Source of the DNA: Fimbriimonadia bacterium | GTDB taxonomy: Bacteria > Armatimonadota > Fimbriimonadia > Fimbriimonadales > JABRVX01 | NCBI GenBank assembly: GCA_039961735.1 | Contig: JABRVX010000012.1 | Coordinates: 62,001 to 126,000 of the forward strand | Length of the DNA stretch: 64,000 bases | Reading direction: 5' to 3' | Made by a program: the position numbers and the translations under genes | The notes under the pieces: generated by a model | Seen by the model: only the letters and a program-made list of their open reading frames with translations | The model's database searches: none | What the model was told of the DNA's origin: nothing | In this document: piece by piece, positions 1 to 64,000 of the stretch | Layout of the letters: every line of letters begins with the position of its first letter | Position numbering within the stretch: position 1 is the first letter of the stretch

Positions 1-112
1 TTCCGTCCGTGCCCGCGTAGAATCGGTTTGGAGCGAGCTGGGACTGTGAACATAGGCCCGACAGTTTCGTCTAGTCAGTCCGATAGTTCGTACACTCTCT
101 GGAGGTGAATTG

Positions 113-847
113 ATGAAGCCAGTGATGCGGCTCGTTGCTCTGATCGCTGCGGCTGTGCTGGTGTCGGTCGTGTTCGCACAGAACCCCGGAGCTCGGCAGG
201 GTCGTGGCCAATTCGGCGGCGGTCAGATCGGGGCAGGCCAGTTCGGCGGGGCCATGCAGCTGTTGAGCATGCTCCGAATGCCCGATGTTCAGGCGGAACT
301 GAAGCTGACCGAAGCCCAAAAGACCAAACTAGAGGCACTCAACGTTCGGCCGCAGGCCGGACAGGGGCCGCCAACGCAAGAGGAGCGGCAGGCCCGCGCA
401 GCTCAAGTAGAGAAGGAAATCCAGACTATTCTGGACAAGGCACAGTACGAGCGACTGAAGCAGCTCTCGCTTCAGCTCCGCGGACCGGACGCTTTGGCAA
501 GCGACCCCGAGTTGCAGAAGGCACTGGGGCTGACTGAGGACCAGATCAAGAAGATTTCGGATACGGTGGCCCAGGTTCGGCAGTCGCACATGCAACAGTT
601 TCGAGGCGGAGCGGGCGGCGAGCAGCCGGACCGAGAGCAGATGATGGCCCGCATGCAGGAGATGCGCAAGGAGATGGCCACCAAGGTAGAGGCGCTGCTG
701 ACTGCTGAGCAAAAGGCCAAGTACCAGGCACTGAAGGGCAAGGCGTTCACGTTCACCAACCCGTGGGGTGGCTTTGGCGGTCGCCAGCGCGGTGGTCCCG
801 GTGGCCAACCCGGTGGACCTCCTGGACGCGGTGACGGCGGCTTCTGA
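113..847 (+). CDS. Exported LTxxQ-motif (Spy/CpxP-like) protein, Gly-rich tail
   Basis: A signal peptide of about 23 residues ends in VVFAQ, followed by a Gly/Gln-rich stretch. A helical region then carries repeated LTxxQ-like motifs: LKLTEAQKTKLEAL, LGLTEDQIKKIS and LLTAEQKAKY. These resemble the LTxxQ motifs of periplasmic Spy/CpxP chaperones, but the protein is longer (244 aa) and ends in a Gly/Pro/Arg-rich low-complexity tail. I chose ATG 113 because GGAGG at 101-105 lies 7 nt upstream; the TTG at 110 is less likely. A terminator follows at 875-902. A role in the periplasm or at the cell surface is inferred; the specific function is unknown. Confidence 0.8.
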   Translation: MKPVMRLVALIAAAVLVSVVFAQNPGARQGRGQFGGGQIGAGQFGGAMQLLSMLRMPDVQAELKLTEAQKTKLEALNVRPQAGQGPPTQEERQARAAQVEKEIQTILDKAQYERLKQLSLQLRGPDALASDPELQKALGLTEDQIKKISDTVAQVRQSHMQQFRGGAGGEQPDREQMMARMQEMRKEMATKVEALLTAEQKAKYQALKGKAFTFTNPWGGFGGRQRGGPGGQPGGPPGRGDGGF

Positions 848-874
848 GTTCGACTGACAGCAACTCGATGACCT

Positions 875-902
875 CGGCGGGTGGGGTGTATCCCACCCGC
901 CG
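875..902. terminator. Terminator hairpin between convergent genes
   Basis: Perfect 11-bp stem (CGGCGGGTGGG / CCCACCCGCCG) with a 6-nt loop, followed on the plus strand by the T-rich TTCTCTTTTCT. It serves the gene ending at 847 and possibly also the minus-strand gene ending at 915. Confidence 0.8.
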
Positions 903-914
903 TTCTCTTTTCTA

Positions 915-2339
915 CTACTTCACTTGGGAGGTTTCGGCAATCGGTGCCCTGTCCAGATCGAAGAGCCACACGACTAACGCCGCAACGTACAGGCAGATCC
1001 AGGGAACCATCGGCGCGTAGTAGCGGCCGGATGCGTAGAACACGCACGTGAAGGCCGTGAAGAGGGCGATGAACACCACGCCGAACCAGGGGAAGACCGT
1101 TGGCTGCCATCCCGCCTGTCGCGCGGCACGCGGCAGGACGACGAGAGATCCCAGGAATGCCCCGAATAGCACCAGCCATGTCAGGTGTGCCACTCGCCGC
1201 GCCCACTTCTGAGCCTGAGCCCAGCCGTCACCCTGTCTGGCAAACTGGTCCATAGAGTGAAAGGCGCCCCCACCATCTGCCCGATACATCAGCCATGCCT
1301 TCTTGACGAACAGCAGGGCCGTGGCGACCGGATTCTCTACGATGTACCGGATAGCAGCATCACGGCATGCACGATCTATGCTCGGCTCGTTCAGCGTCTC
1401 ATGGGTGGTGCCCAGGAGCGCCGGGCCGTCCGGGTTCCACAGATACTTGTCAAAGCTGGTGGCGCAGGGGGTCCGGTATGGCTCGGGGACCATCTGGAAG
1501 GTGGCATAGTCGCGCTGGAAGACACCACTTGCCACGGGATTGTTCCCTATCACCAGGTTGAAACCGCCGCTCGTGGAGAGAGGCACGAATGCCCCGAAAG
1601 TGCGGTAGTTCCTTGCGGTCCATGGTGCTACTACTAGAGCCACCAGTACGCATAGCACGCAGAACTCGCGGAATCGTGCGCCCCAGCTCGGCAGACGCTT
1701 GTCTCGGAGTAGCCCGGCGAACAGAACCACGAACGGCAACATCATGCCGACCGGTCGAACCGATACAGCACATCCGAATAAGAGTCCTGCAGTCACTACC
1801 TTCCACCACCGTGTCGGCTCATGCAGGATACATAGGGTGCCTCCCAGAGCCAAGGCTACGAATAGCGGCTCCGACGCAAGCTGGGCAGACCAGAAGACGC
1901 CATCGGGCAGGAGCGCGTATCCGGCTGTCGCGAGCCGACCGACGGCCTCGCTACGGAAGACGACTCGACCTAGGCGGTACACCAGGAGCAGTGTAACTAA
2001 CACGAGGAGAAGGTTCGCGATCTTCCCAGCGGTGGGCGACGGGCGCGTAATCGCGAAGATCCCCCCTAGGAAGAGTGGATAGCCGATGGGATACCACGCC
2101 GTAGGCATCCCGTTACGCGTGTAACCGGCTCCCTCCGCTATTGCTACCGCAGTCTTGTAGTACCACGAGGCATCCTCCACCGGCTCGGCAGGCACCGTAA
2201 CCATCCATGCAAGCCGTAGCAGTACCACCGCAAGCACCAGCGCAGGGACGTAGTGACGCGAGAACAGGATAGAAAGGAGCAAGGTTCTTGCGGACTGGGT
2301 TGCGCGGCTCCCCTGCGTTCGACTATTCGCCTCGTTCAC
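915..2339 (-). CDS. Membrane glycosyltransferase, GT39/ArnT-like
   Basis: A 474-aa polytopic membrane protein. After an N-terminal hydrophobic helix comes a luminal/periplasmic loop with an acidic residue (PVEDASWYYKTAVAIAEG) and then AWYPIGYPLFLGG. This layout matches the PMT_2/GT39 superfamily (dolichyl- or undecaprenyl-phosphate-sugar dependent glycosyltransferases). Roughly 9-11 hydrophobic segments are visible. The start is GTG at 2339 with a GGGAGGG purine tract upstream. The donor and acceptor cannot be told from sequence; cell-envelope or protein glycosylation is plausible. No glycan cluster lies beside it. Confidence 0.75.
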   Translation of the reverse strand: MNEANSRTQGSRATQSARTLLLSILFSRHYVPALVLAVVLLRLAWMVTVPAEPVEDASWYYKTAVAIAEGAGYTRNGMPTAWYPIGYPLFLGGIFAITRPSPTAGKIANLLLVLVTLLLVYRLGRVVFRSEAVGRLATAGYALLPDGVFWSAQLASEPLFVALALGGTLCILHEPTRWWKVVTAGLLFGCAVSVRPVGMMLPFVVLFAGLLRDKRLPSWGARFREFCVLCVLVALVVAPWTARNYRTFGAFVPLSTSGGFNLVIGNNPVASGVFQRDYATFQMVPEPYRTPCATSFDKYLWNPDGPALLGTTHETLNEPSIDRACRDAAIRYIVENPVATALLFVKKAWLMYRADGGGAFHSMDQFARQGDGWAQAQKWARRVAHLTWLVLFGAFLGSLVVLPRAARQAGWQPTVFPWFGVVFIALFTAFTCVFYASGRYYAPMVPWICLYVAALVVWLFDLDRAPIAETSQVK

Positions 2340-2477
2340 ACTACCTGCCCTCCCACGCCCTACGAACCACCATTGCCCGCCTCGGGTCCATCATGACGGG
2401 TTACACACACCGTTCGAATCGGGATTCTACATTCTGAGTAAGAGCAGGGGGCGATACCCGACCAAGCTGTGAAGTGA

Positions 2478-3245
2478 TCACGGCGTGGCGGAAGGGTGAG
2501 GCTTGTAGATTACGGGACGGCCGTCGTCGAGCCGAAGGAGCGCATCACGGTGAATCTGCTTGGCGTGTCCGTCGGTGAATGCCACGTTCACGCCTCCGCC
2601 GTGTCGGTCTATGAAGATGCGCCCCACGTTGTCGCGCGAGGGGTCGAGGGTACCCGTATGCTCTGGCCACGCGTCCACCCACACGCCGTCCGAGAACAAC
2701 ATTGTGTGTGTGGGCTCGCGGACGATCGTGAGGCTCACGCCGTTGGTGTGACCCGTGGAGGTTCCTGGCCCGTACATCCAGCCGTTGGTCGTGTGGCTGC
2801 CTCGATAGCCCGCGAATTGCCACTGGTGCTTTACGCTTCCCCAGATGCTGCGGCCGTACGGATTGGTATCCCCCGCGCCATTGGATTCGTCCGGGGCACC
2901 TGCGGTCGGGCAGCGGTAGACCTCGGTACTCTTGACGTACGGCTGGAGCGTGTCCCACCAGAGGCGGATGATCCACTGTCCGCCCTGAACGAAGTTGATG
3001 TAGCAAGGAAACTTATCGTTGTAGTCGCCGGTGTAGAGATAGGCCGCCTTGGCGAACTGAGACGTGTAGTCGAGGCACGCGGTGGCCGATGCGCGCTTTC
3101 GCGCCTGTGCGAACACGGGGAACAGCACGGCGGCCAAGATCGCGATGATCGCGATCACGACCAAAAGCTCGATGAGCGTGAAGGCACGGGCCGACCGCAT
3201 CGGTCGGCCCGTGCCGGAAGCGTCGATGCCGACCATCGGCATCAT
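2478..3245 (-). CDS. Type IV pilin-like (pseudopilin) protein, H-X9-DG type
   Basis: The class III prepilin signal ARAFTLIELLVV, with cleavage before F, is followed by a hydrophobic helix ending in AAVLFPVFAQARKRA. The C-terminal HGGGVNVAFTDG fits the H-X9-DG motif of the large-pseudopilin family abundant in Planctomycetes and Armatimonadota. The longest frame starts at 3245 (255 aa). The start typical of homologues would be the internal ATG at 3200 (240 aa), which lies exactly in the loop of a 15-bp palindrome. The gene lies 10 bp downstream of the hexaheme cytochrome gene on the same strand, so co-transcription is possible. The role could be a secretion pseudopilus or a surface filament. 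Confidence 0.85.
   Translation of the reverse strand: MMPMVGIDASGTGRPMRSARAFTLIELLVVIAIIAILAAVLFPVFAQARKRASATACLDYTSQFAKAAYLYTGDYNDKFPCYINFVQGGQWIIRLWWDTLQPYVKSTEVYRCPTAGAPDESNGAGDTNPYGRSIWGSVKHQWQFAGYRGSHTTNGWMYGPGTSTGHTNGVSLTIVREPTHTMLFSDGVWVDAWPEHTGTLDPSRDNVGRIFIDRHGGGVNVAFTDGHAKQIHRDALLRLDDGRPVIYKPHPSATP
3183..3243. promoter_or_regulatory. Tandem perfect palindromes over the pseudopilin start
   Basis: Two adjacent perfect hairpins. The first, at 3183-3215, has 15-bp arms (GGCACGGGCCGACCG) around a 3-nt loop that is the CAT complement of the candidate ATG at 3198-3200. The second, at 3225-3243, has 8-bp arms (GATGCCGA) and a 3-nt loop. They sit between the hexaheme cytochrome stop and the pilin body. 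They could be a terminator or attenuator for the cytochrome operon, or a translational gate on the pilin start. Confidence 0.6.
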
Positions 3246-3255
3246 TCTACACGTT

Positions 3256-4458
3256 CTACGGACCAGCAGCCAGATCGGCGAGCGAGCTCAGGATCAGCTG
3301 CTTGGCATAGCTGTAGTTGTGTGCGCCGAGGCTGCCGTCGTTGATGACGAGCGAGAAGTTCCAGCGTGCACGTCGGTATTTCGCATCTTGTCCGTAGGTA
3401 TCGCGGTATGCGCGGAGCGCCCCGCCATTTGCGTTGTTGTCGGGCGCTCCCGACGAGGTCGAGCCGCCGAGCTGGATGAGCAGGTCAGCTATCTCCTCGC
3501 GAATGTCCTCGAGCGTATCGCCATTTCGATTGACTACAACATGCTCGAGGTCAGGCGCGCTGTTGGCGCCGCCGTGGCACTTCGCGCACACTTCCTTCTT
3601 CGGTACGGTCGTGGTGTGATTCCACGTTCGGCTGCTACCCGTGGCGAGTGCATGGCATGTTTGGCAGGTGTTGGCGATTCGCGTGTGAGGGGAGTGCTCG
3701 TACTCGACCCCTGGGTACTCGTAACCGCCAGCCGCTGCGATCATTATGCCTGCGTTGTGTCCGCGCGCCAGAGAGGAACTGAACAACCCGATAAGCGCAT
3801 CGGTTGCCGGACCATCCGGAGTGACGCCTTTCGTATTAGGCAGTCCGGTATGGCACTTCCAGCAGGTCTCTTTCGAGTCCGGGATGCGATTGATCAAGCT
3901 GCGATTGCCCCCGCTCGCTACGTGTGCCGAACCGGGGCCGTGGCAAGCCTCGCACTGAACGCTCCAGAACTTCAGATTGTGAGCGGTTCGGGGGTCTTGA
4001 TTGGTGTCGAATCCTCCCCTGTCCGAGCCCGGGTTGTCGAGCGTATCCGGCGCTCCGGTCACGTGGCATATCGAACACGGAGTATTGGGGACCAAGCCAT
4101 CCGCTATGAAGCGCGTGAAGATGTCGATCGTGCCGCTGCCACCCAGCTTGGTCGGGTCTTTGGCATGCGCCATCTGCTTCCACTCGGCATGGATGCCCTC
4201 TGGGTGCCCTGGAGCCGAGCGACCATGACAGGCTGCACACACCTCGACACCAACATAGGTAGCATCGTCGGGAACATTCCTGGACGGAATCGGCGACGGG
4301 TCGTTCCACACGATGGTCCCTGGAGGAGCATCGTCGGTCGAACCCGACACCAAATCGCTAACTGAGCAGCCCGCAGCCACGAACAGCGTTATGAGTCCGA
4401 CCGTGCTCGAAAGGACCAGTGCGGCGGCCATTCCCACTCTCTGCTTGCCTAGTATCAC
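3256..4458 (-). CDS. Hexaheme c-type cytochrome lipoprotein
   Basis: Six CXXCH heme sites are visible: CAACH, CSICH, CEACH, CWKCH, CQTCH and CAKCH. The N-terminal hydrophobic stretch ends in LFVAAGCS, a plausible lipobox, so the mature protein may be lipid-anchored. I chose GTG 4458 because GGGAGG (complement of 4466-4471) lies 7 nt upstream; a TTG at 4473 would put that SD inside the coding region. A short gap separates it from the upstream barrel gene, and it shares its strand with the decaheme gene. This suggests it is the surface-exposed or periplasmic partner of a porin-cytochrome conduit. Its redox partner and cellular side are inferred only. Confidence 0.85.
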   Translation of the reverse strand: MILGKQRVGMAAALVLSSTVGLITLFVAAGCSVSDLVSGSTDDAPPGTIVWNDPSPIPSRNVPDDATYVGVEVCAACHGRSAPGHPEGIHAEWKQMAHAKDPTKLGGSGTIDIFTRFIADGLVPNTPCSICHVTGAPDTLDNPGSDRGGFDTNQDPRTAHNLKFWSVQCEACHGPGSAHVASGGNRSLINRIPDSKETCWKCHTGLPNTKGVTPDGPATDALIGLFSSSLARGHNAGIMIAAAGGYEYPGVEYEHSPHTRIANTCQTCHALATGSSRTWNHTTTVPKKEVCAKCHGGANSAPDLEHVVVNRNGDTLEDIREEIADLLIQLGGSTSSGAPDNNANGGALRAYRDTYGQDAKYRRARWNFSLVINDGSLGAHNYSYAKQLILSSLADLAAGP

Positions 4459-4492
4459 TTTTCGACCTCCCAATTACGCCCAACGGCCGGCA

Positions 4493-6232
4493 TCACTGCC
4501 CGCTCGTGAACGTCCCCTTCAGCGTGATAGAAAAAACGTTCGCGTCGTATCCGAAATCGCTCACCAGTCGGTCGGACGATACCAGCCGCTGGAAGCCGAA
4601 ACCGAGGGTGAAGTCACGGAAGAACTCCTGCCGGTACTCGAGCCCGACGTAGGTGGCGACATTCCGCTCACCCCCTCGACTTACGTAATGGGTGAGTGTT
4701 CCATCCACACTGCTCTGTTCAGTCAAGTCGAGGTTGGCTCCGACCGTCCACACCTGACCCGAGCTATACCACGGGCGCACAGCCGAGCCGAAGCCGATTG
4801 CCCCGTCCTCGCCGGTGTTGAGCGGGTCGTCTCCACTGACGTTGCTGCCCCAGTCTTCCCAAAGGAAGTCAACGAAAGCCGCTAGGTTCGGTAGGAACTG
4901 CGTGCTGACTCCAGCGTTGACCGAGTTGAATCGAAGCGTGTACTCGCGCGCGTTGTTGCGCCGCTCCGCCCACTGGTAGGACGCGTACAGGCTCGTGAGG
5001 TAGCCGAACGAGCGCGACCAGCTTCCGATGAAGGTCTGCGTCCGGTCATAGTACAAGGTAGCCGTCGTGTCCGACAGCAGGATTTCGGAGTCCGGAGCAT
5101 TAATCAGGTTGCGGTTGCGGTACCGCAAGCGAAACTGCCCCAGCGCGTCGTTTCGGAAGCGCACGGAGATGTGCGCGTCGTCCGAAGCTGGACGCTGGAC
5201 CACGTTGCTGCCCTGCATCTCCCGTCGCCATCCGTGCCGGGTGTAGCCCGCGTTCACGTATACGGCCCGGTCGGGCCGCCACGAGACCTCCGCTCCCCCA
5301 CGACTCGTTTTCTCAGCGTATCGGCTCAGGGTAAAGGGAACATCCACCGTGTCGAACTGCGCCTCCGCCCGAAAGAGCAGATCGGGAGCGGCCGCCCAAC
5401 CGGCATCGAACCGCCAAATCTGTGCGGTGCTTCGTCCCAGTCCCTCGTGGTCGGTCCTGACATCGGTATAAGCAACTGAAGCGCCGATGTTCGGGGCGGG
5501 CGACTGCGTGCTGCTGACGGTCATCTCCCGAAGCCAACCATTCGGAACCTCACCGAGCCGATCGTTCAGCCCCTCCGTGTAGAACCCGACCTTGACGTCT
5601 CCTCGCAACAGGGGCCAGCTTAGCAGTGCGTCATAGGTGAGCGTGCGATAGTCGTATCCCGGATCAGGACGTTGCCGAACGATGTCACGCACCACCCACT
5701 CGCGATCACTTGCTTTCAGATCGAAGCTGGGGGCGATCCCCAAGCCGGCGAGGTGCAGCCATATCTTGCGTGAAGAAGCCCTGGATGAGGTGCTGAGATC
5801 GAGCGTGGCGTCCGGGAAGTAGGCGAACCTATCGGCCCAGAAGCGTAGCGAGTGGCTCTCGTTAGTCGGGATAAGTTCCATGAAGCCGGCTTGATCTTGC
5901 TCCCCCAGGTCTCGCCAGTAGCCACGTCCGATGGATCGCAACGAACGGGGATCGCGGAGCGCGGCGAACAGCATGTCGCCATAGAAACCTTCTGCCAACG
6001 AGCGGTACTGGAACAGCCGAGTCTCGTTGCCGTTCCACTCCACCGCGCCAAACGCAGGCACCACTTCCACGTGGATGGGCTCGATGCCTATTGCCCGCCT
6101 GTCCTCGGTGCGCTCCTGCTCGCCGGTCGCCTCGGTACCGCCACCGCCTCCTTGCGCATGCGCGGCGAGGACGGTCACGAACAACGCTGTGAGCACCGAG
6201 GCTCCCGTCAAACACTTCGCGTTCCTCATCAT
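4493..6232 (-). CDS. MtrB/PioB-like outer-membrane beta-barrel (cytochrome-associated porin)
   Basis: Start ATG 6232 (or 6229), preceded by a GGGGTGAGG purine tract, gives a clean signal peptide ending VLAAHAQ and about 579 aa. The body is made of alternating amphipathic beta strands rich in Y/W/R, such as RFDAGWAAAPDLLFRAEAQF and VYVNAGYTRHGWR, as in MtrB/PioB-family 26-28-strand barrels. In known systems that barrel sheathes an MtrA-type decaheme cytochrome. The decaheme gene ends 9 bp upstream and the hexaheme gene follows 35 bp downstream, so the three form an operon. The context supports the MtrB assignment more than any single motif does; there is no N-terminal CXXC. Confidence 0.75.
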   Translation of the reverse strand: MMRNAKCLTGASVLTALFVTVLAAHAQGGGGGTEATGEQERTEDRRAIGIEPIHVEVVPAFGAVEWNGNETRLFQYRSLAEGFYGDMLFAALRDPRSLRSIGRGYWRDLGEQDQAGFMELIPTNESHSLRFWADRFAYFPDATLDLSTSSRASSRKIWLHLAGLGIAPSFDLKASDREWVVRDIVRQRPDPGYDYRTLTYDALLSWPLLRGDVKVGFYTEGLNDRLGEVPNGWLREMTVSSTQSPAPNIGASVAYTDVRTDHEGLGRSTAQIWRFDAGWAAAPDLLFRAEAQFDTVDVPFTLSRYAEKTSRGGAEVSWRPDRAVYVNAGYTRHGWRREMQGSNVVQRPASDDAHISVRFRNDALGQFRLRYRNRNLINAPDSEILLSDTTATLYYDRTQTFIGSWSRSFGYLTSLYASYQWAERRNNAREYTLRFNSVNAGVSTQFLPNLAAFVDFLWEDWGSNVSGDDPLNTGEDGAIGFGSAVRPWYSSGQVWTVGANLDLTEQSSVDGTLTHYVSRGGERNVATYVGLEYRQEFFRDFTLGFGFQRLVSSDRLVSDFGYDANVFSITLKGTFTSGQ

Positions 6233-6240
6233 CCTCACCC

Positions 6241-7302
6241 CTATCGGAAGAACAGCTGGCTCGTGTTGGAGCCGTGGATGTCCGAGTGGCAGCCCGAGCG
6301 CCAACAACTACCCGGGCGGCCTCGATGCGCCTCGTCCGCATTGATATCCGTATGGCACTGGATGCACACGCCTCGACCGTTCGTGACCAGCAGCTTTTGG
6401 TTCGGGGAGCCGTGCGGTTGATGGCAGGTGAGACAGCTCTCGCCGAGGCCTCCCGTTCGCGTCGGCTCGTGCTCATATACGAAGGGACCACGGATGTTGG
6501 TATGGCACTTGGTGCATACCGCGGACATGCTCTTGTTGACCGGCATCAAGGCGGGGTTGGTGCTGCGGTGGACTTCATGGCAGTCCGTGCAGCTCACGCG
6601 GTCTTCCAGCATGGGATGGTGGGATCGAAGCCTGGCTTGGGCTGCCTGCGCCGCATGGCAGTTGAGGCACGCTCCGTTGATGGCCTGGCTAGTGGTCGGG
6701 TGCTTGGCGTCGTATCGAAAGCCTGCGAGGTTCGAGACCTTGACGATGGGCTTCTGCAGCATGAACGGGTCGTCGTCCGAGCCGTGAAATCGGTGACAGT
6801 CCACGCAGCCCACATCTGCCGATGCGTGGACGTTGGTGCGCCAGTGCGGGCTGTCATGGGTCGTAGCGTGGCACTTGATGCACAGCTCGGCGGCTCGCTT
6901 CACAGTGACCGACGAGCGTGGCGGGAAGCGCAGAATCTTGGTGCCGTCGCCGGAGTCCACGTGCTCGCTGCCCGGGCCGTGGCAGTATTCGCACGCCTGG
7001 TTGGCCTCCTTCAGCACCTTGCGGAGATGAATAGTGTGACGCGAAGCGTTGAACACCTTCACCACTTCCTCGTGGCACATCTCGCACGCTTCACTCCCGA
7101 GCGCTTCCGCGTCAGGTCCGGGGCGATCCTGCTCTAGTGCCTTCTTTCGCGCCGCCTCTTCCGTAGCGGGTACCCGCTTGCCCGAGTCCTGCTGCGCCGA
7201 AGAGGCTGGCGCAGATGCCAGGACCACGAGCATGAGCAGTGCCGCGACTCCAAAGATGAAAAGCGGCAGCCCACTTCGTGGGTTCTGTCGGCCAATTCGC
7301 AT
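6241..7302 (-). CDS. Decaheme c-type cytochrome, MtrA/DmsE family
   Basis: 353 aa with a signal peptide (hydrophobic segment about residues 12-33). Nine canonical sites are visible: CEMCH, CEYCH, CIKCH, CVDCH, CLNCH, CTDCH, CTKCH, CLTCH and CIQCH. A tenth, atypical CWRSGCH (CX4CH) stands just before the C-terminal SDIHGSN motif typical of MtrA/DmsE proteins. The ATG at 7302 has AAGGAGGG upstream. Family members sit inside an MtrB-type barrel and carry electrons between the periplasm and the cell exterior. The barrel gene immediately downstream fits that role. The direction of electron flow and the terminal acceptor are unknown. Confidence 0.9.
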   Translation of the reverse strand: MRIGRQNPRSGLPLFIFGVAALLMLVVLASAPASSAQQDSGKRVPATEEAARKKALEQDRPGPDAEALGSEACEMCHEEVVKVFNASRHTIHLRKVLKEANQACEYCHGPGSEHVDSGDGTKILRFPPRSSVTVKRAAELCIKCHATTHDSPHWRTNVHASADVGCVDCHRFHGSDDDPFMLQKPIVKVSNLAGFRYDAKHPTTSQAINGACLNCHAAQAAQARLRSHHPMLEDRVSCTDCHEVHRSTNPALMPVNKSMSAVCTKCHTNIRGPFVYEHEPTRTGGLGESCLTCHQPHGSPNQKLLVTNGRGVCIQCHTDINADEAHRGRPGSCWRSGCHSDIHGSNTSQLFFR

Positions 7303-7599
7303 GCGGCCCTCCTTAGCTCATCGTCAAGCTCCGCACAGCGGCTGCCGGAGCGTACCGAAAGAGCCTGCACTGCCTTTACCGGGCATCTTACCACCCGATT
7401 TGCAGTTCTGAAAGGTATTTTCGGTATCCTGACGAAAGACACCTGCAACGAGCAAGACGCCCTGAAGTTTTTTGCGGTGCGTTCCGTTCACTCGCCAAGA
7501 ATCTCTAGTGTCATGCTCGAGTCTGACTGTCGGGCTGGGCGCCTCCACAGCCGTCCACCGATGTGGCGACTCTCAGGCGCACCCGATCGGAGGTGTCGA

Positions 7600-8472
7600 A
7601 TGACCGCTATCGTCGTTCTTTCTGCGATGCTCGCCGCTTGGAGCGGTGCCCCGGCTCCTGTCCAGCTGAGTTGGCAACCACCAGAGCCCACGATGGGCCC
7701 GGAGACGGCCATCCCCCGCAACCGCCCCCACGTGGTCATCACCGAATCGGCTCCGTTTGCCAAGCGGGGCGGCAAGTGGGTCGAGGGCAAGCGTGTCGCC
7801 GTACGCAAAACCGCCTACAGCCCCCAGGGTGTCGTGATAGATGACGAGAAGTTCCTACCGAGCGGCGCACTCGTCTCTAAGACCGTGTGCACGCTCGACG
7901 AGTTCGGGCGCGTGGCAGAGAAGACGATCTTCGAGACTCCCGCGCAGAAGCTCACTGGGCGGGAGAGCTATCGTTACGACGGCCGAGGCAAGCTCTTCGA
8001 GATACAGCGATCTCGTGGAGACGGAACTCCTCTCAACACCTCGGTACTCGAGTATAACGAGCGCGGGATGCCCACGCGAGAGACCACCACCCCTGCCAGC
8101 GGCGGCGCCCCTTGGGTCGTAGCCTACACCTATGACTCGAGCGACCGAGTCAGCACAGTGACTTGCACCGGCCCTGACGGCAAGCAGGTTTGGAAGCACG
8201 CCTATCGGTACGATGAAAACGGTCGCTGCAGCGAGGACAAGGCCTGGCGTCACGGCTCGCTCGTCAGCAACACCCGCTATACGTACGACGCGAAGGGCGA
8301 TCTGGCGAAGCTCGTGATCTACCGCGGCGACGGTCAACTGATGACCCGCCACACGTTCAAAGCCACTTACGATGCCAGAGGCAACTGGACGAAGCGGACG
8401 ACCTACGACACGCGGTTCTTCAAGCCGAGCTGGGTCGAGGTTTCGTACCGAGTGATTACTTACCACCCTTAG
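7600..8472 (+). CDS. Exported protein with RHS/YD-like repeats
   Basis: About 290 aa starting at ATG 7600, 6 nt after GGAGG (7589-7593). A short signal-like segment (VVLSAMLAAWSGA) is followed by repeated YDxxGR-like units: YRYDGRGKLFEI, YEYNERGMPTRE (as LEYNERG), YTYDSSDRVSTV, YRYDENGRCSED and YTYDAKGDLAKL. These match the beta-strand repeats of RHS/YD proteins. The protein is far too short for a full RHS toxin shell and has no toxin domain. It is divergent from the cytochrome operon. Function unknown; probably periplasmic or surface-located. Confidence 0.75.
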   Translation: MTAIVVLSAMLAAWSGAPAPVQLSWQPPEPTMGPETAIPRNRPHVVITESAPFAKRGGKWVEGKRVAVRKTAYSPQGVVIDDEKFLPSGALVSKTVCTLDEFGRVAEKTIFETPAQKLTGRESYRYDGRGKLFEIQRSRGDGTPLNTSVLEYNERGMPTRETTTPASGGAPWVVAYTYDSSDRVSTVTCTGPDGKQVWKHAYRYDENGRCSEDKAWRHGSLVSNTRYTYDAKGDLAKLVIYRGDGQLMTRHTFKATYDARGNWTKRTTYDTRFFKPSWVEVSYRVITYHP

Positions 8473-8499
8473 GCGGTCTGCGTCCGTGGGTCGGGGAAG

Positions 8500-9096
8500 C
8501 TAGTCTATTGCGGCAAGGCCGGCTGGGAGTTGAATGGTCATGCCGGGTCGAAGGCCCAGTCGCTCGAATGTGCCGGCCTTGGCCTCCAATGCGTACTTGG
8601 CCGGCCCCTTGCTCGGAATCGGCGTCGGGTCGCGGGGCTGCATCCGCTCCGTGTTGAGCACCTCGCCCTTGGCGTTGAGAAACGCGATGTCCAGGGGGAT
8701 CAGAGTGTTTCGCATCCAGAAGCTAAGCGGCGCTTCCTCGAGGAACACGAAGAGCATGCCGTGGCTATCGGGAACTTCCGCTTCGGTGAGGTGCATCATG
8801 CCCTCTTCACGGGTGAGCGAGTTGGCAGCGATCCACACGGGCATCACGTGGCTGCCGATGCGCACTTCCGCTGTCGGAAGGTCAGCCAGCTGCGTCCGAC
8901 GGGCAGGGTTGTACGAAGAGGGTCCCTCTGCGGCATCAGAAGAGATGGACGCGTCTGACACGTCCCGCTGGTTCGACCGAACCGACTTCTCCGATTGGTC
9001 GGACGTATTCGGCCGAGCCCCTCCACATCCGGCAAGGAGGAGACAGAGAAGGAATAGTGCGACATCGCGCCGCGCCTGGAGGCAGACTTCGCTCAC
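8500..9096 (-). CDS. DUF192-family lipoprotein
   Basis: The N-terminal hydrophobic run ends in LLLAGCGG, a good lipobox. The C-terminal ~110 residues match DUF192 (YccU/ACR family): an EEGMMHL motif, then MLFVFLEEAPLSFWMRNT, then IPLDIAFLNAKGEV. DUF192 is a small beta-rich domain often found in exported proteins and sometimes beside carbohydrate or processing enzymes; its biochemical function is unresolved. The start is GTG 9096; no strong SD is seen, so a slightly different start is possible. The linker between lipobox and domain (about residues 30-75) is Ser/Asp-rich. Confidence 0.85.
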   Translation of the reverse strand: MSEVCLQARRDVALFLLCLLLAGCGGARPNTSDQSEKSVRSNQRDVSDASISSDAAEGPSSYNPARRTQLADLPTAEVRIGSHVMPVWIAANSLTREEGMMHLTEAEVPDSHGMLFVFLEEAPLSFWMRNTLIPLDIAFLNAKGEVLNTERMQPRDPTPIPSKGPAKYALEAKAGTFERLGLRPGMTIQLPAGLAAID

Positions 9097-9176
9097 GATG
9101 TCGGGATGATACCGCCGGAACTCAATGTTCTCATTTTCTCATTGCCGGCTCTGAGTAGCGTTTGGTAAGGACCTGG

Positions 9177-9249
9177 CGCCCCCGGATGGACTCGAACCAT
9201 CGGCCCACTGCTTAGAAGGCAGTTGCTCTATCCCCTGAGCTACGGGGGC
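9177..9249 (-). tRNA. tRNA-Arg (anticodon TCT)
   Basis: A full cloverleaf reads on the minus strand: acceptor GCCCCCG / CGGGGGC, D-arm GCTC...GAGC, anticodon stem ACTGC / GCAGT with loop CTTCTAA (anticodon TCT), and T-arm GATGG-TTCGAGT-CCATC. The discriminator is G. CCA is not encoded after it. Confidence 0.95.
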
Positions 9250-9441
9250 CTCGCCTGAATCGTACCCGGCTGCGCTGCACGATCCGATGGCTGAGCGGCA
9301 TGTCACGACTGGTCCGGAGTGGCCTGCCGGAAGGAACGTGGGGCAGACCGCCTCACATCCGACGGGAGGCTACCTACTGGCCAAATCCCAGACAAGAGAT
9401 TGGAGCCGAGACTCGCCCTTGGAAAGGGCGAAGAAGGTGGG

Positions 9442-10854
9442 CTAGAACTTGGAGCGGACGCGGTAAGAGACGCTGATCTCTCGGCCAGCCGGGATCTCCA
9501 CGACGAAGTGGATGGTGTGAGCGTCCACTTTGGTGAACTCGTGTGACTTGTCCAGCACTTCCCAATCGCCCCACGGGTGCTCAGCGATGGTGAGCGTCAC
9601 CGTCTCGTCCTTCTTGCGATTCCGCGCGTTGATCTCGAAGCTCTGCTCGATGATGTCGGTGGAGATGCGCCGGAAGTCCGTTCGAGTCCGTGTGCAAACC
9701 ACGTCGAATGCGTCACCGAGGTAGAGCTTGATCTTCTCGTCGCGCGGCGTGTGGTCAATCGTGTCTTCCCCGACGAACTGGAGCTGACCCTCCACGTCCT
9801 GCTTGTAGACTCGAACGCTGCCCTTGGGTAGTGGCATGCCGAGACGGTTCCTCTCGCTGTTCACGATTTCGACTACTACATTGACCTTCTGGTTGGGGTC
9901 GGTATCCACGCCATCGCCCGGCCTATAGTACTGGCCATAGGATCGCCAGTAGAACCCCTGCCCCTCGTAAACGAGCTTCTTGGTAGCCGGGACCTCCGTG
10001 GCGCTGAGAAGCGACACCTGTTTGATCTCCTTGTTCGCGATGGTAGTGGGGCGGCCGAGCGTGTATAAGTGATACTCGAAGAGCTGGCTCTCCGTGAATC
10101 CACCTAACCCGGCCCCCGCTGCCGGAGCAGCTCCACGCATCATCATCTGCTTGTCCATCACTGGTTGCGTCCGTCGAACGTCGCCAGCAACCAGCTTCAG
10201 CTTGGCATCCTTATACGTTACGCCCGTGCGGTTGGTAAGCGTAACCCATCCACCTAGGTCGAGCCGCTCGTCATTCGCATCCAGGGTCGCCACGTAGTCG
10301 GCAGTCCACGAGATGTCGTCGGCCATGTAGCTCAGTTCGACGCGCTGAGTACCACTCTTGGCCGACCTCACTTCCCAGAACAGGGTCGGCTTGGCGATAA
10401 GCCCCTCGGGCAACTCCATCACTTCCACTTCTCCAGCTGGGCTGAGTACGAATCGCCCGTCGGAGGTGCGAATGACGGTACCCTGCGAGGGCGGAGTCAG
10501 CAGCGTGCCCTCGAGCACTTCCTTCTTGCCGTCTGGGAGGTTGCGGTGGAGGCGCACCTTCTTGCCCACCGACTTCTCCAGGATGCTGTTGGGCCCCAGA
10601 AGGTCGAACCGGAAATTCTGCTCAAGCACTTCCACGCCTTGGGGGTCATCGAGCGACTTGAAGTGCACGGTGGAGGGGTCAATCGTCGCCGCCACGTCCT
10701 CGATGGCAAGCACGGCGACACCCTGCTTCAGGTCGACTCGTCGGATCTCTTTGACGAGGCCGAAGTCTTGGTTATACACGGTGATCTCTACACTATCTAT
10801 AAGTCCTGCACCGCCCTGTCCGGCGGCTGCGAGCATTGCGAAGAAACTAGTCAT
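9442..10854 (-). CDS. DUF4139 domain protein
   Basis: 470 aa from ATG 10854, which has GGAGG-type SD bases upstream. The N-terminus is weakly hydrophobic (MTSFFAMLAAAGQGGAG) and may be a signal peptide. The N-terminal ~100 residues (VEITVYNQDFGLVKEIRRVD) and the C-terminal half (RVELSYMADDISWTADYVAT, NVVVEIVNSERNRLGMPLPKG) are typical of DUF4139 ('mucoidy inhibitor A'-like) proteins. These are beta-rich and presumed cell-envelope associated. The start overlaps the 3' end of the endonuclease III gene by 8 bp, so the two are likely co-transcribed. The molecular function of DUF4139 is unknown. Confidence 0.85.
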   Translation of the reverse strand: MTSFFAMLAAAGQGGAGLIDSVEITVYNQDFGLVKEIRRVDLKQGVAVLAIEDVAATIDPSTVHFKSLDDPQGVEVLEQNFRFDLLGPNSILEKSVGKKVRLHRNLPDGKKEVLEGTLLTPPSQGTVIRTSDGRFVLSPAGEVEVMELPEGLIAKPTLFWEVRSAKSGTQRVELSYMADDISWTADYVATLDANDERLDLGGWVTLTNRTGVTYKDAKLKLVAGDVRRTQPVMDKQMMMRGAAPAAGAGLGGFTESQLFEYHLYTLGRPTTIANKEIKQVSLLSATEVPATKKLVYEGQGFYWRSYGQYYRPGDGVDTDPNQKVNVVVEIVNSERNRLGMPLPKGSVRVYKQDVEGQLQFVGEDTIDHTPRDEKIKLYLGDAFDVVCTRTRTDFRRISTDIIEQSFEINARNRKKDETVTLTIAEHPWGDWEVLDKSHEFTKVDAHTIHFVVEIPAGREISVSYRVRSKF

Positions 10855-11581
10855 GTGGTCCTCCCTTGGATGACTGCCCTTTGGACGCACGCGTTCGTCG
10901 AGATGTTACACCAGGAGGCCGATTTTCTCGCCCGAAGTCACACATCGAGCGAATCGGGCATGCGGCACACTCCGGGTCGCGGGCGCGACAAAGATTGCGG
11001 CCGTGTTGGATTAGCGTGGTGTGAAAGCGATACGCGAGGTCTTCGGGCACTGCGGCCTGCAGAACGTCGTGCGCCTTCGCCTCACCTATCTTCTTGTCGT
11101 AGAAACCGATCCGCCAGCCGACTCGGAAGACGTGTGTGTCCACTGGGATGACGGGTTGCCCCATCGTGAAGCAGAGCACGATGGCGGCGGTCTTCGGGCC
11201 GACGCCCGGCAGGCTCATCAGCCACTTGCGCGCCTCGGGCCAAGGCATGGTGCGCAGGTGGTCGAGAGAGAAACCGCCGGTCTCTTCGTAGATGCGTGCG
11301 AGGACTTGACGGATGCGCTCGCTCTTCTGGTTGTGCATGCCGGCTCTGCGGATGGTCTCTGCGACTTCCTCGACTGGCGCATCGAGCACCTGCTGCCACT
11401 CGGGGTAGCGTGCGCGAAGGCGAGTGAATGCAGGAAACGAGTTGACGTCGGCCGAGTGCTGCGACAGGATGCAGCAGATGAGCTCCTCCACCGGATCGAA
11501 GCGGGGGCGGTGAGCGGCGCGGCCATACAACACCTCCAGATGCTCTACGATCCTTCGGATATCCTTTCTGCGTCGGGTCAC
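10847..11581 (-). CDS. nth: Endonuclease III family DNA glycosylase
   Basis: 244 aa. The helix-hairpin-helix LPGVGPKTAAIVL carries the catalytic Lys, and the catalytic Asp lies in PVDTHVFRV. A C-X6-C-X2-C-X5-C iron-sulfur loop (CRARDPECAACPIRSMC) is followed by a basic tail. This is the signature of the Nth/MutY superfamily. The Lys+Asp pair points to a bifunctional base-excision glycosylase/AP lyase acting on oxidised pyrimidines. Some deep-branching members act on other lesions, so the exact substrate is inferred. The start is GTG 11581. Confidence 0.9.
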   Translation of the reverse strand: MTRRRKDIRRIVEHLEVLYGRAAHRPRFDPVEELICCILSQHSADVNSFPAFTRLRARYPEWQQVLDAPVEEVAETIRRAGMHNQKSERIRQVLARIYEETGGFSLDHLRTMPWPEARKWLMSLPGVGPKTAAIVLCFTMGQPVIPVDTHVFRVGWRIGFYDKKIGEAKAHDVLQAAVPEDLAYRFHTTLIQHGRNLCRARDPECAACPIRSMCDFGRENRPPGVTSRRTRASKGQSSKGGPHD

Positions 11582-11939
11582 TCTGGGTGAACTTCGGTGT
11601 GGGAACAGGCTTACCCTGCCGCGTGCTGCTTCGGGCTCGTGCTTCGACGGAGTTCATGCTTCGACAGGCTCAGCATGACGGGACAGAAGCGAGGGTCGGG
11701 TGTCGCTCTGATGCCTCCATCCGCCCTCGGATACAGGCCGATCTCTGGTGTGATCTGGCTCCGGGCCAAGGGGACGGGTGGGATAGATTTGGATCTCGCA
11801 ACTTATATGCTTCGACAGGCTCAGCATGACGGGACAGAAGCGAGGGTCGTGCTTCGGCAAGCTCAGTATGGCAGGTGGAGGGGTGAAGGTAGAATGGCGT
11901 CGCGGTTTCGGCCGTCTTTGCTTCGGCGCAGGAGGTCCC
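11582..11939. repeat. Intergenic cluster of CTTCGACAGGCTCAG-type repeats
   Basis: No gene is convincing in this 358-bp stretch. Two exact 43-bp copies of one element lie at 11656-11698 and 11807-11849 (ATGCTTCGACAGGCTCAGCA onward). Degenerate partial copies lie near 11630-11650 and 11849-11873 (TGCTTCGGCAAGCTCAGTAT). The element looks like a dispersed extragenic repeat family seen in many environmental genomes. The SD of sucC follows at 11930-11935. Confidence 0.8.
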
Positions 11940-13091
11940 ATGAAGCTTCACGAGTACCAAGCCAAGGATGTGCTATCTCGATTCGGCGTGCCCGTCCCGT
12001 CAGGACGCATGACCACCGACCCTGCGGAGGCAGGACGCATCGCAGCGGAGTTCGGCGGCAAAGCCGTTGTGAAGGCGCAAGTGCACATGGGTGGGCGCGG
12101 CAAGGCCGGCGGGATCAGGCTGACTCAGACCGCTGAAGAAGCCGAGGCGTTCACGCGCGAACTGATCGGGAAGCGCTTGGTCTCCGTGCAGAACCCTGCG
12201 GGCATGGTGGTCGAGAAGGTGCTCGTCGCCGAGCAGGTGGACATCGCGAAGGAGTATTACGTCGCTGTCACCCTGGACAGGGCTGCGCAGAAAGACGTGG
12301 TGATGATCTCGGCAATGGGCGGCATGGATATCGAGGAGGTGGCCCGCGAGCATCCCGAGGCCATCGTGAAGTTGCACGTGGACCCGGCATGGGGTGTGGA
12401 GGACTTCGAGATTCGAGATGCCATCGCGTGTGCCGGGATCGATGGACCGGCGCGGAGACAGATGCACAGCCTTCTGCGTGCGCTGCTGCGGGCCTACCTC
12501 GGGGTTGACGCTTCGTTGGTAGAGGTGAACCCTTGCGCGCTGCTGACGGACGGACGGCTGGTGGCGGCGGACGCGAAGGTGACGATTGACGACAACGCGC
12601 TGTTCCGCCGTGAGGAGTTCGCCGCATGGCGTGAAGAAAGCGAGGACGACCCCATCGAGGCCGAGGCGCACCGCAGAGGCATCGCCTATGTGCGGCTCGG
12701 AGGGAACGTCGGCGTGATCGGCAACGGTGCAGGCCTTGTGATGTGCACGTTGGACGAGGTGGCGCGAGCCGGCGGCAAGGCAGCAAACTTCCTGGACGTC
12801 GGCGGCGGAGCACAGGCCGACGTGGTTGCGAACTGCGTAGACCTAGTCTTGATGGACTCGAACGTCAAGGGGCTGCTCATCAACATCTTCGGAGGCATCA
12901 CGCGCTGCGACGAAGTGGCCAAGGGCATCCTCACTGCACTGGAGCGACTTCACATCGACGTGCCGGTGGTGTTGAGGCTGGAAGGCACCAGCGCCGAGGA
13001 GGGCCGGGCTTTGCTGCAGGGAACGCCGATCCACGGAGCGGAGACCATGCAGGAAGCGGCAGAACGTATCGTGGAGTTCGTATCGGCGTAG
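11940..13091 (+). CDS. sucC: Succinate-CoA ligase (ADP-forming) subunit beta
   Basis: 383 aa from ATG 11940 with AGGAGG at 11930-11935. It begins MKLHEYQAKDVLSRFGVPVP. The ATP-grasp core includes KAQVHMGGRGKAGGIRL, EVNPCALLTDG and the C-terminal flavodoxin-like domain motif LLINIFGGITRCDEVA. The enzyme forms succinyl-CoA or cleaves it with substrate-level phosphorylation in the TCA cycle. The alpha subunit gene (sucD), usually immediately downstream, is absent here; the next gene is a Clp1-like kinase. Confidence 0.95.
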   Translation: MKLHEYQAKDVLSRFGVPVPSGRMTTDPAEAGRIAAEFGGKAVVKAQVHMGGRGKAGGIRLTQTAEEAEAFTRELIGKRLVSVQNPAGMVVEKVLVAEQVDIAKEYYVAVTLDRAAQKDVVMISAMGGMDIEEVAREHPEAIVKLHVDPAWGVEDFEIRDAIACAGIDGPARRQMHSLLRALLRAYLGVDASLVEVNPCALLTDGRLVAADAKVTIDDNALFRREEFAAWREESEDDPIEAEAHRRGIAYVRLGGNVGVIGNGAGLVMCTLDEVARAGGKAANFLDVGGGAQADVVANCVDLVLMDSNVKGLLINIFGGITRCDEVAKGILTALERLHIDVPVVLRLEGTSAEEGRALLQGTPIHGAETMQEAAERIVEFVSA

Positions 13092-13154
13092 TCGTCCTGA
13101 TGTGCAGAGGCCCGGGGCAAGGACAGGCACGAGTGCAGGCGAAGCTCACACGAG

Positions 13155-14222
13155 ATGGACGTGGTTCTGCCGGATGCCTGGACGGCGGCGATAGAAACCC
13201 TGGCGAACAGCACCGGGCCGACGATGCTTCTTGGCGCACCGGACACCGGCAAGACCTCCCTGTGCCTCGCGCTGCTGCAACGTTGGACCGAGAGCGGTGA
13301 GACGGTGGCGCTGATGGACTGCGACCTCGGTCAGAGCGAGGTGGGTCCGCCCGGCAGCGTCGGTCTCGCCTATGCCACTAAAGGTGTCGCGAGCTTTCAA
13401 GACTTGGATGACGAGCAGATCGAGTTTGTCGGCGTAACGAGCCCGGACCGCAACCCCACACAGTTCCTGGTCTCCGCCGCCCTGCTGTGGTCCCGCCGAA
13501 GGAACTGCGACCGATCTGTAATTGATACGGACGGCCATGTGTTCGGCCCGGGCGCCCGAATGCAGAAACTGGAGTTGGCGCGATTGCTCAAGCCCAGCCA
13601 GATCCTTGCGCTGCAGCAGGCTGACGAGATGGAACCATTGGTCTGCTTGTTGGAGCGAACGACGGCAGCGGAGGTGGTTCGGCTAACACACTCCCCGAAT
13701 GCGGCCCGCCGCTCGCCGGTATTCCGCGCACGGAGGCGACAGGCGAAGTGGGCACGCTACTTCCGCGACGCCACGCAGCACATCGTCTCGTTGGACGATG
13801 TGTGCTTTGCTGGCTGCCGCCTCGGATCGGGAAGAGCATTGGATAAGGCGCTGGCCGATAGGCTGGGACGCGTTCTGCGAACCGAGGTGCTACATGCGGA
13901 AGCGCTACCGGGGGCGCTGTGGGTGGTGACGGAGTCGCCGCTTCCGGATGAGGCGGAACCGCGGGCACAAGAGCTGTTCGAGGTGAGTCGAGTGTTCTGC
14001 ACGCTCGCTCGCGACTACCGTGGGCTGTTGTGCGGTATTGCCGGGCCCGAGGGGCACACTCTGGCTATGGGGGTCCTCATGGGCGTGGACTTTGCGACAA
14101 GGCGGGCGCGGCTGTTGTCAACCATAAGAGCGACGCAGTCCATCGCTCGTGTGACCGTGGGCCTGCAGCGGATCGGCGACGACTACCGAGACCTCGGGAC
14201 GATCCGAGTGTCGCAGGTATAA
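13155..14222 (+). CDS. Clp1/Grc3-like polynucleotide 5'-hydroxyl kinase
   Basis: 355 aa. The P-loop is GAPDTGKTSLC (about residues 28-38), followed by the Walker-B-like VALMDCDLGQSEVGPPGSVGL. That DxDxGQ...GPPG pattern is diagnostic of the Clp1/Grc3/NOL9 family of RNA (or DNA) 5'-hydroxyl kinases, best known in eukaryotes and archaea. A C-terminal beta-rich region (EVSRVFCTLARDYRGLLCGI) likely corresponds to the family's C-terminal domain. It lies 7 bp upstream of lnt. No RtcB-type ligase or other RNA repair gene is adjacent, so the physiological substrate is unknown. Confidence 0.8.
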   Translation: MDVVLPDAWTAAIETLANSTGPTMLLGAPDTGKTSLCLALLQRWTESGETVALMDCDLGQSEVGPPGSVGLAYATKGVASFQDLDDEQIEFVGVTSPDRNPTQFLVSAALLWSRRRNCDRSVIDTDGHVFGPGARMQKLELARLLKPSQILALQQADEMEPLVCLLERTTAAEVVRLTHSPNAARRSPVFRARRRQAKWARYFRDATQHIVSLDDVCFAGCRLGSGRALDKALADRLGRVLRTEVLHAEALPGALWVVTESPLPDEAEPRAQELFEVSRVFCTLARDYRGLLCGIAGPEGHTLAMGVLMGVDFATRRARLLSTIRATQSIARVTVGLQRIGDDYRDLGTIRVSQV

Positions 14223-14229
14223 CCCGCCG

Positions 14230-15735
14230 ATGACCGTTGCCGAGCATGTGCCTCAGCCCGCTTGGGTCGGTCTGTTGCGGCGAGTGTGGAAGCCGGGTTG
14301 CTGGCTGCCCCTGCTCTCCGCTCTGCTCCTGTTTGCAGCCTATCCGCCGCTGGACCTGGGCTACCTCGCCTGGATTGCACTCGTGCCGCTGCTCTTCGCG
14401 CTTGCGGAAGGCGGCTTCTGGCGCGGGTTCCGGCGTGCGTTGTGGTTCGGCACACTGTTCTTTCTGGGCAACCTGATCTGGCTGCTGCAGTTCATCGCGA
14501 ACTGGATAGGTTCCATCCCGCTGGCGTTTCTCCCCTGGGTGCTTCTCTCCATCATCGAGGGGCTTTACATAGCGCTGTTCGGGGGAGCCGTGGCGCTCGC
14601 GTGCCGGCGGTATGGCTCGCTCGGCCTGATAATTGCGCCGCCTGCGTGGGGGTTCACGGAGTGGTTGCGGTCGAGCTGGCCGGCAGGCGGCTTCGGCTGG
14701 GCGCAATTGAGCTACACGCAGTGGAAGAGCCCGGTGCTGTTGGCTCCCGTGGCAGTGGGGGGCACGCATCTGCTGGCGTTCCTGATCGTGCTGACGGCGG
14801 TCGGTGTGGTCCTCGCGCTGGGCAAGCCGCAGCGCCAGGGCTTGGGGTTCGTGCTGCTCGTGGCCGTCGCTGTAGTACTCGGCACCAGCCAACTGCTGTT
14901 TCTACGAGCCCTGCCAGTCACTGACACGATACGCGTAGCAGCGGCGCAGCCGGCGTTCGATGTCATACATTCGTCGGAGTTCGAGTGGGGTGGCGAGTTC
15001 GAGCAGTGGAAGCAGGACCGGCTAGAGGCGGCCGGACTTGCCGGCGTGCAGGTAGTAGTGTTTCCAGAGAGCTATCAGTTCGCGCCGCCGAGGCCTGAGC
15101 GGCCCCCACCCACCGGCTACATTGCGAGCGGTCACCGCGTGGTGAACGGCAAGGTCTATCACACCGCTTACGGCGCGTCACCCGACGGCACAGTCACCAC
15201 CTACGATAAGTCACGGCTCGTCATCTTCGGCGAGTACGTGCCCTTCCGGGACCGGCTGCCTTTTCTGGACGCCTTCAGACTGCCGGGCGGCGATGTCACC
15301 GCTGCGCCTCCTGGACAACCACTTCGGGTGCGGGGCCTAGACGTGGTGATCGGAATCTGCTTCGAGAACCTCTTCCCAGAGGTGCTTCGGGCGCAAGTGA
15401 GGCAAGGCGCCGACCTAATCGCGGTGCTGTCGCTGGACGATTGGTACCCGCCCGCAGGCATCAACCAGCATGCAGCCGTTGCGGTGGTTCGCGCAGTGGA
15501 GTGCCGTCGCCCGTTGGTTCGGTCGGGCTCGACCGGGGTCACGATGATCGTGAGCGCGCGTGGCGTGGTCTTGGCGAGCCTGCCCATCGGCGTGCGGGAG
15601 ATGGTTATCGCGGATGTCCCTGTCGCGAGCCGAACCGACGTGCCTGGCCGGCTTCACGACTTGTTCCCCTGGCTGTGCCTGATAGGGGTGATAGCTGCGC
15701 TGGCGTGGCGCAAGCGGAAGCCGGCGAAGAACTAA
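14230..15735 (+). CDS. lnt: Apolipoprotein N-acyltransferase
   Basis: 501 aa. About six to seven N-terminal membrane segments are followed by a periplasmic nitrilase-like domain with the expected Glu-Lys-Cys triad: E280 in VVFPESYQF, K327 in TYDKSRLVIFGEYVPF, and C377 in VVIGICFENLFPE. A final TM helix and a basic tail end the protein. The enzyme transfers an acyl chain from phospholipid to the N-terminal Cys of lipoproteins at the inner membrane. This agrees with the lipoprotein genes in this window and with a diderm envelope. It starts 7 bp after the Clp1-like gene. Confidence 0.93.
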   Translation: MTVAEHVPQPAWVGLLRRVWKPGCWLPLLSALLLFAAYPPLDLGYLAWIALVPLLFALAEGGFWRGFRRALWFGTLFFLGNLIWLLQFIANWIGSIPLAFLPWVLLSIIEGLYIALFGGAVALACRRYGSLGLIIAPPAWGFTEWLRSSWPAGGFGWAQLSYTQWKSPVLLAPVAVGGTHLLAFLIVLTAVGVVLALGKPQRQGLGFVLLVAVAVVLGTSQLLFLRALPVTDTIRVAAAQPAFDVIHSSEFEWGGEFEQWKQDRLEAAGLAGVQVVVFPESYQFAPPRPERPPPTGYIASGHRVVNGKVYHTAYGASPDGTVTTYDKSRLVIFGEYVPFRDRLPFLDAFRLPGGDVTAAPPGQPLRVRGLDVVIGICFENLFPEVLRAQVRQGADLIAVLSLDDWYPPAGINQHAAVAVVRAVECRRPLVRSGSTGVTMIVSARGVVLASLPIGVREMVIADVPVASRTDVPGRLHDLFPWLCLIGVIAALAWRKRKPAKN

Positions 15736-17201
15736 GGCGCGACCTCGAAGCGCGTCTCGCCTGGGGAGATTGCTTTTCGGACCTCGCGGCTGCCGAGCCT
15801 AACCACGAGGGTGAAAGAGCAGTCGGACCTGACGGTGAGCTTTGCAGGCGATTTGCGATCCGTACGGGCGGTGCACTCGAGATCCACAGTGCCTTCGCCG
15901 ATCGGGAGGCGGCGTATGCCGTGCTTGACCGTTTGTCGCAAGTTCCAACGCACCTCACCGGCGGGGGCATCCACCTCGATCCCCAAAACCGACTCGATCA
16001 GCACCGCGACCGCGGAGCACACGGAGATGCCTAGTGCGTCCGGGCGAACTCCCTTGGCCGGTCGGAAGGCGTTCGAGGCGTACGCGCCCCAGAGTTGGCC
16101 GGTGCGGACGAAGGTCCTAGATATTCCTTCGAGGTGGTTCTCGGCGGCCAAGAGTGCGACTTCACTCAAGCCTTGCTCCTCGAGACCGCGGATGACTAAG
16201 TAGTTTGCTGTGGGCGACACAGCGCCGAGCCGAGCCGCATCGGCCTGGTACATCGGATCGTCGGCAGGTAGTGTGGAGAAGCTGTGAGGCTGGAGAAAGC
16301 CCTTGCGATCAGTAAGTCGTGCCGCTACCTTCTTCGCTCTGTCTGCGGATGCGATGCCCGCGAACAGAGCATATGCACCTTCGAGCGTGGCCCGCGGGAC
16401 CTGCCTGCCTTCTCGCTCGTAGCTGACATGACGCGAACCCGCATCCACATCGCAGTAGAACCCCTTGTCTTGCGACCAAAGCATCGCATTCACTACGCCC
16501 GCGAGCGCATCGGCTTGCTTGCAGAACCGCTGCTCCTCAGTGCGGTTGTCCAGCACCCGAGCCATCTGGGCGAGACACCGTGCGTTCAACGCCTGCAAGC
16601 ACGTCATCTCCATCGAACCGACCACTCCCTCGCGTGCAGGGCCGAGGCTCCCCTGTCCCGGGCTCAGGGCACCCGTTGGCGTTCGCAGGTTCGTGTCCAG
16701 CCACCAGAAGTGGCGGCTGAGGTATGGGAAGGCGAAGCGCAGGCGGGTACGGTCGGCGGCGACTAGGTAGTACTGCCACTCCGCCCACGCGAGAAGGGGT
16801 GGACACACCTCGGCGAGGTCTGTCGGCGACTTCGCGCTACGGCCGTCCGATTCGAGAATGCCTGCGCTCATGAAGCCGTCCGCATGTTGCTTGCGATAGA
16901 AGTTGTCGAGGGAGATGGCGGTGGGAAATGCCCGGTGGCCGTATCGCCCGCATGCGACCAGGAGCGCTGTCTCGATCTGCCGAACGCGGCCATCGGATGC
17001 CCCCACGTACCGCGAGACCAACCCGTTCGTCTCCGTGCCCTCGCGAATGCCCGACCGATACAGCTCCCATGCCTTCCAGTAGAGCTCTACCCACCGCTCG
17101 CGGCTTTCGATGAACGGCTCCGGCACCAGGCTGCGCCAGTCATCGGCCTGGGCGGGGGAAGCCGCGAGTAGGACGAGGGGCAGCAGAGCGAGAACTGACA
17201 T
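15732..17201 (-). CDS. Exported (alpha/alpha)6-barrel glycoside hydrolase-like protein
   Basis: 489 aa from ATG 17201 (GAGG upstream), with signal peptide MSVLALLPLVLLAASPAQA. The body has features of GH37/GH63/MGH1-like (alpha/alpha)6 barrels: repeated aromatic and acidic helices such as YLSRHFWWLDTNLR, SMEMTCLQALNARCLAQMA and MLWSQDKGFYCDVD, and then a C-terminal beta region. Trehalase or mannosylglycerate hydrolase relatives are possible; the substrate cannot be assigned. The longer frame to 17387 would bury the signal peptide and is rejected. The 3' end overlaps the lnt stop by 4 bp (convergent). Confidence 0.7.
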   Translation of the reverse strand: MSVLALLPLVLLAASPAQADDWRSLVPEPFIESRERWVELYWKAWELYRSGIREGTETNGLVSRYVGASDGRVRQIETALLVACGRYGHRAFPTAISLDNFYRKQHADGFMSAGILESDGRSAKSPTDLAEVCPPLLAWAEWQYYLVAADRTRLRFAFPYLSRHFWWLDTNLRTPTGALSPGQGSLGPAREGVVGSMEMTCLQALNARCLAQMARVLDNRTEEQRFCKQADALAGVVNAMLWSQDKGFYCDVDAGSRHVSYEREGRQVPRATLEGAYALFAGIASADRAKKVAARLTDRKGFLQPHSFSTLPADDPMYQADAARLGAVSPTANYLVIRGLEEQGLSEVALLAAENHLEGISRTFVRTGQLWGAYASNAFRPAKGVRPDALGISVCSAVAVLIESVLGIEVDAPAGEVRWNLRQTVKHGIRRLPIGEGTVDLECTARTDRKSPAKLTVRSDCSFTLVVRLGSREVRKAISPGETRFEVAP

Positions 17202-17266
17202 GAAGCAACCTCGAACCGCGAGTTGCCGTATGTTACCGGACGCTCGAGTGGCGTGAAGGTGTTCGA

Positions 17267-17914
17267 TTGAGGCAGAGACAAGTTGGCGAACTGGGCACGT
17301 GCATCCAGTGTGGCGGTCAAGTGAGCCCCCACGCGTTGGCGTGTCCGCACTGCGGGTCAAGGCAGCCTTTTGGCGAGGCATCGGCACCAGCCGACGGGTT
17401 CAGAAGCAGGTTCCGCGGGCATCGGCAATCGCCGCGAGAGCTCGCGGAATGCAGGGAATGCGCCGGACAGGTGAGTCCAGACGCGACGATGTGCCCTCAC
17501 TGTGGCGCGCCGGCGCCTGCACGAGCCTCGTACAAACCCGGCGGAGAGTGGCGAAGCGAGAAGACTGTGCGGGGCAGACCGTTGGTGCACGTAGCTTGGG
17601 GCAAGGACCCGGTGACGGGGAAAGTGCGCGTCGCCGACGGTGTCATCGCTATCGGCCAGTTCGCAAAGGGTGACGTGGCCATCGGTCAGTTCGCCTACGG
17701 CAAGTACTTCGCCCTGGGCCAGTTCGCGGCGTCGTGGGGGCTTGCGATCGGGCAGTTCGCCATAGCTCCCCTCTGCATCGCGATGCTGGGAGCGGGGTTG
17801 TTCACGCTTGCCCTCGTCGGCGTCGGGCTGAAGATGTTCGGAATGGTCGGGGTAAGTCTATGGGACCTGATCCGGGGTACGGGCGGGGTGCTGGTGCCTC
17901 CGAAAGATGGCTGA
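17267..17914 (+). CDS. Double zinc-ribbon membrane protein with GQFA repeats
   Basis: 215 aa from a TTG start at 17267 (no better start is seen, so the N-terminus is uncertain). Two zinc ribbons are present: CIQCGGQVSPHALACPHCG and CRECAGQVSPDATMCPHCG. Four short repeats (IAIGQFA, VAIGQFA, FALGQFA, LAIGQFA) follow, then two C-terminal hydrophobic segments. Zinc-ribbon proteins of this sort often act as membrane-linked adaptors. Function unknown. It overlaps the next membrane-protein gene by 8 bp, which suggests translational coupling. Confidence 0.7.
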   Translation: MRQRQVGELGTCIQCGGQVSPHALACPHCGSRQPFGEASAPADGFRSRFRGHRQSPRELAECRECAGQVSPDATMCPHCGAPAPARASYKPGGEWRSEKTVRGRPLVHVAWGKDPVTGKVRVADGVIAIGQFAKGDVAIGQFAYGKYFALGQFAASWGLAIGQFAIAPLCIAMLGAGLFTLALVGVGLKMFGMVGVSLWDLIRGTGGVLVPPKDG

Positions 17915-19691
17915 GCGTAGGTTCGTCGTAACGGTCTCCATCGTATACCTGGTCATCTGCCTGCTCCCCAACCTCTTTGGTCTTGCGCTTGCCGGGGACC
18001 GCTTCTACACCGGCTTCGACCTGAACACGGACGACATGTGCGTGTACATGGCGTGGATGGAGCAGGCGCGACGCGGCCATTTCCTGTTCGACAATCGCTT
18101 CACCACGGAACAGCAGCCACGCCTCACGGTGCACGTGTTCTTCTTCGCCTTGGGCGCGGTCTCTCGGGTCACCGGGCTATACCACGGGACGGTGTTCCAT
18201 GGCGCGCGCATCGTCTTCGGCTTCCTGTTTCTGGTAGCTGCGTGGCGGCTGATCTGCAGGGTGACGAAGGAGCACCGCGCGCGCCGAATCGCATTCGGAG
18301 TGCTGCTGGTTTCGGCGGGCATCGGCTGGACGATGCAAGGGATGAAGGGTGTGACCGGCCCCACAGACTTGTGGCAGCCGGAGGGCTTCACGTTTCCCAG
18401 CCTGCTGAATAACGCCCTCTTCGCCTGTTCGCTGTGGCTGATGGTGGAGGCGTGGCTCGCCATCCTGGACGCCAGGGAGCACTGGCGAGCCATTTTGCGC
18501 GGTGCGGCGGCGATGCTGGTGCTGGGCAACATCCACACCTACGATGTGCTCACGATGGTGCTGGTTGCGGTCGCCTTTGCACTCGCCCTAGCTGGTGCGA
18601 AGGTACTGAGCTTTTCGTGGGTCCTCAGGTCGGGGCTCATCCTGCTAGGAGCGATTCCTTCGGTGGCCTGGTTGGCCTACGTTCGGGCGCACGATCCTGT
18701 CTTCGCTTCTCGTGCCGCTACCGAGACGTTCTCACCGGAGCCCTGGCAGTTCGTGCTCGGCTATCTCCCACTTATCTTGCTGGCGGCGGACGCGGTATGG
18801 CTCCGTGGCCGCGAGCACAAGCCTCCCGCATGGCTCGGTGCAGTCGGGGCGGTGCCGCTGGGGGTGCTGTTGGTGCTAACCTTTGCGGGCTGCCCGCTCA
18901 ATCAGCCACCGGAGCACGCGTTGGGCACGACGATGTTTCTGGGCTTGGGACCTTTGGCCCTGTTCATTGGTATCTTCGCTGTGCTGTGCGTCGGTGCGTG
19001 GGGGATCGGACGTGTTCTCGGGGCCGATGGTCGGCAGCGACCTGCGTTGCTGCTCGTCACTTCGTGGGCTGCGGTTGCACTGTGGTTGCCCTACTTCCCC
19101 GCCCTGTTCCAGCGGAAGCTGACGATGGGGGCGCACCTTCCGCTCGCCATCCTCGCGGGCATTGCGATCGCCGAAGTTCTGCACCGGCTACCAGCTCGGC
19201 TACGAGGTTCCATCGCCGTTCCTGCGGCTGCTCTAACGCTCCTATCGCTCTCCAACCTCGCGTGGCTCCGCAGCAGTTTGGACCGTATCTCCGCAGATCT
19301 GTCCAGTACCGGGATACATCCTGTGTACCTGTCCGAGGATCAGGTGGCGACCCTCGCGTGGATGAGGGAGCATCTGTCTGAGGACGCAACCGCGCAAGAC
19401 ATTCTGCCCTATGCTTGCTTCATTCCGGCCCTGGCTGGGCAGGCCGTCTATGCGGGGCACTGGAGCGAGACGCCCTGGTTCGTCAGCCGGATTCGGGCGG
19501 TGATGGGCGGGTTATACGGCGGCGAGATGCAAGGGTACCGAAGTCTCTCGACGGAGACGGCGAGGGAGCTCGGGGTTCAGTACCTATTGGTTCGAAAACC
19601 GCCACCGGACACCTATGAGCCGGACGAGCCCCCCGCGGACGCAGAGGTCGCGTTCGACACTCCAACGGTAGCGTTGCTGCGTGTGCGCTGA
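17907..19691 (+). CDS. Polytopic membrane protein, possible GT-C-type glycosyltransferase
   Basis: 594 aa with about 11-12 hydrophobic segments. The first loop contains GFDLNTDDMCVYMAWMEQAR, an acidic pair after TM1 as in GT-C glycosyltransferases. The C-terminal soluble part (LSEDQVATLAWMREHLSEDA, YAGHWSETPWFVSRI, LGVQYLLVRKP) resembles the extracytoplasmic domain of such enzymes. The start overlaps the zinc-ribbon gene (ATGGCTGA). Assignment to a GT-C fold is an inference from topology; no specific family is certain. Confidence 0.7.
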   Translation: MAERRFVVTVSIVYLVICLLPNLFGLALAGDRFYTGFDLNTDDMCVYMAWMEQARRGHFLFDNRFTTEQQPRLTVHVFFFALGAVSRVTGLYHGTVFHGARIVFGFLFLVAAWRLICRVTKEHRARRIAFGVLLVSAGIGWTMQGMKGVTGPTDLWQPEGFTFPSLLNNALFACSLWLMVEAWLAILDAREHWRAILRGAAAMLVLGNIHTYDVLTMVLVAVAFALALAGAKVLSFSWVLRSGLILLGAIPSVAWLAYVRAHDPVFASRAATETFSPEPWQFVLGYLPLILLAADAVWLRGREHKPPAWLGAVGAVPLGVLLVLTFAGCPLNQPPEHALGTTMFLGLGPLALFIGIFAVLCVGAWGIGRVLGADGRQRPALLLVTSWAAVALWLPYFPALFQRKLTMGAHLPLAILAGIAIAEVLHRLPARLRGSIAVPAAALTLLSLSNLAWLRSSLDRISADLSSTGIHPVYLSEDQVATLAWMREHLSEDATAQDILPYACFIPALAGQAVYAGHWSETPWFVSRIRAVMGGLYGGEMQGYRSLSTETARELGVQYLLVRKPPPDTYEPDEPPADAEVAFDTPTVALLRVR

Positions 19692-19703
19692 AGCGACAGC
19701 GAA

Positions 19704-21431
19704 CTAGGCGGGATGAGCATCTTCGATCTCTTCGAGCTTCAGCTTCTTCGGGATCTCGAAGATGAAGGTGGATCCGACTCCAACCTCGGACTCGGCCCAT
19801 ATCTTCCCTTGGTGCAGGACTTCGACCAGGTGCTTGACGAGGAACAGACCGAGTCCGGTCCCGTACACCTTGCGGTTGTCCCGATTGTCCACGCGGTGGA
19901 ATTTCTCGAACACCTTCCCTAGGTGCTCTTTTGGAATGCCCATACCTTGGTCGCTCACGCTCAGCCGCACCTTATCGCCGAGGTCTTCCAGTTTGACCCG
20001 GATGTCGCCGCCATTGGGCGAGTACTTGATTGCATTGCTGAGCAGGTTGGTAATGACTTGGTCCAGCTTGTCCTCGTCGCCGATGATCGTGTCCATCTGC
20101 TCCGGGGCCTCTAGGTACAGCTTGTGGCGGGAAGTCGCCTGGCGCTGAATCATCACCACCTTCTGCGCGAGCTCTTTGATGTCCACGTCCGTGTAATGCG
20201 GCTTCAACGACTCGCCTGCTTCGATTCGGGCGATGTTGAGGAGGTCGTTGATGAGACGGGTGAGCCGGTCGCACTCCTGGTCTATGATGCCGTAGAACTC
20301 GCGGCGCTCACTCTCCTCGAATCCCGCATCGTCCATTAGAAGTGTGGAGATGAAGCCTTTGATTGCTGTGAGGGGTGTTCTCAACTCGTGGGAGACCGTG
20401 GCCACGAAGGAAGACTTCATGCGTTCGATGTTGCGAATGTCCGTGAAGTCATTGAAGATGGCCACGATGCCGATAGGCTTTCCGTCCTCGTTTCGCACCG
20501 GCGCGCTCTGGACCTGGAAGATACGCTCGTGCCCGTCCTCGGAGAAAGTGAGCTCCGCGCCTGCCCCGAATTCCTCCGCTTCGCTTCCCTTGAGCGTTGC
20601 CAGACCGCGCCGGAACATTTCTACGGCGCCTTCGTGGTGAAAGACCTCGTCGAATCGTTTTCCGCTCACGTCTCCCTGGACGTTGAAGATCTGGCGGGCC
20701 GAGGAGTTCATCTGGGTTATGCGTCCCTCGGCGCTGACCAGGACGAGACCTGCGTACAGGCTCTCGATGGTCTGCAGGAGCTCCTTGCGCTCTTCCACCA
20801 CTTCCTGGTAGATGCGCATGTTGGTGATGACTGCGGCGAGGCTGCTAGCCAACCTCTCGAGCAGCCGCACGTCTTCGTCGTTGAACTCCTCGCCGTGCCG
20901 CTTGTTCCAGACGTGAAGAACACCGATGGTCTGGCGGTCAACGACCCGGTTTTGCTCATCGCGCTTCTCGACGATGAGGGGCACGGTCACGCCGTTGTAG
21001 ATGTTGTAGTAAGCGACGTTCTCTTTGATGGTTCGCGGGTCGCGCACCGCGTCGAGAAATATCTGGGGGCGTCCTTCGCGGAAGACCTGCCCAGAGATGC
21101 CCTGTGTGGCCCGCACTCTCAACGAGCGGATCGTCTCCTCGTCGACGCCGTAAGCGGGCGGCATGGCAACCAGCTCACCGCTCTCCCTCTCGTAGAGCAT
21201 CCAGACGGTCTTCTCGGCCTGCAGAATCATGGCGATGCGCTGCACCAGACGGCGCAGCGTCATCTCCATTTCGTCGAGCGGGGTTGCCTCGATGCCCGAA
21301 TCGGGGGCTGCCTTAGTAGCCTGCAGGCTGGTGTTTCGCTGGTTAAGCTCTGCAATCTGCCGCTTGGCTTCTTCGAGCTGCGCTCGGAGCTGCTCGACTT
21401 CGGACTGCAGGGCGACGGTGTCGTTGTTCAT
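19704..21431 (-). CDS. Sensor histidine kinase (coiled coil-GAF-PAS-HisKA-HATPase)
   Basis: 575 aa from ATG 21431; an upstream ATG at 21479 is also possible, and neither has a clear SD. Domains in order: N-terminal coiled coil (LQSEVEQLRAQLEEAKRQIA), GAF (about 70-215), PAS (about 230-340), HisKA with the H-box FVATVSHELRTPLTAIKG, and an ATPase domain with N-box VITNLLSNAIKYSPNGG, G1 SDQGMGIP and G2 GTGLGLFLVKHL. No transmembrane segment is present, so it is cytoplasmic. No response regulator is adjacent (orphan kinase). The signal is unknown. Confidence 0.92.
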   Translation of the reverse strand: MNNDTVALQSEVEQLRAQLEEAKRQIAELNQRNTSLQATKAAPDSGIEATPLDEMEMTLRRLVQRIAMILQAEKTVWMLYERESGELVAMPPAYGVDEETIRSLRVRATQGISGQVFREGRPQIFLDAVRDPRTIKENVAYYNIYNGVTVPLIVEKRDEQNRVVDRQTIGVLHVWNKRHGEEFNDEDVRLLERLASSLAAVITNMRIYQEVVEERKELLQTIESLYAGLVLVSAEGRITQMNSSARQIFNVQGDVSGKRFDEVFHHEGAVEMFRRGLATLKGSEAEEFGAGAELTFSEDGHERIFQVQSAPVRNEDGKPIGIVAIFNDFTDIRNIERMKSSFVATVSHELRTPLTAIKGFISTLLMDDAGFEESERREFYGIIDQECDRLTRLINDLLNIARIEAGESLKPHYTDVDIKELAQKVVMIQRQATSRHKLYLEAPEQMDTIIGDEDKLDQVITNLLSNAIKYSPNGGDIRVKLEDLGDKVRLSVSDQGMGIPKEHLGKVFEKFHRVDNRDNRKVYGTGLGLFLVKHLVEVLHQGKIWAESEVGVGSTFIFEIPKKLKLEEIEDAHPA

Positions 21432-21909
21432 GCTTACGAGGTCCGGACTCCACGAGTTTGGCGCTAAATCGTATCGCATCCTATGGGGAGAGACGGATTA
21501 TACCGGTCCGTTTGTTCTCTCCGCCTAGAATGAACCCTCGAGAGGCGCCGCCGCGCCGGTCTTTGGGCCCGCAGCGCACGGCTCCCACGCCCAATACGGC
21601 ATCGAGCCTGCCGTTGGACCTAGAGAAAATCCTGAAAAACAATGGGCGGGTGTCAAGATTCCGTGATTCGTCCTGTATAATGTCCTTAAGCTCGCGAACA
21701 GACGAGCGGTGATTTTCGTACTTTGCCTCTTCTTCAGCCCCGTGGGTGGTGGCCTAGTGTGCTATGCGCCCACAGGTCTCCTTGGTACCGTTATCGTTGG
21801 ACGACGAGTCGGCGTGTTGGCATGACTTGTGCTTGCACGCGAGAGACTAGACATAGCTCTGGACTCCGTCCAATTCGGTTTGCAAACCAGAGTAAAGGAA
21901 GGGTTGAGT
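21432..21909. other. Intergenic region upstream of the PEP-CTERM gene
   Basis: About 480 bp between divergent genes. Apart from the promoter-like site at 21651-21681 and the SD AAAGGAAGGG before ATG 21910, nothing recognisable is seen. Confidence 0.5.
21651..21681 (+). promoter_or_regulatory. Sigma70-like promoter for the PEP-CTERM gene
   Basis: A consensus -10 TATAAT lies at 21676-21681. The best -35 candidate is TGTCAA at 21651-21656, with a long 19-bp spacer. It is about 230 bp upstream of the PEP-CTERM gene, so the leader would be long. Confidence 0.45.
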
Positions 21910-22590
21910 ATGGCTTTCATTTCCGGTATGGCGAACCGGTTCGTGCTTGCAGCAGCCATATGCTTTTGCTCCGTGGCCGCAATGGCGGTGCCTGTCTACA
22001 CGGATCCGGACGGCACCAACTCTGACATCACGTTCCTCAATCCGGGCGGCGCGGCCGGCGACTTCGTGACGCTGATTCCCGACGCGTTTTCTGTGGGAAC
22101 GGTCAAGCTCGGATTCTGGGTGTTCACACTCAGTGACGAAGCGGGGTACTTCTACACGTACCAGCTGGTCAACATCGATGCTGGTTCGATAGGTCAAGGA
22201 CCAGGCACTGCGTCCCTAAGGTTCTTTGAACTGTTCAACATAGCCCCGCACACAATGCTGGGGCTTGGCGGGGGTAAGCATGGCGGCGCCGTGTACAACC
22301 CGTGGACGTACGTTGGCGACAACGTTTCGACTGCCACCTGGGTTGGCGCGACGAGTGCTTCGATTGATCCGGGCGAGACTTCACCTGCGGTGCTCGACAC
22401 CGCCGAGATGTATCAGATCCACAGTCTTGCTGGGCCTGGGTACGGTACTCTCTACATCGCCACCTCGTCGGGTGGTGGTTATACGGGCCAGAGTGTCAAC
22501 GTTTGGGTTCCGGTTCCTGAGCCGGGGACTATCGCCGGGCTTCTGGCCGGTGGTCTTGGCTTGTGGAGCTTGTCTCGCAGGCGCAAGTAG
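21910..22590 (+). CDS. PEP-CTERM sorting-domain protein
   Basis: 226 aa from ATG 21910 with a strong purine SD. A signal peptide ends in AAMAVP. The C-terminus VPEPGTIAGLLAGGLGLW followed by SRRRK is a textbook PEP-CTERM signal: the PEP box, a hydrophobic helix, then a basic tail. This predicts exosortase-dependent processing and surface display. No exosortase is present in the window. The beta-rich ectodomain (NSDITFLNPGGAAGDFVTLI onward) matches no family I recognise. Confidence 0.88.
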   Translation: MAFISGMANRFVLAAAICFCSVAAMAVPVYTDPDGTNSDITFLNPGGAAGDFVTLIPDAFSVGTVKLGFWVFTLSDEAGYFYTYQLVNIDAGSIGQGPGTASLRFFELFNIAPHTMLGLGGGKHGGAVYNPWTYVGDNVSTATWVGATSASIDPGETSPAVLDTAEMYQIHSLAGPGYGTLYIATSSGGGYTGQSVNVWVPVPEPGTIAGLLAGGLGLWSLSRRRK

Positions 22591-22621
22591 CTTCGGTCAT
22601 CTCCGCGGAGTTCAAGGATGT

Positions 22622-22647
22622 GGGCCGCCCAACGCGTGGGGCGGCCC
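22622..22647. terminator. Terminator hairpin
   Basis: 9-bp stem GGGCCGCCC / GGGCGGCCC with an 8-nt loop, then TTCATC. It lies between the convergent PEP-CTERM and aroC genes. Confidence 0.75.
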
Positions 22648-22651
22648 TTCA

Positions 22652-23755
22652 TCATGTCTCTGTCTGGAAACCGCACTGAGCCTGGTGCAACAAAGCCGCA
22701 TCCAAGAGGACCAGAGCCGTCATCGCTTCAACGATGGGGACGGCACGCGGAAGTACACATGGGTCATGGCGTCCCTTCGCCTGGAACATGGTGGCCTCCC
22801 TGTGCACAGTGACGGTCTCCTGCGGCTTCAGAATCGTAGCCGTGGGCTTGAAAGCCGCACGAAGGAGAACCGGCTCTCCGTTGGAGATCCCGCCCTGGAT
22901 CCCCCCGGAGCGGTTGGTTCGAGTCCGCACCTGCTTTGCTTCGTCTGCATAGAACGGGTCGTTGTGCTCGCTCCCCGATAGCGCCGTCCCCCCGAAGCCG
23001 GAACCGACCTCAAAACCCTTGCAGGCGGGGATACTAAGCATTGCCGCGCCGAGCCGGGCCTCGAGCTTGTCGAACACCGGGTCGCCCCAGCCGGGAAGCA
23101 CGCCACGCGCAACGCATCCGACGATGCCCCCGAGCGAGTCGCCTTCCTTTCGCGCCTGTTCGATGGCTGCAGCCATCCGCTCGGCTACAGTGGCATCGGG
23201 GCACCTCGTCGGATGGGCGTCTACGAGCTCGCGCGACACGCTGTCGGTGTCCACATCTGCACGAAGTGCGGCGACGCTCTCGACATAGGCTACGATGGTC
23301 ACGCCGAAGCGCTCGCGGAGCACCTTCTGCGCAATCGCCCCGGCGGCAACCCTTCCCACGGTCTCACGCGCGCTCGCCCTGCCACCCCCTTGCCATGCCC
23401 GAACTCCATACTTGGCCTCGTAGGTGTAGTCCGCGTGGCTGGGTCGGTACAGATCTCGTAGCTCTGCGTAGTCCCGGCTCCTTGCGTCCTCGTTTCGTAC
23501 CAGCAGAAGGATCGGGGTTCCGAGCGTTACTCCCTCCGAGACCCCGGAAAGTATCTCGACCCGGTCCGATTCCTTTCTCTGAGACACGAGCCGGCTCTGG
23601 CCGGGCCGGCGCCGGTCCAGTTCCACCTGGATGTCCTGCTCTGAGAGCTCCATCCGGGGAGGACACCCGTCCACAACCGCACCGACACCCCCACCGTGGG
23701 ACTCCCCAAACGTCGTAACGCGAAAGACGCGCCCGAAGGTATTACCCATGCCCAC
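22652..23755 (-). CDS. aroC: Chorismate synthase
   Basis: 367 aa. Signature motifs: [20 protein letters not shown] at the N-terminus, [34 protein letters not shown], and the C-terminal [15 protein letters not shown]. The enzyme converts 5-enolpyruvylshikimate-3-phosphate to chorismate with reduced FMN. The start is GTG 23755 or ATG 23749 two codons later; the latter gives the usual MGNTFG beginning. It is divergent from purA. Confidence 0.96.
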
Positions 23756-23850
23756 ATTCTAGCCCGATAAGAGCTGCCTCCGCAGTCGGAGGGGCATGGG
23801 GTAGAGTAACCGGGTTGCGGTCGCGACACTCGGCCGCAGAAGGAGCAAAT

Positions 23851-25158
23851 GTGCCGACACTGGTTATCGTTGGCGCCCAGTGGGGCGACGAGGCGAAAGG
23901 CAAAATCGTGGACCTACTCAGCTCCCAGGCGGACCTTATCGTCCGGTTCACTGGCGGGCACAACGCGGGTCACACGGTGCTTGTGGGCGAGAGACTGGTA
24001 AAGTTCCACCTGGTGCCTGCGGGAATGCTCCACGCCGGCGTTCGAGGGGTCCTTACCTCGGCTACGGCAATCTGCCCCAAGACGCTCGTGAAGGAGCTCG
24101 AGACCTTCGCTGGCACTGTTACGCCCGATCGTCTATGCATCTCCCGCGCGGCACATGTCGTCCTCCCCTATCATGCCCTGCTGGATGCCGCTCAGGAGGC
24201 ATCTCGCGGAACCAGGAAGCTCGGAACGACCCGCCGTGGCATCGGTCCGTGCGCTATGGACAAGGCGGCACGGACTGGGCTGCGCATGTGCGAGTTCGTG
24301 GACGACGCCAGACGCGGGGCGCTCTTGAGCGCTCTCATCGAGGCGAAGAACGAGGTGCTGCGCGGCGCAGGCGTCGATACCCTGGACGTCGCCCAGATCT
24401 TGGCCGAGTACGACTCTTACGCACGGATTCTGCGGCCGTACGTAGGCGAGGCGGAGACTTTGGTCGCAGAGATGGCCGCTGCGGGGAAGCGAGTGCTTTT
24501 CGAAGGCGCGCACGGCACGTTGCTGGACCTCAACCTAGGCACCTATCCCTACGTGACCTCCACATGTACCACCGCTGGGGGTGCGGCAATCGGCACCGGG
24601 ATCGGCCCCCGGCAGATCGATCACGTGCTAGGTGTCGTGAAGGCGTACACCACCCGCGTCGGCGAAGGGCCGATGCCGACGGAGCTAGTCGGTTCTGAGG
24701 GTGAGCGGCTGCGTGAGCAGGGGCAAGAATACGGAACAACGACGGGCAGGCCGAGGCGGTGCGGTTACTTGGACCTCGTGACGCTACGGTTCGCGGCTCG
24801 GGTGAACGGCCTCGACTCGATTGCGGTGACCCGACTCGACGTCTTGTCGGGATTCCCCGAGCTCTCGGTGTGCGTCGCGTATGAGGTAGACGGACAAAGG
24901 CTCGAGCATTTCCCAACTGACACGGCTATCCTAGAACGATGTCGTCCAATCTACCGAACGGTCCCGGGTTGGACTGAGGACATCAGCGGAGCGAGAGCGG
25001 AGGCTCAGCTTCCCGAGGCTGCCCGCACCTACCTAGGCATCATATCGGAGGCTACCGGGTGCCCAATCTCAATCATCAGCGTTGGACCCGAACGAGAGCA
25101 GACTATCCTGCGGGACTCTTCCGCTTTGTGGATTTCGAGTGAATCCACAGCAATCTAA
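23851..25158 (+). CDS. purA: Adenylosuccinate synthetase
   Basis: 435 aa. I chose GTG 23851 because AGGAG (23841-23845) lies 5 nt upstream and the protein then begins directly with TLVIVGAQWGDEAKGKIVD, the GTP-binding P-loop and catalytic start region of PurA. Other motifs: FTGGHNAGHTV, TTRRGIGPCAMDKAARTGLR, FEGAHGTLLDLNLGTYPYVT and TTGRPRRCGYLDLV. It catalyses the first committed step from IMP to AMP. The frame is open upstream to a TTG at 23815, which is rejected. Confidence 0.96.
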   Translation: MPTLVIVGAQWGDEAKGKIVDLLSSQADLIVRFTGGHNAGHTVLVGERLVKFHLVPAGMLHAGVRGVLTSATAICPKTLVKELETFAGTVTPDRLCISRAAHVVLPYHALLDAAQEASRGTRKLGTTRRGIGPCAMDKAARTGLRMCEFVDDARRGALLSALIEAKNEVLRGAGVDTLDVAQILAEYDSYARILRPYVGEAETLVAEMAAAGKRVLFEGAHGTLLDLNLGTYPYVTSTCTTAGGAAIGTGIGPRQIDHVLGVVKAYTTRVGEGPMPTELVGSEGERLREQGQEYGTTTGRPRRCGYLDLVTLRFAARVNGLDSIAVTRLDVLSGFPELSVCVAYEVDGQRLEHFPTDTAILERCRPIYRTVPGWTEDISGARAEAQLPEAARTYLGIISEATGCPISIISVGPEREQTILRDSSALWISSESTAI

Positions 25159-25241
25159 CCGGCCTCACAAGACGAAAACCGGTGTAAACTGGAAACGTCC
25201 GCGCCGCACGACCGTCTAAGAGGGGCGGAGGACCATGCGTC

Positions 25242-25964
25242 ATGCGCAAAAGGAGTGGAATCACCGGTTCGACCCTGGTAACGATCGTGATGGGCATTGT
25301 CGTAGGCACCGCCATCACGGTCCAGGAGATTCGTTCGCGTGAACTCGCGGAACACCCGGAGACCGCGGCGAACATGCTCTCGACACCGCGTGAGTTTGCC
25401 TCTAGAGTAGACCCTCAAGCCTTCATTCCCGGCTTCAACCCCGACGAGGATGTCCATCTGGTGCTGCAGGTCCTTGCCGAAGCGGAGGTGGAAGCGGAGG
25501 CCGAGGCGCAAGCGCCGCGCACACCTGCGCTGATCGCGAAAACTCCTAAGGTATCCAAACCCACTCCAACTCCGAAGGTGGTCGCTGAAGCGCCTAAGTC
25601 GAGTGCTTCGGCACCCGTACCCGTGTCCGAACGTTCGGACCCGAGGCTCAGCTTACGTGACCTGGAAGACCTGAAGCAGCGGCTGATGGCCTATGCCGAT
25701 GTGAGTACGGAGACCGCCGAGCATACCGTTTCGGGTGGGCCGGACATTCGGCCTGCTGCCTCCCTAGAGATGCGCACAGTGGCGACCTTCTTGGTGATGA
25801 AGCCATCCGGCCCTCGCGTGCTCGTGTGCGTTCGCGACCGCTTCGGCACGCAGGTATACGATCTGGAATTGAGCGGCGACATGGCGACGCGCCTTAGCCA
25901 GAACGTACCTTCGGTAGACAACAAACCTGCTCTCCTTCTGCTGCAGCGGTTCCTCTCGCCGTAG
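25242..25964 (+). CDS. Membrane-anchored hypothetical protein
   Basis: 240 aa. One N-terminal TM helix (STLVTIVMGIVVGTAITVQ) is followed by an Ala/Pro/Glu/Lys-rich linker (about 80-130) and a C-terminal domain of about 100 residues ending LLLLQRFLSP. GGAGG at 25227-25231 is 10 nt upstream. The single-helix anchor plus disordered linker suggests a periplasmic domain on a tether. I do not recognise the family. Confidence 0.7.
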   Translation: MRKRSGITGSTLVTIVMGIVVGTAITVQEIRSRELAEHPETAANMLSTPREFASRVDPQAFIPGFNPDEDVHLVLQVLAEAEVEAEAEAQAPRTPALIAKTPKVSKPTPTPKVVAEAPKSSASAPVPVSERSDPRLSLRDLEDLKQRLMAYADVSTETAEHTVSGGPDIRPAASLEMRTVATFLVMKPSGPRVLVCVRDRFGTQVYDLELSGDMATRLSQNVPSVDNKPALLLLQRFLSP

Positions 25965-25999
25965 TCCCCTCATCAAACGGCTCGGGCTACGCTGCTACA

Positions 26000-26497
26000 A
26001 TGCGCTCCGTGGCGAACAGTCGTACCAGCTTCGAACCCCTTCGCGGTGTGACGGACGTGCGCGTGCGAACGGGGCTATGTCACCTGCGCCTCGAAGGTCT
26101 GGGCCGAGAGGACCTGATGCCCCGACGCCTTCACGCACTGAAATGCCTTCGGGATGCAGGCGTGAAGATTGACTTTCTAAAGCTCACTGCCGATGGTTTC
26201 GCGTGCGTGGTTGTGGAAGAGGACTCGGACAAGGCGATCCAGGCCTTGGCGCTAGTCGGCGGTCACGTGGCGGAATCTCATGGCAGGGCACTCCTCTCTG
26301 TGCATTGCGTGAACATCCGCGATCAGGTGGGGATCGTTGCGAAAATCGTCGAGGCTGTGACCGCGGCAGGCGCACGCATCGAGCAGGTTGGGGACTCGCA
26401 CGATCGCATCCTGTTGGTGGTAGAGCAAGAGGCGGGGCGTAAGGCGGCAAACGCACTCCAGGCCGCATTCCAGTTGGGGGCCTTCGATGCGAATTAG
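26000..26497 (+). CDS. ACT-domain regulatory protein paired with aspartokinase
   Basis: 165 aa. The C-terminal half (SVHCVNIRDQVGIVAKIVEA, then VTAAGARIEQVGDSHDRIL) and the N-terminal half (RLHALKCLRDAGVKIDFLKL) look like two consecutive ACT modules as in the regulatory part of aspartokinases. The gene overlaps the 5' end of the aspartokinase gene by 11 bp, so the pair is translationally coupled. It probably provides amino-acid feedback sensing. The start is uncertain: there is no clear SD, and GTG 26009 is an alternative. Confidence 0.7.
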   Translation: MRSVANSRTSFEPLRGVTDVRVRTGLCHLRLEGLGREDLMPRRLHALKCLRDAGVKIDFLKLTADGFACVVVEEDSDKAIQALALVGGHVAESHGRALLSVHCVNIRDQVGIVAKIVEAVTAAGARIEQVGDSHDRILLVVEQEAGRKAANALQAAFQLGAFDAN

Positions 26498-27845
26498 GGT
26501 CCTAAAGTTCGGGGGCACCAGCATAGACGAGATCGGGCACCGGCACCAAGCCGCGCTGAAGGTGATCCGGGCGAAGGAAGATGGGTATGCGCCCGTGGTG
26601 GTGGTGAGTGCGCCGGGACGGGCCGGGGCACCGTACGCCACCGACACGCTTGTGAATGCGCTGCGCGAAGCCGACCCTGCGGTGCCACCCCACCCGCGAG
26701 AGCTGGACATGTTGATGGCATGCGGAGAGATACTGTCCGCAGTGATGTTCTCGCACCTGCTCGTGGTCTTGGGGCATCCCGCGACGGCATTTACGGGCGG
26801 CCAGGCGGGAATCGTCACCGATGCGGTATTCGGGAACGCCCGCATCCTGGAGGTGAACCCCACCGACCTGCTCACCGTGCTCCGAGAAGGACGGATTGCG
26901 GTGGTGTGCGGGTTCCAGGGGGTTTCGGCACCGCCGGAGGGCGCCGTGCACGGCTCGCTCACCACCCTGGGTAGAGGCGGAAGCGACACGACAGCCGCGG
27001 CCTTGGGCGCCGCGCTGAAGGCCGAAGCCGTGGACATCTACACGGATGTGGACGGCGTGAAAACGGCGGACCCGAAGTTCGTGCCCGACGCCCTGACGCT
27101 TCGGCGGCTCACCTACGAGGAGGTTGCGGAGCTGTCGCACCTGGGCGCGAAGGTGCTTCATCCGCGCGCAGCCGAGATTGCAATGATGCACCGCATCCCA
27201 CTCTGGGTGCGGAACACCTTCACCAATGATCCGGGCTCGCAGATCGTGTCATCGGACGAGTTCCCGGGGCGGCGAATCACGGGCCTGACTAGCTCCGGGC
27301 AGTCGGTGTTCCTGCATTTCACGCTGTCGGACAACCGAGATGCGCGGCGGATCGAGACCGAGGTGTTCCGCCTGCTCGGGGACGAGGACATCGTGCTGAT
27401 GATGTTAGGTATCGGGCCCCGTGGATTCTCGTTTGCCGTGCCGCGAACGCAGTATGGGCGCGTCCGGGACTTGCTAGATGGGCTGGTGATCCCGTGCGAT
27501 GATGGTAGGCGCATGTACATCGTGCAGATAGGCAGCCTGGGGAGCCCGACCGCTCAAGCGCAGTTCAACTTGCTGATGAAGGCGGGGTGCGCGCAGGACA
27601 TCGGCTTCGTTACCGCGGAGGTCACCGAAAACTGTACGGTGGTGTCACTCGTTGCGTACAACTACCTGGACCAGCCGGGAGTGTACTACGACGTGCTATC
27701 GGCCCTGCACGAGGCAGGGGTGCCGGTGTGGCAAACGGCGGATAGCGAAAACTCCATCTCGTGCCTGGTTCCGGAGACGGATGCGAAACGCGCCGTCTCC
27801 GCCCTCCATGACCATTTCCACCTATCGGAGCAGGCGGAGGGCTAG
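26487..27845 (+). CDS. lysC: Aspartate kinase
   Basis: 452 aa. It begins MRIRVLKFGGTSIDE (the KFGGTS ATP-binding motif of aspartokinases). Other motifs: GFQGVSAPPEGAVHGSLTTL with the downstream GRGGSDTTAAALGA, and DVDGVKTADPKFVPDA. A C-terminal regulatory region (about 270-450) with ACT-like segments follows. It phosphorylates aspartate at the entry to Lys/Thr/Met biosynthesis. It overlaps the preceding ACT gene, an unusual pairing because the kinase still has its own regulatory domain. Confidence 0.93.
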   Translation: MRIRVLKFGGTSIDEIGHRHQAALKVIRAKEDGYAPVVVVSAPGRAGAPYATDTLVNALREADPAVPPHPRELDMLMACGEILSAVMFSHLLVVLGHPATAFTGGQAGIVTDAVFGNARILEVNPTDLLTVLREGRIAVVCGFQGVSAPPEGAVHGSLTTLGRGGSDTTAAALGAALKAEAVDIYTDVDGVKTADPKFVPDALTLRRLTYEEVAELSHLGAKVLHPRAAEIAMMHRIPLWVRNTFTNDPGSQIVSSDEFPGRRITGLTSSGQSVFLHFTLSDNRDARRIETEVFRLLGDEDIVLMMLGIGPRGFSFAVPRTQYGRVRDLLDGLVIPCDDGRRMYIVQIGSLGSPTAQAQFNLLMKAGCAQDIGFVTAEVTENCTVVSLVAYNYLDQPGVYYDVLSALHEAGVPVWQTADSENSISCLVPETDAKRAVSALHDHFHLSEQAEG

Positions 27846-28822
27846 TTCTCTGCTTCGCCCCAGTCTCCGAGGTAGAGGACTTCCTCCTCTAGGAGCACGC
27901 CGAAGCGGTCGTGGACGCGGCGCTTGACGAGCTCGGCGAGCTTCCGGAGGTCTTGCGCCGATGCGCCGCAGCGGTTCATCAGGAAGTTCGCGTGCATGGG
28001 CGAGACCCAGGCACCGCCGATAGTCTCCCCCTTCAGTCCGGCTTCCGTGATCAGGTAGCCCGCGGGAACGACACCCGCCTGCTTCATCTCTTCGGGGAGT
28101 GTAGGCATGCGCTCGGCGAGGGCACGATCGTATACGTTCTTGAAGAAGGACCCGGCGGAAGGGCCGGGCGGTTGCTTCATGCGGCGCTGCCTCTGGAACT
28201 CGCTTGCGCGCGCATAGATGGCAAAGGGGTCATCGGGAGTGAGGCGAAGTGTGACAGACACTAACACTCCCTGGCGGGTGCCCCTACGAAGGCACGAGTC
28301 GCGGTAGCTGAACTCCAGCCACTCCGGTCCTACCTGCCTGCGTTGCCCCCCCTCGACCACTTCGAGACCGGTTACGAGGTCGCCGATGTTGGCGCGGTAG
28401 GCTCCCGCGTTCGACACTAACGCCCCGCCCACTGTGCCTGGGATACCTACCGCGAACTCCAGTCCGCTGAGACCGGCCTGGGCGGCAGCAAGAAACAGGT
28501 CTTGGAACCACACACCGCAGTCTGCGCGAGTCACCTCGCCGACCTGCATGCGGCCGGTACATGCGTGGATGACCAAGCCGGGCACACCGCGGTCGGAGAC
28601 CAACACGTTGGACCCGGAGCCGAGGACGGTGTAGGGTACGGCGAGTTGCTGTGCTAGGGCTGCCGCTTCGGCAAGTTGGTCACCGTCGTACGTGGTCACG
28701 AGGTACTGGGCAGGGCCGCCGACGAACAGCGTAGTGCGCGAGCGGAGCGAGACGCACCGGAGCACCGCCTCCGGCCGTGAGAGGTGGGATCGGAAGGTCT
28801 CGATACGCTCGTCGGGTTCCAC
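27842..28822 (-). CDS. murB: UDP-N-acetylenolpyruvoylglucosamine reductase
   Basis: FAD-binding motifs TTLFVGGPAQYLV, VLGSGSNVLVSDRG and GLEFAVGIPGTVGGALVSNA identify MurB, followed by GPSAGSFFKN and LITEAGLKGETIGGAWVSP. It reduces UDP-GlcNAc-enolpyruvate to UDP-MurNAc in peptidoglycan synthesis. The frame is open to GTG 28957, but that extension includes a terminator-like hairpin (28933-28948) and low-complexity sequence. GTG 28822 gives the normal ~30-residue lead before TTLFVGG. No SD supports either start, so the N-terminus is uncertain. The end overlaps lysC by 4 bp (convergent). Confidence 0.9.
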   Translation of the reverse strand: MEPDERIETFRSHLSRPEAVLRCVSLRSRTTLFVGGPAQYLVTTYDGDQLAEAAALAQQLAVPYTVLGSGSNVLVSDRGVPGLVIHACTGRMQVGEVTRADCGVWFQDLFLAAAQAGLSGLEFAVGIPGTVGGALVSNAGAYRANIGDLVTGLEVVEGGQRRQVGPEWLEFSYRDSCLRRGTRQGVLVSVTLRLTPDDPFAIYARASEFQRQRRMKQPPGPSAGSFFKNVYDRALAERMPTLPEEMKQAGVVPAGYLITEAGLKGETIGGAWVSPMHANFLMNRCGASAQDLRKLAELVKRRVHDRFGVLLEEEVLYLGDWGEAEN

Positions 28823-29169
28823 CGAAGGGATAATACCGTGGGGGCGGCTAGGGGTGGTTGCCTCGACGCGGTTCTTCGAATCGCGCCATTGGCCATCTGC
28901 TGCTCTCCGTGGGGAGAGGGCGGGCTGATCCCCCGGCTTCGGGGGGACGATAAACACACTCCGTGACCACGAGTCTGACCATCATTCCCGCGAAGGTGGG
29001 ATTCGAGGTCGAGGGCACTCGGCTCCGCGAGGCGCTGGGGCTGGCTTGGCGACAGCGTTCGGATGATCAGGAACAATCCGGGGCTACGTCACGTTCGCTG
29101 TGTAGTACGCACGTTTCGTGTAGCTAAGGATGTCCCGCGACTTCACGGAACGGAAAGGAGCAGCAAGAA
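28823..29169. other. Intergenic region with repeat-like hairpins
   Basis: Between divergent genes. A compact hairpin CCCCCG-GCTT-CGGGGG lies near 28933-28948. A CATTCCCGCGAAGGTGGGA-type element near 28983-29001 resembles a widespread extragenic repeat. The SD GGAAAGGAG before ATG 29170 is clear. No gene seen. Confidence 0.5.
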
Positions 29170-30792
29170 ATGACTCCCAGAGTCGTAATTTCACTGGTTG
29201 TAGCGTCGGCGGTGGCTGGGAGCTCGCTCGCGCAGACACTCGTGGACTCGAGTCTGACATTCGACACGGTGGTTTCCGGGCTGACAACGCCCATTTCCAT
29301 CGCCTTCCTTAGCGCCGACGATTTTCTGGTGATCGAGAAGAGCACGGGCCAAGTGAAGCGGGTGCAGTCGGGCTCGGTCTCGGCGACGGTGCTCGACCTT
29401 CCGGTAATGAGCAACAGCGAGCGGGGACTGTTGGGCATCGCCCTTCACCCCGACTTCCCGACAACACCGCACGTGTTTCTCTATTACTCCCGCTCGACGG
29501 GCGGCGCCGACAACGTGTCCTGGCAAGACAACCGGGTCGAGCGGTTCACCTGGACCGGTGCGGCTCTTACCGACCCACAGCTGATCATTGCCTTCTCGCC
29601 CAGCTCACTCGGCAATGGGCCGAATCACGACGGAGGGGTGATCCTGTTCGGCCCGGACGGCAAGCTGTACGGGGTAACCGGAGACCTGAACCGAAACGGC
29701 TACGAGCAGAACAATCTGAGTGGCCCGATAGCCGGTGTGGGCGGCATCTTCCGCCTGAACCCCGACGGCTCGATCCCGACAGATAACCCGTTCGTGGGAG
29801 ACGGGCGCCCGGAGTTCGAGCGGCTGATCGCCTACGGTGTGCGGAACAGTTTCGGGATTAGCTTCGACTCGAAGACCGGCATGCTATGGGACACCGAAAA
29901 CGGACCCACCTCTTACGACGAAGTGAACATGGTTCCGTTCGGCCTGAACAGCGGCTGGAACAAGATCATGGGACCGGATGACAGGGATCCGCAGGGGATT
30001 GGGGACCTGTACATGATCTCGGGAGCGTTCTACCGAGACCCGGACTTCAGTTGGCTGTCACCCATCGGCGTGACGAGCATCGTGTTTCTGCACTCTGCGA
30101 AGTTCGCACCCGGATTGCGGGACCAGTGCATTGTGGGTGACAACAACTTTGGGCAGCTCTACCTCTTCGAAATGAACTCGAACCGGGATGGATTCGTGCT
30201 CACTGGTGGGCTTGCGGACAAGGTGGCGGACAGCACCACCGAGCGAAACCTAGTCCGCTGGGGAACGAGCTGGGGAGTCGTGACCGACCTCCGCATCGGC
30301 CCGGACGGAAACTTGTGGGTGGTTTCGCTCAGTCTCGGGCGGGTCTACCGCGTGCGACCGGTCGAGGCCCCGAACACGCTGACTGGCAAGGTGGCCTTGG
30401 GGAGCTACCTCGGTGCGCCGACTGGGGTGCCGCTTACTATTGAGCTTCGGACGGGCGTTACGGTCGTCAAGACGCTGTCTACGACGGTCGGTGCGTTCGG
30501 TGAGTACTACGTGTCGCCGGCATCGTCCGGGACATTCGATATTGTCGCGAAGGCGGGACACTGGCTTTCGGTCCGGCACGATGGCGTGGTGGTCGGCGGC
30601 GACGTAGCTCTCGACTTGGTGTTCCCGTACAACGGTGATGCCGATGGCGACGACCTGATTGGACTGGCCGACTTGAATATAGTGTTACTCGATTTCGGTG
30701 GCACGAGCGCTGACATAGATGGAAGCGGACAGACGGACCTGGCGGACCTGAGCACAATCCTAGTCAACTTCGGCAGGGAGGGCGAAGGGTAG
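29170..30792 (+). CDS. Exported PQQ-type sugar dehydrogenase with dockerin-like tail
   Basis: 540 aa with a signal peptide ending SSLAQ. The body is a six-bladed propeller of the glucose/sorbosone dehydrogenase family: GLLGIALHPDFPTTPHVFLY, LGNGPNHDGGVILFGPDGKL, GVRNSFGISFDSKTGMLWDT and EVNMVPFGLNSGWN. The C-terminal ~130 residues form a beta-sandwich module (TGKVALGSYLGAPTGVPLTI onward) plus two dockerin-like calcium loops (GDADGDDLIGLADLNIVLLD and DIDGSGQTDLADLSTILVNF). It probably oxidises sugars outside the cell; activity and cofactor are inferred from the family. Confidence 0.88.
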   Translation: MTPRVVISLVVASAVAGSSLAQTLVDSSLTFDTVVSGLTTPISIAFLSADDFLVIEKSTGQVKRVQSGSVSATVLDLPVMSNSERGLLGIALHPDFPTTPHVFLYYSRSTGGADNVSWQDNRVERFTWTGAALTDPQLIIAFSPSSLGNGPNHDGGVILFGPDGKLYGVTGDLNRNGYEQNNLSGPIAGVGGIFRLNPDGSIPTDNPFVGDGRPEFERLIAYGVRNSFGISFDSKTGMLWDTENGPTSYDEVNMVPFGLNSGWNKIMGPDDRDPQGIGDLYMISGAFYRDPDFSWLSPIGVTSIVFLHSAKFAPGLRDQCIVGDNNFGQLYLFEMNSNRDGFVLTGGLADKVADSTTERNLVRWGTSWGVVTDLRIGPDGNLWVVSLSLGRVYRVRPVEAPNTLTGKVALGSYLGAPTGVPLTIELRTGVTVVKTLSTTVGAFGEYYVSPASSGTFDIVAKAGHWLSVRHDGVVVGGDVALDLVFPYNGDADGDDLIGLADLNIVLLDFGGTSADIDGSGQTDLADLSTILVNFGREGEG

Positions 30793-30833
30793 GCATATTC
30801 GCGCAACTTTGCGCGCCAGGGATTTGTCTCTTA

Positions 30834-30858
30834 GGGTGGTGGCGATTCGCCACCACCC
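30834..30858 (+). terminator. Rho-independent terminator
   Basis: 11-bp stem GGGTGGTGGCG / CGCCACCACCC with a 3-nt loop, followed by GTTTTG. It is downstream of the sugar dehydrogenase gene. Confidence 0.85.
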
Positions 30859-30912
30859 GTTTTGCGCCTGTGTAGCAAAACCGGGAGCAAGGGAATGGAG
30901 GCAGTCTAACTT

Positions 30913-32895
30913 ATGCTGCGATTAGGTCTTCTCGCCGCCGCAACGCTGATGCTGGCGGCATTCGGTGCTTCTCTCGTTCTTGCTCAGGACGCCGTCGAGG
31001 TGCCCTTCGAGCGTGCTACGTTCGTCGGAAACGTGCGCTGCGCCGTGGATAACACTGCAGCGATGCAGGCTCGGAACGCGTTGCTGGATGTGCCTAAGAC
31101 CATCCATGCCGTCCCGCAAGGACCAAGGCCGCCCTTCGCGGGTCGGAGCGGTCCTCGATTCCAGGGTGCACCGGAGCCCATCCGGGCGTTGTTCGGGAGC
31201 GGATCGTCTTCCGCCTTTCCTGGTCCGAACGAATCTGGCCTGACGCCCGGCGACCCTCAGCTCTCAGCGGGGCCGAACCATGTGGTGGCATGCATCAACG
31301 GGCAGATCGCGTTCTATCAAAAGGACGGGACGAACACCTTCAGCGTCTCACCCAATGCGTTCTTCGCCTCCCTTGGAGGCTACTACCTTATCTTCGATCC
31401 GAGGACGTTCTATGACACGTACACCCAGAGATTCTGGGTGCTGTATCCGGCGATTCTCAATGGCTCGTGGAACAAGAGCTATTTCCTGGTAGCGCTCTCC
31501 GACGACTCGGACCCGAACGGAAACTGGACGCTCTGGGCACTGGACTCGAGCATGAACGGAAGTCAGAACACTACCAACTGGTCCGACTATCCTGGTTTCG
31601 GGCACACACAAGATGCCATCGTGTTCACTGCGAATATGTATACCAGTGGATGGGGTTGGGCGTACGGCAAAGTGAGAGTTGCGCTGAAGCAGCAGTTCCT
31701 CAATGGCAGCCCTAACATCACGTATACCGACTTCTGGAATTTCACGGACGCCTCCGGCGCGCAGGCAGCCAGTATGCAACCCGCACGAACGAAGGGTATG
31801 GCACACATGCCGTACTTCTGCAGCGCGGGTGGGAACAACCGAATCAACGTGTGGGGTATTCAGAACGTTACGACGACGCCGACTCTGGTGGCACGTCAGG
31901 TGCTCGTGTCCACTTTCAGCGCCCCTCCCAACGCTAGACAGCAGGGCGGTAGTGTGACGCTGTGGACGGTGGACAGTCGCATCTTCGACGTGCAATGCCG
32001 AGACAACCGACTGACGATTCTGCATAACGTCGATCAGGGTGGGTACTCCGCTCTGCGGTGGTACGAGTTGGACGCGTGGAACATGCCCACGTCGGTGTCG
32101 CTAGTGCAATCGGGCGTGCTCTCTGCTGCCAACACGGACCAGTACTTCGGAGCGCTTGCTATGAACGGTTGCGGCCACATGGGTGCTGCGTTCAGCCGAT
32201 CGTCATCGAGCGAGTACATCTCCATCTACGGCGCAGTGCGATATGCCGATGCTGCGCTCGGCACGTTCGGCGCCCCGTACGTGATCCGTGCAGGGACGAG
32301 ATACTACACCGGCGAGGGTGGCGGTAACGTGCGCTGGGGCGACTATTCAGGTCTCTGCGTAGATGGAGGGGATGACATTTCGTTCTGGGGCCTGAACATG
32401 GTCCCCGACCCTGCATCACCTGCCCTATGGGTAACCGAGATATTCCGGATCGATCCGGGTCGGACCGCCACGATCTCAGGAGCCGTAACTCTCGAGCACT
32501 ACACGGCATCACCGGCGGGCATCTCGGGCATCTTGGAGCTGCGCGCGCCGAGCACTACTACCGTGCTCCACAGCTATCCGGTTACTTTGGACTCCAGCGG
32601 AACCTTTCTGATTACGCCGGCATACTTCGGTAGCTACGACGTCGCGCTTAAGCTGTCCCACTGGCTGAGGACGGTCGTTCCGGCCACCATCACATCTGGT
32701 ACGAACTACGTGCTGATGACCATGAAGAACGGGGACGTCGTCCCCGACAACAGTGTGGATCTGTTGGACATCAACAAGATTCTAGCCTGGTTCGGCACCG
32801 CAGACCCGATGAGTGACCTGAACGGAAGTGGGATGGTGGACCTCGTTGACCTGAACATCACCCTGATGAACTTCGGTCTGGTCGGTCAACCTTAG
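30913..32895 (+). CDS. Secreted protein with dockerin-like tail
   Basis: 660 aa with signal peptide (GLLAAATLMLAAFGASLVLA). The ~460-residue central region is aromatic-rich and probably a beta-propeller or beta-helix (GDPQLSAGPNHVVACINGQI, FDPRTFYDTYTQRFWVLYPA, VRWGDYSGLCVDGGDDISFW). I recognise no catalytic motif. The C-terminus has the beta-sandwich module (ISGAVTLEHYTASPAGISGI onward) and dockerin-like repeats (SVDLLDINKILAWFG, DLNGSGMVDLVDLNITLMNF). GGAGG is about 12 nt upstream of ATG 30913. Probably cell-surface or extracellular. Confidence 0.8.
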   Translation: MLRLGLLAAATLMLAAFGASLVLAQDAVEVPFERATFVGNVRCAVDNTAAMQARNALLDVPKTIHAVPQGPRPPFAGRSGPRFQGAPEPIRALFGSGSSSAFPGPNESGLTPGDPQLSAGPNHVVACINGQIAFYQKDGTNTFSVSPNAFFASLGGYYLIFDPRTFYDTYTQRFWVLYPAILNGSWNKSYFLVALSDDSDPNGNWTLWALDSSMNGSQNTTNWSDYPGFGHTQDAIVFTANMYTSGWGWAYGKVRVALKQQFLNGSPNITYTDFWNFTDASGAQAASMQPARTKGMAHMPYFCSAGGNNRINVWGIQNVTTTPTLVARQVLVSTFSAPPNARQQGGSVTLWTVDSRIFDVQCRDNRLTILHNVDQGGYSALRWYELDAWNMPTSVSLVQSGVLSAANTDQYFGALAMNGCGHMGAAFSRSSSSEYISIYGAVRYADAALGTFGAPYVIRAGTRYYTGEGGGNVRWGDYSGLCVDGGDDISFWGLNMVPDPASPALWVTEIFRIDPGRTATISGAVTLEHYTASPAGISGILELRAPSTTTVLHSYPVTLDSSGTFLITPAYFGSYDVALKLSHWLRTVVPATITSGTNYVLMTMKNGDVVPDNSVDLLDINKILAWFGTADPMSDLNGSGMVDLVDLNITLMNFGLVGQP

Positions 32896-32922
32896 GTAGG
32901 ACCGTTCGCTGACCAGCCCTAT

Positions 32923-32958
32923 GTGGTGGCCCCGGCGCATCAGCGCCGGGGCCACCAC
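32923..32958. terminator. Bidirectional terminator, 16-bp perfect stem
   Basis: Perfect 16-bp arms (GTGGTGGCCCCGGCGC and its complement) around the loop ATCA, between convergent genes ending at 32895 and 32985. Confidence 0.85.
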
Positions 32959-32984
32959 AACTATCACCCACGCGCAGTGACAGC

Positions 32985-35900
32985 CTATCGTATGGCGGAG
33001 GCATGCATTAGGGAGCCGATGAGGTCTGCCACGTGACCGATCCCTCTACCACCCGTTAGCTGCTGCAGCTTGCGGTCTGCATCTATCGGCCCAATCCTGT
33101 TCGTAGCGAAATCCTCCATTACGCTGCGCAGCTTCTGTAGATACTGACGCTGTGCTGCCGGCATCTTCGCGAGCTCATTGCCTAGCTTCGAATCGAGCTC
33201 CTTCACGAGACCCCTGCAGTTCTCCTGCATGGTGTTGTAGCGACCTAGCGAGGGGTGTTGCGCAGGGAGTTCGTTCACCTTGAACTTGCCCACTTCTCCA
33301 GCCTGCGACGCCCACTTGGGGTCTACGCGTGAGATGTTCACGCTCTTCTCGCCCTTCCGGCCCAACCAAGCGAGGTCCTTGTAAGCCTCGGGGTGCCCGC
33401 TGGTAGTAAAGTTGACGAATGCCTGATCGGGGTTGCGCCCTGTCACCTTCTTGTATGCCTCTTCGAGGTACTTCTGACCGGCTTCTTGGAACTCGTGTGG
33501 GCTGCGCGGCTGGCCGTTCTGTGTGAGTCCCCGCCGCCAGTCGGCATACTCCGGGTTGGGAACGGGCTTTCCACCCTGCATCAGGTAGCGCGGCGGCTCG
33601 GCGGCGCCGAGGTCCATATCCATGCTTGCCTTACCGGCACTGGATGCGTTGCGGAATTCACGGATCTTCTGCGGGCTCCAGCCTTCGCGCTTCATAATAG
33701 ATTCCAGCTCAGCTTTCACCTTACCGTTGATCTGGCGTTCGTGCGAGCGATACCAATTGCCCAGTTTCGCGTCTCCCGAGCGCACTGCCTGGTTGAGCTG
33801 CATCTTTGCTGCGAAGGAGGACTTGATGGCTGCTGCCGCATCCTCGGCTTCGCGCCTGAGCCTTTCGATGACCTCCTTGGAGGCACCGGACTTCCCTGCT
33901 TCCGCCAGTTTCTCTGCCCGGCTCTTGAAGAGCTTGACGAGTGCCCTACCATTGGCAGCTTCACTCTGGAATCGAGCGGCATCAATCTGCTGCTGTACGG
34001 TGGGCCACTTCTTGGTGTTAGGCACGCCTTCGCTGCCCTTGCCGGCCATCGCACGGGTGACAGAACCTATCACACGCTTCAACACGAACGCCGTCGCAGC
34101 AGCCCTGGCCACATCGGCTGCGGCGCCCACGATACCCGATCGCTCGTAGCCATCGTAGGCGGATACTGCCAGATAGCCGATTTGACCGAGAGACTGAATG
34201 CCCTGTTTGAGCGCCTGGGTAGGACCCCCTTCGATATAACCAGTGGCACCCATGTAGGCGCTGTAGATGAGTGGACCACCGGCAAACGACGCTACGAACA
34301 TGGCGTTGTCGGCTACGGACTTGATCTCCTGAGCCTTCTCCAGGCAGTAGTTAGCAGTGTCTGCCTTCTCCTGCTCCTTAGCCATCTCGCCGCTCCAGTG
34401 TGCCTGCACTCGCTCACCGAGCAATCGAACGGCATTACGCATCTGCTCCATATCGCGTGATGCCATGGTTTCGGTGTTCAGGTGCCTATCCACGAAGGCG
34501 CGCAGGTCTCGCCGTTGCTCGTACGGCAGCATGTCCAGGAGACGTGGCACCGCAGCCTGAAGGCGTGTGATCTCGGCCCATTCTTGTGCCATTTCTCTAC
34601 CTTGCGCGGCCATGCGCTGAAGGCAGTATGCATCGAATTCGGTCCTTGTCCTGACCCACTCACCCGTTTTGACCCGCTGGATGGCGTCTTCCTCGGCCTG
34701 GATATTGGAGCGCGCACACATCAGCTGCCACTCGATCGCCTCACGGGATGCCGAGTCCTTCGCATCTGCTAACTGACGCTCGAGCCCCCGGATGTGGTCT
34801 CGGTAGTAGGCGATATTGTCTTCGTGGAAACGAATCTGTTCTTCGTTCGCCCGCTTCTCCAGTTCGGCGAGTGACAACTCCGCTGGAGGTTCCTCCACGA
34901 TCTCCTCGCCTTCGCCTGCATACACATACACGTAGTGGCGGAACGACTGTGCAGCGCGGCCGCTCGATGCCGACCACGTGCTGTCCTCCGCCTTGAACTG
35001 AATGCGGAATCGTGCACCCGGAGTCCCAGGCGGCAGGGCCAACTTGACAGTCTTCTCGTCGGAGAGCTGCCCACCCACCGGACGATAGTCTTTGATACGT
35101 AGGAACTTATCCGAATCCACCGTCAACCCTGCGACGAAGTAATGGGAGTAGCCGTCCTGCTCGTACTTGCGGGTGGAAGGCGTCATTCCGACGAACGGCG
35201 AGTCCACCGTGAGGTACAGGTTCAGGCCACAGACCGCGCCAGGACCTCCACCGGCGAGGCTCTCGATGTCACCCTGCACATTGTCGGTGATCATGAGTCT
35301 GATATCGAATGGTTCGTTGGGTCGAATCGTGGCAGGTGGGGCGGTCCAGGCAACCGTGGTGATGCGATTGCACTTACCCAGGACGCGGCCACCGGACATG
35401 CTGCCCTCGCCTCCAGTGGTGGCATTCGTGCTCAGCGAGTTATCGCTGAAGGTGACAGTGGGAGTAAAGGTGTATCCACTCTGGCCCCTATCATCCTTCT
35501 TGTCCACCTTCTCCAGTCGCCACACCCCTGGCGTCGCGGCCTTCTCGGCCACAATGATAGTAGTGGTAGCCTTCGCGATGAGCTTCTTGGTCTTCGGATC
35601 GGTGGCAGTTGCGACACCCGTATAGGTGCCGGGTTTGTCGAAGATGCGGCCTATCGGTTCCATGCCACCGGTGAGTGACTTGCCATCGCTGAACTGCCAG
35701 CTCACTCGTACGCCGGTCGGGAGGTTCTTGCCGACTGGAGTAAGCACGACTTTCTTGTTCAGCTCCGTCTTCGTTTTGGCAGGCTTGATGGCGAAACTGG
35801 GCAGCAACTTCTGAGTTTCTTCGAGAAGCGACTTGAATCGGCGCCTTGCCTCCTCCTTCTGCGCCGCAGGGTCGGGCGGGTCACCCAGCGCATCGATCTC

Positions 35901-37628
35901 TTGGTGCAGCGCCTGCAGCTCCGCAAGGAGAGACTTGATAGCCTCCATGTGGAGCTTGCCCAGTTCCACTGCCTCTAGCGTGCCGTCGTCATCACCCAAT
36001 CCTGCGCAGGTCGCCGCTTCGAGCTGGGCTTGGTCGAATGCCACGGCGGCCTCGGCTAGTGCCCCTCGAACCTGTAGGTATCTGTCTAAGAGAGGCAGCA
36101 GATTTTCGAGGTACTCGATTGCCTCGGGTGAAGGGTGATCGAAGTACGGCGCCCACCGTGCACTGAAAGCGAGATCTTCCTGGGGGCTCATCTCCCCATA
36201 GACCAAACGCATCGCCTCGACTACCGCGCTCACCAGTCCTGTGTACTGCGCCTCGGTCATACTCCGAATCTCTACGTCCGGTGTCAGGCGAACAGGCGGG
36301 ACGTCGGTGGGGATGGGTGGTGGCGGCATTGAGCCAGGTGGCTCAGGCGAGTGGGGCGGTAGGTCGAACAACATGTTGGTAGTAGTCTCTGCAACTACGG
36401 CAGGCCCCTCCCCCCTCACCTCGGCCAAACGGTTCTTCAGACTCGCGATGACGTTCTCGTCCCGCGGATTGGCGCGCTCGCGGAGACGTAAAGCCACGGA
36501 GAGATACTTTTCTGCTTCCTTGTCCTTTCCTTGCAAGTGCAGGCACCAACCGAGTGCGCTGGCGGTGACCGGCCAGTCGGCCGTGTCCTTGCCGTTGAGC
36601 TTTTCCTTTCGCTGCAACGCTTCTCTCAGCACCGGTTCTGCCTCGGTGAGCTTTCCCAGGTCGCGGAGGGTGATGCCGAGGTTGTTGAGCAGGTGCGCGT
36701 AGTTGACGTTCTCGGTTGACTTGGCTCGCTGGTAGAGGCGTTTGGCGTGAAGCAGGACCGGCTCCGCCTCGGGATAGTTCTTTTGAATGGTGAGTATCGC
36801 CCCGAGCAGCCGCATGTCGCTGCCAGATTCGAAGGACCCGACGCCGTATGCCTTTTCGCTGAGCGCGACGGACTCGTACAGGGTTTGGATTGCAGCTTGG
36901 TCTTGTTTCTGGTTGAACAGGCACACCGCGAGGAGAGAGTTGGCTTGGGAGTGTTCCTTCGTGCCGTAACCAAAGCGGGACTTGGCCAACTCGACTGCCC
37001 GCTGCGCCTGATCGGCCGACTTAGGATCCGACAGCGCCTTGTTGACAGCCTGCAAGAGGGAGTTTAGTTGTTTTCGGTCATCGGCAGACGGATTAGGCCT
37101 GATGGGGCTGCCAGGCTGTGCCCAAGCCGTGTGCGACAACACCTCGACCGATCCCACCATCGCACGCAGGCCCGCGCCACCAGGAAGTCTGCCTGCGTAC
37201 AGAGGGCTGCCGGACAAAAGCGGAGCCATTGTCGCCTCGACAGGATCTGTGCCGCCCAGGGCCATCCACACACGATTGCCGATGCGTCGGATGGTTAGGC
37301 GTGCAGAGCCTAAGGCTGGAAGCGGGCTCCCCGAGAGGCTCTTCCATCCGCCGTCTTGCCATTCGAGCAGCGGCACACGATCATCGGTGATGGAGAGGCG
37401 GATAGCGCCCCGAAGCCCCGGATCGCCCGATTGGATGACGGCGCCAGGCTTCTCGCAGCGGATGTCCAGCTCGAGCGCGAAGTCGGCGACGGGGTAGGTG
37501 TCGGCGAGCAGTGCCGATGCAGAGGTATCTCGCAGCTCGATGGGTTTGGCCTGTTGCGCGTGGGTGCCGATGGCAGCTAGGAGCAGCATTGGAGTTAGTC
37601 GCCAGAAGGCCAGGCTCGGATTTCGCAT
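32985..37628 (-). CDS. Giant multidomain secreted protein (TPR, PKD-like, coiled coil, novel C-terminus)
   Basis: 1547 aa from ATG 37628 with GGAGG upstream and a signal peptide ending IGTHAQ. Regions in order: an N-terminal ~150-residue beta domain resembling LamG/DUF1080-like sandwiches (FALELDIRCEKPGAVIQSGD); TPR units (about 190-410, e.g. VNYAHLLNNLGITLRDLGKL); a Pro-rich linker; a helical part; a PKD-like domain (about 630-710, VSWQFSDGKSLTGGMEPIGR); long coiled coils (about 930-1100); hydrophobic Ala/Gly helices (about 1130-1210); and a C-terminal ~350-residue basic domain (AFVNFTTSGHPEAYKDLAWL). That order recalls polymorphic-toxin/secreted effector architecture, but no toxin motif is recognised. 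Confidence 0.75.
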   Translation of the reverse strand: MRNPSLAFWRLTPMLLLAAIGTHAQQAKPIELRDTSASALLADTYPVADFALELDIRCEKPGAVIQSGDPGLRGAIRLSITDDRVPLLEWQDGGWKSLSGSPLPALGSARLTIRRIGNRVWMALGGTDPVEATMAPLLSGSPLYAGRLPGGAGLRAMVGSVEVLSHTAWAQPGSPIRPNPSADDRKQLNSLLQAVNKALSDPKSADQAQRAVELAKSRFGYGTKEHSQANSLLAVCLFNQKQDQAAIQTLYESVALSEKAYGVGSFESGSDMRLLGAILTIQKNYPEAEPVLLHAKRLYQRAKSTENVNYAHLLNNLGITLRDLGKLTEAEPVLREALQRKEKLNGKDTADWPVTASALGWCLHLQGKDKEAEKYLSVALRLRERANPRDENVIASLKNRLAEVRGEGPAVVAETTTNMLFDLPPHSPEPPGSMPPPPIPTDVPPVRLTPDVEIRSMTEAQYTGLVSAVVEAMRLVYGEMSPQEDLAFSARWAPYFDHPSPEAIEYLENLLPLLDRYLQVRGALAEAAVAFDQAQLEAATCAGLGDDDGTLEAVELGKLHMEAIKSLLAELQALHQEIDALGDPPDPAAQKEEARRRFKSLLEETQKLLPSFAIKPAKTKTELNKKVVLTPVGKNLPTGVRVSWQFSDGKSLTGGMEPIGRIFDKPGTYTGVATATDPKTKKLIAKATTTIIVAEKAATPGVWRLEKVDKKDDRGQSGYTFTPTVTFSDNSLSTNATTGGEGSMSGGRVLGKCNRITTVAWTAPPATIRPNEPFDIRLMITDNVQGDIESLAGGGPGAVCGLNLYLTVDSPFVGMTPSTRKYEQDGYSHYFVAGLTVDSDKFLRIKDYRPVGGQLSDEKTVKLALPPGTPGARFRIQFKAEDSTWSASSGRAAQSFRHYVYVYAGEGEEIVEEPPAELSLAELEKRANEEQIRFHEDNIAYYRDHIRGLERQLADAKDSASREAIEWQLMCARSNIQAEEDAIQRVKTGEWVRTRTEFDAYCLQRMAAQGREMAQEWAEITRLQAAVPRLLDMLPYEQRRDLRAFVDRHLNTETMASRDMEQMRNAVRLLGERVQAHWSGEMAKEQEKADTANYCLEKAQEIKSVADNAMFVASFAGGPLIYSAYMGATGYIEGGPTQALKQGIQSLGQIGYLAVSAYDGYERSGIVGAAADVARAAATAFVLKRVIGSVTRAMAGKGSEGVPNTKKWPTVQQQIDAARFQSEAANGRALVKLFKSRAEKLAEAGKSGASKEVIERLRREAEDAAAAIKSSFAAKMQLNQAVRSGDAKLGNWYRSHERQINGKVKAELESIMKREGWSPQKIREFRNASSAGKASMDMDLGAAEPPRYLMQGGKPVPNPEYADWRRGLTQNGQPRSPHEFQEAGQKYLEEAYKKVTGRNPDQAFVNFTTSGHPEAYKDLAWLGRKGEKSVNISRVDPKWASQAGEVGKFKVNELPAQHPSLGRYNTMQENCRGLVKELDSKLGNELAKMPAAQRQYLQKLRSVMEDFATNRIGPIDADRKLQQLTGGRGIGHVADLIGSLMHASAIR

Positions 37629-38551
37629 AAGGTTCCTCCCGAGATGCCCAGCGCGGGTGCAATCCATTGAGATGAATCGGCGGGGGAGGGGACGAGTTCG
37701 AGTCGATGCGAGGGGTTTGGCGAACGGTTGTGCGAATTGGGTACGGATGTCCTACAGGGTGCTTGACGGCGCTCTGGGCGTGGGGCCTGCGAGATTGTTT
37801 GCAGAAGGGCTTGCAAATCTGCGGGCTCTGTGCCCTTAGATTGGCAATCGGGAGGTAAATTTAGTTACTGCTTTTCCTGATTGATAACATTATCTCTGTA
37901 CGCCTCTACGAGACCTTGCGGATTGATAACAGGAATGTTGCCGAGTTAGACGGCGCAAGCCGTAAGTTTCCTTCGTAGCTTCCTGTATTGGGACAAGAGT
38001 TCGGCTCTAGCCCCCGTGTTTTGAGTCCGAAGAGGGTTCGTGAAATGGTTTGGGAAAGAGACCCCCCGATGCGCGCGGTCCGCGATGCCTTGGAAACCGG
38101 CAGCCCGAGTGGCGGCCAGCCCCGACTGCGGGTTCGTCCCGCGGGCAGGGAATGCGCACTCGGCTGGCGTTCGAGATGCGGTCTGCGTGGCACAAAGGAT
38201 CTCCGACCCCCGACCAGCCGAGTGCTTGTGATGACAAGCCATTCGACGAAGGGGCGCGCGGCTTGGCCACCGCGCGCCCCTTGCTTCAGGCATCCCTACG
38301 GTCTGCTTGCAGGCAGACCCCAACTCCCGCGAAGCGTCACCTTACTGGAAATGGAGGACGCCCATGCCGTTAAGACGTGATCTCCTGCGGCCTCGTTCCA
38401 GAAGCTTTCGCGTCGGCCTCCTGCTACGCATCTTCATCTCCGGCTGCCTGCCCCTGCCCTCGTTGGCTTGCGGACGGCCGCGCAGCATCCTCCCGGCGGG
38501 CACCCCACGCCCTATCGGCTTCCGACAGATCTCTTCAAATAAGGAGGGTAA
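37629..38551. other. Long intergenic region, no confident gene
   Basis: About 920 bp between divergent genes. Two direct copies of GATTGATAACA (37879-37889 and 37921-37931) are 42 bp apart. A strong hairpin at 38251-38280 ends the GC-rich middle part. One small frame at 38364-38564 (66 codons, MPLRRDLLRPRSRSF..., with GGAGG upstream) overlaps the next gene's start and is only a weak candidate for a leader peptide. No riboswitch class could be recognised. Confidence 0.5.
38251..38280. terminator. Strong hairpin, terminator-like
   Basis: Perfect 11-bp stem GGGGCGCGCGG / CCGCGCGCCCC with an 8-nt loop, followed by TTGCTTC. It lies about 270 bp upstream of the next gene with no gene ending near it, so it may be an attenuator or end an untranslated RNA. 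Confidence 0.55.
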
Positions 38552-39331
38552 GTGTCTTCAATGACGCAGACTAGACTGATCCGTATCGTTCTCTGCAGCC
38601 TGCTCTTAGTGGGTGCATCTCTCTGCTCGCAGGCGCAGCTCTTCGACCGCGGCCTGCCGACGGCCAACCTGAACAACGCTGCCGGAGCCAATCGCAGCAA
38701 CGTGGCGTGGGGGTTCGGCTATGAAGCGGGCGAGGGCAACAACGAGTGGTTCACTGGTGATGACTTCACACTCCCAGCCAACTCACCCGGCAAAGTCTGG
38801 CGTGTGACCAAGATCCGGATCTGGGCAGTTGCCGGCGCAGCCGGCGACCCCGGATTCAAGTTAGGTGACAGGTACTATAACGTCACGCTCTATGGTTCAG
38901 GGGGGCACGGTGCTGTCGTGCCGATCAAGTCTGGCGACATTGCACCAGGTACTAACACGGCGCTGATACCGGGTACCACGACTGCCAATCCCGACATTAC
39001 GTTCACTCCCGTACAGTACGCGGGCGGACTTGACTACCAGACAGGTTCCGGTGCCTTCGCGCAGATATGGCAAACCGACTTCGTCAATCTCGATTGGCTT
39101 GTCCCGGGAGGACGGCCGATTCGGTTCGGTGTCCACGGACTGGTCTACGACAACGTCAACCGAGTTTGGTTCAACCACGCATCGAACGCGGCACTCAGTG
39201 GTTCGACACAAGATGGGGCCGACGATCTGATGCGAGACTTCTACGTTCATAACCTGCAGAGCGGCGATGGGACTTGGGACAGCGACGGTTATGGCTGGGA
39301 CAAGTCCAGCGACATCAACGTGCAAGTGTGA
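38552..39331 (+). CDS. Exported protein, N-terminal part of a TGA-interrupted frame
   Basis: 259 aa from GTG 38552 (AGGAGG at 38542-38547, 4-nt spacing); ATG 38561 is three codons later. The signal peptide ends GASLCSQA. A ~230-residue beta domain follows (SNVAWGFGYEAGEGNNEWFT, LDWLVPGGRPIRFGVHGLVY). It ends DINVQV at a TGA, and the same frame then continues without another stop into the 39368-41557 frame. Together they would make one ~1000-aa secreted dockerin protein. The domain itself resembles surface/PEP-CTERM-type ectodomains. Confidence 0.7.
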   Translation: MSSMTQTRLIRIVLCSLLLVGASLCSQAQLFDRGLPTANLNNAAGANRSNVAWGFGYEAGEGNNEWFTGDDFTLPANSPGKVWRVTKIRIWAVAGAAGDPGFKLGDRYYNVTLYGSGGHGAVVPIKSGDIAPGTNTALIPGTTTANPDITFTPVQYAGGLDYQTGSGAFAQIWQTDFVNLDWLVPGGRPIRFGVHGLVYDNVNRVWFNHASNAALSGSTQDGADDLMRDFYVHNLQSGDGTWDSDGYGWDKSSDINVQV

Positions 39332-41557
39332 GCCGAAGGGGTCGAGCTGCCTCTACCCGGCTTCCCCGTGGATCTCAACGGCACTTACATCTGTCCTAGT
39401 GTGACCGATGTGGGTCTCGTCTACCCGGGGGTAGCCATGGCTGCCACGGTCGCCGATCCGTACTACGGGCAAGTGATCGAGCGCAGCGGGCCCGGAACAC
39501 CGAACGACTGGGACCCGAACGTGGTGGAAGGTACTTTCACACCCTTCTCGGACGACGTAAAGCCACCCAATCCGCTTACGGTGACCGCTGCGAACATGAC
39601 ATTTCAGGCCGACCTGGACCTGACAGGTACCTGGCAGTCCGGTGACATGTTTGGTATTGCGGTCGGTGGGGGCGGACTAATGGCCGGTGCGGTGGTAACC
39701 CTTCAGGGCTCCGTATATCGCATCGAGTTGGGATCCCGCCTCATGTTGGCACCCTGGACCATGCAGACCGGCGGCACTCCCTTTGTTGCCGCCCCAACGA
39801 ACACACAGTTCCGAGTGCTGGTAAGCGTGGACCTGGCAGGCAAGCTCAGCGGCTCGGTGACACCTCTCAATGGCGTCGGAGCCGGCGTGCCGGTGAGCCT
39901 GGGCGGGCCGTACGACCCTACCATCGGCGCATACTCTCTACCAGGGACGGTGGGTTTCGCGGCCGGGTTCGTGTGCGATACGAACAAGACGCTGGCGGCG
40001 ACAGAGGTCACGAACTTCGTGACCGATCGACCGAACGACGTGCTGTTCGCCTTTTTGGACGACCCGTACGTGCGCTCGAACGAGCTGGCGTTCTATCGCT
40101 TCGGCATGGCGAACCTTACGCAATTGGTGAGCGGCTATCAGCAATTCTTCGCCTCCAGCGGGCCGCAGACGCTGGTGGATCTGGGTTCGCTAGGCGCATA
40201 CTACACCGGGCTGCCGTTCTCCAATCATATCTTGGACCCGAGAGGCATTACCACACAGGCGGGCTTGGCAGCCGGTATAGCGCTGCCTGGGAGCCCCACG
40301 CAGATCAACGCTACGCTGGCCACCCTGCCGTACGATCCTTCGGTGGAGGGACTCGCTTCGCTGACCATCATGCCGGACAACGGTAATCCGCTGATACCGA
40401 CGCGATTCACCTCGCCCATAGGTCTACCTATCCTGCCGGGCGCGCTTCACGCGTCCAATCTGCTGGTGATTGACGATACGCCACCCTTCCTCGGCAACAT
40501 GACAGCCATGCAGGGAGTGCTCAACGTGCTGGGCGGAATCAATCCTGTCATTCAGGGGCCAATCGTGATCACCGTGGATGCGCGCGACCTGTGGACGCTA
40601 ACGCCTAACAACGGAGCCGGATTGGAGAACTACCCGCTGATCAGCATAGACTTCCCCTCCGGCCCCGACGTCCTGAATCAGCCGATGCATGCCCTGGTAG
40701 GTAACACCTTCGGGTTCGATACTGCTGTTACGGGTGCGCACGGGTGTGGAACCGCTACAATCACCATCACCGGCTCGGACGATGCTGGCAACATGGCCGT
40801 TCTGAACGGAAGTCTCGACCTCAACACGAAGCAGGTCAGCGCGACGGTGGAGCTGAAGAACGTGCATCTGCCACTGCTAACCTCCGTGACGCGAGCGATC
40901 CAGTTCCAAGTCGGTGGAACCGGAGGGAGCAATCCACCCGTTTCGTTCTTCAAGGACCTGGTATTCAGCGATCCGGATGGACCCGGCGGCCAACACGCGA
41001 CCGGCAGCGTGGTATTGACAGCACTCGATGCCCCGATACCCTGTACTGGCAGCCCCACGCACATCAGTGCGAAGGACCCGCTGCACACGCTAAGGAAGAC
41101 CATCCCACTCGGCGGTGTGTCACCTAACTACACGGCATCATTCACTGGCACGGCGAACTCCCTGTCCGGCGGAGATGCTAACGGTGACAACCTCATCGAC
41201 ATCCTCGACTTCGGCATGTTCGCATGGAGGTTCGGACAGAACCTCGGTGCGGATACGGACGTGAACACCACATACAACACCACTACTGATCCGCATCCCG
41301 ACTTTAGCGGGAACGGCTTGGTGGACACCGCCGACTACACCTACATCCAGACCGGCTTCCTAACCGTTGGCGATCTGCCCGTTGGTCCGTACATACCACA
41401 AGGTACACCAAAGGTGACGGCTACGGTTCGTGAGATGCTGGACGCAGGGATTCGAATCGCTCCGTTCTTCGACCTGAACCGAGATGGCTGGGTGACGATG
41501 GAAGAGATAGTCGAGTGGTTGCGGTGGGGTGGCACCGGAGGACCTGCAGGCCGGTAG
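39332..41557 (+). pseudogene. C-terminal part of the interrupted secreted protein (dockerin and EF-hand-like end)
   Basis: In phase with the preceding frame, directly after the TGA at 39329-39331. It has no signal peptide and no convincing SD; the first GTG is at 39368. Codons right after the stop read AEGVELPLPGFPVDLNGTY, which continues naturally. Beta-rich domains follow, then a dockerin-like pair (GGDANGDNLIDILDFGMFAW; PDFSGNGLVDTADYTYIQTG) and a final EF-hand-like DLNRDGWVTMEEIVEWL. It would be exported only if the TGA is read through or is an error, so this is either a broken gene or a readthrough product. Confidence 0.6.
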
Positions 41558-41586
41558 CCCTTGGACAATGGGGCGAGTGACGGGCA

Positions 41587-41620
41587 GGCCGGCGGCGGGC
41601 TCCAAGAGCCGCCGCCGGCC
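41587..41620 (+). terminator. Terminator-like hairpin
   Basis: GGCCGGCGGCGG / CCGCCGCCGGCC stem extended by CTC/GAG with one bulged G, loop CAA, just after the frame ending at 41557. No T-tract. Confidence 0.65.
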
Positions 41621-41650
41621 TCCAGAAACGCAAGGTGAAAGGATACGATA

Positions 41651-42625
41651 ATGAAAAGAGTCGGTACGCTCTTCGGGATAACGGTCGCGATCTGGTCGTG
41701 TGGACCGGTGAATGCTCAGGTCACTCTCGACCTTCAGCCAGACTATCAGGAGGTGTACGTCGGGCAGACTGTCAGCATCGAGCTGTGGGCGATATCGGAG
41801 ACGTCTGCTACGGAGTACACATCGGCGATGGATATATGCCTTCTATGGGATCCCACCTACATGAACCCCTTGTCGTTCACGAACGCGGGAGCAGGTTATT
41901 CGTGGTTCCAGTCAGGATTTCTCTACCCCGGCGACCCGAATGCCAGTCTGGCAGACGGGGACGCCGTGTGGACCGCGTTTGCCGGGCCGGGCAATCCAGC
42001 ACCGATTCCGCCTGCGGGGCTGAAGGTGACAACGTTCCAGTTCCAGGCTTTGGCGGGCACGCCGGGGACCGTCTTCAGCATTCCAACGAACATCGGCCCC
42101 TATACCACCGTGGTCTATGATGGCTTCATACCTAACACGCCTATCACCGGCACGATAGACCCAGGAGCCATCGTGAAAATCATTCCTGTCGCGACGGTGT
42201 ATGGGAACGTGAATAGGCAGTTCTACCTCGGCGGTGCGGGAATGACCGGCACGTTAGAGTTTCGCGATCCCGACACACTGACTGTGTTGCACTCGCAACC
42301 TATCACCCTCGACGCCTCGGGTAACTACGCTGCCACGACCGTGCCCGTCGGCACGTATGACGTTGCACTCAAGTTGCACAACTGGCTGCGTCAGGTGTTG
42401 GAGGACGTGGTTATCACCGACCCTAGCACCAGTGGCGTCAACTTCACGGTGGTCAATGGTGATGCGAACGGTGACAACGCTGTGGACCTAATCGATCTCA
42501 ACTGGATTATGGTGAACTTCGGACAGCCGGGCCAGGTGATGGGGAACCTGAACTGGGACGGGCTGGTGGACATCCTGGACATGAACATCAACATGGTCAA
42601 CTTCGGTCTCGTGGGTGCTCCATAG
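41651..42625 (+). CDS. Secreted protein with cohesin-like domain and dockerin-like tail
   Basis: 324 aa with a signal peptide ending GPVNAQ. The first ~150 residues (LDLQPDYQEVYVGQTVSIEL, MDICLLWDPTYMNPLSF) resemble the cohesin-like/Ig-like fold in which a V.VG..V...L strand pair precedes a WDP motif. The beta-sandwich module (ATVYGNVNRQFYLGGAGMTG to TYDVALKLHNWLRQVL) and two dockerin-like loops (GDANGDNAVDLIDLNWIMVN; NLNWDGLVDILDMNINMVNF) follow. It probably takes part in extracellular protein assembly. The cohesin assignment is tentative. Confidence 0.75.
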   Translation: MKRVGTLFGITVAIWSCGPVNAQVTLDLQPDYQEVYVGQTVSIELWAISETSATEYTSAMDICLLWDPTYMNPLSFTNAGAGYSWFQSGFLYPGDPNASLADGDAVWTAFAGPGNPAPIPPAGLKVTTFQFQALAGTPGTVFSIPTNIGPYTTVVYDGFIPNTPITGTIDPGAIVKIIPVATVYGNVNRQFYLGGAGMTGTLEFRDPDTLTVLHSQPITLDASGNYAATTVPVGTYDVALKLHNWLRQVLEDVVITDPSTSGVNFTVVNGDANGDNAVDLIDLNWIMVNFGQPGQVMGNLNWDGLVDILDMNINMVNFGLVGAP

Positions 42626-42671
42626 CAAGGGCGTGCGGGACCTGCGAGGTGGGCGCGACCTCGCGCAAAGC

Positions 42672-42699
42672 GGGCGGACACCCCAGACGGTGTCCGCCC
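42672..42699 (+). terminator. Terminator hairpin
   Basis: Perfect 11-bp stem GGGCGGACACC / GGTGTCCGCCC with a 6-nt loop, about 46 bp after the stop of the cohesin-like gene. No strong T-run. Confidence 0.7.
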
Positions 42700-43060
42700 A
42701 GCCAACAGGTTCCGCGTCGGCGAAACTGGGCGATCCGGACCCGACTCGGGCCTACACTTCGAAGCGTGTGGCTACCCTCGGAATGCGCAGTTCCACCCAC
42801 CTTTCTGAGCCATTGAGCGAACTCCGGACCGAGCGCCCTTTCTACGTTCGGTGTGACTCTTATCGCACCCATTGCTAACCGGGGCCTCGCTCCGACTTCC
42901 ATGCAACTCGCGTTCCAGTCTCCAGTTACTTGGCCCGAGGCTGAGGAGCTCCGCGAGGAAGCGACGGGGCTGCCCCAAGGAGAGCCGGGCTGGCCGCCCG
43001 ATTGCGGGCGACGGCGTCAAGCAATGTCGAGAAAAAGCCCTAAAAATATTAGACAATATC

Positions 43061-43089
43061 TTGACATCCTGAGCGGTCTCGCGGATAAT
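43061..43089 (+). promoter_or_regulatory. Sigma70 promoter
   Basis: -35 TTGACA (43061-43066), 17-bp spacer, -10 GATAAT (43084-43089), about 60 bp upstream of the DUF4397 gene. This is the closest match to the consensus found in the window. Confidence 0.8.
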
Positions 43090-43150
43090 AGGCTCTAACG
43101 CAAGGACTCTGCCATCGAAGGTTTGGAGAGCCCAACTTAGGGGAAAGTTG

Positions 43151-43843
43151 ATGAATCGTTTCGTTCGCATGATCAGCGCGCTGACGCTTGCGGTCGGGCT
43201 GACCGTGGCGGCACTTGCCAGCAACGCGTCTCTCTATGTCGTTCACGGCATCAATGGCGGAGACCTCGGGCTAGACGAGGCTCTGCCCGTCGACGTTTAT
43301 GTGAACGATAGCCTGGCAATACCTGGCTTCACCTTCAAGGCGGTGGTTGGTCCGCTGTCGCTGCCTGCGGGTTCTTACGATATAGCCATCAAGCTCGCAA
43401 ACACCGACATCACTGTCATCGAGGCGACGGTTCCGTTCGCTTCGGGTGAGAACGCCACAGTGATCGCGCACCTAACTGAAGGTGGCGCACCAACCGCATC
43501 TAAGTTTACGAACAACGTTTCGCTTCCGGGTTTCTTCCGGAGCCGTGTTATCGTCCACCACACCGCGGCTGCTCCTGCAGTGGACGTATATCTGAAGCGC
43601 CTTCCCTTCTTCAGCCCGCTCGTCGTTCAGGACTTCGCGAACGGCGAGCAGGCTTCTGCGCTCATAGGCTCGGGCATCTACCGGCTGTGGCTGACTCCCG
43701 CTGGGACCACGACTCCCGTACTCGGTCCGGCCACCGCGCTGTTCATTCCTCGCACGACGTATCTCGTGTACGCTGTTGGCACAATCAACGACACGCGCAA
43801 CTCGCTCGACCTGATCGTCATCCCGGTCAAATTCGGGCGCTAG
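43151..43843 (+). CDS. DUF4397 exported protein
   Basis: 230 aa from ATG 43151 with a GGGGAAAG SD-like tract. The signal peptide ends TVAALASNAS. The body matches DUF4397, a beta-sandwich of two similar halves: LYVVHGINGGDLGLDEALPV, DVYVNDSLAIPGFTF and LPAGSYDIAI, then VIVHHTAAAPAVDVYLKRLP and LVYAVGTIND. DUF4397 occurs in surface and periplasmic proteins of unknown function. Expression is probably strong given the near-consensus promoter. Confidence 0.9.
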   Translation: MNRFVRMISALTLAVGLTVAALASNASLYVVHGINGGDLGLDEALPVDVYVNDSLAIPGFTFKAVVGPLSLPAGSYDIAIKLANTDITVIEATVPFASGENATVIAHLTEGGAPTASKFTNNVSLPGFFRSRVIVHHTAAAPAVDVYLKRLPFFSPLVVQDFANGEQASALIGSGIYRLWLTPAGTTTPVLGPATALFIPRTTYLVYAVGTINDTRNSLDLIVIPVKFGR

Positions 43844-43861
43844 GTACGACTGCACCTTCTG

Positions 43862-43890
43862 GGCCCCGGCCGAGCGAGGCGGCCGGGGCC
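43862..43890 (+). terminator. Rho-independent terminator
   Basis: 11-bp stem GGCCCCGGCCG / CGGCCGGGGCC with a 7-nt loop, then TTCTTCTC. It lies directly after the DUF4397 gene. Confidence 0.85.
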
Positions 43891-44087
43891 TTCTTCTCAC
43901 TCGGATCGGGCACACAGCTGAAACGGGCTCCAATATGCCCCGATTCGCCGCGCCAGCGGGAGCAGCACGGCCAATTCGGCTGTCATTGTAGGGTAGAGTG
44001 CTTTGCCCCTGAAGGCTGCTCGATGGCCGCCAGACCCTACGAGCCACCCTGGCGGCAGTAGACCTAGCGAACAGGAGCGATCTATCG

Positions 44088-46604
44088 ATGCAACGCCTTC
44101 TACACATTGCGGCCTTGACGGCCCTGGTCATGACCGCCTTCGGGCAGGCCGTAAGCACGCAGACCCCTCGCGTCTACGCCATCAACTACAACCCTTGGCT
44201 CGAGGCCTTTAATCAGCGGCTCCACAGCAAGTGTGGATGGAACAACCCCGCTACGCTCAACAACTCGTACATCGCGGACATGCGTAACTCCAGCCACAAC
44301 ATACTCGACTATCGCCTCTCGGGCAGCGTGGACGTGGACGAGTTCCCGCTCAAGTCGGACGGCTTCCGGTACACCGACGAGAGCTACATCGCCTGCTGGC
44401 AGACATGGAGCGGCTGGCACACGCCCGACGGCGTAGACTACAAGATGATCGCGCGAAACTTCGATCTGGCTCGACGGGTGGACTTCGGCGAGATCGACGA
44501 GGTGTTCGTTCAGGGGGCGCCATATTTCGGCTATTGGGAATCGACCATGGCCGGCTACGGTGGCTACTGGTGCAACTCTGGACCACAGCAACGCATCGCT
44601 TCCGCACGTATCTTCGTGATGATGGGGTTCAACTTCGAGCGCGGTGTGGACTGCATGCTAGAGGACTATGGGCACCGCACCGAGTCCATCATGAGGGTCG
44701 TGTACGGAAGTTGGCAGCCCGTAAAGACTCATATGTGGAACCGCTTTACACTGTATGACAAGCAGCTCCCCGGGGAAGCGGGCTGCGGCAATGTGCACTA
44801 CGCACCTAACAGTCAGAGTGACTACGATTGGGGAAATCCGACCTACGTGTGGAGTTATTGCGACGACTTTCTCTACAACTACCCGAACCTCGTTGACCAG
44901 AAGAAATGGGTGAACTGCGCGGAATGGGGCGGCGGCGACATGCGATTGCACCACATTTGGTGGTTCAAGCATATCCCTCACGTAGAGGGAAGCCTAACCG
45001 AATACGGCATGACACGGCTGAACAATTGGTGGGAGTACCTTCAGAACTTCAACTCTTACACAGAGAGTGGAGGCAACCATGTGCCCGGTGGAACTCCTCC
45101 CTCTTCCCAACCCTATCCGAATCAACCCACATTTATATCGCGCCCCGGTGACGATTGGAGGCCACAGATCAACCGGAACGACCGCATCGTCTGGGCTGGG
45201 CATGACGGCATGGACACAGAGATCTTTTCCTCCAACGCCGATGGGACGGGCTTCGTACAGATCACCTCGAACAGTCAGGCGGACGAGATGCCTCAAATCA
45301 ACGATTCAGGCAAGATCGTCTGGCAATCTTTCGATGGTCGCGATTTCGAGATCTACACGGCGAACGCCGATGGCACGGATGTCCATCGTATCACCGACAA
45401 CGCAGTTCAGGACCTGCACCCCGCAATCAGTGATACCGGACGAATCGTGTGGGAGCAGTTCGACGGTACGGACTACGAGATCTACTCCGCAAACGCCGAC
45501 GGAAGTGACCTGGTTCGCATCACGAATCGCTCCGGCTCGGGAAGGCCATTAGACGACATGTGGCCACGGATAAACGCTAATAACCGCGTCGTGTGGATGG
45601 GGTTCGATGGCACCCGCTGGCAGATATACAGCGCCAACGCGGACGGCAGTGGGCTGGTCAACATAACCAATAACACCTATGACAGCGAATACCCGCAGAT
45701 CAGTGATGCCGGCAAGGTAGTGTGGCAGACCTGGAGGAGCGATAGCAACTGCGAGATCTACGCAGCCAATGCCTCGGGTGGGAACGTGACACGCCTCTCC
45801 AACAACTCCGTTCAGGACTGGTGGCCACAGGTGAACTCCGCGGGTACGGTCGTGTGGATGCAGATGGACGCCTCGAATCGATGGCAGATACGGCGTGGCT
45901 CGGTGGATAGCACCACCTCGACGGCTTTGACGAGCAGCACCACACACAACCAACACCCGAAGATTGACGACGACGGACGGATCGTGTGGCAGGGATACGA
46001 TGGGAGTAGGTGGCAGATCTATCAATACATGAACGGCGTGATCAGCAAGGTGTCGAATTACGACTATGACAACAAAGCACCCACTATCGCCACCGGCTCC
46101 TACATCGTTTGGCACGGTGAAAGGGGTGCGTCATCTGCCGGGCCTACCACCGACATTCATGCCGCAGCGCCGCCATTCCTCATCCACGGGAAGGTAACGC
46201 TCGGTCACTATGCCACTTCGCCTGCGGGAGTAGTCGTGCACTTCACGGTGCGTGAGGAGCAGGGTGGTGCACTGATTACCGAGCGGGACATCCCGCTGGA
46301 TGCACAAGGGAACTACGCGTTCTCGTGCCCATTCACTGGCAACGTGCGCGTTAGCGCAGAGGGCCTGCACTGGCTGCGTCAGTCGCACACGGCAACACTG
46401 GACGCAGCGGGGCTCGAGCTGGACTTCACACTGGTCAATGGCGACGCGCTGAAGGATGGAAGCATTGACACCGGCGACCTGAACCGCCTCTTCATAGAAT
46501 GGGCCATGAGCAGCGCAGCGGCGGACCTCGACGGTAGCGGTTGGGTGGACCTGGGTGACCTAAACATCGTCTTGGTGAACTTCGGCCTACAGTCCGATCC
46601 GTAG
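44088..46604 (+). CDS. Secreted TolB/WD40-like propeller with dockerin-like tail
   Basis: 838 aa with a signal peptide and AGGAG upstream. The N-terminal ~330 residues form an unrecognised Trp/Tyr-rich domain (YAINYNPWLEAFNQRLHSK). At least six ~45-residue repeats follow, of the pattern IVWxxFDGxDxEIYxANADG, then xxRITxN, typical of TolB/DPP-IV-like beta-propellers. The C-terminus has the beta-sandwich module (IHGKVTLGHYATSPAGVVVH) and dockerin-like loops (DGSIDTGDLNRLFIEW; DLDGSGWVDLGDLNIVLVNF). Extracellular; function unknown. Confidence 0.82.
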   Translation: MQRLLHIAALTALVMTAFGQAVSTQTPRVYAINYNPWLEAFNQRLHSKCGWNNPATLNNSYIADMRNSSHNILDYRLSGSVDVDEFPLKSDGFRYTDESYIACWQTWSGWHTPDGVDYKMIARNFDLARRVDFGEIDEVFVQGAPYFGYWESTMAGYGGYWCNSGPQQRIASARIFVMMGFNFERGVDCMLEDYGHRTESIMRVVYGSWQPVKTHMWNRFTLYDKQLPGEAGCGNVHYAPNSQSDYDWGNPTYVWSYCDDFLYNYPNLVDQKKWVNCAEWGGGDMRLHHIWWFKHIPHVEGSLTEYGMTRLNNWWEYLQNFNSYTESGGNHVPGGTPPSSQPYPNQPTFISRPGDDWRPQINRNDRIVWAGHDGMDTEIFSSNADGTGFVQITSNSQADEMPQINDSGKIVWQSFDGRDFEIYTANADGTDVHRITDNAVQDLHPAISDTGRIVWEQFDGTDYEIYSANADGSDLVRITNRSGSGRPLDDMWPRINANNRVVWMGFDGTRWQIYSANADGSGLVNITNNTYDSEYPQISDAGKVVWQTWRSDSNCEIYAANASGGNVTRLSNNSVQDWWPQVNSAGTVVWMQMDASNRWQIRRGSVDSTTSTALTSSTTHNQHPKIDDDGRIVWQGYDGSRWQIYQYMNGVISKVSNYDYDNKAPTIATGSYIVWHGERGASSAGPTTDIHAAAPPFLIHGKVTLGHYATSPAGVVVHFTVREEQGGALITERDIPLDAQGNYAFSCPFTGNVRVSAEGLHWLRQSHTATLDAAGLELDFTLVNGDALKDGSIDTGDLNRLFIEWAMSSAAADLDGSGWVDLGDLNIVLVNFGLQSDP

Positions 46605-46922
46605 CTTGCGCCGTCGTACGCGCCACGGCATGCAACCCGCACTGTTGCCGGTTCGCATCCCCCATGCCCAAACTCGGCGGGTAAGGAACGGGGGTGTATG
46701 ACAACTCGAATCGAATGGCGGGAAGCCCGTGAGGACAGCATCCCAACGACATCTTGTGTAAGCGAACGAGAACCCAGATGTTTTCAAAAGAATGAAAACT
46801 TCCCTCGCGTTCGGCAATGCTCCGCTGGTTTCCGGACTGCGCGAACCTGCTTGTGCCTTTGACAGCGACCGACTGCGATGCATTCAAAGCGAGCAGGCTC
46901 GCGCACTCCCAAACTGCGCTGC
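46605..46922. other. Intergenic region, nothing recognised
   Basis: 318 bp between convergent genes; short frames here lack SD and codon structure. Confidence 0.4.
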
Positions 46923-47471
46923 CTATCGCTCGAACGGCGGTGGCTCCGGAGGGAACCAGGGGCTGATGCTGCCCAGCAGGTCTAGGTTGTAGAAGGTCAA
47001 GACGTAGCGCGACGGCTTTGGCGGGTCGGACGGGCCGAAGGGAGGACGGTCCTGAGGCCCCATCATCGGCGGCTCGTCGGGCTCGTCGCCCGGTTCGCCC
47101 GGACCCACCTCGATGCCCGGCTCACCGGGAATCGCCACGTCCATCGCACCCATCATGCCGCGCATCAGGTCCGGTGGCAGAACGTACGCCACGAGATATG
47201 TCTTCTCTCCGATGCGGACCGTGTCTCCTTTCGTGTAAGCGGGCGGGAATGCCGGCCCACCCATACCCCCTGCAACTCCAACGAACATCGCCATCAGAGC
47301 CGACATTCCGCTGCCTGCCTCGATCTGCACCGGCATGTAGTCGGCTTCTCCCTGTTCCGCCGTGATGAACTTGGGGTACTTCGAACCCGAGAGCAGCTCA
47401 CGGATGGTGCCTTCCTGCGCCTGAACCGCCGCGCAGGCAGTTGATAACAGCAACGTTGTCCACAATCTCAT
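46923..47471 (-). CDS. Small exported Pro/Gly-rich protein
   Basis: 182 aa from ATG 47471 (GGAGG 8 nt upstream). Signal peptide LWTTLLLSTACAAVQAQ. The mature domain of ~90 residues (FITAEQGEADYMPVQIEAGS, TVRIGEKTYLVAYVLPPDLM) is followed by a Pro/Glu/Gly-rich low-complexity segment (GEPGIEVGPGEPGDEPDEPP) and the end YNLDLLGSISPWF. No family recognised. Confidence 0.7.
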   Translation of the reverse strand: MRLWTTLLLSTACAAVQAQEGTIRELLSGSKYPKFITAEQGEADYMPVQIEAGSGMSALMAMFVGVAGGMGGPAFPPAYTKGDTVRIGEKTYLVAYVLPPDLMRGMMGAMDVAIPGEPGIEVGPGEPGDEPDEPPMMGPQDRPPFGPSDPPKPSRYVLTFYNLDLLGSISPWFPPEPPPFER

Positions 47472-47567
47472 CCCTATGACCTCCAATTCACTCCCCGGCA
47501 CGTGATGCCAGTAGTGCTAAAGTATTCGGCGCGACAGGACACGCCTCCCTGACCTATCCAGAAGTGA

Positions 47568-47598
47568 GTTCGCGCCCCGGCAATGCCGGGGCGCGAAC
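47568..47598 (-). terminator. Terminator hairpin
   Basis: Perfect 13-bp stem GTTCGCGCCCCGG / CCGGGGCGCGAAC with a 5-nt loop, downstream of the minus-strand gene that ends at 47629. Confidence 0.75.
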
Positions 47599-47628
47599 AG
47601 CGAGACCCAATCAGCGTCGAACTGCGGC

Positions 47629-48828
47629 TTACGGGGTGTCGCCCGTTTTGCCGAAGTTGATCAAGATGCTGTTCAGGTCGGAGATGTTGACAGCATTGTC
47701 GCCGTTTGCGTCACCGCGAACCAGCGGGAAGGTGACGGCGGCGCTGAAGGAGACGGGATCGGGGGTCACCGTAAGCTTCTTGCCGAGGAAGCCGTTGAAC
47801 GGCATGACTGTGACCTCATAGGGGCCGCTGCTCATGAACGGCAGCATGAACCACCGGTTCACCTGTCCTGTGCCGTCCTCACCGTAGACGGTAACCACAT
47901 CATAGTAGATAGGCTTGTTGGGGTCGTTCGGATCCGCTACAGCCACCCACAGTTTGTTCATGGCTCCAGTCAGTACTGGGCCGATCGAGCCATACTCACC
48001 GCCCAGCTCACACACAAGCGCATAGCGGCCGCGAAACTCATATGCCACGTTTGCCAACGGATATGGGTTGAACCAAGCGCACCCTCCCGTCCCTGGGTTG
48101 TACCAGCGGTTCTGGCTGTCGGAGCCCGAGCTCTGGTACGGATAGTTGGAGAACTGGAAGACCGAGTGCACGCCGAGCGGCACGCCGACCACGTCGCCAG
48201 CCGCAAGGATCGGTCCTGTCGTTCCGCCTGCACCGAAGGTCTGGTTGTAGTACCGGTGCTCGACCCATACGTGCCCGGGGGCGATGAACGAGCTGGCTCC
48301 GAGGGTGATCTGGACGATCCACGAGTAGGTGCTGTCCTGCGGGAGCCCGGTTACAGTAACGAACCCGATGGCCAAGCCGGCAACCCCGCGGCAGCCACCC
48401 TCGATGATCTCGGCACGATCATCGTTGGAGCCGATGCCGCCGGGGGCCGTACCATCGAAGAAGGTGAAGTCAACGTCCACAGTATCGGATGGGCCTGCAC
48501 CACTGTTGTCGAAGTACCAAATTGCCATCTCGGTGACATAGGCCGGTGCGGGAAAACCGATGCCGTCCTGTCGGCTGGGTCCCGCGGTGCTGAAGTAGCC
48601 ACTGCTCTTCATCACGCTGTAAAGGGGTAGCTGGGGAGCAGCCTGCATGTTGACACCGGGCGCCGACACAACGCGACCGATCCCGTCTGCCCCTACCTCG
48701 GCATAGACGACCCGTGGCTGCACGCCTTCAGGTATGCGCTGGGCGACGTCCCACTCCTGGGCCGGTGCGACTGTGAAGGCCGAGCCCAGAGCGATCAGGG
48801 CTAAGGCTCTCATGGTCTTGATGTCCAT
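47629..48828 (-). CDS. Secreted protein with a single dockerin-like repeat
   Basis: 399 aa from ATG 48828 (AAAGG directly adjacent); ATG 48813 is a good alternative that gives the signal peptide MRALALIALGSAFTVAPAQ. The beta-rich body includes VDVDFTFFDGTAPGGIGSND and TYSWIVQITLGASSFIAPGH. The C-terminus has only one dockerin-like loop (GDANGDNAVNISDLNSILIN) and lacks the usual second half. Surface or extracellular; function unknown. A 9-bp hairpin sits in its 5' leader. Confidence 0.78.
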   Translation of the reverse strand: MDIKTMRALALIALGSAFTVAPAQEWDVAQRIPEGVQPRVVYAEVGADGIGRVVSAPGVNMQAAPQLPLYSVMKSSGYFSTAGPSRQDGIGFPAPAYVTEMAIWYFDNSGAGPSDTVDVDFTFFDGTAPGGIGSNDDRAEIIEGGCRGVAGLAIGFVTVTGLPQDSTYSWIVQITLGASSFIAPGHVWVEHRYYNQTFGAGGTTGPILAAGDVVGVPLGVHSVFQFSNYPYQSSGSDSQNRWYNPGTGGCAWFNPYPLANVAYEFRGRYALVCELGGEYGSIGPVLTGAMNKLWVAVADPNDPNKPIYYDVVTVYGEDGTGQVNRWFMLPFMSSGPYEVTVMPFNGFLGKKLTVTPDPVSFSAAVTFPLVRGDANGDNAVNISDLNSILINFGKTGDTP

Positions 48829-48844
48829 CCTTTCGTCTCGATTT

Positions 48845-48865
48845 GCGGCCTTCGGGGAAGGCCGC
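48845..48865 (-). promoter_or_regulatory. Perfect 9-bp hairpin in the 5' leader
   Basis: GCGGCCTTC / GAAGGCCGC with a 3-nt loop, 17 nt upstream of the start at 48828; a possible attenuator or RNA-stability element. Confidence 0.4.
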
Positions 48866-48935
48866 CTGCCGACATTCTATCAAGGGTTTGGCCCATTGTC
48901 CAGGAACGGCGCAATCTGTGGCGAAACTGCCCTAG

Positions 48936-49472
48936 ATGAAGCTATCCGCTGGACAATGCGAAGTCAGGCTGACCGGAGTAGTCCTGGACAACGGCCTCAC
49001 CCTGGACGAAGTCGTAGTCGAGACCGGCGACGTGAGTTATGAGGCCGACCGCCTAACCTTCGTGCTGCCTGGCCGAGCCACGATCTCGGCGCGCATGTCA
49101 GCCGAGTCCATCGTGAGTTTCGTGGTAGAGAACTCGCCTGATGCCGTGCAGGACCTGCAGGTAGTGTTGCAGGACGGAACGGTCAAAGTCTCGGCGAGGA
49201 TGCAGGGGCTGCTGCCGCTGGGGGTCGAGGCGGTCGGCAGCCTGGAAGTCGTGCAAGGGACGCAGATCGCGTTTCACCCAAGCTCCGTGCGAGTGGCCGG
49301 CATGGGCGCGCCGGACGCGCTCGTCGAGCGAGTGTTGGAGAGCGTGAACCCGCTGCTCGACGTGTCGGCACTGCCCTTCCCCGTTCAGCTGCAGCGCGTG
49401 GAAGTGACGCCACGTGAGGTGCGTGTGCAGGCGTCCGGTGGGCCGATTCGGATTTCAAGAAGCGCTACTTGA
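48936..49472 (+). CDS. DUF2993/LmeA-like protein
   Basis: 178 aa starting MKLSAGQCEVRLTGVVLDNG. Tandem amphipathic strands (LTLDEVVVETGDVSYEADRL, VKVSARMQGLLPLGVEAVGS) and the end LQRVEVTPREVRVQASG follow the DUF2993 (LmeA) pattern of lipid-binding TULIP-like proteins. No signal peptide is visible in this frame, so it may be cytoplasmic or the start may lie elsewhere. The 3' end overlaps the small minus-strand gene by 8 bp. Confidence 0.65.
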   Translation: MKLSAGQCEVRLTGVVLDNGLTLDEVVVETGDVSYEADRLTFVLPGRATISARMSAESIVSFVVENSPDAVQDLQVVLQDGTVKVSARMQGLLPLGVEAVGSLEVVQGTQIAFHPSSVRVAGMGAPDALVERVLESVNPLLDVSALPFPVQLQRVEVTPREVRVQASGGPIRISRSAT

Positions 49473-49668
49473 TCTCCTCGACCCAGTCCACCTTGGTCGC
49501 GGGCTCTGCGCTAGAGTAATCCCAGTTGTCGCAATCGAGTCGACGGCAGTAGAGCATCCGTTGCTCCCGGCCGTCCGGGGTCTCGACGTTCGCCATATGT
49601 GCGAACCGGCACTCCAGGCAGATCTCTGGCTGGAGTAGCTTCACAATCCTAAGTTCCCGGTTTCCCAT
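49465..49668 (-). CDS. Small Cys-rich putative metal-binding protein
   Basis: 67 aa from ATG 49668. The Cys pattern ICLECRFAHMAN ... YCRRLDCDNWD (CX2C plus CX4C) suggests a zinc or iron-sulfur site. It is short but has convincing amino-acid composition and its own reading direction, convergent with the DUF2993 gene. Function unknown; the alternative start at 49680 adds four residues. Confidence 0.6.
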   Translation of the reverse strand: MGNRELRIVKLLQPEICLECRFAHMANVETPDGREQRMLYCRRLDCDNWDYSSAEPATKVDWVEEIK

Positions 49669-49868
49669 CCCCCGAACCACCTTCCGCAGGAATTGTCGGA
49701 TGGTTCATTCCGCCTCTTGCGTCTAGAACGGACTCGCCGGTTTGACGGGTCTTTGGCCGTGGGTTCGGCACGATTACGGTGGCGAGACGTCTAAGTCGGT
49801 AAGGAAACGGGGCTCTTCCGCCAGAATTTGCGGGCGGGTCTGGGTATTCTCACGGACGGAGGCTAGCT

Positions 49869-51566
49869 GTGACCGGTGGCGGAGTGATGCGCGCCACTCT
49901 AGCGACAACACTGGTTCTGACGCTTTCGGTCGCCACTCTTGCACAAACCGAGCGGGTGTCGGAGTTGCTCGTAGGAGAGGCGGGCATTGCCATGCCGAAG
50001 CTGCAGTGGCAAGGCATCGTGGCAGGAAGCGAACGCGTGCGACGGGGAGGGCTCCTACTGGTCGCGGGCCGCGATTACTTCGTCAATCCGGACCTCGGTT
50101 ACATTCGCTTCGAACCCCCGTTGGCCCCCGGCGAGTCCGCTCTGATCGAGTACGAGATCGCCAAGGGTCGGTCTTCGCGCCAATCCGGCCGCACGCTCGT
50201 GCCCCTCGAAACCGACTTCTTAGCCACCAGCACTGCGAGACTGGGACTCGTTGCGCAGATGAGAGACGACCTCACGGGCTTTCTGGGACTGCGGGGCTCG
50301 TATCGCACGAGAGGCGGGTGGCAATGGACCTCCGGCTACTATTTCTCCGAGCGTGACCTCTCTGCTCCAGGATCGAGTTTCGTGCAGATGGATGTGGCTG
50401 GTGGGCTGCTCGGGGGCTCGCTCAAGGCTTCCTACCTCTCAGCGGGCGACCAGTTCGCCGGAGCCAAGGCGATGGGAGCCAAGGCCGGGACGGACGTGCT
50501 ATCCGCCGATTGGCGGGCCAGAGGCGACCGCGGATCCGCCTACGCGACATTCCGGGAAGAAGAGACGACCACGGGGATTCAGCGGTCAGCCTACGGCGCA
50601 GGATTCGACGTCATGCTCGATCCGGAGCTCTCGTTCGCGGCCTCGCGCGGAGTGACCAGCGATGGCGGACGCACTCGAACACAAGACCGGCTCGGGCTAA
50701 CCTACACGCCCTACCAGCCGATTACGTTCGGGGTGGACTGGCTCGGCGAGATGGGCACGGGCGGCAAGACGAGAGTACGGTTCGAAGCTACCGACCCAGT
50801 CGCTTCCCTCGCTGCTTCGCACACGGCTCCGGACCGTGGCGGGACGGGCGAAACGTCGGTCTCCGGCCAGGCTCGTGTCAGCCGCTCGGTACGGCTAGAG
50901 GCCTCGGCGATTACCGAGGGGGAAGTAACCGCTGCGGACACGAAGCTCTGGTGGCAACCCGTGTCTCGAATCGGGCTGGCGGGCACCTACTTCGCCGGAA
51001 GCGGCACCCCATTCGACGAAGCTGCGGGCGTGGAGCTGAAGTGGTCGCCGTTGCTTCCGGTCGAGTTCAGTGGCATGGGCAGGCGACGCGAGTCCCCCGA
51101 CGGCGGAGAGCCTATCGACACACTCGTCATGCGGGTCACTTCGCAGCCCGTTCGGCCACTGGCGCTTCGGGCCGAGTACGCGGACCGACCAGAAGACAAG
51201 ATGGGTATGCCGGAGGAGGTGCGCCGACGGGCCGCTGGGGCCGACTTGACCTTAGGCTCACTGGTGCTTGGCGGTACGTACGCGGAGAGCGCACCGCTCA
51301 GCGGCTCTACCGAACGCCGGAAGCTCGAACTGCAAAGCGGTGTCTTCTTCAATCGCTCGACATCGTTCCGGCTGCTCTACGCAGAAGAGGGGCTATTTGC
51401 CGACTCGCTTACAGGGTATCGGTCCTACGGCCTCGGCTTTCACAGTGCGCGTGGCTCGTTCCATATTTCGCTGGAGGGACGGATGAAAGACTACTACGAC
51501 CATGGCTCGCTCATGAGGGATCGTAGGGAGTATGAAGCGAAAGCCAGCCTCGGAATGCGCTTCTAG
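49869..51566 (+). CDS. Outer-membrane beta-barrel-like exported protein
   Basis: 565 aa from GTG 49869 (GGAGG at 49858-49862), with a signal peptide ending ATLAQ. A short N-terminal domain (VAGSERVRRGGLLLVAGRDY, GYIRFEPPLAPGESALIEYE) is followed by about 400 residues of alternating beta strands (RVRFEATDPVASLAASHTAP, GIAGTYFAGSG-type turns, SFRLLYAEEGLFADSLTGYR). The C-terminus ends YEAKASLGMRF, with the terminal Phe typical of BAM substrates. Transport or structural role unknown. Confidence 0.72.
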   Translation: MTGGGVMRATLATTLVLTLSVATLAQTERVSELLVGEAGIAMPKLQWQGIVAGSERVRRGGLLLVAGRDYFVNPDLGYIRFEPPLAPGESALIEYEIAKGRSSRQSGRTLVPLETDFLATSTARLGLVAQMRDDLTGFLGLRGSYRTRGGWQWTSGYYFSERDLSAPGSSFVQMDVAGGLLGGSLKASYLSAGDQFAGAKAMGAKAGTDVLSADWRARGDRGSAYATFREEETTTGIQRSAYGAGFDVMLDPELSFAASRGVTSDGGRTRTQDRLGLTYTPYQPITFGVDWLGEMGTGGKTRVRFEATDPVASLAASHTAPDRGGTGETSVSGQARVSRSVRLEASAITEGEVTAADTKLWWQPVSRIGLAGTYFAGSGTPFDEAAGVELKWSPLLPVEFSGMGRRRESPDGGEPIDTLVMRVTSQPVRPLALRAEYADRPEDKMGMPEEVRRRAAGADLTLGSLVLGGTYAESAPLSGSTERRKLELQSGVFFNRSTSFRLLYAEEGLFADSLTGYRSYGLGFHSARGSFHISLEGRMKDYYDHGSLMRDRREYEAKASLGMRF

Positions 51567-51628
51567 GGAGCAATCCGACCGCTCTGTGTGTCCTATGTTC
51601 TCGGTTCTCCTGTAATCGTTACTTTGCA

Positions 51629-51648
51629 GCCCTCGATGTTGCGAGGGC
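51629..51648 (+). terminator. Short hairpin, possible terminator
   Basis: 7-bp stem GCCCTCG / CGAGGGC with a 6-nt loop between the barrel gene and the next gene; no T-tract. Confidence 0.4.
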
Positions 51649-51669
51649 CCATTACGCAAGGAGGAAGCG

Positions 51670-52521
51670 ATGCGCAAAGTGTTTCGAAGCCGCGGGTTCT
51701 CGCGCACGATGCTTGCCATCGGCCTCGTGCTGCTGCTCGGTACCGCAGTCTGCTGGACCAAGGTGTACTTCGACAACCGTGAGCTGTACCGCTTCTCCCA
51801 GCAGTTCTTTCGCCCGGGGATGGACACGGAGGAGTCGCTGAAAGAACTGCTGCACTACGTCGCGGTAGAGTGCAAGCACCCTGTAGATCCAGCGAAAGCT
51901 CACTGGGTGGCCAAGCTGGAGGAACGGCTGCCGCTCAAACTCTCTCCCGTGACGGTCCTGCGCGAAGGTTATGCGTTTCCTGGCACGGAACGCTTCGGTG
52001 AGTGCGGGAGCATGAGCGAACTGATCGGTGCGATCGCGCGGATTCGCGGGATGCCTGTGCGTATGGTGTTGTTGGACGATGCAGCCGCGGGCGGAGAACA
52101 CAAGATGGTATCCGTCTGGCATGATGGCGGTTACCGCCTGTTGGACCCTGCTTTCGATCACTACTGGGTGAACGAGGAGGGACGGATCGCCACCATCGAG
52201 GAGGTCCGTGACAACCCTGAGATCTTCGCGCAGGTGTTCCAGAAGCACGAGCACTACCCATACCGCCTCGACAAGCCGCAGTACTTCCGATGGAGTCGGC
52301 TCGGGCCCATGGAGGGCTTCGCCCGTTCGGTGGTTGGACTGTTCGTGGGGGCCAAGGGGGTCGAGGAGATGGACACGCCGGCGTTCATCGACCGACCGTG
52401 GCTAGGCTACGGATGGGCGTGTCTGTTCATGGCAGTGCCGCCGCTGTTCCTCGGGTGGCTAACCCGTCCTCGCAGGGCCACAAAGCATCCCGAGAGTACG
52501 GACCAGGTGCAGGCTGCCTAG
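51670..52521 (+). CDS. Membrane-tethered transglutaminase-like protein
   Basis: 283 aa with AGGAGG before ATG 51670. TM1 is near the N-terminus (TMLAIGLVLLLGTAVCW) and TM2 near the C-terminus (YGWACLFMAVPPLFLGWL). Between them is a transglutaminase/papain-like core: the Cys in GECGSMSELIGAIARIRG, the His in GEHKMVSVWHDG, and the Asp in YRLLDPAFDHYW, matching the Cys-His-Asp triad order. It could be a periplasmic protease or cross-linking enzyme. Substrate unknown. Confidence 0.75.
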   Translation: MRKVFRSRGFSRTMLAIGLVLLLGTAVCWTKVYFDNRELYRFSQQFFRPGMDTEESLKELLHYVAVECKHPVDPAKAHWVAKLEERLPLKLSPVTVLREGYAFPGTERFGECGSMSELIGAIARIRGMPVRMVLLDDAAAGGEHKMVSVWHDGGYRLLDPAFDHYWVNEEGRIATIEEVRDNPEIFAQVFQKHEHYPYRLDKPQYFRWSRLGPMEGFARSVVGLFVGAKGVEEMDTPAFIDRPWLGYGWACLFMAVPPLFLGWLTRPRRATKHPESTDQVQAA

Positions 52522-53606
52522 TCGCCGATCTGACCGAGGCCGAGAAGGGCGATGCTGAGATCCGGCAGATCCACGATTCCCGAGCCGTCTAGGTCTTCCC
52601 TCACCTGTCCCGTCAGCGCGAACTTCACCAGAACAGCGTTGATGTCGCTGATAGTGATCGTGTTGTCCCCGTCCGAGTCACCATTGGAGAGAACGAAGTC
52701 GGCCTGCGCGGGTGACAAAGGTGCAAGCTGCAGTGGTTGAGAGAGAGCGCTCAGCCAGTGCGAGGCTTTCAGGCGCAGACGATACTCACCGGACAGCGGG
52801 AAGCTCAGTTCGTAGCTGCCATTCGGCCCCAGTGTGGTCCATCCAGAAGATACGACTTGTTGATCGTCGAGCAACCAGTATTCGACATCTACCCCTTCTG
52901 CAGGCTGCAGCCAATTTGATAACGTGACCGACCCACCAACGCGAGAGAACGCCGGAAGGACCACCAGGTAATTGTCCGTCACGTCCACCGTGATTGGTTG
53001 GTAGTCCATCATCCGGGTGGAGAGGCCGGCGGGCGTCTCTCTGCCGTCGAAAAGCCAGTGCAGATCTTGACCTATGCCTTCCGGCTGGACGGTGAAGGTG
53101 AAGAGCGTACGGTTGAAGCTCCAGGACGACGATGCGCTCCCGTTCGCGCCGACCACGAAGTAGAGACCTCGCTCGGCCACGAAGGGTTTGGTGGTGTCGC
53201 CGGGGTCTATGCCGTTATCGTGCATGGGCCCGTAGTCGGGTTGCCAAAATACCTTTAGCGGAAAGTGCCCGCTCGGCGAGAACCCGGCGTTCGCCTGATT
53301 GGCAAAGGTGTTCGCCTCGGCGTCGCTAATAATGCCGATACCGTCCAGCGAGAGCGTGGCCTGCAGAATCGTCCATCGCTCGATATCAGGGTCGTCCGTC
53401 CAGTACGCAAAGCGGATGGACACTTGGTCGCCTGGCTCTGCTGGGAGGGCACCCGGCCCTTCGAGACCCTTGGTCTCGTTGCGGAACCACAGGCGCGCAA
53501 CATAGTCGGCCGCGACGGGTAGGGCCGATAGGAACAAGCAGCCTACACCGATGAGCAGATACCAGGTCCGAGCCGCTGGGGGCCTAGCGCCTCGAGCCGA
53601 TAACAC
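52518..53606 (-). CDS. Secreted protein with dockerin-like tail
   Basis: 362 aa from GTG 53606, giving the signal peptide ARTWYLLIGVGCLFLSALPV before AADYV; the frame is open upstream to 53861 but that part has no SD. The N-terminal beta domain (VSIRFAYWTDDPDIERWTIL) precedes the beta-sandwich module (GGSVTLSNWLQPAEGVDVEY) and dockerin-like loops (NGDSDGDNTITISDINAVLV; DLDGSGIVDLPDLSIALLGL). The 3' end overlaps the transglutaminase-like gene by 4 bp. Confidence 0.78.
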   Translation of the reverse strand: MLSARGARPPAARTWYLLIGVGCLFLSALPVAADYVARLWFRNETKGLEGPGALPAEPGDQVSIRFAYWTDDPDIERWTILQATLSLDGIGIISDAEANTFANQANAGFSPSGHFPLKVFWQPDYGPMHDNGIDPGDTTKPFVAERGLYFVVGANGSASSSWSFNRTLFTFTVQPEGIGQDLHWLFDGRETPAGLSTRMMDYQPITVDVTDNYLVVLPAFSRVGGSVTLSNWLQPAEGVDVEYWLLDDQQVVSSGWTTLGPNGSYELSFPLSGEYRLRLKASHWLSALSQPLQLAPLSPAQADFVLSNGDSDGDNTITISDINAVLVKFALTGQVREDLDGSGIVDLPDLSIALLGLGQIGD

Positions 53607-53892
53607 CTTTCTCCCTTCCCTATGGCAAAACTGCTCCCCTATTCTACAACAGGGATGACGGATGAGCAACGGCAGAGCGCCCCGAATCGCCACATCTAAC
53701 CGATTCTTGACGTAAGACGGGATACTTGGTACAAAGGTCACAACCCTGCGATGCTTGCTTGGCACACATCCCACCCTCTCGACCAAATCCAAGCATCCTC
53801 GGCCACGTGCCGCACTCGGCTGTAGAGTATGTTGCAGGGGAACTGGATGGAGGCTAGCCATCGCGTTGGCATCACGCTAATCGTAACGTAAG

Positions 53893-54000
53893 TAGGGCCC
53901 GGTCTTGCGACCGGACCCTAGATAGTCACCCCGCGATGGGGGGAGTTGCCTGCGGCGAACCTTATTGAAGGGATGGTTCGGGCAGACACCTTTCGGATAC
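53893..54000 (-). ncRNA. tracrRNA of the type II-C CRISPR system
   Basis: Minus-strand RNA, about 108 nt. The 5' part is an anti-repeat (complement of about 53964-54001) matching the array repeat across GGTGTCTGCCCG with one mismatch nearby. Its 3' end is UCCCUUCAAU, followed by AAGGUUCGCCGCAGGCAA; this CAAUAAGG junction is what the Neisseria II-C tracrRNA also shows. A short CCCC/GGGG hairpin (about 53926-53942) comes next. A terminator hairpin at 53894-53919 (AGGGTCCGGTC / GACCGGGCCCT, loop GCAA, one G-U) closes the RNA; it has no obvious U-tract. Ends are predicted from the promoter and hairpin. Confidence 0.85.
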
Positions 54001-54006
54001 ACGAGG

Positions 54007-54035
54007 AGTATACCACACTCCCATAGAAGATGCAA
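54007..54035 (-). promoter_or_regulatory. tracrRNA promoter
   Basis: On the minus strand: -35 TTGCAT (54035-54030), 17-bp spacer, -10 TATACT (54012-54007), giving a start near 54000, just at the anti-repeat. The -35 begins only 11 bp from the cas9 ATG, so the two promoters or transcripts must overlap. Confidence 0.7.
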
Positions 54036-54045
54036 TCTAGCTACC

Positions 54046-57000
54046 ATGAAACGGCTTGGACTCGATCTCGGTACCTCATCTATCGGCTGGGCGTTGCTTG
54101 AAGAGGAAGACGGTAACGCGCGAAAACTCGTCGACTGCGGTGTGCGGATCTTCTCGGAAGTAACTGACCCGCAGAAGCGCGAATCGTTTGTCCCAAAGAA
54201 TAGGGAGCGAAGGCAGAAGCGCGGGATGCGGCGAAATCTGGAACGCCGGGCGGCACGTATACGCACTGCAAGGGACGCGCTAGTCGAAGCAGGGCTGCTG
54301 CCGCTCGACGAAGAGGAACGCAATCGTGTAGTTGACCACTTGGACCCGTACGAGGTGCGTGCTCGCGCCTTGGACGAGAAGCTCTCGCTGCACCAAATCG
54401 GGCGTGCTCTGTTCCACCTCGCCCACCGCCGCGGGTTCAAGAGCAACCGCAAAGCACTGTTCGCAGATCTCCACCACCTCGATCCGCGTGTTCGCGAGTT
54501 CATCGAGAAGCCAGAGACCGACGAGATGGAAGGCCAAGAAGAACTGAGTAAGGAGGAGAAAAAGGAACAGAGCGAGACCCTCAAAGCCATCGCTGAACTC
54601 CGCCAGGAGATCGAGAAGAACGGCTGTCGCACACTGGGCGAGTACCTATATCGTATAAACCATGAGCGCGAACCACATGACCGTCTCCGGGCGCGGGAGC
54701 GCAAGACGGATAGGGCGATGTACGAGGAGGAATTCGAAGCTATCTGGGCGGCGCAGCAACCGCACTATCCTGACCTACTGACCGACGGTTTGAGAGCCAA
54801 GCTGTTTCACGCCATCTTCTTCCAGCGCCCCCTACGCCGACCGTACGTGCTGAAGCGCGTCAAGCTTCCCGACGGGACAGAAAAACTGAAGCTAAAACCA
54901 AAGGGCACGATCGGTCGTTGTCAGTTCGAGCGGCACCATCGAAGGGCGGACCGCGCGCTGCTCCTGTCGCAGGAGTTTCGCATCTGGCAAGACCTCGCAC
55001 ACATCGAAGTGCTAACGGACAACCTGGCGGGCTGGCGCTTTCTGACGCTGGAAGAGCGCAACAAAATCTACGCGGCCCTGCACGGCAAGGAGGAGATAAC
55101 CTGGAAGCAGTTCCGCAAGGTCCTCGGACTCTCCGCGGAAGCACGCATCAACTTCGAGGTGGACGGCGGAAAGAAGAAATTCGCCGGCAACATCACGGAC
55201 GTCCGACTCCGGCGCATTATCGGTGACGAATGGGATGCCTGGCCGAGAGAGCGGAAGGACAAGCTGGTCGAATCGCTCCTCACCATTACGGACAAGGCCG
55301 ACCTCGTCAAGCACCTGCTCGATCACCCGAACTGGCGCTTCGACCCGAAGACAGCGTATCGCTTGGCCATCCTCCAACTCCCTGGCGGCGTGATGAGCCT
55401 GAGCGCCCGCGCGATGGACCGCATCCTTTATGGACCGAAGCCGAAGGGTGGCGGCGACCGCATCCCAGGCTACGGGCTCATAAACGGGCAGAACTATCAC
55501 GACGCTTGCCAGGCCGCGGGCTACCTACGCGCCGACCAGATCAGCCAACACCTGCTCAGTCGGCTTCCGAAACCCGAGCTTACGCGCAACCCCGTCGTGG
55601 ACCACGCTCTGCACCAGGTGCGCAAGCTCGTCAACGCCATCATCCGAGAGTATGGTCGGCCAGACGCGGCCACCATCGAAATGGCACGCGACATGAAGCT
55701 GAACCGCGAGCAACGGGAACGCATCTTGCGAGAGAACCGAGAGAACCGAGAGCAACGCGATTGGGCGGTGGAGAAAGCCAAGGAGCTGGGTATCGAAGAA
55801 CCTAGCAGCGACCAGATTCTCTGGCTGCGTTTGCTCAAGGAGTGCAACTACACCTGTCCCTACACCGGCAAGTCCATCACCGAGAGGTCGCTACTCACAG
55901 GCGACTTCGAGGTAGAACACATCATCCCCTACAGCCGCTGCCTGGACGACTCGTACATGAACAAGACCCTCTGCGACACGCAGTTCAACCGGCATGTCAA
56001 GAGAAACAAGACGCCGTACGAGTTGTTCTCGAGCGACGAGCAGAGGTACGGCGAGGTGAAGCTGCGCATTCAGTGCCTGCCCAAGCCGAAGCAGAAAAAG
56101 TTCGAACAAATCGAGATTGACACCGAACAGTTCGTGTCTCGCCAGCTCAATGACACGCGCTACATCTGCCGCGCAACGAAGGACTACTTGAAGCAAGTGA
56201 TCCCGGAAGTGGACGTGTCGCGCGGAGGCGCGACCGCCGCACTGCGCCACGTGTGGGGGCTCAACGGCATGCTGCCCGCGCCACCTCCCGACAGCGAGAA
56301 AGCAAAGGCGGAGAAGCGCACCGATCATCGCCACCACGCCATAGACGCCGTAGTCATCGCCTGCACCACGCGCAGCCTGCTGAAGCGCCTCTCGGACATC
56401 ACCGCCAAGGGTGGCAGCCTCACGCTTCGCCAGACGGTGGACGACGAGCGACTGAAGTTCCCTCCTCCATGGCCGACGCTGCGTGACGACGTGAAGAAGG
56501 CACTGGACACAATGGTGGTCTCCTTCGCGCCGACCAGGAAGCTATTCGGAGGCCTACACGAGGAAGGCATCTATGGCGTGCATATGGACGGCGACCGGCC
56601 GATGTATCACATCCGCAAGCGGCTGGAAGACCTCAGCGCTGGGCAAATCGAAGACATTCGGGACCCCGAGCTGCGGAAGCAGGTGAAGGAGCGCGTGACA
56701 GCGGCGGGCGGCGACCTGAAAAAGGCGTTTGCAGAATCGCCCACCTACAAGCGTACGCGTGTCAGGCGGGCGCGCATATGCGTCGCACGCGAACCGAAGG
56801 CCACCGTCCAGCTCCCACACGGCCACGCATTCCTCGGCAGCTACCACCATGTGGAGATCCTGGAATGCCTGAGGGCACATCAGGACGAGGAGGGGAAGAA
56901 GTGGAAGGTGGGGCAGCGAAAGGGCGTGTTCGTCTCGATGCTGGAAGCCGCCGAGCGCGCGCACGGGAAGCCGAGCAAGGGTATCCCGAAGCGGCCGATT

Positions 57001-57255
57001 GTTCAGCGTGACCACGGCCCGGACTGGCGCTTCGTCATGAGCCTGAGCCAGGGAGACTTAGTGCGGATGGACGAGGACGAGAAGCTGTATCGAGTGCAGA
57101 AATTCGGGGCCACAGCGGCGCGGGCGGTCTTCAGGGAAGCGACGCTCGCCGGGCCAGACGAGAAGTGGGGCCTCCTTCAGCAAGCGATCAACGTCCTGCG
57201 CTGCACGAAGGTCAACACCGACCTACTGGGCCGAGTGTTCCCGGCCAACGATTAA
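54046..57255 (+). CDS. cas9: Cas9 endonuclease, compact type II-C
   Basis: 1069 aa from ATG 54046 (an in-frame extension to 53965 lies inside the tracrRNA region and is rejected; no clear SD). RuvC-I GLDLGTSSIGWALLE with catalytic D7; Arg-rich bridge helix about 55-85 (RRQKRGMRRNLERRAARIR); RuvC-II ATIEMARDMK with E545; HNH about 600-660 with FEVEHIIPYSRCLDD (H625) and an Asn in QFNRHVKRN; RuvC-III DHRHHAIDAVVIA with H764 and D767. A ~300-residue C-terminal domain would read the PAM. The length and the absence of csn2/cas4 give subtype II-C. It cleaves DNA matching crRNA spacers with tracrRNA help. All catalytic residues look intact. Confidence 0.95.
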   Translation: MKRLGLDLGTSSIGWALLEEEDGNARKLVDCGVRIFSEVTDPQKRESFVPKNRERRQKRGMRRNLERRAARIRTARDALVEAGLLPLDEEERNRVVDHLDPYEVRARALDEKLSLHQIGRALFHLAHRRGFKSNRKALFADLHHLDPRVREFIEKPETDEMEGQEELSKEEKKEQSETLKAIAELRQEIEKNGCRTLGEYLYRINHEREPHDRLRARERKTDRAMYEEEFEAIWAAQQPHYPDLLTDGLRAKLFHAIFFQRPLRRPYVLKRVKLPDGTEKLKLKPKGTIGRCQFERHHRRADRALLLSQEFRIWQDLAHIEVLTDNLAGWRFLTLEERNKIYAALHGKEEITWKQFRKVLGLSAEARINFEVDGGKKKFAGNITDVRLRRIIGDEWDAWPRERKDKLVESLLTITDKADLVKHLLDHPNWRFDPKTAYRLAILQLPGGVMSLSARAMDRILYGPKPKGGGDRIPGYGLINGQNYHDACQAAGYLRADQISQHLLSRLPKPELTRNPVVDHALHQVRKLVNAIIREYGRPDAATIEMARDMKLNREQRERILRENRENREQRDWAVEKAKELGIEEPSSDQILWLRLLKECNYTCPYTGKSITERSLLTGDFEVEHIIPYSRCLDDSYMNKTLCDTQFNRHVKRNKTPYELFSSDEQRYGEVKLRIQCLPKPKQKKFEQIEIDTEQFVSRQLNDTRYICRATKDYLKQVIPEVDVSRGGATAALRHVWGLNGMLPAPPPDSEKAKAEKRTDHRHHAIDAVVIACTTRSLLKRLSDITAKGGSLTLRQTVDDERLKFPPPWPTLRDDVKKALDTMVVSFAPTRKLFGGLHEEGIYGVHMDGDRPMYHIRKRLEDLSAGQIEDIRDPELRKQVKERVTAAGGDLKKAFAESPTYKRTRVRRARICVAREPKATVQLPHGHAFLGSYHHVEILECLRAHQDEEGKKWKVGQRKGVFVSMLEAAERAHGKPSKGIPKRPIVQRDHGPDWRFVMSLSQGDLVRMDEDEKLYRVQKFGATAARAVFREATLAGPDEKWGLLQQAINVLRCTKVNTDLLGRVFPAND

Positions 57256-57321
57256 CCCGGTAGCCCGGCTGGCCTGCCCGCCCACGGGCAGTACGACGAG
57301 CCGGGTGACGGGTGACGGCCC

Positions 57322-58257
57322 GTGCAGGCAAGAGTGGTGGATATCGGCTGCCCGGCCAGCATCCGGGCGAAGTGGAAGCTCCTCGTCGTGGAGCCACAGG
57401 ACGGCGAGGAGCAGTCCGTGCCGCTGGAGGATCTCGGCGTCCTCATTCTGGACGACCCGCACATCCGCATTTCCAAGCACGCGCTCGGGCTGCTCGCCGA
57501 GTCCAACGTCGCAACGGTAGTGTGCGACGAAAAGCACATGCCTATCGGGCTGCTGCTGCCGTTCGAAGGCAACGCCCTGCACACGCAGATCCTGCGCCGC
57601 CAGATCGAAGTGAAACTGCCTCGCAAGAAGCGCGCCTGGCAAGCGCTAGTTCAAGCGAAGATCAGAAACCAGGCCGAAGTGGTCCGACGCCGGGGCGGTA
57701 AAGCCGGCAAGCTCGCCCGTTTGGCGAACGAAGTGCGCAGTGGCGACCCGGAGAACCTGGAAGGCATTGCGGCCGGGATGTACTTCAAGGCGCTGTGCGG
57801 CGACGAGTTCGTTCGCGAGCGGGGGGTAGGAGGTTTCAACGCGCTTCTGAACTACGGCTACGCCGTGCTTCGGGCGGCCTGCGCTCGTGCAATCGTCGGC
57901 ACCGGCCTGCATCCGGCGCTGGGCGTCCACCACATGCATCGGAACAACCCCTTCTGTCTCGCCGACGACGTGATGGAGCCCATCCGACCGCTCGTGGACT
58001 GGGTGGCCCTGGAGGCCGGGGAGGACATGGCCGACGACGCGGAGCTGACCCCAGCGCTCAAGCGACACATGCTGGGCATCACGCTGCGGCAACTGAAGGT
58101 CGGTCGCAAGCGTTACCCCCTGACGGTGGGACTTGGGATGTACGCTGCAGCCTTTCGCGATTATCTATTCGGACAGATCCGCAAACTGGAAGTGCCGATG
58201 CCCGAACTGGACCCCGATTCCATCGGGGCCGATTCTACGGAGGAAGACGAGGAGTGA
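57322..58257 (+). CDS. cas1: Cas1 integrase
   Basis: 311 aa from GTG 57322 (no strong SD), 66 bp after cas9. The catalytic metal-binding residues fit Cas1: E147 in NLEGIAAGMYF, the His cluster LGVHHMHRNNPF (about 203-206), and E219 in LADDVMEPIRPLVD. With Cas2 it captures and integrates new spacers. The C-terminal tail is acidic (DPDSIGADSTEEDEE). It is part of the cas9-cas1-cas2 operon; the stop overlaps the cas2 start. Confidence 0.93.
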   Translation: MQARVVDIGCPASIRAKWKLLVVEPQDGEEQSVPLEDLGVLILDDPHIRISKHALGLLAESNVATVVCDEKHMPIGLLLPFEGNALHTQILRRQIEVKLPRKKRAWQALVQAKIRNQAEVVRRRGGKAGKLARLANEVRSGDPENLEGIAAGMYFKALCGDEFVRERGVGGFNALLNYGYAVLRAACARAIVGTGLHPALGVHHMHRNNPFCLADDVMEPIRPLVDWVALEAGEDMADDAELTPALKRHMLGITLRQLKVGRKRYPLTVGLGMYAAAFRDYLFGQIRKLEVPMPELDPDSIGADSTEEDEE

Positions 58258-58598
58258 TCTTCGGAGGGTACCGAAGCGTGTGGCTTCTTACGATGTTCGA
58301 TCTTCCCGTACTCACGAAGCAGCAACGGAAGGAATACGCGAAGTTCCGGAAGTTCCTGCTCGGCGATGGCTACATCTTCATGCAATACAGCGTGTACGGA
58401 CGGCACTGCCCGAGCGAGGAGCGGGCCGAGGTTCACATCGGGCGGCTACGCGCCCATTTGCCGCCCCAGGGCGAGGTTCGGGTGCTGAAGTTTACGGACA
58501 AGCAGTTCGAGCGGATGCTGCGGTTCTACGGACCGATGAAAAAAAAGCCCGAGAAACCGCCCGAACAGCTCACTCTATTCGAAATTTCGACCTCTTAA
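58254..58598 (+). CDS. cas2: Cas2
   Basis: 114 aa from GTG 58254, overlapping the cas1 stop (GTGA), with GGAGGAAGACGAG upstream. Typical Cas2 sequence of type II systems: YRSVWLLTMFDLPVLTKQQR (the conserved Asp in FDLP), KFLLGDGYIFMQYSVYGRHC, LKFTDKQFERMLRFYG and the C-terminal QLTLF. It dimerises and bridges Cas1 dimers in the adaptation complex. It is the last gene before the array, 33 bp away. A longer frame in the same phase starts inside cas1 and is not real. Confidence 0.93.
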   Translation: MIFGGYRSVWLLTMFDLPVLTKQQRKEYAKFRKFLLGDGYIFMQYSVYGRHCPSEERAEVHIGRLRAHLPPQGEVRVLKFTDKQFERMLRFYGPMKKKPEKPPEQLTLFEISTS

Positions 58599-58605
58599 CA
58601 ACACT

Positions 58606-58635
58606 CAATCTCCTCGGCTAACGCCGAGGAGATTG
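58606..58635 (-). terminator. Hairpin at the cas2-array junction
   Basis: Perfect 13-bp stem CAATCTCCTCGGC / GCCGAGGAGATTG, loop TAAC. The right arm reaches four bases into the first repeat. Read in the crRNA direction it would terminate pre-crRNA; read the other way it would end the cas operon. Confidence 0.7.
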
Positions 58636-59987
58636 TATCCGATAGGTGTCTGCCCGGTCCCCCCAACTTAGCGTTGCAGATGCTGAAACATGACAGTATT
58701 GTATCCGATAGGTGTCTGCCCGGTCCCCCCAACCTGAAATTCGACGGGTTATTCCTGGAAGCTATTGTATCCGATAGGTGTCTGCCCGGTCCCCCCAACA
58801 TTCGATGTGGTGATCGAACCCGAACGGATATTGTATCCGATAGGTGTCTGCCCGGTCCCCCCAACGGGTGATGCGATTGGCGACGACCGACACCTATTGT
58901 ATCCGATAGGTGTCTGCCCGGTCCCCCCAACCCACGCTGGATAGAGGATGGAGACATAGGTATTGTATCCGATAGGTGTCTGCCCGGTCCCCCCAACTCG
59001 GTAGGGTCAGCTCCGATTACATATCGGATTGTATCCGATAGGTGTCTGCCCGGTCCCCCCAACTAGCTTCTTTTGGTACTGCGTCGCCGCCCTATTGTAT
59101 CCGATAGGTGTCTGCCCGGTCCCCCCAACTGCGCCATCGCTGTGGATAATATCATCGCGATTGTATCCGATAGGTGTCTGCCCGGTCCCCCCAACACAAA
59201 AAGCTGAAACCAGCCGTTCGATGTAATTGTATCCGATAGGTGTCTGCCCGGTCCCCCCAACTGCTAATCAATCCCGTCCTCCACGCCTCAGATTGTATCC
59301 GATAGGTGTCTGCCCGGTCCCCCCAACTGCGACCCGCCGCTCCCGGAAGCGGAGGTAATTGTATCCGATAGGTGTCTGCCCGGTCCCGCCAACGATTGCG
59401 CGCGCCGTCTCATCCAGATACATATTGTATCCGATAGGTGTCTGCCCGGTCCCCCCAACTCCCACAACCACCGAGCGAGTTCGAGTCGTATTGTATCCGA
59501 TAGGTGTCTGCCCGGTCCCCCCAACGTCCACTCCGCCTACCTTACGTATCACCGTATTGTATCCGATAGGTGTCTGCCCGGTCCCCCCAACGGCCTTAAG
59601 GTCAATGTGGATATCAACCTCATTGTATCCGATAGGTGTCTGCCCGGTCCCCCCAACCTGGAGCTGCGGCCATAGTTCGCGATCGTCATTGTATCCGATA
59701 GGTGTCTGCCCGGTCCCCCCAACAGGGATGTCGTCGGAGTCGCTCGACACAGGATTGTATCCGATAGGTGTCTGCCCGGTCCCCCCAACTGCAGTGCTCT
59801 TCATTCCGCGTGCTCGACTATTGTATCCGATAGGTGTCTGCCCGGTCCCCCCAACAAGGACGGGCCAGCGCTCGTGAAGGCGCTGATTGTATCCGATAGG
59901 TGTCTGCCCGGTCCCCCCAACCGAGGGCAGGTGATTGGCAGCAACGGTGAGATTGTATCCGATAGGTGTCTGCCCGGTCCCCCCAAC
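58632..59987 (-). CRISPR. CRISPR array, 21 repeats of 36 bp, 20 spacers of 30 bp
   Basis: Repeats begin every 66 bp exactly (58632, 58698, ... 59952). On the plus strand each starts ATTGTATCCGATAGGTGTCT and ends CCCAAC; on the minus strand each starts GTTGGGGGGACC and ends GGATACAAT, as in II-C repeats (GTTG...ACAAT). All copies are identical except the one at 59358 (C to G at 59388). All 20 spacers are 30 bp and different. Minus-strand transcription is inferred from tracrRNA pairing. No AT-rich leader is seen on either side. Because 66 is a multiple of 3, long false frames run through the array. Confidence 0.97.
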
Positions 59988-59993
59988 CAAGCG

Positions 59994-60069
59994 GCCAGCC
60001 TCGCCTAGAGGGGCACCTTCGCGACGTCCAGTAGCAGAGACCGTCTGTGCCCCTCTAGGCGAGGCTGGC
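59994..60069. repeat. Perfect 23-bp inverted repeat beside the array
   Basis: Arms 59994-60016 and 60047-60069 (left arm begins GCCAGCCTCGCCTAGAGGGG) are exact complements around a 30-bp loop. It starts 6 bp after the last repeat and ends 27 bp before the ahcY stop. It could be the ahcY terminator, a leader element or a remnant mobile element. Confidence 0.9.
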
Positions 60070-60096
60070 AAACAATTGGAGGGACACGGGAAAGAC

Positions 60097-61368
60097 CTAC
60101 GTCCCCATGTTCCAGCTGGCGAGGTAGTGTTCTTGTTTGGGGGTGAGGGTGTCCAGGGTGTGGCCGAGGGACAGAAGTTTGATGCGCGCGATCTCCTTGT
60201 CAATCTCTTCCGGCACCGAGTACACCTGACACAGGAGGGAGGAGGCGTTCTTCATCAGGTACTCCGCGCACAGCGCCTGGTTGGCAAAGCTCATGTCCAT
60301 GACCGAAGCGGGGTGACCCTCCGCGGCTGCCAGGTTAATCAGTCGTCCCTCACCTAACAGATACAGCTTTCTGCCGTCGGGCATTACGTACTCGTCCACG
60401 TACTCGCGCACGCGCCGTTTGCTAACAGCGAGCCGCTCCAGCGTGGGTATGTCGATCTCGTCGTTGAAGTGGCCGGAGTTGGCCATCACCGCACCGGACT
60501 TCATGCGCCCGAAGTCCGCTTCGTCCAGCACGTCGCAGTTGCCGGTAACCGTAACGAATACATCGCCGATCTCGGAGGCTCGGTCCATGCTCATCACGGG
60601 GAAGCCGTCCATTACGGCCTCGATCCCTTTCACCGGATCGATCTCCGTTACTACTACGTGCGCCCCCAGGCCGCGTGCGCGATTCGCCACACCCTTACCG
60701 CACCACCCATATCCGGCAACTACTACTACCCGCCCCGCGAGTAGCAGGTTGGTAGCGCGCATGATGCCATCCAACGTACTCTGCCCCGTGCCGTATCGGT
60801 TATCGAACTGATGCTTGGTCTCCGCATCGTTCACGGCGATGATGGGATATCTTAACACCCCTTCCTTCGCCATCGCACGCAGTCGGATGACGCCGGTGGT
60901 GGTCTCTTCGGTGCCGCCGACGATGCCCTGGAGCAGCTCCTGCCTATCTGAGTGCAGCACTCCCACGGTGTCCGCGCCGTCATCCATCGTGATGGTGGGC
61001 TTGGTGTCTAGCACGCTATGGATGTGACGGTAGTAGGTGTCCCGGTCCTCGCCCTTGATGCAGAAGGCGGGGATGCCGTGCTCCACCACCAACGCGGCGG
61101 CCACGTCGTCTTGCGTAGACAGCGGGTTCGAAGCGCAGCAAGCCACTTCCGCACCCCCGGCCTTCAGGGTAACGAGCAGGTTGGCCGTCTCCGTAGTAAT
61201 ATGCAGACAAGCTGCGATCCGCGCGCCCTGCAGCGGCCGCTCCTTCTCGAAGCGCTGGCGGATACTGTGAAGCACGGGCATTTCTTGCGCGGCCCATTCG
61301 ATGCGATCCTGCCCTGCCTTGGCCAGGCCGAGGTCTTTCACGTCATAATCGGTGTTGGAAACGGACAT
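60097..61368 (-). CDS. ahcY: Adenosylhomocysteinase
   Basis: 423 aa from ATG 61368 with GGAGGG 5 nt upstream. Motifs: [56 protein letters not shown] and the NAD-binding [20 protein letters not shown]. It hydrolyses S-adenosylhomocysteine to adenosine and homocysteine in the SAM cycle. The length fits the shorter (archaeal/deep bacterial) form. A longer frame to 61446 overlaps the next gene and is rejected. Confidence 0.95.
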
Positions 61369-61439
61369 GGCGCCCTCCGGAGTGAGTGCGCCGAGTATAC
61401 CTGCGGCCCCGGTGAGGTGGGCCAGGAGGGAGGGGAGCA

Positions 61440-62051
61440 ATGACACTCCGACTGCTCCTTGCGAGCCTATTCGTAACTATGGCTGCTTCCGCGATCGGGC
61501 AGGATGCGACGGACCCCCACGGTATCGCGCCGATCATGCGTGCCAATGACGAAGTGAACCTGCTGACGGACCTCTCGCCACTGAAGCTGACCAAGGAGCA
61601 GTATCCGAAGGTCATAGCGGCGCTGAAAGCCTCACGCGAGAAGTTCGACAAGGAACTGAAGGCGCTGGAGGCCAAGGAGGCGGCTTCGGTCAAGAAGCTG
61701 AAACCGAAGGTGGAGGAGGCGCACGCGAAGGCCATGAAGGGCGAGATCCCGCCCGACTCCTACTTCGACGAGTGGCAGAAGATGGTGATGGCGCACGCGG
61801 TAGACAGGGCCAACCTAAGGATCAACACAGTGCGCTCGCTTGGCGACGAACTGAAGAAGGTGTTGACCGAGGAGCAGGTGAAGTCCGCCATCGCATCGGC
61901 CAAGAAGGTGATCACGAAGGCGCAGGGGGGGAAGGAGCCCGACCCCGCCAAGTATGGAGACAACTCGCTGTACTGGTATTACGTGGAGAACGTGCTGATG
62001 AACGATCTGGTGCCGGGGCTGCTGGAGAAGCTAGCGAAGCCCTCGGAGTGA
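61440..62051 (+). CDS. Small exported helical protein
   Basis: 203 aa with GGAGGGG before ATG 61440 and a signal peptide ending ASAIGQ. The mature protein is Lys/Glu/Ala-rich and helical ([40 protein letters not shown]) with LTxxQ-like motifs similar in style to the first gene in the window. Probably periplasmic; no function assigned. The 3' end overlaps the P-type ATPase gene by 21 bp (convergent). Confidence 0.72.
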
Positions 62052-64000
62052 GGTGAGCCTGGCGGCGTTCAGCGTGACCAATAGGGACACGCCGACGTCG
62101 CCGATGACAGCGAGCCACAAAGGTAGCACGAAGGGCACGCTCAGCGTGACCAGGCCCACTTTCGTGAGTACAGCGAAGGCAATGTTCTGTCGCATCACCG
62201 AGGCGGTGCGTCGTGCGAGCCGAATCAGCGTCGGCAGGACCTCGATTCGGTCTTCCTTCAGCACTACGTCCCCATGATCGATAGCGGCTTCCGCGCCCGT
62301 CCGACCCATGGTGATGGAGACGGTGGCCTCTTCGAGGGCGGGCAGGTCATTGATACCGTCCCCTACCATAAGCACCGGCTCGTCGGCTGCCAGCTGGCGC
62401 ACGCGGGCCGCTTTGTCTTCGGGCATGAGGCCGCCTTCGTACTCTGTGATGTCTACCGCTCTGGCGGCTTCTGCCGTCGTCCCCTCCTTGTCGCCGCTGA
62501 GCAGGAGTACACGATGGAAGCCGAGTGCGCGGAGCTGAGCGATCGCCCCAGCAGCCTCGAAGCGGAGGGTGTCGCGCAACAGGATGAGACCCTCTACTTC
62601 GTGGTCTCGAGCGACGTAGACGGCTATCTGGCCGGGCTCCTGGATGTCGGCCACCCCGAGCCATGAGCCGCGACCAACACGCACGCGGGCATCACCCACC
62701 CGGCCCTCCATGCCGGCACCAGGAACCACCTTTACGTCCGACGGTCGACGAGTGGTCAAACCGCGCGACTCGGCCTCTCGGACGATGGCGGTCGCCGCGG
62801 GGTGTCGAGAGTGGGCTTCGATGGCCGCGGCTAGGCTGAGGACTTCGTTCTCCGTATGCGCGTCGAGCGGTCGGACTTCGACCACTTCGAGTGCTGCATA
62901 CGTGAGGGTTCCGGTCTTATCGAAGACGGCCGTTCGTACGCGGGATAGCACGTCGAGCACGGCTCCGCCTTTGACCAGTGCTCCGAGTCGTGATGCCGCG
63001 CCCACCGCCGCAACGACTGCAACGGGAGTGGAGATCACCAACGCACATGGACAGGATACGATGAGGAGCCAAAGGCTGCGGCTGATCCACAAGTTCCAAT
63101 CGCCGCCACCGATGAGCGGGGGCAGGGTTGCCAAGAGCACTGCCAGCAACACGACCAGAGGAGTGTACACCGCGGCAAAGCGATCCACCATGCTTTGCAT
63201 AGGTGCCTTATGGTCCTGCGACTCTTCGATCGTGCGAATCATTCGCGCAAGCGCGGTGTCCGTCACATCCCCGGTGACGCGAACGTACACGGTGCCCGAG
63301 CCGTTCACGGTTCCTGCGAACACGCGGTCCTCCGGGCCTTTGGACACGGGAATGCTCTCGCCGGTGAGTGCAGCTTCCACCGCCTCCGTCTCGCCCTGAA
63401 GAATGACGCCGTCCAACGGGAACAACTCTCCTGGGTGGACTTCGATGGTGTCTCCAGGCTGAACGATGGCTGTGTCTACCACCTTCGGGCCCTCTGGGGT
63501 GCAGCGCCTGGCGCGGTTGGGGGTGAGCGAGAGCAGTGCATCAACAGCCGAGCGGGTGCGACGCACCGCCCAGTCCTGTACCAGTCCACCCAGCGCGGCA
63601 AGCCAGACCACCGCTGCCGCCTCGCTCCAGTGACCGATGCCGATCGCACCGAGCACCGCCACCGCCATCAGGACGTTCATGTTTGCCGTGCACCGCTTCA
63701 GCGAGGCGAGCGCGCCCTGGAAGATGGGCCAGCCCTCGACCAGGACCACCGGCAGCAGGAGTAGCCAAGCCAGCGGCCAGTGTAAGTAGTCGCCGACGGT
63801 GCCCAGCATTAGCAGCGCGCCGGTTAGGGGCAGGCGCACGAATGGAGGCACGATGAGCCTCGATCCGGGGGCCACCGGTGCGAAGCCGGCACGCCGGAGG
63901 GCGTCCGCGACGCCGCGAGGGCCGATGCGCGCACTGTCATACTCGACGAACAGCTTCTTCGATGTGTAGCTAACGGAAGCGTGATTGACCCCTGGCAGGT
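62031..64000 (-). CDS. P1B-type heavy-metal ATPase (Zn/Cd/Pb), 5' end outside the window
   Basis: The frame is open to the right edge. The visible N-terminal part is a heavy-metal-associated domain (LPGVNHASVSYTSKKLFVEY). Then come membrane helices, the actuator motif ALTGESIPV, the metal-site helix SCPCALVISTPVAVVAA (CPC), the phosphorylation motif DKTGTLT, the hinge VGDGINDLPALEEA, and a last TM pair with K (LTKVGLVTL) and D (IGDVGVSLLVTLNAARL). This is the P1B-2 (ZntA/CadA) set, which exports Zn2+, Cd2+ and Pb2+. A short start at GTG 63875 would cut the metal-binding domain and is unlikely. Confidence 0.93.
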   Translation of the reverse strand, partial: LPGVNHASVSYTSKKLFVEYDSARIGPRGVADALRRAGFAPVAPGSRLIVPPFVRLPLTGALLMLGTVGDYLHWPLAWLLLLPVVLVEGWPIFQGALASLKRCTANMNVLMAVAVLGAIGIGHWSEAAAVVWLAALGGLVQDWAVRRTRSAVDALLSLTPNRARRCTPEGPKVVDTAIVQPGDTIEVHPGELFPLDGVILQGETEAVEAALTGESIPVSKGPEDRVFAGTVNGSGTVYVRVTGDVTDTALARMIRTIEESQDHKAPMQSMVDRFAAVYTPLVVLLAVLLATLPPLIGGGDWNLWISRSLWLLIVSCPCALVISTPVAVVAAVGAASRLGALVKGGAVLDVLSRVRTAVFDKTGTLTYAALEVVEVRPLDAHTENEVLSLAAAIEAHSRHPAATAIVREAESRGLTTRRPSDVKVVPGAGMEGRVGDARVRVGRGSWLGVADIQEPGQIAVYVARDHEVEGLILLRDTLRFEAAGAIAQLRALGFHRVLLLSGDKEGTTAEAARAVDITEYEGGLMPEDKAARVRQLAADEPVLMVGDGINDLPALEEATVSITMGRTGAEAAIDHGDVVLKEDRIEVLPTLIRLARRTASVMRQNIAFAVLTKVGLVTLSVPFVLPLWLAVIGDVGVSLLVTLNAARLTSLRGLR

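What the first reader, a model, noticed from the sequence alone, without database searches (positions are those of the whole stretch)
53893..59987. Complete compact type II-C CRISPR-Cas locus with divergent tracrRNA and convergent array
cas9 (1069 aa, all RuvC and HNH residues present), cas1, cas2, tracrRNA and a 21-repeat array are all intact. tracrRNA and array read on the minus strand, the cas genes on the plus strand. A Cas9 from an Armatimonadota-like lineage would be a little-sampled II-C branch, and its short length makes its PAM and activity of interest. The repeats are nearly identical and all spacers are exactly 30 bp, which suggests recent activity.
Basis: partly seen in the sequence, partly recalled or inferred. 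Interest (0 to 1): 0.85.

Follow-up and report, generated by a model that had tools for sequence, protein, structure and literature searches.

The report
Intact type II-C CRISPR-Cas9 locus
This is a complete, conventional type II-C CRISPR-Cas9 immune locus in a bacterium of the order Fimbriimonadales (phylum Armatimonadota); its Cas9 is only about 48% identical to the nearest relative found here, but its layout and predicted mechanism are those of known II-C systems, and what it targets remains unidentified.

Summary
Cas9 (1069 aa), Cas1 and Cas2 are intact on the plus strand; a tracrRNA and 21 repeats of 36 nt (20 spacers of 30 nt) read on the minus strand. Family models, tracrRNA pairing (-55 kcal/mol, best of about 12,500 stretches) and about 30 same-phylum Cas9 loci make this an ordinary II-C system. 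The genome shares an order with a Fimbriimonadales (Armatimonadota) genome, so the lineage guess is right at phylum level.

The 66-nt period is shared by nearly all relatives, so 30-bp spacers do not show recent activity. The HNH metal-site Asp is Glu (E624), as in many related Cas9s, so 'all residues present' needs qualifying. At 1069 aa the protein is not unusually short for II-C.

Additions: the tracrRNA has a promoter-like site divergent from cas9. The acquisition end is probably next to cas2. A perfect 23-bp hairpin covers the guide of the 'extraneous' first repeat, a published II-C strategy. No self-target or protospacer was found, so the PAM is unknown. The same genome has a type I-C locus whose cas1 carries a premature stop.

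Verdict: new member of a known kind, low interest.

The parts
54046..57255 (+). cas9, 1069 aa; RuvC D7, E545, H763/H764, D767; HNH E624-H625-N639
   Evidence: TIGR01865 E 1.5e-199, HNH_4 and RuvC_III above cut-off; residues by alignment
57322..58257 (+). cas1 (type II), GTG start
   Evidence: TIGR03639 254 bits, cut-off 120
58254..58598 (+). cas2, start codon uncertain
   Evidence: TIGR01573 64.5 bits, cut-off 24.5
53895..54002 (-). predicted tracrRNA: anti-repeat from 54002, then small stem-loops, ending in a 12-bp stem-loop (no T-run)
   Evidence: duplex -55.0 kcal/mol, rank 1; fold z -4.7; same architecture in relatives
54007..54035 (-). promoter-like site for the tracrRNA, TTGCAT-17-TATACT with TG before the second hexamer
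   Evidence: read from sequence; missed by the stricter consensus scan; relatives have near-consensus sites at the same place
58632..59987 (-). CRISPR array, 21 repeats of 36 nt and 20 spacers of 30 nt; each repeat ends ATACAAT (possible -10 box)
59994..60069 (-). perfect 23-bp inverted repeat just upstream (in transcription) of the oldest repeat; 3' arm covers the extraneous-crRNA guide
   Evidence: z -7.6; arms
58606..58635 (.). 13-bp hairpin at the cas2/array junction, takes in the last 4 nt of the array; likely two-way terminator, at the probable acquisition end
   Evidence: z -9.0; junction hairpins in relatives

Best explanation
A complete, probably functional type II-C CRISPR-Cas9 adaptive immune locus of a Fimbriimonadales (Armatimonadota) bacterium. 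Inferred mechanism: minus-strand pre-crRNAs start from -10 boxes carried in the repeats. The tracrRNA, transcribed divergently from cas9, pairs with the repeat. The resulting guide directs Cas9 to cut DNA next to an unknown PAM. Cas1-Cas2 add new spacers, probably at the cas2-proximal end. A hairpin upstream of the oldest repeat keeps the spacerless extraneous crRNA inactive. Shown here: gene content, intact frames, tracrRNA pairing, array structure, conservation of the layout. Inferred: expression, cleavage, acquisition polarity in this genome, hairpin function. Unknown: PAM and targets.
For: Cas9, Cas1 and Cas2 pass curated cut-offs. The locus is single and intact in the whole genome. The tracrRNA:repeat duplex is a clear outlier; tracrRNA architecture and divergent promoter-like sites recur in relatives. 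cas9-cas1-cas2 followed by an antiparallel array at a 66-nt period recurs in the phylum and in a Nitrospirota genome. In 8 relatives' arrays the cas2-distal terminal repeat is the most decayed, which points to acquisition at the cas2 side, as reported for II-C (PMC12080349; PMC12638026). The distal hairpin overlaps the extraneous guide, one of the strategies in PMC12080349.
Against: No protospacer in phages, plasmids, same-phylum genomes or (7 spacers) viral contigs, so targeting is unproved. HNH has Glu for the metal-site Asp, though related Cas9s share it. The tracrRNA end lacks a T-run and its promoter was missed by the consensus scan. Both terminal repeats of this array are perfect, so acquisition polarity here rests on relatives.
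Confidence: 0.94

Rival explanations
1. The locus is intact in sequence but silent or impaired: Cas9 only nicks or binds because the HNH metal-site Asp is Glu, or the RNAs are not made.
For: E624 in place of Asp; D839A strongly reduces SpyCas9 activity (PMC6706240); no protospacer found.
Against: Glu can bind metal and is present in most close relatives and in Cas9s of Novosphingobium, Bosea and Pigmentibacter, so it is not a lone defect; no frame is broken; repeats are undecayed.
Confidence: 0.05
2. A II-C-like system repurposed for something other than defence, such as regulating own genes.
For: Only that foreign targets were not found.
Against: Intact cas1 and cas2, 20 different spacers and no self-match beyond 17-19 nt chance hits.
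Confidence: 0.01

Closest known systems
Type II-C loci of other Fimbriimonadales, e.g. MAG TGS_ARM1 (JAHCHL010000007.1; L001)
   Same: Gene order, antiparallel array, 36-nt repeat ending ATACAAT, 66-nt period, divergent tracrRNA with similar stem order
   Different: Cas9 48% identical; the repeat differs at many positions
Solved Cas9s of about 1080-1095 aa (best match 9ar4; also the 6jdq/6kc8 group)
   Same: RuvC and HNH regions align; similar length
   Different: The C-terminal, PAM-reading part aligns only weakly, so no PAM can be transferred; the best match has Asp at the HNH metal site, here Glu
Extraneous-crRNA control in type II-C (Campylobacter jejuni; PMC12080349)
   Different: Here a perfect 23-bp stem without a T-run, so guide sequestration is likelier than an intrinsic terminator; the extra repeat is not mutated

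Membership tests
Type II-C CRISPR-Cas | cas9 with RuvC and HNH nuclease domains | tested here: met
   TIGR01865, RuvC_III and HNH_4 above cut-offs; catalytic positions located, with D-to-E at the HNH metal site
Type II-C CRISPR-Cas | type II cas1 and cas2 as the only other cas genes in the locus | tested here: met
   TIGR03639 and TIGR01573; the array begins 33 nt after cas2 and the next gene beyond it is an adenosylhomocysteinase
Type II-C CRISPR-Cas | no csn2 (II-A) | tested here: inconclusive
   TIGR01866 found nothing in the genome, but nothing in the control genomes either; no gene of that kind is seen in the locus
Type II-C CRISPR-Cas | no cas4 in the locus (II-B) | tested here: met
   No room for a further gene between cas9 and the array; the cas4 seen in this genome is in the separate I-C locus
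Type II-C CRISPR-Cas | tracrRNA with anti-repeat | tested here: met
   Duplex -55.0 kcal/mol, outlier; conserved architecture; expression itself not testable here
Type II-C CRISPR-Cas | promoters inside repeats and acquisition at the last-transcribed end | tested here: inconclusive
   ATACAAT ends each repeat, but no full promoter by consensus scan; polarity inferred from decayed repeats in relatives
Type II-C CRISPR-Cas | RNA-guided, PAM-dependent DNA cleavage | not testable with these tools
   No protospacers found
Cas9d | passes the NCBIfam NF049971 cut-off (375 bits) | tested here: not met
   143.6 bits

The most novel reading that the evidence does not exclude
The hairpin at the cas2/array junction, whose stem takes in the last bases of the acquisition-end repeat, is a II-C leader element that helps mark the integration site for Cas1-Cas2, beyond acting as a two-way terminator.
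Probability: 0.06. Interest if true: 0.5.

Novelty: new member of a known kind. Interest (0 to 1): 0.22.

Why it matters
It adds a complete, intact Cas9, tracrRNA and repeat set from a phylum for which the paper library searched here showed no dedicated Cas9 study. It could be a source of a new PAM, but nothing here shows a new mechanism. The comparison of about 30 Armatimonadota loci indicates several separate II-C Cas9 lineages in one phylum.

Tried and rejected
PAM and targets: all 20 spacers against phage and plasmid records gave no match. Against 291 same-phylum genomes only chance-level hits appeared (best E 0.005 per genome outside the array). The 3' 20 nt of 7 spacers and the repeat core had no exact match in viral contigs. 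Self-targeting: only short chance matches. Structure prediction from a 3-sequence alignment was useless (pLDDT 42.8, pTM 0.24), so no fold search was made. The relatives' 319 spacers were extracted but not searched. A survey of Pseudomonadota genomes was not possible with the tool. A special role for the junction hairpin is not favoured: it sits where a terminator between convergent transcripts is expected, 12 of 22 loci reach p<=0.05 there against 7 of 15 at the other end, and one example carries a T-run (Pigmentibacter).

Full report
Observation. The locus is as described. cas9 (54046-57255), cas1 (57322-58257) and cas2 (about 58254-58598) are open on the plus strand. The array lies at 58632-59987 with 21 repeats at exact 66-nt spacing. 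On the minus strand the repeat is GTTGGGGGGACCGGGCAGACACCTATCGGATACAAT. The anti-repeat starts at 54002 on the minus strand, and its duplex with the repeat (-55.0 kcal/mol) is the strongest of about 12,500 stretches tested, about seven standard deviations from the mean.

Identity. Cas9 scores 665.8 bits on the general Cas9 model and only 143.6 on Cas9d (cut-off 375). Cas1 matches the type II model and Cas2 its own; Pfam and PADLOC agree. The genome (3.24 Mb, 98.9% complete) has this one Cas9, unbroken.

Host. The nearest named relative is a Fimbriimonadales genome (L001). A held genome in the same order as the window's has a contig of the same length (142,758 bases) with the Cas9 match at the same place (G072), so the window is very probably from that order, phylum Armatimonadota (taxonomy). 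That the two records are one genome is inferred from these agreements.

Relatives. 34 of 291 genomes of the phylum have a Cas9 match. In nearly all loci held at full length the order is cas9, cas1, cas2, array, with a 66-nt period. The nearest Cas9s are 48% and 45% identical. In a careful tree the window's Cas9 groups loosely with other Fimbriimonadales sequences (support 67/69 for that set, which is not strong), while several other Armatimonadota Cas9s form well-supported separate lineages.

Exact 30-bp spacers do not show recent activity, because that period is shared widely. Near-identical repeats are expected: only about 5% of non-extra II-C repeats carry mutations (PMC12080349). At 1069 aa the protein is typical. 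The HNH triad of SpyCas9 is D839-H840-N863 (PMC6706240); here it is E624-H625-N639. Glu occurs at the same place in most of the window's close relatives and in Novosphingobium, Bosea and Pigmentibacter Cas9s, so it is natural variation whose effect on activity is untested.

tracrRNA. On the minus strand TTGCAT-17-TATACT, with TG before the second hexamer, ends four bases before the anti-repeat. It fails the stricter consensus scan, but several relatives carry close matches to TTGACA and TATAAT in the same place. Sixteen predicted tracrRNAs (window included) share the repeat duplex followed by further stem-loops. In another lineage (L085, L086, L088) the tracrRNA is on the same strand as cas9.

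Array ends. Published work places II-C acquisition at the last-transcribed repeat and describes ways to silence the extraneous crRNA of the first (PMC12080349). In eight relatives' arrays (L066, L070, L072, L078, L079, L081, L083, L085) the cas2-distal terminal repeat is the most decayed, in some by only one or two bases, which fits. In the window that end has a perfect 23-bp inverted repeat (59994-60069, z -7.6) whose 3' arm fills most of the guide position of the extraneous crRNA, and an adenosylhomocysteinase gene is transcribed toward it. The cas2-side end has a 13-bp hairpin (z -9.0). Hairpins there are frequent in relatives but not clearly more so than at the other end; a two-way terminator is the plain reading.

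Targets. No protospacer or self-target was found, so no PAM can be given.

Verdict. A complete, ordinary type II-C locus from a thinly sampled phylum: a new member of a known kind.

Noticed in passing
L091 (G000:C42), 1-10605: The same genome has a type I-C locus (cas3, cas5c, cas8c, cas7c, cas4c, cas1c, a likely cas2 read by eye, and an array of about 42 repeats). Its cas1c frame carries one premature TAG stop; it may be real or an assembly error.
   Followed up: partly
58606-58635: 13-bp hairpin at the cas2/array junction that takes in the last 4 nt of the array; similar hairpins in several Armatimonadota loci and in Azospirillum and Pigmentibacter plasmid II-C loci.
   Followed up: partly
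L085, L086, L088: A separate Armatimonadota II-C lineage with the tracrRNA on the same strand as cas9 and repeats beginning ATTATAGC on the cas9 strand.
   Followed up: no
L077 (G140:C51), 2049-5172: cas9 is split between two frames, and the alignment breaks inside the HNH region: a broken gene or an assembly fault.
   Followed up: no
L090 (G027:C899), 3407-4297: cas1 is in two pieces next to an intact cas9: a broken gene or an assembly fault.
   Followed up: no
L093 (G106:C5), 3428-7652: Weak Cas9 match (E 4e-11, 1143 aa) beside a 9-repeat array with no cas1 or cas2 match nearby; possibly a divergent Cas9 type.
   Followed up: no

Follow-up and report, generated by a model that had tools for sequence, protein, structure and literature searches.

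A type II-C CRISPR-Cas9 locus of a Fimbriimonadia bacterium with a probable tracrRNA anti-repeat divergent from cas9

In known systems, RNase III is the host RNase that trims the duplex of crRNA repeat and tracrRNA. In one survey, 79.2% of tracrRNAs were located upstream of the effector gene and 69.8% lay in reverse orientation (PMC10278012). The array of the II-C locus of Clostridium cellulolyticum is read against the cas genes and its repeats have a -10-like end, and a promoter within each repeat has been reported for Neisseria (PMC7038990). The median energy of the II-C repeat:tracrRNA duplex was -31 kcal/mol in a further survey (PMC12080349).

Genes and array of the locus

The window, a stretch of 64,000 nucleotides from a Fimbriimonadia bacterium (GCA_039961735.1, contig JABRVX010000012.1, positions 62,001 to 126,000), contained a locus in the order cas9-cas1-cas2-array. 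The cas9 gene (54046-57255, plus) is a single open frame of 1069 aa, and its product matched TIGR01865 (665.8 bits), HNH_4 and RuvC_III, all above the cut-offs; the match to the Cas9 family model was the single one in the whole genome. It is followed by cas1 (57322-58257, plus) of the type II (NMENI) family, with 254.3 bits to TIGR03639 and a PADLOC match to Cas1_II, and by cas2 (58254-58598, plus; TIGR01573, 64.5 bits; PADLOC Cas2_II). Neither csn2 nor cas4 was found at the locus: of four flanking frames compared with NCBIfam, the one past the array is ahcY and the remaining three had no family match. Judged from these sequences, the locus is assigned to type II by its predicted Cas9 with HNH and RuvC domains and by a putative tracrRNA anti-repeat pairing with the repeat, and to type II-C by the presence of cas9, cas1 and cas2 alone. 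Nothing at the locus departs from the II-C kind.

The CRISPR array (58632-59987; probable crRNA strand minus, GUUGGGGGGACCGGGCAGACACCUAUCGGAUACAAU) contains 21 repeats, each 36 nt long, separated by 20 spacers that are all exactly 30 nt in length. Twenty repeats are identical and one, at 59358, carries a single change. On the minus strand the repeat begins with GUUGGGG, and each of the 21 terminates in the -10-like TACAAT; by inspection, 10 of the 11 loci scored for promoters had TAYAMT at the 3' end of the repeat. A comparison of the whole array with phages, and of the initial 22 bases (plus strand) of five spacers with viral contigs, yielded no spacer target, and thus no PAM was available as a check on orientation. 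We considered the high-coordinate end as the leader and rejected this, since new spacers enter II-C arrays at the last repeat, which makes this end the upstream and oldest one (PMC12080349, PMC13187072).

On its upstream side the first crRNA-sense repeat is preceded, at a distance of 6 nt, by a perfect inverted repeat (59994-60069, minus) with 22-nt arms at 59994-60015 and 60048-60069, and these arms are unique in the genome. II-C arrays with an upstream hairpin that acts against extraneous crRNA have been described, and the strong hairpin of this inverted repeat is by analogy a candidate for the same role, although the first repeat of the window's array is unmutated whereas 60% of the extra repeats in that survey were mutated (PMC12080349). 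In two relatives strong hairpins likewise abut the first repeat. Located just after ahcY, the inverted repeat could instead serve that gene. On the cas2 side, at which II-C arrays take up spacers, the last crRNA-sense repeat shares its end with a 13-bp hairpin (58606-58635), and hairpins close after the array were also observed in five relatives.

The anti-repeat and the predicted tracrRNA

The first-pass annotation had proposed a tracrRNA-like anti-repeat at 53964-54001 that pairs with the minus-strand repeat, and our results agreed with this. The segment 53964-54000 (minus) is complementary to the 36-nt repeat, and the computed energy of the duplex on the minus strand was -54.3 kcal/mol, which is stronger than the survey median of -31 kcal/mol (PMC12080349), the two values coming from different methods. 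In the 23-nt core of the anti-repeat, 21 of 23 positions match the complement of the repeat, compared with 17 for the runner-up in the window, and the chance expectation for such a match in the window is about 2e-5. Across the genome (3.24 Mb, 77 contigs), a 22-nt core was found at 22 places: 21 belong to the array, and the sole one outside it, with one mismatch, is the anti-repeat. A distance of 46 nt separates the anti-repeat from the start of cas9, from which it is divergent.

The duplex begins with a lower stem of 10 bp, formed by UCCCUUCAAU (53964-53973, minus) with GUUGGGGGGA at the start of the repeat, followed by an asymmetric loop of unpaired AACCA (53974-53978, minus) opposite one C. 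The annotation had drawn this internal loop as CC versus about GAACCA; the loop exists and is reduced to the smaller form when a possible C-G pair is counted. The long upper stem it described is also present, with GGUGUCUGCCCG (53979-53990, minus) forming 12 bp, and beyond AAA opposite UAU (53991-53993, minus; U-A, an A.A mismatch, U-A) it continues for a further 7 bp that the drawing had omitted, between GUAUCCG (53994-54000, minus) and CGGAUAC of the repeat. Three G-U pairs were found in the lower stem, as claimed, at repeat positions 1, 5 and 6, so that a single one, not all three, touches the spacer. They had been called unusual, a view that does not hold among the relatives: the first eight pairs of 11 loci contained 24 G-U against 0 A-C, with 1-3 G-U per locus, most often at pairs 1, 5 and 6. 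Three such pairs are therefore ordinary in this family. The ending of the anti-repeat that the annotation had likened to Neisseria is a YAAYAAG-like end common to the relatives.

Sequence and an element order shared with the relatives predict a tracrRNA gene of about 110 nt (53893-54001, minus) in which the anti-repeat is followed by CAAUAAG (53961-53967, minus), a short first hairpin, GCAGGC, a second hairpin with the C-run UCCCCCC (53938-53944, minus), and a 12-bp end hairpin. This last hairpin (53893-53920, minus) is GC-rich with a GCAA loop and occupies the place at which the relatives have an intrinsic terminator; its U-tract in the window is poor (CUUACGUU). From a promoter-like TTGCAT-17 nt-TATACT (54007-54035, minus), transcription of the tracrRNA would begin near 54000. 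This element is a moderate match (8 of 12 positions, shuffle p 0.043), and most relatives have stronger matches at the same place. A stricter scan of the window for promoters and terminators found neither. A search of Rfam at both thresholds matched no tracrRNA family, which does not speak against II-C membership, and MAFFT aligned the tracrRNA tails too raggedly for a covariance model to be built on them. Taken together with the comparisons given below, we hold it very probable that 53964-54000 on the minus strand is the anti-repeat of the tracrRNA in a complete type II-C CRISPR-Cas9 system whose crRNAs derive from the minus strand.

The first hairpin of the window's tracrRNA (GG-UUCG-CC) is unusually short. 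A frame of 447 aa (52518-53861, minus) adjoins the tracrRNA gene; it matched no NCBIfam family, and by eye its end resembles a dockerin-type repeat (DSDGDNTITISDINAVL, DLDGSGIVDLPDLSIAL).

In most loci the first tracrRNA hairpin is immediately followed by GCAGG or GUAGG, the complement of CCUGC-like letters midway along the anti-repeat; in the window the proposed helix is GUCUGC with GCAGGC. As a tentative and rather doubtful suggestion, this conserved element may pair with those letters in imitation of the repeat, so that the free tracrRNA would be shut or pseudoknotted until displaced by the crRNA. Two permutation tests on 13 loci gave p 0.004 and 0.014, and a test that took a narrower segment in 23 loci gave p 0.14, in which the helix nevertheless exceeded shuffled segments (-11.2 against -9.0, sd 0.6). 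We treat this helix as a lead only.

Strand of the array and pairing of the lower stem

The annotation had held that the duplex fixes the orientation of the array and that the opposite orientation does not give it. The latter was overstated, because the plus-strand repeat with the plus-strand segment still gave -51.8 kcal/mol against -54.3 kcal/mol for the minus strand; both pairings are strong since Watson-Crick pairs survive on either strand. A clear difference was confined to the lower stem, which alone gave -12.4 kcal/mol on the minus strand and -6.4 kcal/mol on the plus strand. The call of the minus strand is nevertheless very probably correct, as the relatives indicated, although the duplex by itself was insufficient for it.

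For the comparison, Cas9 loci of relatives were fetched, their arrays were read, and anti-repeats were sought by a strand-neutral search that scored both kinds of transition alike, an anti-repeat counting as significant at z > 4 and no more than 450 nt from the start of cas9. A significant anti-repeat was found in 21 of the 25 loci with an array (the window and 20 others); none was found in the remaining 4, three of which are among the most distant. Among departures from Watson-Crick pairing, G-U is allowed on the tracrRNA strand and A-C on the other. Over repeat positions 1-10 the 21 loci contained 30 G-U, 3 A-C and 4 other departures, and over the whole repeat 44 G-U, 17 A-C and 21 other. 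Sign tests of G-U against A-C gave p 1.4e-6 and 7e-4, respectively, for loci that are related and hence not independent; by locus, 16 had more G-U and 2 had more A-C. Upstream of the anti-repeat, the sigma-70-like promoter score was 9.9 on the tracrRNA strand versus 5.1 on the other and was higher in 10 of 11 loci. Downstream, a hairpin followed by a T-rich stretch was present in all 13 tails on the tracrRNA strand, the weak one of the window included, and in 2 on the other strand. The pairing was also cognate: in 11 loci the repeat with its own anti-repeat averaged -51.7 kcal/mol versus -25.7 kcal/mol with those of others, and 0 of 20000 permutations were as good.

The case for the minus-strand orientation thus comes from the comparison with relatives, through the excess of G-U pairs, the promoters and the terminators, and not from the duplex alone. 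As a point of method, the strand is settled by an excess of G-U over A-C in related loci, and not by the strength of the repeat:anti-repeat duplex alone. The direction of tracrRNAs has been decided likewise from structure and termination signals (PMC7606464). Transcription of both array and tracrRNA from the plus strand, with the tracrRNA running towards cas9, is very improbable: the near equality of the two duplexes in the window would favor it, but the lower stem on that strand is weak, the relatives show the opposite pattern of departures, and their promoters and terminators lie on the tracrRNA strand. Moreover, a plus-strand RNA would enter the cas9 frame within 46 nt, and the minus-strand repeats start with GTT, a 5' motif used elsewhere to predict direction (PMC10278012). 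The parts of the locus, their complementarity and the comparative evidence on orientation are shown here.

The co-folding check proposed by the annotation gave a divided answer on the lower stem. With 134 nt of the tracrRNA, repeat positions 1-8 paired mostly with the C-run 53938-53944 (P 0.91), and the stem as drawn reached 0.09. When the 3' end of the window's tracrRNA was varied, the drawn, canonical stem was favored at most other ends: P was about 0.9 (up to 0.92) when the C-run was absent and 0.65-0.77 with 3' ends at 80-110 nt, while it was about 0 when the C-run was present with its hairpin incomplete and 0.08 at 125 nt. The two pairings are close in energy, with a difference within model error. 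A true pairing of the G-run of the repeat with the C-run would mean a rearranged lower stem and another job for the UCCCUUCAAU segment. The full-length co-fold speaks for it, but the stem with GUUGGGGGGA prevails with 3' ends at 80-110 nt or when the C-run is absent, 10 of the 10 relatives tested fold in the canonical way, and the lower-stem letters and the YAAYAAG-like motif after them are conserved in the relatives. Since the C-run result hinges on an assumed 3' end, and given the relatives and this conservation, we retained the canonical stem and give the rearrangement very little credence.

That the segment 53964-54000 is a decayed stray repeat with no tracrRNA gene, as its partial match to the repeat and the unmatched Rfam tracrRNA families might suggest, is barely credible against the cognate anti-repeats at the same place beside cas9 in 20 further loci, the downstream hairpins and upstream promoters in the loci examined for them, and the mostly pair-preserving departures of the lower stem from the repeat. 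In one relative, L033, more repeat-like copies were observed outside the detected array (14761-14820, 15471-15530 and 16351-16410), two of which outmatch the anti-repeat beside cas9; they are probably degenerate repeats or a second array.

Proposed function and comparison with known systems

By analogy with known II-C systems, from which transcription, processing and cleavage are inferred, the tracrRNA would start at about 54000, upstream of and divergent from cas9, and run to the hairpin 53893-53920, and the array would be read from the minus strand, probably starting at the promoter element with which every repeat ends. The repeat of each crRNA would then form a duplex with the anti-repeat, which a host RNase may trim, and with this crRNA:tracrRNA pair Cas9 would cut matching DNA. 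The predicted tracrRNA resembles what we take to be the II-C tracrRNA of Neisseria meningitidis, in which the anti-repeat is followed by CAAUAAGG; the Neisseria repeat presumably differs from GUUGGGG of the window. The repeat of one relative, L071, starts with GTTGTAGCTCCC.

In open-access literature on Armatimonadetes with Cas9, no title concerned a type II system among the titles and abstract openings covered. A Cas9 match (E <= 1e-20) was found in 31 of the 291 Armatimonadota genomes searched, the one analysed here included. The locus adds what is, by its predicted parts, a complete type II-C Cas9 system from Armatimonadota, with predicted boundaries of the tracrRNA and a predicted direction of the array. 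Among solved structures, the best sequence matches of its Cas9, over the HNH and RuvC regions, were the II-C enzyme GeoCas9 (8UZA, 8UZB) and other Cas9 proteins (9ar4, 8jtj), all of them distant, with phmmer aligning separate stretches that cover less than the full length. The predicted layout of the locus is the commonest one by the survey of tracrRNA positions (PMC10278012). Compared by layout alone, this predicted arrangement is like that of the CcCas9 locus of Clostridium cellulolyticum, which has the tracrRNA upstream of the cas genes, the array running against them and an extended -10-like end of the repeat (PMC7038990).
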